Shown one piece after another: positions 1-36,090 of a DNA stretch of 36,090 nucleotides; position 1 is the stretch's first letter; the number at the start of each line of letters is the position of its first letter. The notes beneath the pieces are model-generated. The model was not told the DNA's origin and did not search any database. It saw nothing but the letters and a program-made list of their open reading frames with translations. The position numbers and the translations under genes are program-made. Origin of the DNA: Myxococcales bacterium (lineage in GTDB: Bacteria > Myxococcota > Myxococcia > Myxococcales > Myxococcaceae); assembly GCA_020846875.1 (NCBI GenBank), contig JADLDB010000196.1, positions 1 through 36,090 of the forward strand. The letters run 5' to 3'.

Positions 1-88
1 GGTCCGTCACTTCAGCGGACGCGCGGTACACGCGCATCACCAGGTCGTCCACCACCTTCCACGCCGCCACCCGGGAGAGATCGTTCAT
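1..88 (-). CDS. Four-helix bundle protein (S23/23S rRNA-intervening-sequence type), 5' part only
   Basis: The minus strand opens with ATG at 88 and stays open to the window edge, giving 29 residues beginning MNDLSRVAAWKVVDDL and continuing with a VYRAS segment. This looks like the start of the small (about 110-130 aa) four-helix-bundle family, whose first helix typically has a conserved V-W-x-x-A/V-x-x-L pattern followed by a Y-R/K-x-(S/T) helix end. Members occur in rRNA intervening sequences and widely as chromosomal genes of unknown function, often near polysaccharide clusters. The rest of the gene lies outside the window, so the assignment rests on one helix. It is separated by an AT-richer 67-bp gap from the next gene. 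Confidence 0.55.
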   Translation of the reverse strand, partial: MNDLSRVAAWKVVDDLVMRVYRASAEVTD

Positions 89-155
89 GGTGAGCGGTGT
101 AACGCATGGGGCTGACAACCGATTCTCCGACGAATAAATACCTGGAATTACATGC

Positions 156-1247
156 CTACCGGGAACTTGCGGCGGCGCGGAGCAAGTCCACGAAGGGGTT
201 CTTCCAGCGGACGACAGAGTACGCCTCGACGACGCGTTGCCGGCCGGCGAGGGCGACGCGTTCGCGGAGGTGGGCGTCCTCCACCAGCCGAGAGAGGGTG
301 TGGACCCACTCGTCTTCGGTGCGGGGCAGGAAGCCGGTGACGGAGCCCTGGGCGATCTGCGTGTTGACGCCGACGGGGCTCATCACGATCGCGGCGCCAC
401 AGGCCATGGACGTGAGCGCCTTGAGGCCGCACTTCCCCTTGGACCATTCGTCGTCGGGCAAGGGCATCAGGCCGACGTCGAGGTCCTGGAGGAAAGGGAT
501 TTCGACCTCGGGGCGCCACGCTTCGCCGGCGAGCTGGAGGGGCTCATGGCGGAAGCTCGCGTCGCCCATGACGCGGAAGCGCACGTGGTCGCCGAAGCGG
601 GCCTTGACGCGCTCGAGCGCGGCCAGGGCGAGGCGCAGGTGGGCGATGGTGGTGGCGCTGCCGCTCCAGCCGATGGTGACGGGGCGACCAGCGGGCCTGG
701 GTGGGCCTGGAACCCAGCGGTCGGTGTCTACGCAGGTAGGAATGACGTGGACGTTGGAGTTGTGCGCGCGGGCCCAGGAGGCGAGGTAGTCGTTGCCGGC
801 GATGACGGTGTGCGCGAGGCGGACGATGCGGGGGATCTTGTCGACGTTCTTCAGGAAGGCGAAGCGCTGGTTGGCCTCGGAGACAGCGTGGATCCAGATG
901 GCGTCGTCGAAGTCGAAGACGACGGGGGCCTGCAGGTGGGCGAGCCACTCTGCCCACTGGTTGGAGAGGAAGAAGGCCTCGCGCTGCACGAAGACGACGT
1001 CGAAGCGGGGACGCACGAGGCGGGGCGCGAGGCTCCACAGGCGGCGGGCCAGCGCGCGTGCGGCGACCAGGCCCTTCGTCGGAGGGCTGTGCGCGCCGTA
1101 GAAGACGTCGGCCTCCGCGACGGTCAAGGCCCCGGCGTACTCGACCTCGATGCCCGCGGCGGCGAGGGCCGGCTCGAACTGCTCGAAGCGGTAGCGCTGG
1201 CTGGGCGAGCGATCGCGGCCATGGACGCCGAGGAAGAGGAGGCGCAT
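156..1247 (-). CDS. Glycosyltransferase, GT4-like
   Basis: A 363-aa protein starting MRLLFLGVHGRDRSPSQRYR. It contains FDFDDAIW (about residue 112), VIPTCVDTD (about 165) and a C-terminal FL..LDVGLMPLPDDE....GKCGLK segment (about 255-280). That C-terminal stretch corresponds to the nucleotide-sugar-binding half of GT-B fold retaining glycosyltransferases, as in GT4 relatives annotated glycosyltransferase family 1. No signal peptide is seen, so it should act at the cytoplasmic face of the membrane. It is the last gene of a minus operon, 6 bp downstream of the pglE-like aminotransferase. It is a recognisable paralogue of the glycosyltransferase at 13908-14963, sharing the FDFDDAI, VIPT-x-VDTD and DVGLMPL...GKCG blocks. 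The donor and acceptor cannot be deduced. Confidence 0.88.
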   Translation of the reverse strand: MRLLFLGVHGRDRSPSQRYRFEQFEPALAAAGIEVEYAGALTVAEADVFYGAHSPPTKGLVAARALARRLWSLAPRLVRPRFDVVFVQREAFFLSNQWAEWLAHLQAPVVFDFDDAIWIHAVSEANQRFAFLKNVDKIPRIVRLAHTVIAGNDYLASWARAHNSNVHVIPTCVDTDRWVPGPPRPAGRPVTIGWSGSATTIAHLRLALAALERVKARFGDHVRFRVMGDASFRHEPLQLAGEAWRPEVEIPFLQDLDVGLMPLPDDEWSKGKCGLKALTSMACGAAIVMSPVGVNTQIAQGSVTGFLPRTEDEWVHTLSRLVEDAHLRERVALAGRQRVVEAYSVVRWKNPFVDLLRAAASSR

Positions 1248-1253
1248 GGCGCG

Positions 1254-2384
1254 TCAGCGGCGGTGGAGGCTCCGGATGGTGGACACCGTTCGTTCCCGGT
1301 CGAGTTCGCTGATGTTCGAGCCAGACGGGAGACACAGTCCCAGCTCGAACGCGCGCGCCGAGACGGTGCCCCCGAACATCCTGCACTCCTTGAACACCGG
1401 TTGCAGGTGCATCGGCTTCCACACCGGCCGCGACTCAATGTTCTCTTTCTCCAGCGCGAGCCGAATGTCCTCCCGGGTGGCCCCGAAGCGGGCGGGGTCG
1501 ATGGTGATGACCGTGAGCCAACCGTTCCATTCGCCGTGGGGAGACAGCGGCATGAAGCCAATTCCATCCAACTCGCCCAGCGTCTTCTCGTAGAACGCGC
1601 GGTGGGCTCGACGAGTGGCGATGCGCTGGTCCAGCACGCGCAGTTGCCCACGGCCGATGCCCGCCAGCACGTTCGACAGCCGGTAGTTGTAGCCGATGGT
1701 CGAGTGCTCGTAGTGCGGCGCGGAGTCGCGCGCCTGCGTGGCGAGGAAGCGCGCGCGCTCGACCAGCACCTTGTCCTGGCTCACCAGCATGCCGCCACCC
1801 GAGGTGGTGATGATCTTGTTCCCGTTGAAGGAGAACACCGCGCAGCGCCCGAAGGAGCCCGCAGGTCGCCCCCTCCACGTCGCGCCCAGCGCCTCGGCCG
1901 CGTCCTCGAACAACGGCACGTCGTACGTCGCGCAGATGCGCTCGATCGCCTCGTTGTCGGCGCACTGCCCGTAGAGGTCGACGCTCACCACCGCGCCCAC
2001 CCGCTTGCCGCGCCTCTTCGCGTCGGCCAGCGCCTCCTCGAGGCGCGCCGGGTCCATGTTCCAGGTGGCCGCCTCGGAGTCGACGAAGACGGGCGTCGCG
2101 CCCACGTACGTCACAGGGTTGGCCGACGCCGCGAAGGTGAGCGACGAGACGATGACCTCGTCGCCCGGCTTCACGCCGAGCAGCATGAGCCCCAGGTGCA
2201 GCGCTGCGGTGCCGCTCGACAGCGCTGCCGCGTGCGGGACCTGTACCCGCGCCGCCAGCTCCTTCTCGAAGGCGTCGACGTGGGGCCCCAGCGGGGCGAC
2301 CCAGTTGGTGTCGAACGCCTCCTGGACGAACTGCTGCTCCTCGGTGCCGAGGTGGGGCGACGACAGGTAGACGCGCGCGGGCAT
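1254..2384 (-). CDS. pglE: PglE-like UDP-4-keto-sugar aminotransferase (DegT/DnrJ/EryC1)
   Basis: A 376-aa PLP-dependent aminotransferase of the DegT/DnrJ/EryC1/StrS family. It starts at ATG 2384 behind an AGGGAG ribosome site 7 nt upstream. Visible marks are SSGTAALHL (phosphate and cofactor loop, about 56-64), FEDAAEALG with the pyridine-contacting Asp161, and NGNKIITTSGGGM with the Schiff-base Lys190. The opening LSSPHLG, the HYEH..IGYNYRLSNVLAG block, ESRPVWKPMH and the closing CLPSGS closely follow Campylobacter PglE as remembered. PglE transfers an amino group from glutamate to C4 of UDP-2-acetamido-4-keto-2,4,6-trideoxyhexose. The gene lies between a pglD-like acetyltransferase (27 bp upstream) and a glycosyltransferase, and across the divergent region from pglC- and pglF-like genes. 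This context supports the bacillosamine assignment over other amino-sugar aminotransferases. Confidence 0.88.
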   Translation of the reverse strand: MPARVYLSSPHLGTEEQQFVQEAFDTNWVAPLGPHVDAFEKELAARVQVPHAAALSSGTAALHLGLMLLGVKPGDEVIVSSLTFAASANPVTYVGATPVFVDSEAATWNMDPARLEEALADAKRRGKRVGAVVSVDLYGQCADNEAIERICATYDVPLFEDAAEALGATWRGRPAGSFGRCAVFSFNGNKIITTSGGGMLVSQDKVLVERARFLATQARDSAPHYEHSTIGYNYRLSNVLAGIGRGQLRVLDQRIATRRAHRAFYEKTLGELDGIGFMPLSPHGEWNGWLTVITIDPARFGATREDIRLALEKENIESRPVWKPMHLQPVFKECRMFGGTVSARAFELGLCLPSGSNISELDRERTVSTIRSLHRR

Positions 2385-2411
2385 GGGGCGCTCCCTTAGC
2401 AGAACCCGTGG

Positions 2412-3032
2412 CTAGCGCAGCCGTCGCGCGGGCACGCCCACCGCCGTGACGCCAGATTCAATCTGCTTGAGCACGACGGCCCCGCCCCCGATGGTGCAGT
2501 CGTCACCGACGGTCGCGAGGTGAAGCAGCGTCGCCCCAATGCCGATATGTGTGCGCGCCCCCACTCGTGCCCCGCCGCCAAGGGTTGCACTGGGAGAAAC
2601 GTGCGTGAAGTCGCCGATCACGCACTCGTGCTCGACGACGCTCGCAGTATTCAAGATGACGCCGGCGCCGACTCGCACTTCCGCGTTGACCACGGACATC
2701 GCCATCACGACGGTACCCGCGCCGAGCCGAGCTGTAGGCGACACCCAAGCCCGCGCGTGAACGGCGGTGAGCAGGGTGTGCCCTTGCTCAGTCAGCGCGG
2801 CCGCAACTCGCTCTCTGGCTCGGTTGCCACCGATGCCCAGTGCGACGACCCGAGGGGGTTGCCGCGCGAGCCAAGCGCCAGTTCCAAGAACAGGCAGCCC
2901 CAGCGCCTGCTTTTCAATCAGCTCGTTGTCGTCGACGAAGCCCTCCACGACCAGCCCGGCGGACTGCACCACCTCGGCGACGACCCGCCCATGGCCACCA
3001 GCACCGAAGACGAGGACAGGAAGAGAGGCCAC
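2412..3032 (-). CDS. pglD: PglD-like sugar N-acetyltransferase (left-handed beta-helix)
   Basis: A 206-aa protein read from a GTG at 3032. The open frame continues far upstream, but homology begins at LPVLVFGAGGHGRVV, directly after this GTG, and no ATG lies nearby. Residues 5-80 form a PglD-type Rossmann substrate domain with GAGGHG at 10-15 and GIGGN at 66-70. Residues from about 95 to the end are hexapeptide repeats of a left-handed beta-helix. The block VVEHECVIGDFTHVSP carries the equivalents of the PglD catalytic His (His135) and its neighbouring Glu136. The chain ends VGVPARRLR, as in PglD. The expected reaction is acetyl-CoA-dependent N-acetylation of the C4 amine made by the pglE-like enzyme. 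It heads the minus operon, with only 12 bp between its start and the divergent pglC-like start. Confidence 0.87.
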   Translation of the reverse strand: MASLPVLVFGAGGHGRVVAEVVQSAGLVVEGFVDDNELIEKQALGLPVLGTGAWLARQPPRVVALGIGGNRARERVAAALTEQGHTLLTAVHARAWVSPTARLGAGTVVMAMSVVNAEVRVGAGVILNTASVVEHECVIGDFTHVSPSATLGGGARVGARTHIGIGATLLHLATVGDDCTIGGGAVVLKQIESGVTAVGVPARRLR

Positions 3033-3044
3033 GTTCCGCAGTAT

Positions 3045-3671
3045 ATGGACGGCGTGACGCGGGAACAGCAACTGGCCGTGAAGCGCTTCGTTGACGTCCT
3101 GGGCGCAGCCACCGGGCTCGCCGTGACGGCGCCACTCATGGCGGCCGCCGCGCTGGCGATTCGCGCCAGCATGGGCGGGCCGGTGTTGTTCCGGCAGCAG
3201 CGCCCAGGGCAGGGCGGACGGCCCTTTCACGTGTACAAGTTCCGCACGATGTCCGACGCGCGCGACGGACGCGGCCAGCTCAAGGCTGACCACGAGCGCC
3301 TCACCGCGGTCGGCCGGTTCATTCGTGGGACCAGCCTCGACGAGCTGCCGCAGTTGCTGAACGTGTTGAAGGGCGAGATGAGCCTCGTCGGCCCGCGACC
3401 GCTGCTGATGCAGTACCTCGACCGCTACAACGCCCGGCAGGCGCGTCGCCACGACGTGAAGCCGGGCATCACCGGCCTGGCCCAGGTGCGCGGGCGCAAC
3501 GCGCTCAGCTGGGAAGAGAAGTTCGAGTACGACGTGCAGTACGTCGAAGGCTGGTCGCTGGGACTCGACGCCCGAATCCTGTTCGAGACGGTCAAGAAGG
3601 TGGTCCGGCGCGAAGGCATCTCGCAGCAGGGCCAGGCGACGATGACCGAGTTCATGGGGACGGAGGAGTGA
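3045..3671 (+). CDS. pglC: PglC-like initiating phosphoglycosyl transferase (monotopic)
   Basis: A 208-aa bacterial sugar transferase of the small, single-domain PglC type, which moves a phospho-sugar from UDP-sugar to undecaprenyl phosphate and so starts the repeat unit. After a Lys-Arg-rich start (VKRFVDVL) comes a hydrophobic stretch at about 17-41 that would form the re-entrant membrane helix. This is followed by [12 protein letters not shown] (63-74), [17 protein letters not shown] with the catalytic Asp99-Glu100 dyad, VGPRPLL and [13 protein letters not shown]. The MSD-x-RD and C-terminal GIS..GQ.T..EF pieces match PglC better than WecP/WbaP-type enzymes. The ATG at 3045 is chosen because it directly precedes the conserved N-terminus; in-frame GTGs at 3054 and 3078 are alternatives and no strong ribosome site singles one out. 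The next gene overlaps its stop (GTGA). Confidence 0.9.
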
Positions 3672-4837
3672 CGTCTGTCCCGCGCCGCGTCGTGCACGTG
3701 CTGACCGTGGCCGACTCGCTCAGCTTCATCGACGAGGTGGTGCGGCGCTCGCTCGCGCGGGGCTTCGAGGTGACGGTGGTGACGTCTCCCGACGAGCGGC
3801 TGGACGTCTTCGGGCGGCGGCTGGGCGCCCGCACGGTGGCGCTCGAGATGCCTCGTCGCGTGACGCCGCTGGGCGACTGGCAGGCCCTGACGAAGCTGCA
3901 CGCGCTGCTCGAGCGGCTCGCCCCCGGCGTCGTGCACGCGCACACCCCAAAGGGTGGCCTGCTGGGCACGCTGGCGGCGAAAGCGGCCGGAGTGCCGGTG
4001 CGGCTGTACCACATGCGCGGGTTGCCCTTCGTGACGCTGAAGGGGTCGATGCGCGCGCTCATGCAGACGACCGAGCGCGTGTCCTGTGACGCGGCGACAC
4101 GCGTGCTGTGCCAGTCGCCGTCGCTGCGACGTACGGCGCTCGAGCACCGCCTGGTGGACCCGGAGCGGTGCGAAGTGGTGCTGAAGGGCAGCAACGGCGT
4201 CGACTGCGACGGGCGCTTTCTCCCGTCACGGCATGTCGCCGCGAGGCAGGCCCTGCGCGCGTCGCTGGGCATTCCCGCGCAGGACGTCGTCATCGGCTTT
4301 GTCGGGCGCCTGGTGCGGGACAAGGGCGTGCCGGAGTTGGTGTCGGCGTTCGAGCGGCTCTCGCGGGCGTGGCCGGGGGCCTGGCTGGTGCTGGCGGGGC
4401 CGTACGAGCCGCGCGACCCGGTGGATGCCGAGACGCGCGCGCGCATCGAGTCGCACCCGCGGATCCTCGCGCTAGGTTTCGTCAGCGACCCCGCGCCCGT
4501 GTACGCCGCGGCCGACGTGGTGGCGCTGCCGAGCCACCGCGAGGGCTTCCCCAACGTGCCCCTCGAGGCCGCGGCGATGGAGCGGCCCGTGGTGTCGACG
4601 CGCGTCGACGGCTGCACGGACGCCGTGGAGGACGGGGTGACGGGGCTGCTGGTGGGAGCTGCCGACGGTGAGGCGCTGGGCGCCGCGCTCGGGAGGTACC
4701 TGGGCGACGCGGAGCTCCGTCGCCGCCACGGGCAGGCCGGCCGCGCCCGGGTCGAACGGGATTTCCGCCGAGAGCACATCGCGGACGCGGTGGTGGACGT
4801 CTACGAGCGCGAAATCGCTTCGGCGCCTGGGATTTGA
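3668..4837 (+). CDS. Glycosyltransferase, GT4 family
   Basis: A 389-aa GT-B glycosyltransferase. The N-terminal half opens with VVHVLTVADSLSFI and has VVHAHTPKGGLLG (about 88-100). The C-terminal half has FVGRLVRDKGVPELV (about 211-225) and the E-x7-E donor motif REGFPNVPLE with Glu292 and Glu300. GTG at 3668 overlaps the stop of the pglC-like gene as GTGA, so translation is probably coupled. Position directly after the initiating transferase suggests it adds the second sugar onto the lipid-linked first residue, the job PglA has in Campylobacter. That role is inference from context. The C-terminus ends about 70 bp before the pglF-like gene. Confidence 0.9.
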   Translation: MTSVPRRVVHVLTVADSLSFIDEVVRRSLARGFEVTVVTSPDERLDVFGRRLGARTVALEMPRRVTPLGDWQALTKLHALLERLAPGVVHAHTPKGGLLGTLAAKAAGVPVRLYHMRGLPFVTLKGSMRALMQTTERVSCDAATRVLCQSPSLRRTALEHRLVDPERCEVVLKGSNGVDCDGRFLPSRHVAARQALRASLGIPAQDVVIGFVGRLVRDKGVPELVSAFERLSRAWPGAWLVLAGPYEPRDPVDAETRARIESHPRILALGFVSDPAPVYAAADVVALPSHREGFPNVPLEAAAMERPVVSTRVDGCTDAVEDGVTGLLVGAADGEALGAALGRYLGDAELRRRHGQAGRARVERDFRREHIADAVVDVYEREIASAPGI

Positions 4838-4839
4838 CG

Positions 4840-4863
4840 GGGGCCCACACCGGGGCCTACACC
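4840..4863 (+). repeat. Tandem 12-bp repeat (two copies)
   Basis: GGGGCCCACACC (4840-4851) is followed at once by GGGGCCTACACC (4852-4863), one mismatch apart. It sits between the stop of the GT4 gene and the ribosome site of the pglF-like gene. No function is evident. Confidence 0.6.
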
Positions 4864-4895
4864 CGCACTGAACCCGCGTGGGGCGGGCGGGCACG

Positions 4896-4901
4896 AAGGA
4901 G
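4896..4901 (+). promoter_or_regulatory. Ribosome binding site that fixes the pglF start
   Basis: AAGGAG ends 8 nt before ATG 4910 but only 2 nt before the upstream in-frame GTG 4904. The spacing therefore favours ATG 4910 as the start. Confidence 0.6.
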
Positions 4902-4909
4902 CCGTGACG

Positions 4910-6802
4910 ATGCAGGAGTCCAGCCAGTGGCTGCTGCGCTACCGCCGCCTGGTGGCGGTGGGCGTGCACCTGGGCCTCTTCGCGCTGGCGCAGGCCTTCG
5001 CTTTCGGCTTGCGCTTCGAGTTCAGCATTCCTGATGTCTACTTCCCCCTGTTCTGGGTGTGGCTCGGGGCGAACCTCGTCACCAAGCTGGTGGTCTTCGG
5101 GTATTTCGGCCTGTTCTCGGGCATGTGGCGCTACACCGGGGCGAAGGACCTGGAGGCGCTGCTGAAGTCCGCGGTGCTTTCGACGCTCATCTTCTCTGTC
5201 TTCATCGTGCTGGGGGGGTACCGCAGCTACCCGCGCTCGCTGCTCGTCATCGACTTCCTGTTGACGATGATTCTCGTGGGCGGCCTGCGCTTCGGCGTGC
5301 GCTCGCTCTGGCAGCTCGCGGCGGCGGTGGGCCAGAAGAAGGACGGCCAGCAGAAGCGGGTGCTCATCGTCGGCGCGGGCAACGCCGGCGAGATGCTGGT
5401 GCGCGAGATGTTGAAGACGCACGGCGGGCGCTACGAGCCGGTGGGCTTCGTGGACGACGACCCGAACAAGAAAGGCGTCTCCATTCACGGCGTGAAGGTG
5501 CTGGGGCGGCTGGGTGAGGCGCAGCGGCTGGTGGAAGACAAGCGGGTCGACGAGGTCGTCATCGCCATCCCGTCGGCATCGGGCAAGGAGATGCGCCGCA
5601 TCGTCGACACGGTGAAGAGCGCGGGCGTGTCGATTCGCACCATGCCGGGCATCGACCAGCTCATCTCGGGCCAGGTCACCATCAACCAACTGCGCAGCGT
5701 CAACATCGAGGACCTGCTGGGTCGCGAGCCGGTGTCGTTGGACACGGAGTCGCTGAAGAGCCTGCTCGCGGAGCACGTGGTGCTGGTGACGGGGGCGGGC
5801 GGAAGCATCGGCTCGGAGCTGTGCCGGCAGGTGGCGCGCTTTCACCCGACGCGGCTGGTGTTGGTGGAGCAGTCCGAGCCGGCGCTCTTCGAGATTCACC
5901 GCGAGCTGGTGAAGCACTTCCCCGAGGTTGAGGTGGTGCCCTGCATCGCCGACGTGTGCGACGTCGAGCGGGTGCGCTCGGTGTTCGGCCGGCACCGGCC
6001 GACGGTGGTGCTGCACGCGGCGGCGCACAAGCACGTGCCGATGATGGAGTGGAACCCCGGCGAGGCGCTGAAGAACAACGTCGGGGGCACGAAGATGGTG
6101 GCGGACGCGGCGCACGAGTTCGGGGTGCAGCAATTCGTCATGATCTCCACGGACAAGGCGGTCAACCCGACGTCCATCATGGGGGCGACGAAGCGGGTGG
6201 CCGAGCTCTACGTCCAGGCGATGAGCCAGAAGAGCAAGACGCGCTTCGTGGCCGTGCGCTTCGGGAACGTGCTGGGATCGGCGGGCAGCGTGATCCCCAT
6301 CTTCAAGGAGCAGATCGCCGCGGGCGGGCCGGTGACGGTGACGCATCCGGACATGCGCCGGTACTTCATGACGATTCCCGAGGCGAGCCAGCTGGTGCTT
6401 CAGGCGGCGACGATGGGGCGGGGCGGGGAGATCTTCGTGCTCGACATGGGCGAGCCGGTGAAGATCGTCGACCTGGCGCGGGATCTGATCACGCTGTCGG
6501 GGCTCACTCCGGACAAGGACATCGAGATCCGCTTCACGGGCCTCCGCCCCGGCGAGAAGTTGTTCGAGGAGCTGTCCACCGCCGAGGAGAACGCGGAGAA
6601 GACGCGGCACCCGAAGATCTTCATCGGGAAGTTGCCGTCGCGGCCGTTCGACGAAGTGGCGCGGCAGTTGGAGGTCCTCCTCGAGGGAGCAAACGAGGTG
6701 ACCTCGCCGGACGTGGCGCGACGGCTGGCCGAGATCGTGCCCGAGCTTCAGCGAGAAGATGCGACAGGCGGACAGGTCATCACCCTGCGGCAGCGGGCGT
6801 GA
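4910..6802 (+). CDS. pglF: PglF/CapD-like membrane-bound UDP-GlcNAc 4,6-dehydratase
   Basis: A 630-aa inner-membrane protein. Four hydrophobic segments lie in the first about 130 residues. They are followed by a CoA_binding_3-type Rossmann domain (GAGNAGEM at about 155-162) and a C-terminal SDR domain (GAGGSIGSE at 295-303). The SDR catalytic block ISTDKAVNPTSIMGATKR carries Thr414-Asp415-Lys416, Met424 in the position where most SDRs have Tyr, and Lys428. This arrangement is known from PglF/FlaA1/CapD-class dehydratases. The expected reaction converts UDP-GlcNAc to UDP-2-acetamido-4-keto-2,6-dideoxyglucose, the substrate of PglE. It is the third gene of the pglC-like operon. Its last 23 bp overlap the 3' end of the convergent membrane-protein gene. 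WbpM-like dehydratases share this architecture, so the product sugar is assigned mainly from the pglE/pglD neighbours. Confidence 0.9.
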   Translation: MQESSQWLLRYRRLVAVGVHLGLFALAQAFAFGLRFEFSIPDVYFPLFWVWLGANLVTKLVVFGYFGLFSGMWRYTGAKDLEALLKSAVLSTLIFSVFIVLGGYRSYPRSLLVIDFLLTMILVGGLRFGVRSLWQLAAAVGQKKDGQQKRVLIVGAGNAGEMLVREMLKTHGGRYEPVGFVDDDPNKKGVSIHGVKVLGRLGEAQRLVEDKRVDEVVIAIPSASGKEMRRIVDTVKSAGVSIRTMPGIDQLISGQVTINQLRSVNIEDLLGREPVSLDTESLKSLLAEHVVLVTGAGGSIGSELCRQVARFHPTRLVLVEQSEPALFEIHRELVKHFPEVEVVPCIADVCDVERVRSVFGRHRPTVVLHAAAHKHVPMMEWNPGEALKNNVGGTKMVADAAHEFGVQQFVMISTDKAVNPTSIMGATKRVAELYVQAMSQKSKTRFVAVRFGNVLGSAGSVIPIFKEQIAAGGPVTVTHPDMRRYFMTIPEASQLVLQAATMGRGGEIFVLDMGEPVKIVDLARDLITLSGLTPDKDIEIRFTGLRPGEKLFEELSTAEENAEKTRHPKIFIGKLPSRPFDEVARQLEVLLEGANEVTSPDVARRLAEIVPELQREDATGGQVITLRQRA

Positions 6803-8114
6803 GCGACTGCGAGTCTCGAGCTGCGCTGGCGGCCGGGGCCGCGCGGAGGATCAAGAGCAGCGCGAAGAAGAAAGGCATCATCGGGGCCCGGTACCGAGAC
6901 AGGGTGCCCATGTTCGTGGTGGCGAGTCCCGTCCCCAGCGCGAGGGCGAAGGCGAATACGACGCAGAACATCATCGCAGGCGAGCGGCGGATCTCGGCCA
7001 GGCTGGCCTTCCACCCTCGGCGCCTCAGGACCTGGACAAACAGCACCAGCAGGTAGGTGGCTTCCAGCGCGTTCGCCAGCTGCACGGCGTTCCGTGCCTC
7101 GAAGATGAATGGCCTGAAGAAAGCCGTCACCATGGCGACGGGCGCAAGGGCGAGCTCGGCGGAGAGTGAGCGCCTGGTGATGTCCTCGTACGGCTGAGCG
7201 CCGTCTTCCAGGCGGTAGTTGGATCCTCCCTCGACCTCGTAACCAACCCGGCGCTGGCCGGCGAGTGCAGCTGCCGCGGTCTCGGTCTCCCCCTTGACGA
7301 AGAAGCGGTTCCCGAGCACCAGTCCACCGGCGCCAATCGCGATCGCCGTGAACACTGCGAAAGGCCTGAGTGCGGCAGACCGCGCCGCAACGAATCGCGA
7401 CCAGAGGTAGAAGACGGAGGCCGAGATCGACAGCGTCATCAGCACGTAGGGCTTGATCATGGCCATCACGACGGCGCTTGGGACGATCAGGGCGATCGCC
7501 GCTGCCCGGCGGGTGCCGATGGAGAACCACTGAAGACCGAGCAGGAGCGGACCCAGGACCGCGATGATCAAGGGCTCTTTCAGCACCGCGCTCGACCAGA
7601 ACACGGCGCTGGGGAGGAGCGTGGCGCCGATCAGCAACAGCTGCTGCTGCTCCGGTCGAAAGTACCCGCGCAGGGCGCGGAAGATCATCACCTGAGAGAC
7701 GTAGCTCGCGATCCCGACGGCCACGCACGCGGCGTAGAGGGAGTTCCCCAGCAGGAACAGGAGGAAGCCGGTCGCGGCGGACATCGACTGGGTCGACGAG
7801 GTGCCGAACACCTCTGCCGGCAGGTAGAATTCGTCGAACTGAAGAAAGGCCTTCAAGAGCTCGGGACCGAACCGGGGGAAGTCGGCCCGCAGCGCCTCGG
7901 CGAGCGGCACCCCGAAGGCGAAGTACGACAGCATGTCCCCGCCACCGCGAAAGTAGTAGAGGACCAACAGGACTTGGATGATGGCGCTCGCCACGTGGGC
8001 CGCGAAAGCCACGGTCAGCAACCGGCCTTCGTCACGGGTGTGCCGGCGGAGGATGGCCAGGTGAATCGCCACACCTACGGCGAGCACGATCGGTGTGAAG
8101 ATGAAGTCTTCCAT
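6780..8114 (-). CDS. Polytopic membrane protein, candidate polysaccharide polymerase
   Basis: A 444-aa very hydrophobic protein starting MEDFIFTPIVLAVGVAIH, with about ten predicted membrane segments and a larger soluble loop at about 275-330 (GETETAAAALAG through EDITRRSLS). Recognisable pieces are GGGDMLSYFAFG (about 57-68) and LPSAVFWSSAVLKEPLI (about 174-190). The latter resembles the PS-x-FW-S-x-x-K-D/E pattern of poorly characterised polysaccharide-cluster membrane proteins. Wzy polymerases are highly divergent, and size, topology and context fit one, but no diagnostic motif proves it. It is transcribed alone on the minus strand. Its 3' end overlaps the pglF-like gene by 23 bp and its ATG lies inside the 5' end of the divergent nucleotidyltransferase gene. 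No clear ribosome site precedes ATG 8114. Confidence 0.6.
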   Translation of the reverse strand: MEDFIFTPIVLAVGVAIHLAILRRHTRDEGRLLTVAFAAHVASAIIQVLLVLYYFRGGGDMLSYFAFGVPLAEALRADFPRFGPELLKAFLQFDEFYLPAEVFGTSSTQSMSAATGFLLFLLGNSLYAACVAVGIASYVSQVMIFRALRGYFRPEQQQLLLIGATLLPSAVFWSSAVLKEPLIIAVLGPLLLGLQWFSIGTRRAAAIALIVPSAVVMAMIKPYVLMTLSISASVFYLWSRFVAARSAALRPFAVFTAIAIGAGGLVLGNRFFVKGETETAAAALAGQRRVGYEVEGGSNYRLEDGAQPYEDITRRSLSAELALAPVAMVTAFFRPFIFEARNAVQLANALEATYLLVLFVQVLRRRGWKASLAEIRRSPAMMFCVVFAFALALGTGLATTNMGTLSRYRAPMMPFFFALLLILRAAPAASAARDSQSLTPAAAG

Positions 8115-9147
8115 GGGCCCGGGCGCTGAGTCTCCACCAGACTCCCACTTATTCGACGTGCTGGCCAACCGGTCGGTGCAGGCCGGGGCTCCGTTCGGAG
8201 ACGCCCTGGCGGTGGCCGCCGCCCGCCACGGTGTGAGCGCGCTGGTCGCTGACGTCCTCGCGGCGAGGGGGGCGCCCATCCCCGACCAACTCGCGCGAGA
8301 CGCACGCGCACAGATCGCCCAGGGGCTCAAGACGAAGCGGCTCACCTTGCAGGTGCTCGACGCCCTGAGCGCCGAGGGCGTGACGCCCGTCTTGCTCAAG
8401 GGGTACGGCCTGGCGGTGCGGCTCTACCCCGAACAGCCCCTGGCGCGCCCGTCCACGGACGTCGACGTGTACGTGGACCTGGAGGAGCTTCCTCAAGTCG
8501 CCGCGGCGATGGCTCGGCTGGGCTTGAGTCGACACGATGATCCGGGTCTGGCTGACGTCTTCGAAGAGCACCACCACCTCTCCTTCGCCGGCGCGGCCGG
8601 GTTGGTGGAGGTGCACTTCAGGCTCATCGTCACGCTGGGCCGCGGTGGCTTCGACGATGTCTCGCTGCGCCGCCGGGCGCGCGACTACGTCCTCGACGGG
8701 CGCACCGCCCGCCTCCTCGACGAGGAAGACGAGTTTCTCTACCTGGCCACCCACGCGGCCAAGCACGCCTTCCTCCGGGTCTCCTGGCTGCTCGACCTCC
8801 AGCGATACCTGGCGCGGGCCACGGCCTTCGACTGGGCTCGCCTGGCCGAACGAAGCCGCGCCGCCGGTTTCCACACCGCTGTCGCGACGGCCCTCGAGCT
8901 CGTACAGCGCCTCCTCCGAGTGCCCCTGCTCGAGGACGCATGCAGGCACTTTCCCCAATCGAGGCTGCGAGGGGCCGTCGATCGCTGGCTCTTCTCGGCG
9001 GGCGCGGTGGCCTCCGCCCGCGTGTCCGATCATCGCCTGGGGGCCTTTCTGGTGCGGCTCTGGCTCGTCGACTCCCCCACACATGGAGTACGACACGTCT
9101 TCGACGGAGCGCGCCGGTTCGTCCGCCGGTTTCGCGCGGAGGAATGA
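8095..9147 (+). CDS. Nucleotidyltransferase-fold protein (NTP_transf_5-like, PF14907 type)
   Basis: A protein of up to 350 aa with the marks of the uncharacterised nucleotidyltransferase family found in polysaccharide and peptide-modification clusters. It has VLLKGYGLAVRLYP (about 99-112), then ARPSTDVDVYVD (117-128) with the D-x-D pair Asp122/Asp124 of the polymerase-beta fold. Further on are HHHLSFAG..GLVEVHFRL and FLYLATHAAKHAF, a helical C-terminal region typical of the family. The biochemical substrate is unknown for the family. GTG 8095, ATG 8101 and ATG 8113 are all possible starts and none has a good ribosome site. With the first, the 5' end overlaps that of the divergent membrane protein by 20 bp. 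It is followed immediately (TGA then TTG) by the O-antigen ligase-like gene, so the two are probably co-translated. Confidence 0.72.
   Translation: MKMKSSMGPGAESPPDSHLFDVLANRSVQAGAPFGDALAVAAARHGVSALVADVLAARGAPIPDQLARDARAQIAQGLKTKRLTLQVLDALSAEGVTPVLLKGYGLAVRLYPEQPLARPSTDVDVYVDLEELPQVAAAMARLGLSRHDDPGLADVFEEHHHLSFAGAAGLVEVHFRLIVTLGRGGFDDVSLRRRARDYVLDGRTARLLDEEDEFLYLATHAAKHAFLRVSWLLDLQRYLARATAFDWARLAERSRAAGFHTAVATALELVQRLLRVPLLEDACRHFPQSRLRGAVDRWLFSAGAVASARVSDHRLGAFLVRLWLVDSPTHGVRHVFDGARRFVRRFRAEE
9138..9143 (+). promoter_or_regulatory. Ribosome binding site for a TTG start
   Basis: GGAGGA lies 4 nt before TTG 9148, the only reasonable start for the 822-aa ligase/TPR frame. The nearby ATG at 9144 is in another frame. 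Confidence 0.55.
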
Positions 9148-11616
9148 TTGCCAGCTTCCGATCACAGCCGCTGGTGGTTGGCAGCCGAGGCCATGCTGGC
9201 GGCCGCGCTCGTGGCCTTGCCCTGGTCCTTCGGCGGGGCACCGGGGTGGGCTTTGTGGCTCGTCGTGGGCTGTGGCGCCGCCGCTCTCCTCCTCTGGGTG
9301 ACGGGAGCGTCGAGGAATCACCGGCGGTGGGGGCCCCACCTCGTCCTCGTGCTTCCGGGCGTGGCGCTCGCCATCGCGCTCCTCCAGTTGCTCCCGTTGC
9401 CTCCGGGCTTGCTCGCGCTCGTCTCCTCGCCCGCGGCCGAGCTCCGGGAGTTCGCCCTGGTCCCGCTGGGCCTGGAGAGGTGGCGCCCGGTGACGATGGA
9501 CGCACCCTCCACCGCGCGCGCCGTGGCGCGAATCATAGGCCTGGGCAGTATGGTCCTGGTGGCGCTCGAACTGGGGCGGCAGGGGCACGTGCGGCGCCGA
9601 CTGCTCTCGGTGCTGGCTCTGTCCGGGGTCTCTGTCGCGGTGTGTGGCTTCGGCCACCTGTTGGCCAATGCGGAGTCGCTGTTCGGCGTGCACCACTTCT
9701 ACGCCCCCGTCCCTCTCCTCACGCCGTTCGGGAACACCAACCACCTCGCGGCCTGGCTGACGCTCACCGGCACTGTCGCTCTGGGGCTGGCGCTGGACGC
9801 GAAGTCTCGCGACGGGGCGATCGGCTGGGGTGCGGCAGCCTTCGCGTGTGGCGTGGGCGTGTTCCTCTCGTACTCTCGGGGCGGCATCGGCACGTTTGTC
9901 GCGACCTGGGGCCTGGTGGGGGCGGCCGTGCTGGCGCGGAAGGGTGGAGGCATCCGCTCGGTGCTGCCGTGGGTGGCCATCGCCGCCACCGTGGCCTTCG
10001 CTGGCCTGTTGTCCTTCGAGCAGCTGCTCGCCCGCGCGGAGACGCTGAGCAGCGTGGAGAAGCTGCGCGCCACGAAGGTAGAGCTCTGGCCGATGCTCTG
10101 GCGCGGCGCGCTCGCCTATTGGCCGGTGGGGCTGGGCCTCGGCGCCTTCGAGCTCGGCTTCGCGCGCTTCCAGGACCAGCAGCTCGACGTCACCTTCACG
10201 CACCCGGAGAACCTGGTCCTGCAGTGGGCCAGCGAGGCGGGCCTCCCCCTCACTGTCATGCTCGGGGCGGTGGTCTTCGTCCTCTCTGTGCGGGTCCGGA
10301 GAAACACGTGGGAGCTCCCGCTCGAGCGTACGGCGATGATCGCGGTGGCGGGTGTGCTGCTCCACGACCTCTTCGACTTCTCGCTCGAGCTCAATGCGTT
10401 GGCAGCGGGGGTGGCCATCACGGCGGGCCTGGTGTGCGCGGTCGGTCGCGACACTGAGGGGCGGGTGGCCGTCCGACGCGCTGGACCGGTCGCGAGCGTC
10501 ACGCTGACGGCGGGGTCCCTGCTGGCGGCCTTGGCGGGGACCCCCGCGCATCCGGCCGCCGAGAAGGCGTTGGCGGGCGCGATCCAGAGCGGGCAGGGCG
10601 TGGAGACGGTGCGCGTCCAGGCGATCGCCGCCATCGACCGGCACCCCGCGGACTGGGTGCTGTACGCGAACGCAGGCGCCGAGATCGCGCGTCGCGGCCA
10701 GCCGCTGGAAGCGCTGGCCTGGGTCAATCGGCTGCTCTTCCTCCGCCCCGCTGACGCGCGCGCGCACATTGCCGCCGCGCAGGCGCTCATGCGCCTCGGG
10801 AAGTCGCGCCAGGCGCTCATCGAGCTCAAGACTGCGTGGGCCCTGGGCGACGTCACTTCGCTCGAGCTGGGGGTGAACATCGCCGCGAAGGAGGGGGTGT
10901 ACGATCGCGTCCTCCTCGACACCCGGGGGCACCTCACGGCGGTCTACCAGCTCCTCGCCGCTCGGGGGCGGCTCGACGAGGCGGGGCTGCTGCTCGAGGC
11001 GGCGGCCGACGCCCCTTTGTCCGAGGAGCTCCGGCCCGAGCTGGCATTCTTGCGGGTGTCGCACACCCTCGAGCTCGGCGACGCCGAGGGTGCGCTGGCG
11101 CGCTGGGGGGAGCTGCCCGAAGAGGAGCGTAAGAAGGCGGAGCTGACCATGGTGCGGGTCCAGGCGCTCCAGAAGCTGGGACGGCTCGACGAGGCGGCCT
11201 CGGAGCTGGAGAGCCTGTGCAACCGGGAGCCGGGAAACACCACCGCAGCCTTCGCCCTCGCCGAGTTGCTCGAAGGGACGCGGAAGCTCGCGGCGGCCCG
11301 GCAGGCGCTCGGGCGGATCCGGGCGCTCGCGTCGAGCCAGGACGTCCGCGCCAAGACGTTTCAGGCAGAGGCCCGCACCTGGATGTTGGAGGAGCGCTGG
11401 CCTCGGGCCCTGGATGCGCTGCAGACGGCTTCCCGCATCGAGCCGGGCCGGGCGGATCTGCACTACCGGATGGCTGAGGTCTACGAGCGCATGGGCAGCC
11501 TCCATTCGGCGCTGGACGAGGTCCGCCGGGGCCGCTTGCTGGACAGCCCCGACGGTGCAAAGACGCAGGATCCGTGGGTGGAGCGCCTCGAGAAGGCGCA
11601 GGCGGCCACGCCGTGA
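9148..11616 (+). CDS. O-antigen ligase/polymerase (Wzy_C) fused to C-terminal TPR domain
   Basis: An 822-aa protein. Residues 1 to about 450 are a polytopic membrane domain with Wzy_C/WaaL hallmarks: TPFGNTNHLAAWLTL (about 191-205), VFLSYSRGGIGTF (about 238-250) and FTHPENLVLQWASEAGLP (about 350-367). The last is the large periplasmic loop carrying the catalytic-type His. From about 490 onward the chain is a run of TPR-like helical pairs (A-W-x-x-R-L-L-F-L-R-P-x-D-A-R-A-H and LEEGNTTAAFALAEL-like units) to the end, predicted periplasmic. Such ligase-TPR fusions occur in glycosylation and exopolysaccharide systems, where they join a lipid-linked glycan to an acceptor or polymerise it. Which of these applies here is open. 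The start is TTG 9148 directly after the previous stop. The wzc-like kinase follows after a structured 91-bp gap. Confidence 0.85.
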   Translation: MPASDHSRWWLAAEAMLAAALVALPWSFGGAPGWALWLVVGCGAAALLLWVTGASRNHRRWGPHLVLVLPGVALAIALLQLLPLPPGLLALVSSPAAELREFALVPLGLERWRPVTMDAPSTARAVARIIGLGSMVLVALELGRQGHVRRRLLSVLALSGVSVAVCGFGHLLANAESLFGVHHFYAPVPLLTPFGNTNHLAAWLTLTGTVALGLALDAKSRDGAIGWGAAAFACGVGVFLSYSRGGIGTFVATWGLVGAAVLARKGGGIRSVLPWVAIAATVAFAGLLSFEQLLARAETLSSVEKLRATKVELWPMLWRGALAYWPVGLGLGAFELGFARFQDQQLDVTFTHPENLVLQWASEAGLPLTVMLGAVVFVLSVRVRRNTWELPLERTAMIAVAGVLLHDLFDFSLELNALAAGVAITAGLVCAVGRDTEGRVAVRRAGPVASVTLTAGSLLAALAGTPAHPAAEKALAGAIQSGQGVETVRVQAIAAIDRHPADWVLYANAGAEIARRGQPLEALAWVNRLLFLRPADARAHIAAAQALMRLGKSRQALIELKTAWALGDVTSLELGVNIAAKEGVYDRVLLDTRGHLTAVYQLLAARGRLDEAGLLLEAAADAPLSEELRPELAFLRVSHTLELGDAEGALARWGELPEEERKKAELTMVRVQALQKLGRLDEAASELESLCNREPGNTTAAFALAELLEGTRKLAAARQALGRIRALASSQDVRAKTFQAEARTWMLEERWPRALDALQTASRIEPGRADLHYRMAEVYERMGSLHSALDEVRRGRLLDSPDGAKTQDPWVERLEKAQAATP

Positions 11617-11707
11617 ACAGGCCTGTTGCAGAAAGGCCGGGAGTTTGAACTCCCTACCCCCGGGGTGGTACTGAGTTCAATCAGGCGGTTCACTTCCCGA
11701 GACGAGC
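11617..11707 (+). promoter_or_regulatory. Structured intergenic leader with mutually exclusive hairpins before wzc
   Basis: Several short inverted repeats are packed in 91 bp. GGCCT (11620-11624) pairs with AGGCC (11634-11638). GGGAGT (11639-11644) pairs with ACTCCC (11649-11654) around a TTGA loop. ACCC (11656-11659) pairs with GGGT (11663-11666). CTGA (11671-11674) pairs with TCAG (11681-11684). An alternative 8-bp stem joins TTGAACTC (11645-11652) to GAGTTCAA (11673-11680) and would exclude the second and fourth hairpins. No T-run follows, so it is not a classical intrinsic terminator. An attenuation or RNA-processing role is inference. No clear JUMPstart/ops element was found. Confidence 0.45.
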
Positions 11708-13879
11708 GTGTCTTCCACCTCCACCCAGACTGACGTGTTCGGCGGAGGAGGCGCAGACGCGCGCTTCTACCTGCGCGTCGTCCTGCGGAGGAAGTGGCTC
11801 ATCCTGCTCGTCTTCGCGGTAGTGGTCGCGGCGACGACGCTCTACACGACGCGCCAGCCGCGAGTGTACGCCGCGCAGATCTCGCTGATCATCGACCCCA
11901 AGGAGCCACGCTTTCTGGACGCGCAGATCCAGGACGTGAACAGCGACACCGGCTCCTACTACTGGGCCAACAAGGAGTACCTCGAGACCCAGTTCAAGAT
12001 CATCCAGAGCCGCGCGGTGTCGCAGCGGGTGGTCGAGAAACTGGGGCTCAACGCCGACGTCAACTTCCTCGGACTGGCGAAGCTGCAGGACGAGAAGCGG
12101 CGCCAGGAGCTCATGGCGCGAATCGACGCGGTGTCGATCCTCCAGGCGAAGATCAGGGTCGAGCCGGTGAAGGACTCCCGCGTTTCCCTGATCAAGATCG
12201 AAGACTCGGACCCGAACCGCGCCGCCCTGCTCGCGAACGAAGTGGCGCAGGCATACATGGACGAACTGCTGGCGCAGAAGCTCAAGCTGACCGAGAACGC
12301 GTCGAAGTGGCTCGACGAGCAGCGTGGCAGCCTGTCCGAGTCGGCGACCTCCAGTGAGATGGCCCTCTACACCTTCCGCAAGCAGGCGGACATTCTGGCC
12401 ATCGACGACCGGGCCAGCATGGTGTCACAGAAGCTGCAGGAGACGAGCAAGGCGCTCACCGACGTGCAGCTGAAGATCGCGGGCTTCAAGGCGCGCGTAG
12501 CGGCGATACGCAACGTCCAGGCGACGAAAGGGGCCGACGATCGCCTCTGGGCCGAGGCGCTGCCGGCCGCGCGTGAGAACGAGAACCTCAAGATGTTGAA
12601 GAATCGCCTCCACACGCTGAAGAACGAATGCACCGACCTCCAGTCCCGGTACCTCGACGGGCACCCCAAGCTCATGGAGTGCCGCGAGAAGCAGGCCGTC
12701 GCCGAGAAGGACGTGGAGCGCGAGTTGGCCAACCTCGTCCTCTCCACCGAGGCGGAGCTGAGGGAGGCCGTCGAGAAGGAGCGCAACCTGAAGGACCTCT
12801 TCGAGGGCGCCAAGGCGGAGGCCTTCGACCTCGAGAAGAAGAAGGTCGAGCTCGACAAGTTCAAGCAGGACGCGGACAACGCGAAGCGCCAGTACGAGTC
12901 GGTCTACAAGCGGCTCAAGGACATCGAGCTGTCGGGCGCGCTGCGTACGTCCAACGTGAAGGTGTTGGACTCCGCTCGGCCGTCGATGGCGCCCATCCGC
13001 CCCAACGTCCCTCAGGGTGTGCTGATGGGGATCATCGCCGGGCTCATCCTGGGCCTGGGGTTGGCCCTGTTGCTCGAGTTCCTCGACTCGTCGATCTCCT
13101 CGCAGAACGAGGTGGAAGAGCGGCTGGGGCTGACTTTTCTGGGCTTCGTGCCGACGATCCCCGAAACCCCCAGCGGCCTCAAGGACCTCCACGTCTTCCG
13201 AGAGCCGAAGTCGCTCATCGCCGAGTGCACTCGCGCGGTGCGGACGAACCTGCTCTTCATGTCACCCGACAAGCCCTTCAAGCGCATGCTGGTGACCTCC
13301 AGCGGCCCGCAGGAAGGCAAGTCCACCACGGTCATCAACCTGGGCATCACCATGGCCCAGAGCGGGAACCGGGTGCTGATCATCGACACCGACATGCGCC
13401 GTCCGCGCCTCCACCGCGCCTTTGGCGTGCCGAACGACGTCGGCGTGTCTTCGGTGGTGGTGGGTGAGGGCAGGCCCGAGGACGCGATCAAGTCCACCGA
13501 GGTGCCCGGCCTTTTCGTGCTGTCGTGTGGGCCGGTCCCACCGAACCCCGCAGAATTGTTGCACACCAAGGCCTTCTCGGACCTGCTCAGCCAGTTGGGG
13601 GAGAAGTTCGATCGGATCCTCCTCGACAGCCCGCCGGTGGGAGCGGTGGCCGACGCGGTGGTGCTCGCCACGCAGGTGGACGGGGTGGTGATGGTACTGA
13701 AGGCCGGTCAGACGCACCGCGAGGTGGCGCAGCGCACGGTGAAGGCCCTCCGCGACGTGAAGGCCAACATATACGGTGCGGTGCTCAACGACGTGAACCT
13801 CGAGAAGTCGAAGTACGGTGACTACTACTACGGTTACGCGTACCGCTACTACGGCGAGGGAGAGAAGAAGGGTGCGTGA
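11708..13879 (+). CDS. wzc: Wzc-type polysaccharide co-polymerase / BY-kinase tyrosine autokinase
   Basis: A 723-aa inner-membrane protein. It has a Wzz N-terminal domain with TM1 at about 29-46, a periplasmic coiled-coil-rich region (about 200-400), a GNVR-like piece ending VLDSARPSMAPIRPNVP, and TM2 at about 437-457. The cytoplasmic kinase follows: Walker A SSGPQEGKST (531-540), Walker A' VLIIDTDMRRP (556-565) and Walker B ILLD (637-640). The tail contains eight tyrosines between 703 and 715 (YGDYYYGYAYRYY), the usual autophosphorylation cluster. In capsule and EPS systems this protein sets chain length and couples polymerisation to export through a Wza channel. Start is GTG 11708 with only a weak GAGACGAG upstream. 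No cognate Wza or low-molecular-weight phosphatase is in this window. It ends 28 bp before a convergent glycosyltransferase gene. Confidence 0.94.
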   Translation: MSSTSTQTDVFGGGGADARFYLRVVLRRKWLILLVFAVVVAATTLYTTRQPRVYAAQISLIIDPKEPRFLDAQIQDVNSDTGSYYWANKEYLETQFKIIQSRAVSQRVVEKLGLNADVNFLGLAKLQDEKRRQELMARIDAVSILQAKIRVEPVKDSRVSLIKIEDSDPNRAALLANEVAQAYMDELLAQKLKLTENASKWLDEQRGSLSESATSSEMALYTFRKQADILAIDDRASMVSQKLQETSKALTDVQLKIAGFKARVAAIRNVQATKGADDRLWAEALPAARENENLKMLKNRLHTLKNECTDLQSRYLDGHPKLMECREKQAVAEKDVERELANLVLSTEAELREAVEKERNLKDLFEGAKAEAFDLEKKKVELDKFKQDADNAKRQYESVYKRLKDIELSGALRTSNVKVLDSARPSMAPIRPNVPQGVLMGIIAGLILGLGLALLLEFLDSSISSQNEVEERLGLTFLGFVPTIPETPSGLKDLHVFREPKSLIAECTRAVRTNLLFMSPDKPFKRMLVTSSGPQEGKSTTVINLGITMAQSGNRVLIIDTDMRRPRLHRAFGVPNDVGVSSVVVGEGRPEDAIKSTEVPGLFVLSCGPVPPNPAELLHTKAFSDLLSQLGEKFDRILLDSPPVGAVADAVVLATQVDGVVMVLKAGQTHREVAQRTVKALRDVKANIYGAVLNDVNLEKSKYGDYYYGYAYRYYGEGEKKGA

Positions 13880-13886
13880 GCAGCCA

Positions 13887-13913
13887 GCCTGAGGGGGGGA
13901 AGCACCCTCAGGC
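13887..13913. terminator. Candidate bidirectional terminator hairpin between convergent genes
   Basis: A perfect 9-bp stem, GCCTGAGGG (13887-13895) with CCCTCAGGC (13905-13913), with a 9-nt loop. It lies just after the wzc-like stop and includes the stop codon of the convergent glycosyltransferase. There is no T-tract, so any termination would be of a non-canonical GC-rich type. Confidence 0.5.
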
Positions 13914-14963
13914 CGCCATGGCCTTCGGCGCCAGCCTTCGGAGCACCTCGAGGTACCTCGGCAGAACCGATCTCACCGAATAGTGGGCGACAACGTGGGC
14001 CCTGCCCGCAACCCCCATCGCCGGCAGATTCCCCCGTACCAGTTCTTCGAGCTTCGCGCCCCAGTCCTCGTTTGGCTGCACCATCAGCCCGGCGCCGCTT
14101 CCCGCGAAGATGTCGACATTGGCGCCCACGGCGCTGCTCAACACCGGCACGCCGACGGACATGTACTGGATCATCTTGAAGCCGCACTTCCCGCGGGTCT
14201 GCTCGCTGTCCAGCAGCGGCATCAGGCCCACGTCGAACGACTGCAGAGCGCGCAGCTCGCCGGGCTTATTCCAGCGCCACTGCTCCACGAGCGGGTGCCG
14301 GGCGTACTCGGGAAGGAACCCGTTCGACACGATGCGCAGCCTCGCCCTGGGCCTCCGTGCGATGCGCTCGAGGAGCGACGGGATGACCGGGCGCAGGAAC
14401 GGGAAGTTCGACGCGGTTCCCATCCACCCCACGACGAGCCCGGACGGGCGACGGTTGCCTGGGGGCCGGGGCACGCACGCGTCGGTGTCGACCACGGTGG
14501 GGATGACGCTGGTGCGCTCGGGGGCGTTGACGACGCGCGCGAGGTGCTGGTTGCCGGGCACCAGGTGGTCCGCGGCGGCGACCGCCTGGTTGAAGGTCAG
14601 CTGCCGCAGCCGGCTCTCGACGCCGTCGACGCCCAGGTAGATGGCGTCGTCGAAGTCGAACACGATGGGGGTGCTGCGCCGCGCGCGGAGCCACTCGGGC
14701 AGCCCGGTGAGCGCGAAGGCCGTCTTGTGCAGGTAGAGAACGTCGTAACCGCGGTCGAAGAGGAGGTGGGCGCTGCGCACCAGTCGGCCCCGCAGCTTGT
14801 AGAGATCGCCCCACGGCTTGTCGAAGACGTCGTTGTAGCGCTCGTCGTAGGCGAAGCGGACGTCGCAGCGAACGCCGAGCCGCTCGAAGTGCGGGAAGAA
14901 CTGCAGGCAGCGGAAGCGGCTGCCGGGGCTCAGCGGGCCATCAGTGAAGAAGAGGACTCGCAC
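13908..14963 (-). CDS. Glycosyltransferase, GT4-like
   Basis: A 351-aa protein read from GTG 14963, beginning MRVLFFTDGPLSPGSRFRC. Conserved blocks are VFDFDDAIYLG (about 99-109), VIPTVVDTDA (about 153-162), VVGWMGTASN (about 176-185) and FDVGLMPLLDSEQTRGKCGFK (about 248-268). The last is the donor-binding part of a GT-B fold. It is a paralogue of the glycosyltransferase at 156-1247, so the two probably arose by duplication and took different linkages. It is the last gene of the minus operon, 7 bp after the asparagine-synthase paralogue. Its stop codon sits in the hairpin shared with the wzc-like gene. Confidence 0.87.
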   Translation of the reverse strand: MRVLFFTDGPLSPGSRFRCLQFFPHFERLGVRCDVRFAYDERYNDVFDKPWGDLYKLRGRLVRSAHLLFDRGYDVLYLHKTAFALTGLPEWLRARRSTPIVFDFDDAIYLGVDGVESRLRQLTFNQAVAAADHLVPGNQHLARVVNAPERTSVIPTVVDTDACVPRPPGNRRPSGLVVGWMGTASNFPFLRPVIPSLLERIARRPRARLRIVSNGFLPEYARHPLVEQWRWNKPGELRALQSFDVGLMPLLDSEQTRGKCGFKMIQYMSVGVPVLSSAVGANVDIFAGSGAGLMVQPNEDWGAKLEELVRGNLPAMGVAGRAHVVAHYSVRSVLPRYLEVLRRLAPKAMAA

Positions 14964-14970
14964 GGTGGAC

Positions 14971-16911
14971 TCAGGTACTCCGCTGGGCCTCGGCCCAGGC
15001 CTTGAACATCAGGATGTCCCAGAGGTGGTACTCCCAGGAGCGGCGACCGTTCAGCAGTTCGTCCCAGCGGGCACGGATGAGCGGTGTGTTGAAGCCGTAG
15101 GCGTCGAGGCGCGCTGGCGTCAGCAAGGCTTCCGCCCAGTCGCGCAGGGGCCCCCGCAGCCAGGTGCCCAGGGGCACGCCGAAGCCCATCTTGGCCGACG
15201 AGATGATGCCCGGCGGCACGTAGCGGGCGAGGACCTGCCGGAGGATCCACTTGCCGGTTCCTCCGCGCACCTTCAGGTGCAGCGGCAACCTCCAGGCGAA
15301 GGCGAAGACGCGGTGATCGAGCAGCGGCTCGCGGGCCTCCAGGCTGACGGCCATGGAGGCCCGATCCACTTTGGTGAGGATGTCATCGGGCAGGTACTCC
15401 AACGTGTCGCGCAGCATCATCTCTTCGGCCACGCTGCCGCCCTTGTCGCGCACCAGTGGCGTCGGGCCGAGCCCACTCGGCCGCGGCTCGTCGAGCAACA
15501 CGCGGTCCGCGGGGAGCCAGTGACTCGCGAGCAGGGCGTGCATGTGCTCGGGGCTGGCCGTGTCGAGCACCGACGCCGCCTTGTGGAGGCGCAGCCCGGG
15601 CAGGCGCATCACCGGCAGCACCCGGCGGGTGCGATCGAAGAACGAGTCCCACTCCCCGGGTGAGCGCGAGGTGATGAGGCTAGCCAGCGCGGCGCGGAGG
15701 GCGCGTGGCAGCCGGCGCTCGACATCCCAGAGGCGGGGGCCCCAGAGGTGGCGGGTGTAGCCTCCGAAGTACTCGTCACCGCCGTCACCCGACAGCGCCA
15801 CGGTGACGTCCCGCCGCGCCAGCCGTGAGACGAGGAAGGTGGGGATCTGCGACGAGTCGGCGAAGGGCTCGTCGTACATCGTCGGCAGCAGCGGGATGAC
15901 GTCGAGCGCGTCCTTCGCGGTGACGGTGAAGGCCGTGTGGTGGGTGTTGAGGTGCCGTGCCACCGCCCGCGCGGCGGTCCCTTCGTCGAACGCGGCCGTT
16001 TCGTTCTCGATGGAGAAGGTGAGGACCGGGCGATCGCTCTGCGCCTGCATCAGCCCCACCACCGTGGAGGAGTCGACCCCGCCTGACAGGAACGCGCCCA
16101 AGGGGACGTCGGCGACCATGCGTAGCTTGACGGCATCTCGCAGCAGCGAATCGAGCTCGTCGATTGCTTCCGCCTCCGTGCCGGGGAAAGGCGTGGCGAG
16201 CCCCTCGCGAGCCACGGCCACGGGATCCCAGAAGCGGGTGACGCGCGGCGGGCGATCGGGCGCCGAGAAGGAGAGGATCGAGGCTGGCGGCGCGCGCCGG
16301 GTCCCCGCGTAAATCGAGGTCTCACCGGGGACGCAGTTGGCGCGCAGGAAGCCGGCCAGTGCCGCGCGGTCAAGGGTGGTGTCGAACCCGGGGAAGTGGC
16401 GCAGCGCCTTCAGCTCGGAGGCGAAGGCGAGTCCATGGGCGGTGCGGGTCCAGTACAGCGGCTTGATGCCGAGGCGATCGCGCACCAGGTGCAGGGCGCA
16501 CTCGCGCGTGTCAGCCAGGGCGAAGGCGAACATGCCGACGAAACGGGTGACGGCGGGCTCGAGCCCCCAAGCCTCGATACACGCGAGCATCACTTCGGTG
16601 TCAGACGTGCCCCGCCAGGCGGGCGCGCGGCCCTCCCGCTCGAGCGCTTCGCGGAGCTGTCGGTAGTTGTAGACCTCGCCGTTGAAGGCGATGACGAAGC
16701 GGCCTGACGCCGAGGCCATCGGCTGGTGGCCGGTGGCGGAGAGGTCGACGATGGACAGCCGGCGGTGGCCGAACGCGAGGCCGGTGTCGTCGCGCCACGT
16801 GCCGGAGTCGTCGGGGCCACGGTGGGCGAGCGCTCCCGTCAACTCCGAGAGCAGCTTCTCGGACGTCGGCCGGTCCAGAGATGGGGCCCAGAGGCCGGTC
16901 ACGCCGCACAT
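14971..16911 (-). CDS. asnB: AsnB-like glutamine-dependent amidotransferase (paralogue 1)
   Basis: A 646-aa two-domain enzyme. The N-terminal class II glutaminase domain starts MCGVTGLW with the nucleophile Cys2 exposed after Met removal, followed by LAHRGPDDSG (about 28-37), GHRRLSIVD and FNGEVYNYRQLR. The synthetase domain has the ATP-pyrophosphate loop VPLGAFLSGGVDSST (about 254-268) and VALSGDGGDEYFGGY (about 360). Start ATG 16911 is fixed by the need for Cys2; an open frame upstream is not used. In sugar clusters such enzymes are known or proposed to amidate uronic acids (WbpS-type) rather than make asparagine. Here it lies between a lipoprotein gene (35 bp) and a glycosyltransferase (7 bp). 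It is one of three paralogues in the window. Confidence 0.9.
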   Translation of the reverse strand: MCGVTGLWAPSLDRPTSEKLLSELTGALAHRGPDDSGTWRDDTGLAFGHRRLSIVDLSATGHQPMASASGRFVIAFNGEVYNYRQLREALEREGRAPAWRGTSDTEVMLACIEAWGLEPAVTRFVGMFAFALADTRECALHLVRDRLGIKPLYWTRTAHGLAFASELKALRHFPGFDTTLDRAALAGFLRANCVPGETSIYAGTRRAPPASILSFSAPDRPPRVTRFWDPVAVAREGLATPFPGTEAEAIDELDSLLRDAVKLRMVADVPLGAFLSGGVDSSTVVGLMQAQSDRPVLTFSIENETAAFDEGTAARAVARHLNTHHTAFTVTAKDALDVIPLLPTMYDEPFADSSQIPTFLVSRLARRDVTVALSGDGGDEYFGGYTRHLWGPRLWDVERRLPRALRAALASLITSRSPGEWDSFFDRTRRVLPVMRLPGLRLHKAASVLDTASPEHMHALLASHWLPADRVLLDEPRPSGLGPTPLVRDKGGSVAEEMMLRDTLEYLPDDILTKVDRASMAVSLEAREPLLDHRVFAFAWRLPLHLKVRGGTGKWILRQVLARYVPPGIISSAKMGFGVPLGTWLRGPLRDWAEALLTPARLDAYGFNTPLIRARWDELLNGRRSWEYHLWDILMFKAWAEAQRST

Positions 16912-16946
16912 GGCGAGGGACTTATACCCGGTGCCTTCGTCGCCGT

Positions 16947-18929
16947 TCAGGGGCGAATGAAGACCCACCCGTCTCCGCCCGCCTCGCCGCTCTCGGACGT
17001 GAAGCCAACGCCGCCCAGCCCTCCGCCCACGAAGATGTTCCCGCGAGTGGTGAGGGTGGGGGTGCCCCCATCCTGCGCCGTGACGTAGACGCGCCCGCCG
17101 CCTCCACCTCCGCCTCCACCCGCCCGCGCGCCCACCAGGTTGACCCAGGCTCCGCCGCCCCGGCCGCCGACCGCCGAGATGGCCCCGCGGTTGTCGAAGC
17201 GGTCGACAGCGAAGAAGACCGTCCCGCCGGCGCCTGCGCCACCGCCGCCGCTGTTGGTGTAGAAGCCGCCCGCGTTCTCACCCGGGGCACCGTCCGCGAA
17301 GACGGCGCCCTCGTTGACGAAGCCCGCCGCCTGCAGCACGAGCACGCCGGCCCCTGCTCCGCCCGTGCCCTGGCAAGCCTCGGCCGCGAACGAGACGTCT
17401 GCCTTCCCTGCCGAGCCGCCACCGCCTCCACCCTCCGTTGGTACGGACGAGGGGCCAACCAACGCGGCCCCGCCCGCACCGCCATCAGTACTCGCACCGG
17501 CGTAGAGGCCCGCGCCTCCTCGGCCTCCCCGCCCACCGTTGGCTCCCCCTCCGCCCCCGGCCAGGGAGCCACCTCCCCCACCCCCTGAGGGTGCGCCGCC
17601 GGCCGCTGGGACAGAGCATGGGCAGGAACAACCGTCGGCACCGTTGGCAGCACCTGGGCCGCCGGCGCCGGGGCGCGGCTGGGTGAGGAGTGGACCGCAG
17701 TGTCCCCCCTGGCCGCCCGCCCCGCCGTTGGCCCCGCCGCCCGCGCCCCCCACGCCCGCGGCCGTCGCGCTGGCACAGGCCGCCGAGCCACCGCCCGAGT
17801 AGGCCGGCGCCTGGGGCGTCTGGAGGAAGATCCGCGCGTCTTGCCCAATCATCGCGGTGCCGGCCACGCCGATGCGAGCGCGGTTGGCGAGCACCCTGGC
17901 TTGATCCGCCAAGGTGAAGTCCCCGCCCGTCTGCACGACGGCGTCCGGTGACAGCTCGAGCGTTCCGGTCGCCTCGACGCGCAGCCAGTTGCGTGTGCGG
18001 AGCGTCATGCCGCTGGCTACGCTCAATCGCCCGGCGCTGCCGACGACCAGGCATTCGTACTCCGCGAGCGACCCGGTCAGCGAGAGGAGGTTGGAGATGG
18101 TGACGATGGGTGGTGCGGTGCAGGACTGCCACAGGCCCACGTTGCAGGTCTCGCTCCCGGAGCCGCACGCGTTGTCGCAGCGCCGGCTCTGCCCGTCGAC
18201 CGTGCCGTCGCAGTCGTCGTCACGGGCGTTGCAGGACTCGAGCGCGGCGGGGTTCACGTCGGCACGGGAGTCGTCGCAGTCTCCGGTCACCAGGGTGAAC
18301 CCCGAGGCAGGCAACTGGCAGGCGAGCAGGCTGTTGGCCGGGTCCCCGTAGCCGTCCCCGTCGGCGTCGCGGAAGTACCGGGTCCTGACGTCCTCGTCCG
18401 ACTCACCATCGCAGTCGTTGTCGCGGTTGTCGCAGACCTCCACGCGCCCGGGAGAGCTGGTCGAGTCCACGTCGTTGCAGTCGCCGTCCATGGGGACGAA
18501 GCCCACCGGGGCCGAGCAGCCGTCGACGAAGAGGGCGCCGTTCCCGTAGCCGTCGTGATCCTGGTCGGCGAAGAAGCGTACCGCCGCGGCCTTGTCCACC
18601 TCACCGTCGCAGTCGTTGTCCTTCTCGTCGCACACCTCGGCGGCGCCCGCGAAGATGGCGGCGTCGTCGTTACGGCAGTCGTCGCACGAGTGCCTGTCTC
18701 CGTCAGCGTCCGCGCACCCGCAGTGCCCGGCCTCGACGGCCCCGCAGCGCTGGGGGGCAGGGCAGTCCGCGTCGGCCCGGCAGAAGCTGCAGACCTCGTC
18801 CAGACAGACCAGCCCCGGGTCGCACTCGCTGGTGGCCGTGCAGGCCTGCACTTTGGGAGGTCTGTTGGGACAGGCGGTAAGGACGAGTGCGGCGACCGCC
18901 AGGGAGACCGAGAAGGGGTGGTGCCTCAT
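16947..18929 (-). CDS. Lipoprotein with MopE-type metal-binding repeats and long Gly-rich domain
   Basis: A 660-aa secreted lipoprotein. Its 20-residue signal peptide ends in the lipobox LTAC (Cys20), and GAGGAG just before ATG 18929 supports the start. Residues 26-75 are Cys-rich (CTATSECDPGLVCLDEVC and similar). Residues 74-245 hold three units of the MopE/putative metal-binding pattern (D-x-D-x-D-G-x-G ... CD-x-x-DNDCDGE-x-D), which in MopE binds copper and in relatives probably calcium. Residues 270-375 look beta-rich (TGTLELSPDAVVQ..GDFTL). Residues 376-612 are a Gly/Ala-dominated tract with isolated Cys. Such composite proteins are typical of Myxococcota, and the function is unknown. 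It is embedded between a GT4 (40 bp upstream) and an asnB paralogue in an otherwise glycan-synthesis operon. It should sit in the outer membrane or on the surface. Confidence 0.85.
   Translation of the reverse strand: MRHHPFSVSLAVAALVLTACPNRPPKVQACTATSECDPGLVCLDEVCSFCRADADCPAPQRCGAVEAGHCGCADADGDRHSCDDCRNDDAAIFAGAAEVCDEKDNDCDGEVDKAAAVRFFADQDHDGYGNGALFVDGCSAPVGFVPMDGDCNDVDSTSSPGRVEVCDNRDNDCDGESDEDVRTRYFRDADGDGYGDPANSLLACQLPASGFTLVTGDCDDSRADVNPAALESCNARDDDCDGTVDGQSRRCDNACGSGSETCNVGLWQSCTAPPIVTISNLLSLTGSLAEYECLVVGSAGRLSVASGMTLRTRNWLRVEATGTLELSPDAVVQTGGDFTLADQARVLANRARIGVAGTAMIGQDARIFLQTPQAPAYSGGGSAACASATAAGVGGAGGGANGGAGGQGGHCGPLLTQPRPGAGGPGAANGADGCSCPCSVPAAGGAPSGGGGGGSLAGGGGGANGGRGGRGGAGLYAGASTDGGAGGAALVGPSSVPTEGGGGGGSAGKADVSFAAEACQGTGGAGAGVLVLQAAGFVNEGAVFADGAPGENAGGFYTNSGGGGAGAGGTVFFAVDRFDNRGAISAVGGRGGGAWVNLVGARAGGGGGGGGGRVYVTAQDGGTPTLTTRGNIFVGGGLGGVGFTSESGEAGGDGWVFIRP
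17094..17804 (-). repeat. Gly-rich low-complexity coding tract
   Basis: This part of the lipoprotein gene encodes about 237 residues dominated by Gly and Ala in runs such as GGAGGGANGGAGG and AGGGGGGGGGR. On the plus strand it reads as CCN/GCC-rich low-complexity DNA. It is degenerate at the DNA level and is not a regular tandem array. Confidence 0.7.
18195..18710 (-). repeat. Three MopE-type protein repeats in the lipoprotein
   Basis: Protein repeat units end in CDEKDNDCDGEVD (residues 100-112), CDNRDNDCDGESD (166-178) and CNARDDDCDGTVD (233-245). Each is preceded by a D-x-D-G-D/D-G-Y-G acidic loop and a GD-C-x-D motif. Asp and Cys positions are kept in all three, consistent with metal binding plus disulfides. 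Confidence 0.8.
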
Positions 18930-18969
18930 GAGCTCCTCTGCTGCCGGCCCGGGTGAGTATGGCCAGCCT

Positions 18970-20187
18970 TCAACCAGAAAGCGATCGCACCAACTGCTCG
19001 TACCGGTCGAGGCCCGTCGCCAGGGAAAAGTGAGCCCGCGCTCGCTCTCGCGCTTCGCGGTTGGGTCCGGCTGGCGCGGCGGCAAGGACGTCGGCTGCTG
19101 CGTCGAGGGCCACGTCGGACACGGAGTCAAGGACCAGCCCTGCGCCGGCGCGCGACACCCACTCTCCCACCTCGCGGTTGCAGCCGTGGACGCAGACGCG
19201 GACGCCGCTGGCGAAGAACTCGGCGAGCTTGGTTGGCATCATGGCGGTCTTGGCCTTCGTCTCCGGGGTCAGCAGCAGCACGCCCCACGTCATGAGGTTC
19301 ATCCAGAAGGGGATGGCCTCGTGGTCGACCCGAGTGATGGTCAGCCGGTCCTCAGGCACTCCCTCCGCCGCGAAGGCCTGTGTCCAGTCTTTGCGCTGCG
19401 CGGTCAGCACGAGCACCTGGGCCTGGGGCGAACGCGCGAGGACCCGTGCCGCGAGGCGAGCCGTCTCCCGGCCCAGGTAGGCCCGGTTGAGCGAGCCCAC
19501 CACGCCCAACACCAGCCGGCCCTTCAGTTGCTCGATGATCTCGTGGGGCACTCGGCCCAGCTCGTCGGGCCTGCGCGGGTGAAACTCGTCAAAGTCGGCG
19601 CAGGTCGGGATCACCACGACGGGCCCGCGAGGCTGCCCGAAGTCACCTCGACGCACGTCGTCCGCCTGAAGCCCCGTCAGGGTGACGACGGCCGAGGCTC
19701 GGGAGAAGAGGCGACGCTCGACCGCCCGCGCCACCTTTAGCCGGGCGGGGGTGGTGAACCAGCGGCCTTCCTCGAGGCGCTCGTCGATCCAGTACCCGCG
19801 CGCGTCGAAGATCCACCGGCGGGCAAGGGTCGTCTGGAGGCCGAGCGCGACGACCCCGGCGTGGTAGGCCCGGGCGTGGAGCAGCACGGATCGATGGCGC
19901 AGCACCTGCTGGGTGGCGATGGCCGAGAGCCGCCCCATGTTCTCGGCGACTGCGGCAGGGCTGCCCCCTTCGCGGTACACCCCCCATCGCCAATGGATGC
20001 CGGCCTTCCGGGCGCGGTCCTCGACCTCGGCGAGGCGGGCCTTGTCTTCGAGATCGCGTTGGCGCTCGATGGAGACGAGCGCATAGGGTAGGCCGCGGTT
20101 GGAGAGTCCCTCGATGACCCGGAAGACCTGGCTGAAACCCAGGTGGCTCAGGATCCCCTCGATGCTCAAGTACAGGACAGGTCTCAT
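18970..20187 (-). CDS. Glycosyltransferase, GT4-like
   Basis: A 405-aa GT-B protein starting MRPVLYLSIEGILSHLGFSQVFR, a form in which the loop after the first beta strand has GI..HLG instead of the usual G-G. Later blocks are IFDARGYWIDERLEEG (about 138-153), VVVIPTCADFDEFHP (about 203-217), VLGVVGSLNRAYLG (about 246-259) and LLLTPETKAKTAMMPTKLAEF (about 329-349), where the donor-binding Glu would lie. The ATG at 20187 is chosen because homology starts there; the frame is open further upstream. It heads the four-gene minus operon with the lipoprotein, asnB and a second glycosyltransferase. A 72-bp gap separates it from the divergent ketoisomerase gene. Confidence 0.85.
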   Translation of the reverse strand: MRPVLYLSIEGILSHLGFSQVFRVIEGLSNRGLPYALVSIERQRDLEDKARLAEVEDRARKAGIHWRWGVYREGGSPAAVAENMGRLSAIATQQVLRHRSVLLHARAYHAGVVALGLQTTLARRWIFDARGYWIDERLEEGRWFTTPARLKVARAVERRLFSRASAVVTLTGLQADDVRRGDFGQPRGPVVVIPTCADFDEFHPRRPDELGRVPHEIIEQLKGRLVLGVVGSLNRAYLGRETARLAARVLARSPQAQVLVLTAQRKDWTQAFAAEGVPEDRLTITRVDHEAIPFWMNLMTWGVLLLTPETKAKTAMMPTKLAEFFASGVRVCVHGCNREVGEWVSRAGAGLVLDSVSDVALDAAADVLAAAPAGPNREARERARAHFSLATGLDRYEQLVRSLSG

Positions 20188-20247
20188 GGGGATGGCGGCG
20201 TGCGGCAATGTCGCTGAATCTCTGGCTCTGGTCGAGGGACCAACGCC

Positions 20248-20253
20248 GGGAGG
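20248..20253 (+). promoter_or_regulatory. Strong ribosome binding site before the ketoisomerase GTG start
   Basis: GGGAGG lies 6 nt before GTG 20260, where the WxcM/FdtA-like frame begins. This supports the non-ATG start. Confidence 0.6.
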
Positions 20254-20259
20254 CGAGCG

Positions 20260-20679
20260 GTGAGCGTGCACGACAGCCGGATCATCGAGTTCCCCCGGAT
20301 CTCGGATCCCCGCGGCAACCTGACCTTCGTCGAAGGTGGGGTGCACGTCCCGTTCGCCATCGAGCGGGTGTACTACCTGTACGACGTGCCAGGCGGGGAA
20401 ACACGAGGTGGGCACGCCCACCGCGAGCTGGAGCAAGTGATCATCGCGATGTCGGGGAGCTTCGACGTGGTGCTGGACGACGGCTTCGAGAAGAAGACGT
20501 ACTCCCTCAACCGCAGCTACTACGGGCTCTTCCTCCCCCGGATGGTGTGGCGAGAGTTGGTGAACTTCTCCTCGGGCGCGGTGTGCACGGTGCTGGCGTC
20601 CATGCGCTTCAGCGAAAGCGACTACTTCCGGAGCTACGACGAGTTCGTCGCCGCGGCCCGTTCACGAGGGCGCACGTGA
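20260..20679 (+). CDS. fdtA: FdtA/QdtA-like sugar 3,4-ketoisomerase (WxcM cupin family)
   Basis: A 139-aa cupin with the usual length and motifs of dTDP-4-keto-6-deoxyhexose 3,4-ketoisomerases. It has RGNLTFVEGG..VPFAIERVYYLYDVPGG (about 18-46), then RGGHAHRELEQ with the active-site His pair (His52/His54). AMSGSFDVVLDDG, YYGLFLPRMVWRELVNFS and YFRSYDEF follow. Enzymes of this type move the keto group from C4 to C3 of dTDP-4-keto-6-deoxyglucose, so that a 3-amino sugar (Fuc3N, Qui3N) can be made. The matching 3-aminotransferase and RmlA/RmlB are not in the window. It leads a plus operon and overlaps the flippase start by 4 bp (GTGA). Confidence 0.88.
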   Translation: MSVHDSRIIEFPRISDPRGNLTFVEGGVHVPFAIERVYYLYDVPGGETRGGHAHRELEQVIIAMSGSFDVVLDDGFEKKTYSLNRSYYGLFLPRMVWRELVNFSSGAVCTVLASMRFSESDYFRSYDEFVAAARSRGRT

Positions 20680-21998
20680 CGGCGAAGGCGGCACCGGGTG
20701 GGATGTCACTGTTGCGTACCTCGGCGCTCGCCGCAGTGAGCACCGCCATCAAGGTGAGCACGGCCTTCATCAGCGTCAAGGCCATTGCCTGGTTCGCGGG
20801 ACCCGAGGGGCTGGCGAAGCTGGGGCAGCTGAGCAACGTCATCTCTGTCGTCACCATCGTCGCGGGCGGAGGCATCTTCGGCGGGGTGACCAAGTACGTG
20901 GCGGAGTACCGCGCCGCGGGCAAGAGCCTCGGGCCCCTGGTCGCGACCAGCGTCGCGCTCATCCTCGCCTGCTCGGTGGGCGCGGCGCTCCTGCTCGGGG
21001 GCAGCGCGTGGTTCGTTGCAGCCCACGTCCTGGGCGACGGCTCCTACTGGCAGCTCATCCTGCTCCTGGCGCTCCTCACCGGCTTCGTGGCCGGGAACAA
21101 CCTGCTCACCTCGCTGCTCAACGGGCACAAAGACATCGGGCGGCTGACGAGGGTGAATGTCACGACCAGTCTCGCGGGGGTGGTGCTCACCGTGGCGCTG
21201 GTGTGGGCGATGGGCGTGCAGGGAGCCCTGCTGGCGCTGATCGTCACGCCGGTGGCCACGTTCCTCGGGGCGGTGCTCCTGGTCCGGCGCACGGAGTGGT
21301 GGCCGCTGCTCAAGCAACGCCCCCGCTTCGACAGAGGCGAGCTCAAGGGGCTGTCGCGCTTCACCGCGATGAGCGTCACAACGGCGGTGTGCGGCCCGGT
21401 GGCGATGATCGTCCTGCGGGACTACCTGGCCGCCCACGCTTCCTGGCAGGAGGTGGGCTACTGGCAGGGAGTGTGGAAGATCTCCGAGGTGTACCTGATG
21501 GTGGCGACGCTCTCGATCTCGACCTACTTCCTTCCGCGGCTCTCGGAGCTGAAGGACCCCGCGGAGCTGCGGCGCGAGATCCTGCAGGGCTACAAGACGC
21601 TCTTGCCGCTGGTGGCGCTCACCGCGGCGGGCATCTTCGTGTTCCGCACGCTGCTCATCAGGCTCCTCTTCGCGCCTGGCTTCGAGCCCATGGAACACTT
21701 CTTTCTGTTCCAGCTCATCGGCGACTTCTTCAAGATTGGCTCCTGGGTGGTGGCCCACCTGATGCTGGCGAAGGCGACCACGCGTCTGTTCATCATCTCG
21801 GAAATCGTCTTCTCCGGCGCCTTCGTCGGCTGGTCGCTTTTCTTCGTGAAGCACTTCGGCGCGGTGGGCGTCACCTACGCGTTTGCCTTGAACTACCTCA
21901 CGTACTGGATCTTCATGGCGTGGGTCTTCCGGGACTACCTCGTCGCGCAGAAGCGGAGCCCCGCGGCCGCTCCGCAGTCGGAGGCCACGCATGGATGA
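20676..21998 (+). CDS. wzx: Wzx-type lipid-linked oligosaccharide flippase (MATE/MOP superfamily)
   Basis: A 440-aa integral membrane protein with about twelve hydrophobic segments and a typical Wzx opening, SLLRTSALAAVSTAIKVSTAF, followed by GPEGLAKLGQLSNV. Mid-chain it has GLSRFTAMSVTTAVCGPVAMI and VWKISEVYLMVATLSISTYFLPRLSEL, both characteristic of O-antigen translocases of the WzxE/polysaccharide export group. It would flip undecaprenyl-linked repeat units to the periplasm. GTG 20676 is chosen because a GAGGG lies 5 nt upstream and it overlaps the fdtA stop as GTGA. ATG 20703 is the alternative. The following methyltransferase ATG overlaps its 3' end by 8 bp. Confidence 0.92.
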   Translation: MTAKAAPGGMSLLRTSALAAVSTAIKVSTAFISVKAIAWFAGPEGLAKLGQLSNVISVVTIVAGGGIFGGVTKYVAEYRAAGKSLGPLVATSVALILACSVGAALLLGGSAWFVAAHVLGDGSYWQLILLLALLTGFVAGNNLLTSLLNGHKDIGRLTRVNVTTSLAGVVLTVALVWAMGVQGALLALIVTPVATFLGAVLLVRRTEWWPLLKQRPRFDRGELKGLSRFTAMSVTTAVCGPVAMIVLRDYLAAHASWQEVGYWQGVWKISEVYLMVATLSISTYFLPRLSELKDPAELRREILQGYKTLLPLVALTAAGIFVFRTLLIRLLFAPGFEPMEHFFLFQLIGDFFKIGSWVVAHLMLAKATTRLFIISEIVFSGAFVGWSLFFVKHFGAVGVTYAFALNYLTYWIFMAWVFRDYLVAQKRSPAAAPQSEATHG

Positions 21999-22755
21999 AA
22001 AGCTGAAGCACGACATGAGCCGGTTCGCCAAGCTGACGTACGAAGACTTCAAGCGCCTGGCGGCCGACGACTCGCTCACGCCCTACCAGCGGATCGGCTT
22101 CCCCGATTCGTACCGAGAGGGCTTCGAGCCAGCGATCGTGGCCGACATGATCGCGAAGGTGCCCCCGCTGCAGGCGCAGGGCGGCGTGATGATCGACATC
22201 GGCTGCGGTTGCTCCGACCTCCCCAGGCTCCTCGCCGCGCACGGCGAGAGGCTCGGACAGCAGTTGGTCTTCATCGACTCCGCCGAGATGCTCGACCGGG
22301 TGCAGGCCGGTCCACACGTCCGGAAGGTGCCTGGGAAGTTCCCCGCGATGCCGGCCCTCGTCGAAGAATTCCGAGGCCGCGCGACGGCGGTGATCGCCTA
22401 CAGCGTTCTGCACTACGTGTTCGAAGGTGAGGATCTGTTTGGCTTCCTCGACGCGGCCTGCGGCCTGCTGGCGCCGGGGGGGCACCTGCTCCTCGGAGAC
22501 CTCCCGAACGTCTCCAAGCGGAGGCGCTTCTTCGCGTCGGAGACAGGCGTCGCGTTTCACAAGGCGTTCATGAAGACGGAACAGCCGCCGGTGGTGGAGC
22601 CCTACGCGCTCGAGCCGGCGCGGATCGACGATGGAGTCGTCTTCGGCATCCTGATGCGCTATCGCGCGGCGGGATTCGACGCCTACGTCCTGCCGCAGGG
22701 CCCGGCGCTGCCCTTGAGGAACCGCCGTGAGGATCTGCTCATCGTGAGGCCGTGA
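21991..22755 (+). CDS. Class I SAM-dependent methyltransferase
   Basis: A 254-aa soluble protein with motif I MIDIGCGCSDLPRLLA (about 67-82), an acidic strand end FIDSAEML (about 95-102), VIAYSVLHYVFEGEDLF (motif II region, about 134-150) and LLAPGGHLLLGDLPN (about 160-174). These mark a Rossmann-fold methyltransferase of the Methyltransf_11/23/25 type. In a polysaccharide cluster a sugar O-methylation role is plausible, but the acceptor is not visible. ATG 21991 overlaps the flippase stop by 8 bp, and the next gene follows at once, so it belongs to a tightly coupled operon. Confidence 0.85.
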   Translation: MDEKLKHDMSRFAKLTYEDFKRLAADDSLTPYQRIGFPDSYREGFEPAIVADMIAKVPPLQAQGGVMIDIGCGCSDLPRLLAAHGERLGQQLVFIDSAEMLDRVQAGPHVRKVPGKFPAMPALVEEFRGRATAVIAYSVLHYVFEGEDLFGFLDAACGLLAPGGHLLLGDLPNVSKRRRFFASETGVAFHKAFMKTEQPPVVEPYALEPARIDDGVVFGILMRYRAAGFDAYVLPQGPALPLRNRREDLLIVRP

Positions 22756-22757
22756 CC

Positions 22758-23444
22758 ATGAAGAAGACCAAGAAGCTGGTGTTGTTCGGGGACAGCGCCT
22801 ACGGCGAGATCGCCTACGAGTACTTTACCCACGACTCGGAGTACGAGGTGGTGGCCTTCACGGTGACGCAGGAGTACCTGAAGGCCGACTCGAAGTTCGG
22901 GTTGCCGGTGGTGCCCTTCGAGCAGGTGGCGGACCTCTACCCGGCGCACAGCCACGAGCTGCACGTGGCCCTCGTCTACAACCAGCTCAACCGCGTGCGC
23001 CGCCGTTTCTACGAAGAAGCGAAGGCCAAGGGCTACCGGCTGGCGAGCTACGTCAGCTCGCGCGCCTTCGTGTGGCGCAATGTGACCCTGGGCGACAACG
23101 TCTTCATCTTCGAGGACAACACCGTCCAGCCCTTCGTGAAGCTGGGGAGCAACCTCGTGCTCTGGAGCGGCAACCACATCGGCCACCACTCGACGCTGCG
23201 CGATCACTCTTTCATCTCATCGCACGTGGTGATCAGCGGGTTCTGCGACATCGGCGAGTCGTGCTTCTTCGGCGTCAACTCCACCATCGGGAACAACGTG
23301 ACGGTGGGCAGGGACTGCCTGGTGGGGAGCGGGGCGATGGTGGTGAAGGACCTTCCCCCGGGCTCGCTGCTCAAGGGGCCGATGACGAAGCCCGACGAGC
23401 AGACGACGTGGGCGAAGTTTGGGCTACCGCCGGGCGGAGAATGA
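22758..23444 (+). CDS. NeuD-family hexapeptide acyltransferase
   Basis: A 228-aa protein with an N-terminal PglD_N-like Rossmann part (KLVLFGDSAYGEIAYEYF, about 7-24, where a more usual GAGGHG is replaced by GDSAYG). Left-handed beta-helix repeats follow from about 100 to 200 (VTLGDNVFIFEDN, WSGNHIGHHSTL, VISGFCDIGESCFFGVNSTI). The His-rich HIGHHS turn is the likely catalytic site. The family acetylates sugar nucleotides or sialic-type sugars. After a ketoisomerase, an N-acylation of a 3-amino sugar would fit, but no aminotransferase is present to supply it. ATG 22758 is preferred over GTG 22752 because a GAGG at 22746-22749 is spaced 8 nt from it. It overlaps the following ATG by 4 bp. Confidence 0.85.
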   Translation: MKKTKKLVLFGDSAYGEIAYEYFTHDSEYEVVAFTVTQEYLKADSKFGLPVVPFEQVADLYPAHSHELHVALVYNQLNRVRRRFYEEAKAKGYRLASYVSSRAFVWRNVTLGDNVFIFEDNTVQPFVKLGSNLVLWSGNHIGHHSTLRDHSFISSHVVISGFCDIGESCFFGVNSTIGNNVTVGRDCLVGSGAMVVKDLPPGSLLKGPMTKPDEQTTWAKFGLPPGGE

Positions 23445-24385
23445 GCTCGAGCCTGGTCGTCACGCGGTACTCGCCGGACCAAGCCGCGGAGTGGGACGCC
23501 TTCGTTGACGCGGCCCGCAACGGGCTGTTCCTCTTCCGCCGCGGGTACATGGACTACCACGCCGACCGCTTCCCGGATGCGTCGCTGCTGATTCGCGACG
23601 AGGGCCGGCTGATCGCCTTGCTTCCGGCCTCGCACGCGGCCGGAGCGCTCCTCTCTCACTCCGGCCTGACGTTCGGGGGCCTGGTGTTCGCGCCGTCCCT
23701 GCGGGCGGCGCAGGTCGTCGCGGCGCTCGGCGCGGTGAGGCACGCGCTGAGCGGCCTGGGGTATTCGCGGCTCGTCTACAAGCAGGTTCCTCCGTACTTC
23801 TACGAACCGCTCTCGAGCGAGGACTCCTATGCGCTCTTCAGGGCCGGAGCGCGGCTGACGCGGGTCGACGCGAGCTTCGTGTTGGACGTCGCCGCCCGCC
23901 CAGCGATCCAGGAGCGACGGCAGCGGTCGATGAAGAAGGCGCGTAAGGCGGGGGTGGAGGTAGGTGAATCAGGCGAGCTCGCGCGCTACTGGAGCGAGGT
24001 GCTGGTCCCGGTGCTCGAGGCGCGTCACGGGGTCGCGCCGGTGCACACCATCGCGGAGATGGAGCTCCTGAAAGCCCGCTTCCCCGAGAACATCCGGCTC
24101 TTCGTTGCGACCCGCGAGGGCCGCGTCGTCGCGGGGACGGTGCTGTACCTCTACCGCGGCCTCACGCACGCCCAGTACATCGCCGCGAACGACGAAGGCC
24201 GAGAGACGGGGGCGCTGGATCTGGTGTTCGGGCACGTCCTCGAGCAGCAGCCGCAGCCCGCGCGGTTCTTCAGCTTCGGGATCTCCACCGAGGAGCAGGG
24301 ACGGGTGTTGAACGAGGGGCTGGCGGAGTGGAAGGAAGGCTTCGGCGCCCGGAGTGTCCCGCATTGCACCTGGGAGGTGAGCTGA
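23441..24385 (+). CDS. GNAT / FemAB-like acyltransferase
   Basis: A 314-aa protein starting MSSSLVVTRYSPDQAAEWDAFVDAA. It shows the FemAB/Acetyltransf_6 layout of two GNAT-like halves. The first has NGLFLFRRGYMDYHADRFPDASL, with the family's residues for a small acyl-acceptor binding strand. The second has RLFVATREGRVVAGTVLYLY (about 213-232) and YIAANDEGRETGALDLVFG. A basic helix ERRQRSMKKARKAGV connects them. Relatives transfer amino acids or acyl groups to peptidoglycan or surface glycans, for example in exosortase-linked EPS clusters. ATG 23441 overlaps the previous stop as ATGA. It is the last gene of the fdtA operon and is convergent with the beta-propeller gene, with an 8-bp gap. Confidence 0.75.
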   Translation: MSSSLVVTRYSPDQAAEWDAFVDAARNGLFLFRRGYMDYHADRFPDASLLIRDEGRLIALLPASHAAGALLSHSGLTFGGLVFAPSLRAAQVVAALGAVRHALSGLGYSRLVYKQVPPYFYEPLSSEDSYALFRAGARLTRVDASFVLDVAARPAIQERRQRSMKKARKAGVEVGESGELARYWSEVLVPVLEARHGVAPVHTIAEMELLKARFPENIRLFVATREGRVVAGTVLYLYRGLTHAQYIAANDEGRETGALDLVFGHVLEQQPQPARFFSFGISTEEQGRVLNEGLAEWKEGFGARSVPHCTWEVS

Positions 24386-24393
24386 TCCCAGCG

Positions 24394-25308
24394 TCAGCGC
24401 TTGCGGCGCGCGACGCCGATGCCCTCTCGACCGAAGTCGTTGCCGTTGTAGAAGCCGAGCACCCCCGAAGGAGTTTCTACCGTCGCGAGGTACATGATCG
24501 CCTGACTGTCGAAGCCGGCATGCGAGACGTCGAGGCCCAGCTCCGCGTCGCGGCGGGTGAAGGCGAGGCCGTCGGTGGAGCTCGCGTAGCCCAGCCGGTA
24601 GGCCCCGAGGGAGCGCCGCCGCACTGAGTAGAAGAGTTCCCAGCCCGTCTCGCTCCGCAGAAGCCATGGGCGGCCAAACCCGTGTTCATCGGGGTCGGAC
24701 AGCTCCATCACGACGCGGCCCGCGTCTGGCCACGTGCGGCCGTCCGGCGACTCGACGTATCTCAGGTCGTAGACAGGGACGTGCTTGCCGGCCACCTCCG
24801 TCCACTGGTTGCCGCCGATGTACCACATGGCAAAGCGCGCCCCGTCGAAGTCCACGAACGGGCCGCAGCGGAAGTAGGCCTCGCCTTCGGAGCGATCCAG
24901 GACCGGCACCTCTGCGTAACGGTGGAAGGTGAGCCCGTCGTCCACGCTGATGGCGAGGCCGGTGAAGAGGCGGTACCGCACTCCCCGGCAGAGCTCGAAG
25001 CCGACGTAGTACATCAACACCTCGTCCCCGCGGCCGCGGAGGACGGACGTCACCACCACCCCGTTATCGTCGAAGCAGCCTGGGCGGCCGAGTTCCAGGA
25101 GCGGCCCCGGCTGCCGGATCACCCGGGTCGGACTCAAGGAGTCCACCTCGAGGAAGGACGGCCGGCCGCGACCTTCGCTGTCGCACGCCGAGTAGTAGAT
25201 CCGCAAAGCCCCGGACCGTGAGAGGTACGGCGTGGGGATCATGGCGTGGCTCAGCGCCCATGGCTCCCGCACCGGCAAGGTGATGAGGCCCAGCTTCGAC
25301 CAGTTCAC
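24394..25308 (-). CDS. Five-bladed beta-propeller, GH43/GH68-like protein of unknown activity
   Basis: A 304-aa protein read from GTG 25308, preceded by AAGAGG about 6 nt upstream. Repeated blade motifs are visible: IPTPYLSRSGALRIYYSACD (about 24-43), CFDDNGVVVTSVL (about 78-90), GLAISVDDGLTFHRY, FRCGPFVDFDGARFAMWYIGG, YVESPDGRTWPDAG and GYASSTDGLAFTRRD. Acidic residues in such positions serve as catalytic residues in GH43/GH62-clan enzymes. No signal peptide is visible, so it appears cytoplasmic. Related proteins of unknown function often sit beside sugar-nucleotide modifying enzymes in O-antigen clusters. Glycosidase activity should not be assumed. It stands alone between the fdtA operon and a divergent GT2 gene. 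Confidence 0.65.
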   Translation of the reverse strand: MNWSKLGLITLPVREPWALSHAMIPTPYLSRSGALRIYYSACDSEGRGRPSFLEVDSLSPTRVIRQPGPLLELGRPGCFDDNGVVVTSVLRGRGDEVLMYYVGFELCRGVRYRLFTGLAISVDDGLTFHRYAEVPVLDRSEGEAYFRCGPFVDFDGARFAMWYIGGNQWTEVAGKHVPVYDLRYVESPDGRTWPDAGRVVMELSDPDEHGFGRPWLLRSETGWELFYSVRRRSLGAYRLGYASSTDGLAFTRRDAELGLDVSHAGFDSQAIMYLATVETPSGVLGFYNGNDFGREGIGVARRKR

Positions 25309-25343
25309 GGCGAACCTCTTCAGTCACCTCGCGCTACGGTAGG

Positions 25344-26384
25344 ATGAGCCCAGCAAACATGGGTCGTTCGCACGACGTGAAGGTTAGTATTCTGACGCCC
25401 GCGTTCAACCACGAGCGGTTCGTCGAACAGTCGATCCGCAGTGCCTGGGCGCAGACCCACTCCGACGTCGAGCACATCATCGTCGACGACTGCTCGACCG
25501 ACGGCACGCCGGCGCTCATCGAGCGGGTGATCCGCGATGCGCCGATCCCGACGCGCTTCATTCGCAACGTGCGGAACGTCGGGCCCGGACGGACCGTCAA
25601 CCTGGCCTTCGAGCACTCCACGGGAGACTGGGTGTGCTTCCTCGCCTCGGACGACGCCTACGCCCCGTGGAAGCTGGAGAAGCTGCTCGCCTTCGCGCAG
25701 CGCCTCGGGCCCGACTTTGGTGTCTTGCACGGGGACTGTTGGGCCATGGACGAGGTGGGGGCGATCGGCGGGCGGCTGTACGAGCGCTCGATCATCCGCC
25801 CCGCGCACGGAGACGTCTTTCTCGACTACGCGATGGGCCGCGTTGGCGTGAACGGGCTGGGTGTGCTCATTCGGAGAGACGTCTTCCAGGCGATCGGGGG
25901 CAACGACCCGGTGCTGCTCGCGGAGGACTTCGACTTCTACCTACGCCTGGCGCGCATCACCCGCTTCGCATACCTGAATGAGGGGGTGGCGTACGTCCGC
26001 GCGCTTTCCTCCAGCCTTGGGCGAAACCCGACGCGGTACATGGATTCGGTCTTCGCGGCGCTCGAGCGGCAGCGCGAAGCGCTCGGCGGGCACTATCGAG
26101 AGGCCCTCCACACTTTGCACCTCCGCGCGTTCGATGCCTACGCGCGGTTTGGGCCGATGCGCCGCGCCGTGAGCCACGGGAAGGACGCGCTGATGACGGC
26201 GTCAGATCCAGGACAACTGGCGGTGGCCGCCCGTCACATCGCGCTCGGGGGTACCCGTGAGGCGGTGGTGAAGGTAGTCTCGCCGTACCTACCTGGAGCC
26301 GTCCGGGACGCACTCCGGAGGCTCAACCGAGGCCTCATGCGGCGGACGTACGGTGCGCGCGGGCCATCCCAGCGATCGTTGTGA
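25344..26384 (+). CDS. Glycosyltransferase, GT2 family (GT-A fold)
   Basis: A 346-aa inverting-type glycosyltransferase. Motifs run in order: VSILTPAFNHERFVEQSIRS (about 14-33), IIVDDCSTDGT (about 45-55), the metal-binding acidic ASDDA (101-105) and LLAEDFDFYLRLA with the ED acceptor-activation motif (about 193-205). The C-terminal 100 residues are helical and variable. ATG 25344 gives the longest form; ATG 25359 has AGGATGAG about 10 nt upstream and may be the true start, and GTG 25377 is just before the domain. It is monocistronic, and a GTG at 26381 overlaps its stop codon. It would add one sugar of the repeat unit; donor unknown. Confidence 0.88.
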   Translation: MSPANMGRSHDVKVSILTPAFNHERFVEQSIRSAWAQTHSDVEHIIVDDCSTDGTPALIERVIRDAPIPTRFIRNVRNVGPGRTVNLAFEHSTGDWVCFLASDDAYAPWKLEKLLAFAQRLGPDFGVLHGDCWAMDEVGAIGGRLYERSIIRPAHGDVFLDYAMGRVGVNGLGVLIRRDVFQAIGGNDPVLLAEDFDFYLRLARITRFAYLNEGVAYVRALSSSLGRNPTRYMDSVFAALERQREALGGHYREALHTLHLRAFDAYARFGPMRRAVSHGKDALMTASDPGQLAVAARHIALGGTREAVVKVVSPYLPGAVRDALRRLNRGLMRRTYGARGPSQRSL

Positions 26385-26587
26385 CTCGATTGCCGAGGTT
26401 GAATCGCGCGCCGAGCGGGGAGTTGCTGATCGCGCGCGAGAGGCTCTTGAGGAGCGACCTCGCGGATCGAGCTGGTCTTTCGATTGCGCACGCGCCGCTG
26501 CAGACTCACCGCCGCCACAAAGAGGTGTGGCTGGGCCTCGAGGTGATGAAGCCCGCCGCAAGCAGGGCCGCGGGGCGTCGGCTCCCG
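26381..26587 (+). other. Convergent 3' gap with a possible coding remnant
   Basis: The roughly 200 bp between the GT2 stop and the FkbM stop contain a plus reading frame from GTG 26381 (GTGA overlap with the GT2 stop). It begins with a short helical stretch, SGELLIARERLLRSDLADRAG, and then runs on, without a stop, as the antisense of the methyltransferase gene. It might be a worn gene fragment or chance. Direct copies of ATCGCGCGC lie at 26403-26411 and 26429-26437. No clear terminator was seen. Confidence 0.25.
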
Positions 26588-27544
26588 TCATCGCGCGGCG
26601 ACCTCGCGAAAATGCGCCTCGAGGCGGGCCGGCATCGCCGCGCTCGTCGAGAGGACGAGGTTCGCCTGCTCTCCCTGGCCCGAGCGCAGCGACTCGAGGG
26701 GATGGTCCACGGCCGCTGGTTCCTCCAGGGACGGCACGCGCCAGGCGCGATAGCCACACTGCTCGAGCAGTCCCACCGCTCGCGAGACGGTCGCCTCCCT
26801 GCCACGCGTCCACGTCGGGGTCCACTCGAGCACCAGGTCCGGCCGGAGCCGCGACAGGGTCTGTTCGCCGCCGGCGAGCACGTCCGGCTCGAAGCCCTCC
26901 ACATCGATCTTCAGGAGATCCGGCTCGAGCCCCCGCTGCGCGACGAGCTGATCGAGCGTCACCGCGTCGACCTCGATCGTCTCCACCGCCTGCGCTTCGG
27001 GTCGAGCCACCGCGGAAGTGAAGCCGGAGTCGTCACCCGCGAAGGCGAAGAGCTTCAGCGTGCCGGGCAGCGACGCGACCGCGAGGTTGACTGGCCTCAC
27101 CCGAAGCAGCGGGTTGAGCTGGGTGTTCGCCGCCAGCCGCGCGAAGGTTCGCGGGTGCGCCTCGACGGCCGTCACCTCACAGCCCGGCGCGCGGGCCGCC
27201 GTGCGCAGCGAATAGATGCCCACGTTGGCCCCCACGTCGATGAGGCAGCGGCTTTCCTGGGAGAGGCAGGACAAGCTCTCGAAGTTGGGGTCAAGCCAGC
27301 CGAAGTAGTGCACCCACTGGATGAACTCGTGGGGGAAGAGGTCCAGTCGAACGCCCCCAACCACGACGTGTCGCACGTCCTGCGGGTCGAACTGCCCCGG
27401 CTGAGGGAGCAGATGAGCCAGGCCCTGCTGGATGCGGCGCGGCGACTGCCACATTGCCCGGCGGAGCGCCCTCTCGGTCACACCACCCCGAATGCGGGCA
27501 CGAACACGGTGCAGCAGGTCCCTCAGCAGGCCACGGGTGCTCAT
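26588..27544 (-). CDS. FkbM-family SAM-dependent methyltransferase
   Basis: A 318-aa protein. After an about 90-residue N-terminal region it has the FkbM signature: CLIDVGANVGIYSLRTAA (about 98-115), VTAVEAHPRTFARL, NLAVASLPGTLKLF and DLLKIDVEGFEPDVLAGGE (about 211-229). The family O-methylates sugars and polyketides, so a glycan O-methylation role is likely. ATG 27544 overlaps the asnB stop (ATGA), indicating coupling. An in-frame ATG at 27565 with a GGTGG upstream is an alternative that would add seven residues. It is the last gene of the five-gene minus operon. Confidence 0.88.
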   Translation of the reverse strand: MSTRGLLRDLLHRVRARIRGGVTERALRRAMWQSPRRIQQGLAHLLPQPGQFDPQDVRHVVVGGVRLDLFPHEFIQWVHYFGWLDPNFESLSCLSQESRCLIDVGANVGIYSLRTAARAPGCEVTAVEAHPRTFARLAANTQLNPLLRVRPVNLAVASLPGTLKLFAFAGDDSGFTSAVARPEAQAVETIEVDAVTLDQLVAQRGLEPDLLKIDVEGFEPDVLAGGEQTLSRLRPDLVLEWTPTWTRGREATVSRAVGLLEQCGYRAWRVPSLEEPAAVDHPLESLRSGQGEQANLVLSTSAAMPARLEAHFREVAAR

Positions 27545-29403
27545 GGGCGAAGCGTGGGCTTCCATCGGTTCCACCATTCGGCGGCAATCAACATGTACCA
27601 GACTCTCCCGGCGAAACCGTGCACGCCCCGCGCATAGAGCCGCACCTGGCGGCGCAGTTCCCGGCGGTCGAGGACCTCGGCGATCGCTGAGCTCTCGATG
27701 CGTTCGAGCGTCAGCTCGGGCGGCACGCTCGACAGCCACTCGGCGATGGGCGGCGCGAAGCCCATCTTCTTTCGGGTGAAGACGCTCGACGGTAGCGAGG
27801 CGGAGAAGAGCTCGCGCAGCGGCCGCTTCGAGCCGCGCTCGTCCAGCAGCCAGTCGGGGCGAGCGGCCATGACCAACTCGAAGAGCCGGTGATCCAGCAG
27901 CGGGCTGCGCACCTCCAGCCCGACCGCCATGCTGGCGCGATCCACCTTCACGAAGTTGTCTTCCGGCAGGTAGTTCTCGATGTCACAGGCCATCATTTGG
28001 AGGAGGGGGGGCCGGTGGGAATGGCGGGCGAGGGAGAGCTCGAGCGGATCGCGCCAGGGCGCCTCCGCGCGCAGCACCGGCGGCCAGCGGCGGGTCGCAT
28101 AGGCGCGCAGCTCGCTGGGGTAGGCCACCTCGAGCCGCCTCCGCGCGCGCGCCAGGCGTGAGGTCCCCCGAAGCCAGGTGGGTACGGTCTGCTGTGCGGT
28201 CGCGAGGACGGCATCCACCGCGCCGGGCAGCCGCCGGTACCGCTCGTGCGCCGCGAGCGCGACCTGGTACCGCGCGTATCCCCCGAGCAGCTCGTCTCCT
28301 CCGTCCCCCGAGAGGGCCACCGTTACGTGTTTGCGCATCTCCCGGGTGATGGCCAGCGTGGGAATCGCCGACGGGTCGCCATGCAAGTCGCCCCACACCT
28401 CGACGACGGCCGCGGCCAGACTCTCTGGAGGAGGCGCAACGCGCAATTCGGTGTGCACGCTGCCGAGGTGCTGAGCGACCTCCCGCGCGAACGCGCCTTC
28501 CGAGTACCGGGGATCGTCGAAGTCCGCGGTGTAGGTTCGCAACGGGGTGGCGGAAAGCGCGCGCCCGGCCAGTAGAGAGACCACCGAGGAGTCCACGCCT
28601 CCACTGAGGAAGGCGCCCAGCGGGACGTCCGAGCGGAGGCGAATCCGCACCGCGTCCGCCAGCGTCGCGCGGAATTGCTCCAGCCAGGCCTCTCGGTTGG
28701 ACGCCGGTGGCGGTGACGGCAACGCCCAGTAGCGGTGCACGCGCGTGCGAAGGACGCCGTCGTCCACCCAGGCCTCGAGCGCGCAGCCCTGCGGCACCAC
28801 CTGCACGGTCGACAGCCCACAGCGCGGGGCCGCGACGAAGCCGTATTGGAGAAACTCGCCCAGGCGATCGAGCGTGGTCTCGCGGGCGACCTCGTCGTCG
28901 ACAAGGAGCGCCGGCAGCTCGCTGGCAAACCGCAGGGTCCCTCGTCGAGTCATCGCCCAGTACAGCGGCTTCTTTCCGAGTCGATCGCGGACCAGCCAGA
29001 GCCGTTGACGGCGCTCCTCCCAGACGGCAAAGGCGAACATGCCCACCGCCCCGGACAGCGCACTCACCCCCTTGCGCGCCCACTCCTCCGCGAGCACCTC
29101 GGTGTCGCCGGTGGTCCGCCAGCCGCCGTCCGGCGCCTGCGCGCGCGCTTTGATCTCGAGGTAATTGTAGAGTTCGCCGTTGAAGGCGAGCGCGACGCGG
29201 CGATCCGCGGACCACATCGGCTGCGCCGCTCGTGGGTCGAGGTCGAGGATCGCCAGGCGCCGGTGCCCCAATAGGCACGGCCCCGACCTCACGGTGCCCC
29301 GCCCGTCGGGGCCACGGTGCGCGAGTGACGTGTCGGCCCGTGAGGAGAACGGCTCCGCCGGAGCGCTCACATCCAACCGCAGCTCTCCAAAGATGCCACA
29401 CAT
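27541..29403 (-). CDS. asnB: AsnB-like glutamine-dependent amidotransferase (paralogue 2)
   Basis: A 620-aa protein starting MCGIFGELRLDV with the glutaminase nucleophile Cys2, then LAHRGPDGRGT (about 28-38), GHRRLAILDLDPRAAQPM and FNGELYNYLEIK. The synthetase half has VPLGAFLSGGVDSSVVSLL (about 261-279), VTVALSGDGGDELLGGY and the VKVDRASMAVGLEVRSPLLDHRL block near the C-terminus. It is in the same operon as a second paralogue (31507-33420), a UDP-glucuronate-epimerase-like SDR and a GT4. This points to amidation of a uronic-acid residue rather than free aspartate. It begins 2 bp after the glycosyltransferase stop and overlaps the FkbM start by 4 bp. Confidence 0.9.
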   Translation of the reverse strand: MCGIFGELRLDVSAPAEPFSSRADTSLAHRGPDGRGTVRSGPCLLGHRRLAILDLDPRAAQPMWSADRRVALAFNGELYNYLEIKARAQAPDGGWRTTGDTEVLAEEWARKGVSALSGAVGMFAFAVWEERRQRLWLVRDRLGKKPLYWAMTRRGTLRFASELPALLVDDEVARETTLDRLGEFLQYGFVAAPRCGLSTVQVVPQGCALEAWVDDGVLRTRVHRYWALPSPPPASNREAWLEQFRATLADAVRIRLRSDVPLGAFLSGGVDSSVVSLLAGRALSATPLRTYTADFDDPRYSEGAFAREVAQHLGSVHTELRVAPPPESLAAAVVEVWGDLHGDPSAIPTLAITREMRKHVTVALSGDGGDELLGGYARYQVALAAHERYRRLPGAVDAVLATAQQTVPTWLRGTSRLARARRRLEVAYPSELRAYATRRWPPVLRAEAPWRDPLELSLARHSHRPPLLQMMACDIENYLPEDNFVKVDRASMAVGLEVRSPLLDHRLFELVMAARPDWLLDERGSKRPLRELFSASLPSSVFTRKKMGFAPPIAEWLSSVPPELTLERIESSAIAEVLDRRELRRQVRLYARGVHGFAGRVWYMLIAAEWWNRWKPTLRP

Positions 29404-29405
29404 GA

Positions 29406-30557
29406 TCAGCGCCAGCCCCTCTCGAAGGCCAGGCGATCGAAGAGCGCTTCCCAGCGGTCTGCGCAGACGCGAATGTCGAAGTCCTGCTCGATGCGGCGTC
29501 GCGCCTCACGCCCGAGGCGCTCCTTGAGACCGGGCGTGGCCTCCAGTCTGCCCAACGCTTCCGCGATGCCACTGGAGCTGCGCGGCTGCACGAGCAGGCC
29601 GCTGCGGTCGTGCTCCACGAAGTCCAGGGCGCCGGCGAGGCCTGGCGTGACGACCGGAGTCCCGACGGCCATCGCCTCCGCCAGCACCCGGCCGAAGCCC
29701 TCCCCGTGCGGGCTGGGCAGAGCGAGGGCGTCGGCCGCCGCGATGACGGGCATCAACTCGGATTGAGGCACCGTCCCCATAAACCGGACTGCGCGCCCCA
29801 GGCCCAGCCCCTCGGCCAGCCGCTTGAGCTCCTGCTCGCGGGGTCCCGCGCCGTAGAGGAGGACGACCACCTTTGCGCTGCCCAGTTCCGCGGCGGCCTG
29901 GATCAAGTACTCGTGGCCCTTGTCCGACGCGAGCCGCGCGGGGCACACCACGGTGAACGCGTTGCCCAGCCCGAGCCGCGCGCGGGCGTCGGCCTTCCCT
30001 GCGTCGGCCTGCCGCTGGAGCTCGGCGACCGGAAAGCCGTTCCAGATCACGTCGACGTGGCGCAGGCCCAGGTGCCGCTCATGGTGCCGCGCCACCGCGG
30101 TGCTGATGCCCACGTGTCCCTGGACGGCAGTCCTCATGAGCGCGCCGTAGGCGGCTCTGCGGGCCCGCCGCTGCGGGTTGTTGGCCGGGTAAACGTCGAA
30201 GTCGACGTGATGGTACGAGGCGACGCGGATCGGCCGCCTCGCCAGAGGACGGGTGAGGGCCGAGGTCATCGAGGCTTCGGCCATCAGGCTGCGGACGAAG
30301 TCGAACACCCCCAGGTGGATGACTCGCGCGAGGGCCGCCACCCGGCGTGGACCGTTGACGAGGCCAGGCAGGCCCAGCCGGTGGACCTTGAGGCCCGCGG
30401 CTTCGAAGTCACCGAGCAGGTCGTCCGGCTCGTGCAGCGAGCAAATCTCCACGTCGTGACCCCGGGCCGACAGCTCGGCCGCGGCGAACAAGAGCGAGTA
30501 CTCGGCGCCGGCCCGGTTGAGCGAGGGGACAACCTGGAGGATCCGCCAGCGAGTCAC
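29406..30557 (-). CDS. Glycosyltransferase, GT4 family
   Basis: A 383-aa GT-B protein. GTG 30557 overlaps the stop of the epimerase as GTGA and precedes the conserved opening RILQVVPSLNRAGAEYSLL, which carries the acceptor-side G-A-E/G-G loop. Further blocks are RVASYHHVDFDVYP (about 113-126), VVCPARLASDKGHEYLIQA (about 203-221) and the E-x7-E region HGEGFGRVLAEAMAVGTPVV (about 288-307). An open frame extends further upstream but lies within the epimerase gene. It is the third gene of the five-gene operon. Linkage unknown. Confidence 0.9.
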   Translation of the reverse strand: MTRWRILQVVPSLNRAGAEYSLLFAAAELSARGHDVEICSLHEPDDLLGDFEAAGLKVHRLGLPGLVNGPRRVAALARVIHLGVFDFVRSLMAEASMTSALTRPLARRPIRVASYHHVDFDVYPANNPQRRARRAAYGALMRTAVQGHVGISTAVARHHERHLGLRHVDVIWNGFPVAELQRQADAGKADARARLGLGNAFTVVCPARLASDKGHEYLIQAAAELGSAKVVVLLYGAGPREQELKRLAEGLGLGRAVRFMGTVPQSELMPVIAAADALALPSPHGEGFGRVLAEAMAVGTPVVTPGLAGALDFVEHDRSGLLVQPRSSSGIAEALGRLEATPGLKERLGREARRRIEQDFDIRVCADRWEALFDRLAFERGWR

Positions 30558-31510
30558 CGCACCTGCCCCTCGGCCTCGAGCCAGGCACAGAGGTCGCTCA
30601 CCGCTGACTCGAAGCTGCGGCGCGGCGCGTAGTCGAGCAGCTCGCGCGCCTGGGTGAGGTCGGCCATGGTCGCGTCCACGTCCCCCTTCTGCATCGGTGT
30701 GTGCTCGATGATGGGCTCGACGCCCAGCTGCCTGGCGATGCTGCGGACCATCTCCAGCAGGCGCACTGGCTTGCCCGCTCCCAGGTTCACGACGTGGTAG
30801 CCCCGCGCGCGGTCGAGCGCGGCCACCACTCCGTCGACGATGTCGAGGACGTGCGTGTAGTCCCGCTCGGACGAGCCATCGCCGAACAAAGTGATGCGCT
30901 CGCCCGCGGCGATCTTCTTCGCGAACTTGTGGATGGCGAGATCCGGCCGCTGCCGGGCGCCCACGGCGGTGAAGAAGCGCAGGCAGATCACGTTCAGCCC
31001 GTGGAGGTGGTGCGCGGTGAAGCACTGCAGCTCGCCGGCCCGCTTGCTCGCGGCATAGGGTGAGAGAGGCCTGTCGGCGCCGAGCGCCTCTCGCGAGGGT
31101 CGAGGCGAGTCATTGCCGTACACCGAAGACGAGGACGCGAACACCAGCCGCGTCACGCCGGCCTGGGCGCAGGCGTCGAGGACGCTCTGGGTGCCTTCCA
31201 CGTTGTTCTGCATGTACCACCGAGGGCGCTCGACGGACGGTCGCACCCCGGCCCAGGCCGCGAGGTGCACGACGGCTTCGACGTGGTGCCGGGCGAGGGT
31301 GTCGCGGAGCACGGCCTCGTCACGAATGTCGCCGCGCACCAGGGCGAAGGCGGGGTGGCCTTGCACGCCGGTCAGGTTGCGCTCCTTGCGCTGCGGCGCG
31401 TAGAAGTCATTGAAGTTGTCCAGCACCACCACCCGGTCCCCGCGCGCGAGGAGGGCCTCCGTCAGGTGGGAGCCGATGAAGCCTGCGCCTCCGGTGACGA
31501 GCACGGTCAT
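30554..31510 (-). CDS. NAD-dependent epimerase, UDP-glucuronate 4-epimerase-like
   Basis: A 318-aa extended SDR. It has VTGGAGFIGSHLTEALLARG (5-24), the UDP-GlcA-epimerase-like LDNFNDFYAPQRKERNL (30-46), HLAAWAGVRPSVE (82-94) and FASSSSVYG (124-132). The catalytic YAASK follows (Tyr152, Lys156), then CLRFFTAVGARQRPDLAIHKF, which resembles the GP-x-GRPDMA signature of UDP-glucuronate 4-epimerases. It probably converts UDP-GlcA, made by the Ugd encoded about 2 kb away, to UDP-GalA; UDP-glucose epimerase or dehydratase activity cannot be excluded. ATG 31510 overlaps the upstream asnB stop (ATGA), and its own stop overlaps the GT4 start. Confidence 0.87.
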   Translation of the reverse strand: MTVLVTGGAGFIGSHLTEALLARGDRVVVLDNFNDFYAPQRKERNLTGVQGHPAFALVRGDIRDEAVLRDTLARHHVEAVVHLAAWAGVRPSVERPRWYMQNNVEGTQSVLDACAQAGVTRLVFASSSSVYGNDSPRPSREALGADRPLSPYAASKRAGELQCFTAHHLHGLNVICLRFFTAVGARQRPDLAIHKFAKKIAAGERITLFGDGSSERDYTHVLDIVDGVVAALDRARGYHVVNLGAGKPVRLLEMVRSIARQLGVEPIIEHTPMQKGDVDATMADLTQARELLDYAPRRSFESAVSDLCAWLEAEGQVR

Positions 31511-33420
31511 GCAGACCTCGCGAGGAGCGGCGTGGGCCGGGTCGGGCGAGCCAGGAAGAGCTCGAGCATCCTCAGGAGGAAGACCTGGGGGCCGAGATCG
31601 CGCGTGCCGGACCCGTGGCGCTCGGTGAGCTTCTCCAGGGTGTCGCGCCGGACGATCTGGAGGAGCGCTTCGTGGCGTGGCCGGTGCAATTCGGCTGTGC
31701 GGTCCTGCCTGAACCACGCGCCCAGAGGTACCCCGAAGCCCATCTTGGGGCGCTCGAGGATCTCTCGCGGTATCAGGTCACGCAGGGCGCGCTTGAGCAG
31801 CCACTTGGTCGTTCGTCCCTGCAGCTTGGCGGTCCCTGGGAGCGAGAAGGCGAACTCCATCAGCGCGGTGTCGAGAAACGGAGACCGTGTCTCGAGGCCC
31901 ACGGCCATGGAAGCACGATCGGTCTTCACGTTCAGGTCGTCGAGCAGGTAGGTCCGGGCGTTGGCGTAGAGGAGTTGGTTGATGACGTCGGCGCCGCGGT
32001 CCCGAGCGTGCTGTAGCAGCCGTTCGTACGACTCCCCAAGGACTCCGTCGTTGGCGTAGCGGGCCACTTCGGGTCTGAGCAGCTCGCGAAGCTCGGCGGT
32101 GGTGAAGAAGGTCATCCAGGAGCGGAGGCGCTCGGGCAGCTCGCGGCTCATCGCCAGGGTCATCCGGCGCGCGCGCTCCCAGGGAGCGTGGTGCGTGCCG
32201 CCTTCGGGGATGAAGGGGGCGAGGCGACGGGTGATGCTCCGCAGCCAGCCAGGGACGCGCTCGCCCAGCGAAGCAGCCAGGAACCGGGAGTAGCCCGCAA
32301 AGACCTCGTCGCCTCCATCACCGGTGAGCGCGACCGTCACGTGCTCGCGGGTGAGCTTCGAGACGACGAAGGTGGGGATACAGCTCGCGTCCCCGAAGGG
32401 CTGGTCATAGTGCCAGCTGAGGGTCTCCAGCAGGCCGAAGCTCTCGGGCCGCACCCGGAGCTCCGTGTGCTCGGTCCCCAGGCGCTCGGCCACGAGGCGT
32501 GCGTACCGTGTCTCGTCCCAGTCGGGGTGGCCTTCGAAGCCGATGCTGAACGTCTTCACGGGCCGGCTCGAGGCTCGCGCCATCGCCGCGACGACGAGGG
32601 TCGAGTCGATGCCACCCGAGAGGAACGCGCCCAGCGGAACGTCGGAGACCAGCCGGCGTTGGACAGCCTTGAAGAACAGCTCTCGAACGGTCTGTTCCGC
32701 CTCGGCCACCGCGTCGCGCGAGGTGAGCGGAAGCTCGGGGCCGAGAGGAAAGTCCCAATAGAGGGCCTCCCGCGCAAGGCCGCTCGTCTGGTGGACTTCC
32801 CAGGAAGCGGGCTTGAGCGAGCGGATCCGCGCGTAGAACGTCGCGGGCGAAGGGACGTAGCCGTGGGCCAGGTACTGCGGGACGGCCTCGGGATTCTCGC
32901 GCGTGTCCACCCTCGGGTGCGCGAGGATCGCCTTGACCTCGGAGGCGAAGAGGAGCTTCTCGCCGTCTTCGTACACGAAGAGAGGCTTCTTGCCGGTGCG
33001 ATCGCGTGCGAGGAGGAGCGTGTGCTGGTGGTTGTCCCACAGTGCAATCGCGAACATGCCGTCGAGCCGGCGGATGACCTCGACGCCCCACTCCAGGTAG
33101 CCGTGGACGATGACCTCGGTGTCGCTGTGGCTCTGGAACGACCGGCCCGCGCGCTCCAGCTCCAGGCGCAGGTCCTGGAAGTTGTAGATCTCCCCGTTGA
33201 AGGCCACGGCCACCCGGCCGCTTGGATCAGCCATCGGCTGTGAGGCGCTCGGAGACAAGTCGATGACCGCGAGCCGACGGTGCCCCAGTGCTGCCTGGGC
33301 GAAGATCGCTACGCCGTCACCGTCGGGTCCGCGGTGTTGGAGCTGATCCGTCAGCCGGCGCAAGACGGCGCCATCGGGGCGGGTCCCGTTCCGGTAGAGG
33401 GCTCCGACGATTCCACACAT
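31507..33420 (-). CDS. asnB: AsnB-like glutamine-dependent amidotransferase (paralogue 3)
   Basis: A 637-aa protein starting MCGIVGALYRNG (nucleophile Cys2), then LQHRGPDGDGV (about 27-37), GHRRLAVIDLSPSASQPM and FNGEIYNFQDLR. The synthetase domain has VPLGAFLSGGIDSTLVVAAM (about 258-277), VALTGDGGDEVFAGYSRF and VKTDRASMAVGLETRSPFLD. It differs enough from the other two paralogues (insertion VYEDGEKLLFASEVKAIL, C-terminal LELFLARPTRP) to suggest a separate lineage, close to the amidotransferases of capsule and exosortase clusters. It heads the five-gene minus operon across a 111-bp divergent gap from ugd, the gene for the uronic-acid precursor. Confidence 0.9.
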   Translation of the reverse strand: MCGIVGALYRNGTRPDGAVLRRLTDQLQHRGPDGDGVAIFAQAALGHRRLAVIDLSPSASQPMADPSGRVAVAFNGEIYNFQDLRLELERAGRSFQSHSDTEVIVHGYLEWGVEVIRRLDGMFAIALWDNHQHTLLLARDRTGKKPLFVYEDGEKLLFASEVKAILAHPRVDTRENPEAVPQYLAHGYVPSPATFYARIRSLKPASWEVHQTSGLAREALYWDFPLGPELPLTSRDAVAEAEQTVRELFFKAVQRRLVSDVPLGAFLSGGIDSTLVVAAMARASSRPVKTFSIGFEGHPDWDETRYARLVAERLGTEHTELRVRPESFGLLETLSWHYDQPFGDASCIPTFVVSKLTREHVTVALTGDGGDEVFAGYSRFLAASLGERVPGWLRSITRRLAPFIPEGGTHHAPWERARRMTLAMSRELPERLRSWMTFFTTAELRELLRPEVARYANDGVLGESYERLLQHARDRGADVINQLLYANARTYLLDDLNVKTDRASMAVGLETRSPFLDTALMEFAFSLPGTAKLQGRTTKWLLKRALRDLIPREILERPKMGFGVPLGAWFRQDRTAELHRPRHEALLQIVRRDTLEKLTERHGSGTRDLGPQVFLLRMLELFLARPTRPTPLLARSA

Positions 33421-33531
33421 GACAGGCGTCCCCTAACACACCGGGTGCGGCTTGGTTCCCCTCCCGCGCCAGCGGATTCTGCTGAACCGCCGCGTTTGCC
33501 CGTGGCACCAAGGGAAGCTAAGGGCACCGCC
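33421..33531. promoter_or_regulatory. Divergent promoter region between asnB operon and ugd
   Basis: This 111-bp gap must carry the promoters for the minus five-gene operon and for ugd. AAGGG at 33520-33524 is the ribosome site for ugd. No convincing -35/-10 pair was found; a TTGGTT/GATTCT pair with 17-bp spacing (33452-33480) matches the sigma-70 consensus only at half of the positions. Confidence 0.4.
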
Positions 33532-34830
33532 ATGAGAATCTCCGTCATTGGGACTGGTTACGTCGGCCTCGTCGCGGGGACCTGCTTCGCGGACTCTGGC
33601 AACGACGTCGTCTGTGTGGACGTCGACGCGTCGAAGATCGCCGCCCTCAATGCCGGCAAGGTCCCAATCTACGAGCCGGGCCTCGACGAGCTGGTCCGAA
33701 AGAACGTGTACGAGCAACGGCTGAGCTTCTCGACCGAGCTCGGGCCGGCTGTGGAGAAGTCCCAGGTGGTCTTCATCGCGGTGGGGACACCGGAAGGCGA
33801 ATCTGGCGACGCCGATCTCAAGTACGTGCTGGCGGCCGCGAAGGAGATCGGTCGTGCGATCCGCGACTACACGGTCGTGGTCGACAAGAGCACCGTTCCG
33901 GTGGGCACCGCCGACAAGGTCCGCGCGGTCATTGAGGCCGAGACGAAGGTGCCGTTCGATGTCGTCTCGAACCCGGAGTTCCTGAAAGAGGGCGCCGCGC
34001 TGGACGACTTCCTCAAGCCAGATCGAATCGTGATCGGCGCATCGAGTGAGCGCGCGCGGAACCTCATGGCCGAGCTGTATTCCCCGTTCATGCGCACGCA
34101 GGAGCGGATCATCTTCATGGATCCGCGATCAGCCGAGCTGACCAAGTACGCCGCGAACGCCATGCTCGCGACCCGCATCTCCTTCATGAACGACATCGCC
34201 TCGTTGTGCGAGCGAGTCGGGGCCGACGTGGAGCTGATCCGCAAGGGGATCGGAACCGACTCGCGCATTGGCCTGCCGTTTCTCTTCCCCGGTGTTGGCT
34301 ACGGAGGGAGCTGCTTTCCGAAGGACGTGAAGGCCCTGGTGTCCGCCGCGCGGGAGAATGGCATCGAGTTCGACCTCCTGCGTGCCGTGGAGCGAACCAA
34401 CGAGCGCCAGAAGAAGCTGCTGCTGCAGAAGGCCGTCAAGCACTTCGGGGAGCTCGGCGGGAGGACGTTCGGCGTCTGGGGTCTGGCCTTCAAGCCCAAG
34501 ACGGACGACATGCGCGAGGCCCCTTCCATCGACCTCGTCGAGGGGTTGGTGGGGAAAGGCGCCAGGGTCCGCGCGTTCGATCCGGTGGCGGGTCATGTGG
34601 CGCGGAGAGTGCTTGGGCAGACCCTCACGCTGGTGGAGCGGCCGTACGACGCGCTGGAAGGGGCCGACGCGCTCTTCGTCGTCACCGAGTGGAATGAGTT
34701 CCGACACCCGGACTTCGAGCGCATCAAGGGGCTGCTCAAGCAGCCAGTCATCTTCGACGGACGAAACGTCTACTCCCCCAGGCGGATGCGAGAGCTCGGC
34801 TTCACGTACTTCGGGGTTGGACGTCCCTGA
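33532..34830 (+). CDS. ugd: UDP-glucose 6-dehydrogenase
   Basis: A 432-aa enzyme oxidising UDP-glucose to UDP-glucuronate with two NAD+. It has the N-terminal Rossmann ISVIGTGYVGLVAGTCFA (3-20), DKSTVPVGTAD (118-128), SNPEFLKEGAALDDFLKPDR (146-165) and AANAMLATRISFMND. The catalytic cysteine lies in GVGYGGSCFPKD (254-265, Cys261). The C-terminal UDP-binding domain has VWGLAFKPKTDDMREAPS. ATG 33532 has AAGGG 7 nt upstream. It is divergent from the asnB/epimerase operon and followed after 2 bp by a flavoprotein gene. The product would feed the epimerase and, by inference, the amidotransferases. Confidence 0.96.
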   Translation: MRISVIGTGYVGLVAGTCFADSGNDVVCVDVDASKIAALNAGKVPIYEPGLDELVRKNVYEQRLSFSTELGPAVEKSQVVFIAVGTPEGESGDADLKYVLAAAKEIGRAIRDYTVVVDKSTVPVGTADKVRAVIEAETKVPFDVVSNPEFLKEGAALDDFLKPDRIVIGASSERARNLMAELYSPFMRTQERIIFMDPRSAELTKYAANAMLATRISFMNDIASLCERVGADVELIRKGIGTDSRIGLPFLFPGVGYGGSCFPKDVKALVSAARENGIEFDLLRAVERTNERQKKLLLQKAVKHFGELGGRTFGVWGLAFKPKTDDMREAPSIDLVEGLVGKGARVRAFDPVAGHVARRVLGQTLTLVERPYDALEGADALFVVTEWNEFRHPDFERIKGLLKQPVIFDGRNVYSPRRMRELGFTYFGVGRP

Positions 34831-34832
34831 GG

Positions 34833-35933
34833 GTGAGCCTCGTCGTCGTTGGCGCTGGCGTCGCCGGGCTGTCGTCCGCGCTGGCGCTCGCCCGCGCAGG
34901 GCACCCCGTCACCGTCCTCGACGCCGGCGACAGGGCAGGGCAGGGCGTTTCTTCCCGCAACTCGCAGGTGATTCACGCCGGGCTGTACTACCCGTCCGGC
35001 TCCCTCAAGGCCCGGCTGTGCGTCGAGGGCAGGCGCCTGCTCCTCGACTTCTGCCAGCAGCACGCCGTCCCCCACGCCCTCGTCGGAAAGCTCATCGTCG
35101 GGTCCGCCCCCGACGAGGAGCCCGCGCTGCTGCGATTGCTCGAACAGGGCAGGGCGAATGGCGTGGAGGGCCTCGAGCTCGTCGGCCCCGACTTCCTCCG
35201 GGGGAGAGAGCCCCAGGTTCGCGCCTCCGCCGCCCTGTGGAGCCCCGGGACCGGGATCGTCGACGTGCATGCTCTGCTCGTCGCGCTGGAACAGCAGTGC
35301 CGCAGCCTCGGGGTGACCTTCGCCTTCCGGCATCGCGTGCTGGGCGTTCTTCCCCTCGCCCCCGATGGGGGAGAGGGAGGGCGTTGGCGATTCGAACTCA
35401 CCGTCGAAGGCCCAGACCACCACGCCTTCGCGCTCCCCGCCCACGCCGTCGTCAACGCCGCCGGCCTCCACGCCGACTCCCTCGCCGGCCCCGCCGCCCC
35501 GCGCCAACACTGGGTCAAGGGCAGCTACTTCCGCTTGAAGCAACGCCGCCTCCGCCACCTCGTCTACCCCGTCCCCCCGAAGCACCTCGCCGGCCTCGGC
35601 GTCCACGTCACCGTCGGCCTCGACGGCGACACCCGCCTCGGCCCCGACGTGGAGCTCCTCCAACCCCGCCGCGAGGACTACGCCGTCGATGAGGGCCGGG
35701 CCTCCGCCTTCGCCGCCGCCGCCCGCCGCTTCCTCCCCGGCCTCGCCGACGAGGAACTCGAACCCGACCAGGCCGGCATCCGCCCCAAGCTGTCCCGCCC
35801 CGGCGAACCCTGGCAGGACTTCACCTTCGTCGAGTCGCCCAGGGGCTTCGTCAGCTGCCTTGGCCTCGAGTCCCCCGGCCTCACCGCCTGCCTCGCGGTG
35901 GGCGAGTACGTCGCCCGACTGCTCGAGCGCTGA
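34833..35933 (+). CDS. FAD-dependent oxidoreductase, L-2-hydroxyglutarate oxidase-like
   Basis: A 366-aa DAO-family flavoprotein. The dinucleotide-binding VVVGAGVAGLSSALALARAG starts at residue 4. It is followed by SSRNSQVIHAGLYYPSGSLKARL (about 40-62), the block typical of LhgO/L2HGDH, then VNAAGLHAD (about 207-215), WVKGSYFRLK and GIRPKLSRPGEPWQDF (about 316-331). LhgO relatives oxidise L-2-hydroxyglutarate or other 2-hydroxy acids and pass electrons to the quinone pool. GTG 34833 is the only start that keeps the Rossmann strand. The second half is markedly C-rich on the coding strand, unlike the genes to the left, and a palindrome interrupts the frame without breaking it. It may be the first gene outside the polysaccharide locus. 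Confidence 0.85.
   Translation: MSLVVVGAGVAGLSSALALARAGHPVTVLDAGDRAGQGVSSRNSQVIHAGLYYPSGSLKARLCVEGRRLLLDFCQQHAVPHALVGKLIVGSAPDEEPALLRLLEQGRANGVEGLELVGPDFLRGREPQVRASAALWSPGTGIVDVHALLVALEQQCRSLGVTFAFRHRVLGVLPLAPDGGEGGRWRFELTVEGPDHHAFALPAHAVVNAAGLHADSLAGPAAPRQHWVKGSYFRLKQRRLRHLVYPVPPKHLAGLGVHVTVGLDGDTRLGPDVELLQPRREDYAVDEGRASAFAAAARRFLPGLADEELEPDQAGIRPKLSRPGEPWQDFTFVESPRGFVSCLGLESPGLTACLAVGEYVARLLER
35353..35377. repeat. Palindromic GC-rich element inside a coding sequence
   Basis: CCCTCGCCCCC (35353-35363), GAT, GGGGGAGAGGG (35367-35377) form an imperfect 11-bp stem with one mismatch. It encodes a PLAPDGGEGG insert in the flavoprotein. It resembles the CCCTC...GAGGG short palindromes dispersed in many high-GC genomes, but the copy number is unknown from this window. 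Confidence 0.5.
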
Positions 35934-35977
35934 GCTTCAAAATCCGTCCGTGCTATGGCCATCCAGGAAGGGGACGC

Positions 35978-36090
35978 ATGCACGCCATGAACAAAGAGCC
36001 CTTCCGCCCCGGCCCCGCCACCCTCACCACCGCCGCGCTGCTGGTGATCGTCTTCGTCCTCGAGGTCGCCCTCTCCGGCGACGAAGTCAC
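35978..36090 (+). CDS. Membrane protein, N-terminal part (cut by window end)
   Basis: ATG 35978 is preceded by AGGAAGGGG with good spacing and opens a frame that runs off the window (37 codons). A short polar start is followed by LTTAALLVIVFVLEVALSGD, one hydrophobic helix ending in an acidic residue. This resembles the first helix of rhomboid-type intramembrane proteases, but the fragment is too short to decide. Confidence 0.5.
   Translation, partial: MHAMNKEPFRPGPATLTTAALLVIVFVLEVALSGDEV

Follow-up and report, generated by a model that had tools for sequence, protein, structure and literature searches.

The swarming and multicellularity of myxobacteria depend on secreted polysaccharides, and the BPS polymer of Myxococcus is reportedly not retained by the cell. 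What might a lipoprotein contribute when its gene lies among the genes for such a polymer? The question is raised by the window, that is, the whole stretch of 36,090 nucleotides analysed here (contig JADLDB010000196.1 of a Myxococcales bacterium), in which a gene for a predicted surface lipoprotein sits between two polysaccharide biosynthesis genes.

A lipoprotein gene within a BPS-type locus

The genes on which the argument rests are, in order along the window:

2520..3671 (+), initiating sugar-phosphate transferase (Bac_transf)
9148..11616 (+), Wzy/O-antigen-ligase-like polymerase with C-terminal TPRs
11708..13879 (+), Wzc with fused tyrosine kinase (PCP-2A, BPS type)
13908..14963 (-), GT4 glycosyltransferase GT4c, closing the minus-strand run 7 bp after asnB1
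14971..16911 (-), asnB-like amidotransferase asnB1
16947..18929 (-), MopE-repeat/beta-solenoid/Gly-rich lipoprotein, 660 aa (ATG at 18929, TGA at 16947)
18970..20187 (-), GT4 glycosyltransferase GT4d, adjoining the lipoprotein gene here and convergent with it in five relatives
20703..21998 (+), WzxE-like flippase (NF011679, E 1.5e-85, 288 bits, below the cut-off of 325)

Several GT4s, a DegT aminotransferase, a Polysacc_synt_2 protein, acetyltransferases, a methyltransferase and a UDP-sugar dehydrogenase complete the picture. In Myxococcus, the BPS pathway is defined by a Wzx, a Wzy and a Wzc of the PCP-2A class to which a tyrosine kinase is fused (PMC7310880). Like the BPS locus of Myxococcus xanthus (WzcB, WzyB, WzxB), the window unites a fused-kinase PCP-2A Wzc (Wzz, GNVR and AAA_31 in one protein), a Wzy (with Wzy_C) and a Wzx (the WzxE-like flippase). 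By gene content it is a BPS-type Wzx/Wzy locus, a classification that does not imply that its polymer is BPS. Its Wzc shares ~51-58% identity with the best Wzc in many other genomes of the family. The locus differs from that of M. xanthus in the lipoprotein gene itself, for which no counterpart turned up close to Wzc in the Wzc loci that were sampled in other genera. The window also encodes three asnB-like amidotransferases (14971-16911, 27541-29403 and 31507-33420) and, between Polysacc_synt_2 and NTP_transf_5, a 539-aa open reading frame (6780-8399, -) that matches nothing in Pfam or NCBIfam and is conserved at 41-68% in several relatives.

The first-pass annotation had delimited exactly this gene and placed it inside a Wzx/Wzy locus, with 40 bp separating it from the stop codon of the GT4 (18970) and 35 bp from the start of asnB (16911); both the spacing and the placement hold, and the linkage extends to relatives. 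The frame shows no stop or frame problem, its ATG is preceded by GAGGAG, and its GC3 is 0.86. Dismissing the Gly-rich part as a non-coding GC artefact is ruled out by its low dN/dS and by the conserved cysteines of the protein, and the gene is a real coding frame. Random insertion or misassembly is likewise rejected, because in three genera the orthologues are found in loci of this kind.

Domain architecture, constraint and candidate metal

The protein is divided as follows:

18870..18929 (-), signal peptide and lipobox LTA|C, residues 1-20, lipobox cysteine C20, mature N-terminus CPNRPPK
18681..18869 (-), Cys-rich N-terminal region, residues 21-83, every Cys invariant
18192..18680 (-), three PF11617 MopE-type Asp/Cys repeats, residues ~84-246, E 3e-23
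17820..18125 (-), short beta-solenoid, residues 269-370, AF2 single-sequence pLDDT ~80
16950..17801 (-), Gly-rich C-terminal domain, residues 377-660, 36% Gly and 16% Ala
17049..17588 (-), AgmC-like Gly module, residues 448-627, partial match to NF047640 (38.5 bits)

Three elements of this architecture had been recognised in the first-pass annotation. The lipobox (LTA-C20) is confirmed, with VLTAC at residues 16-20 as expected of a bacterial lipoprotein carrying a signal peptide, a lipobox and a Cys. The three metal-binding-type repeats correspond to PF11617 (Cu-binding_MopE; 82.2 bits over three stretches, against a gathering cut-off of 27). The Gly-rich tract is present too, at ~285 rather than the proposed ~240 residues. 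The lipobox Cys is found in all orthologues that have an N-terminus, although the strict consensus is seen in only 2 of 7 sequences, those of the window and G025.

Structure prediction is uneven along the chain. With 28 aligned sequences the MopE region is modelled by AF2 at pLDDT mostly above 90; Foldseek against the PDB finds no match to this model at E <= 0.001, and a sequence search of the PDB gives no useful relative of the lipoprotein. Modelled from the single sequence, residues 269-660 have a mean pLDDT of 42.9, the solenoid alone being confident and the Gly domain falling below 50. The strands of the solenoid also appear in the 28-sequence model. PDB matches to beta-solenoid proteins are weak, and the structure matches cover mainly this part, the best being tapirin, whose Z of 5.4 is too weak to interpret.

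All 33 of the 33 cysteines are invariant among five orthologues at ~55% identity, and dN/dS (Nei-Gojobori) is 0.05-0.35 in every domain, the Gly tract included (0.05-0.17 among close relatives and ~0.31 between the window and G056). The lipoprotein is under purifying selection.

Which metal might the repeats bind? The protein resembles PF11617 proteins in having three repeats, located in its N-terminal half, but differs in that these are joined to a beta-solenoid and a Gly-rich end and lack the conserved His and Trp of the copper site. In MopE, Cu(I) is held by two His and a kynurenine derived from Trp (PMC3423442). No such site is found in residues 81-265 of the five orthologues, which share 31 invariant Asp and contain one His at most, neither His nor Trp being conserved. 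Since the repeats lack conserved His and Trp and are so rich in invariant Asp, Ca2+ is likelier than Cu as their ligand, and in the proposed metal binding calcium takes the place of the family's copper as the candidate. That the protein handles copper at the surface, like MopE of Methylococcus, is suggested by the name of the Pfam family but is at odds with the missing His and Trp, and is highly improbable.

The location of the protein is less easily read. In Myxococcus, Lys at +2 marks lipoproteins for the inner membrane and Ala at +7 for the extracellular matrix (PMC3222651). The mature N-terminus of the window protein (CPNRPPK) has neither, which leaves the outer membrane as the default assumption; the protein would most likely sit on the surface of that membrane. 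The G056 and G049 orthologues carry Ala at +7, and release to the extracellular matrix is therefore possible there.

Distribution, synteny and an alternative version of the locus

Orthologues occur in 7 of 58 genomes of the family, in three genera (g1, g5 and g14), at 53-59% identity. They are full length in the window genome, G056, G025, G049 and G035, and split by contig ends within the Gly tract in G004 and G013; the remaining matches listed in family genomes cover the MopE repeats. Beyond the family, a five-sequence profile finds nothing past E 1e-60 in a sample of 99 order-level genomes, and nothing past E 1e-50 in one of 117 phylum-level genomes. PF11617 repeats as such are widespread in myxobacterial proteins, and as a control, the MopE-repeat matches listed in the closed genomes G007, G022, G037, G048 and G050 are not near Wzc.

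Every orthologue is adjoined by polysaccharide genes (Wzc, Wzy, asnB, GT4). The gene row of G004 reads Wzy-Wzc-GT4c-asnB1-asnB3-GT4d-lipoprotein, with the other half of the gene on another contig behind Wzx-like and membrane-GT-like genes (named by eye from their sequences). In G025 a single gene separates lipoprotein and Wzc, and in G035 the two lie ~26 kb apart on the same contig. Orientation varies: the lipoprotein gene and GT4d point in the same direction in the window, whereas in G056, G049, G035, G004 and G013 they stand tail-to-tail, with ends within ~15 bp or overlapping. The first-pass annotation had called for gene order to be compared in related genomes; linkage is retained in seven genomes of three genera, but the run GT4-lipoprotein-asnB as an operon is confined to the window genome. 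Because GT4d is convergent in five relatives, co-transcription is not what keeps the pair together. The pairwise identities of lipoprotein and GT4d track each other (r 0.95, 15 pairs), as would be expected of co-inheritance. The association is not strict: five genomes (G054, G047, G001, G039 and G042) have GT4d but no lipoprotein gene, and G025 has the lipoprotein gene but no GT4d. For G054 and G042 absence rests on genome-wide searches, since the contig ends soon after GT4d.

A second version of the locus is found in the same assembly. Contig C195 shares with the window contig (C196) its first 127 bp at 100% and its last 157 bp at 99% identity (window positions 1-127 and 35934-36090), and contig C42, which continues from the right end of the window, terminates in the window's last 127 bp. 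This 36-kb version encodes a Wzc with 93% amino-acid identity and has related genes from DegT to asnB, a different second half, and no lipoprotein gene. Most simply, C195 and C196 are alleles of a single polysaccharide locus whose sequences meet in a mixed assembly; they may instead be two copies in one genome. Most Wzc loci of the family lack the lipoprotein gene, as do C195 and, within genus g5 (where 5 of 7 genomes have it), G042 and G061; it is an accessory gene, dispensable for this type of locus.

Such a distribution gives substance to the main rival explanation, in which the gene is accessory cargo of an often-recombining polysaccharide locus, comparable to capsule or O-antigen switching, and encodes a surface function apart from the polymer, e.g., prey or kin recognition or adhesion. 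The patchiness in genus g5 and the lack of the gene in C195 fit this well. So does its frequent position at the edge of the locus in relatives, where it borders an Rpn/transposase-like gene in G056 and G049, and where G042 has the end of a similar gene after GT4d, at the place the lipoprotein would occupy (all named by eye, not by profile). However, no full-length orthologue turned up away from polysaccharide loci in the genomes searched, and in three genera, at 55% identity, the gene has remained with the locus even where its surroundings were rearranged. Such hitchhiking is possible, though on balance rather unlikely. The Rpn/transposase-like genes (by eye) have variable Gly/Arg/Glu repeats and lie at the locus edge near the lipoprotein gene or GT4d (L044 4481-5782, L046 9348-12215 and L214 7068-7412).

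Possible roles of the lipoprotein

The reading preferred here is that the exported lipoprotein binds, retains or organises the co-encoded polymer or acts as a co-produced adhesin, a proposal with roughly an even chance of being correct. The lipid at C20 would serve as the anchor, and the Cys-rich region with the three Asp/Cys repeats would form a stalk, probably rigidified by Ca2+ and disulfides, that carries the short beta-solenoid and then the Gly-rich AgmC-like domain as the exposed end. Its gene is an accessory part of BPS-type Wzx/Wzy loci, present in a few genera within a single myxobacterial family. Conserved linkage, export signals, low dN/dS, acidic ligands and a precedent from Vibrio argue for such a role, in which the anchoring by lipid, the place at the surface, Ca2+, disulfides and contact to the polymer are conjectural. 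Against it weigh the dispensability of the gene for this type of locus, the five genomes that have GT4d alone, the strict lipobox in no more than 2 of 7 sequences and the weak structure matches of the solenoid. Of the earlier interpretation, the lipoprotein signal, the repeats, the Gly tract and the linkage have stood and the conserved operon has fallen; anchor, receptor or adhesin are still plausible functions.

The precedent concerns arrangement. In Vibrio cholerae, the genes for matrix proteins, rbmA-F, lie between the two vps operons, vpsA-K and vpsL-Q (PMC4741415). Like the lipoprotein, if it is exposed as predicted, RbmA, RbmC and Bap1 are secreted or surface proteins whose genes accompany those for the exopolysaccharide, an analogy of arrangement and not of membership. 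They are built from other domains than the lipoprotein (FnIII, beta-propeller). The first-pass annotation held that such lipoproteins are not normal parts of Wzx/Wzy loci; given the Vibrio genes, the arrangement is unusual rather than unprecedented. Among open-access papers, the architecture in such a locus appears new, while co-encoded matrix proteins are known as a kind. A search of that literature for MopE with myxobacteria and glycine-rich found nothing.

A bolder form of the proposal, and an unlikely one, is that these proteins are a new family, restricted to one lineage, of lipoproteins that tether the polymer by means of a MopE stalk stiffened with Ca2+, a solenoid and a Gly-rich tip. 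In some myxobacteria they would keep at the surface a BPS-type polysaccharide that is otherwise shed. A lipoprotein that is conserved in such loci of other genera is a single-gene candidate for holding or sensing polymer at the surface, and may hint at what the abundant MopE-repeat proteins of these genomes are used for.

The lipoprotein could instead face the periplasm and aid transit of the polymer. It is a predicted lipoprotein of a Wzx/Wzy locus, no OPX (Poly_export) gene is recognised among the window proteins scanned, and in myxobacterial systems with truncated OPX proteins a periplasmic distance is left unfilled (PMC9603273). Yet most family loci of this type lack the gene and presumably still export, the protein has no homology to known export parts, and its Gly-rich tip is more like an exposed adhesin-type module than part of a channel. 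A role in export or assembly is quite improbable.

The Gly-rich tip has relatives of its own. One module aligns to positions 239-405 of the 412-position AgmC_N model of the adventurous gliding motility protein AgmC, but only partially and at 38.5 bits against a cut-off of 275 (NF047640, an equivalog domain); otherwise the lipoprotein is a different protein and no AgmC. The open-access search for AgmC with M. xanthus found nothing. The Gly domain also resembles one module of a 1650-aa protein of the same genome, on contig C94. That the similarity reflects composition only is ruled out by a shuffle control on this module, which scores 36.7 bits with the C-terminal profile, against at most -0.4 for 300 shuffles and at most -0.9 for 300 block shuffles. 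The C94 paralogue itself is an open frame (L216 4480-9431, -) with several AgmC-like Gly-rich modules, and scores below the NCBIfam AgmC cut-off.
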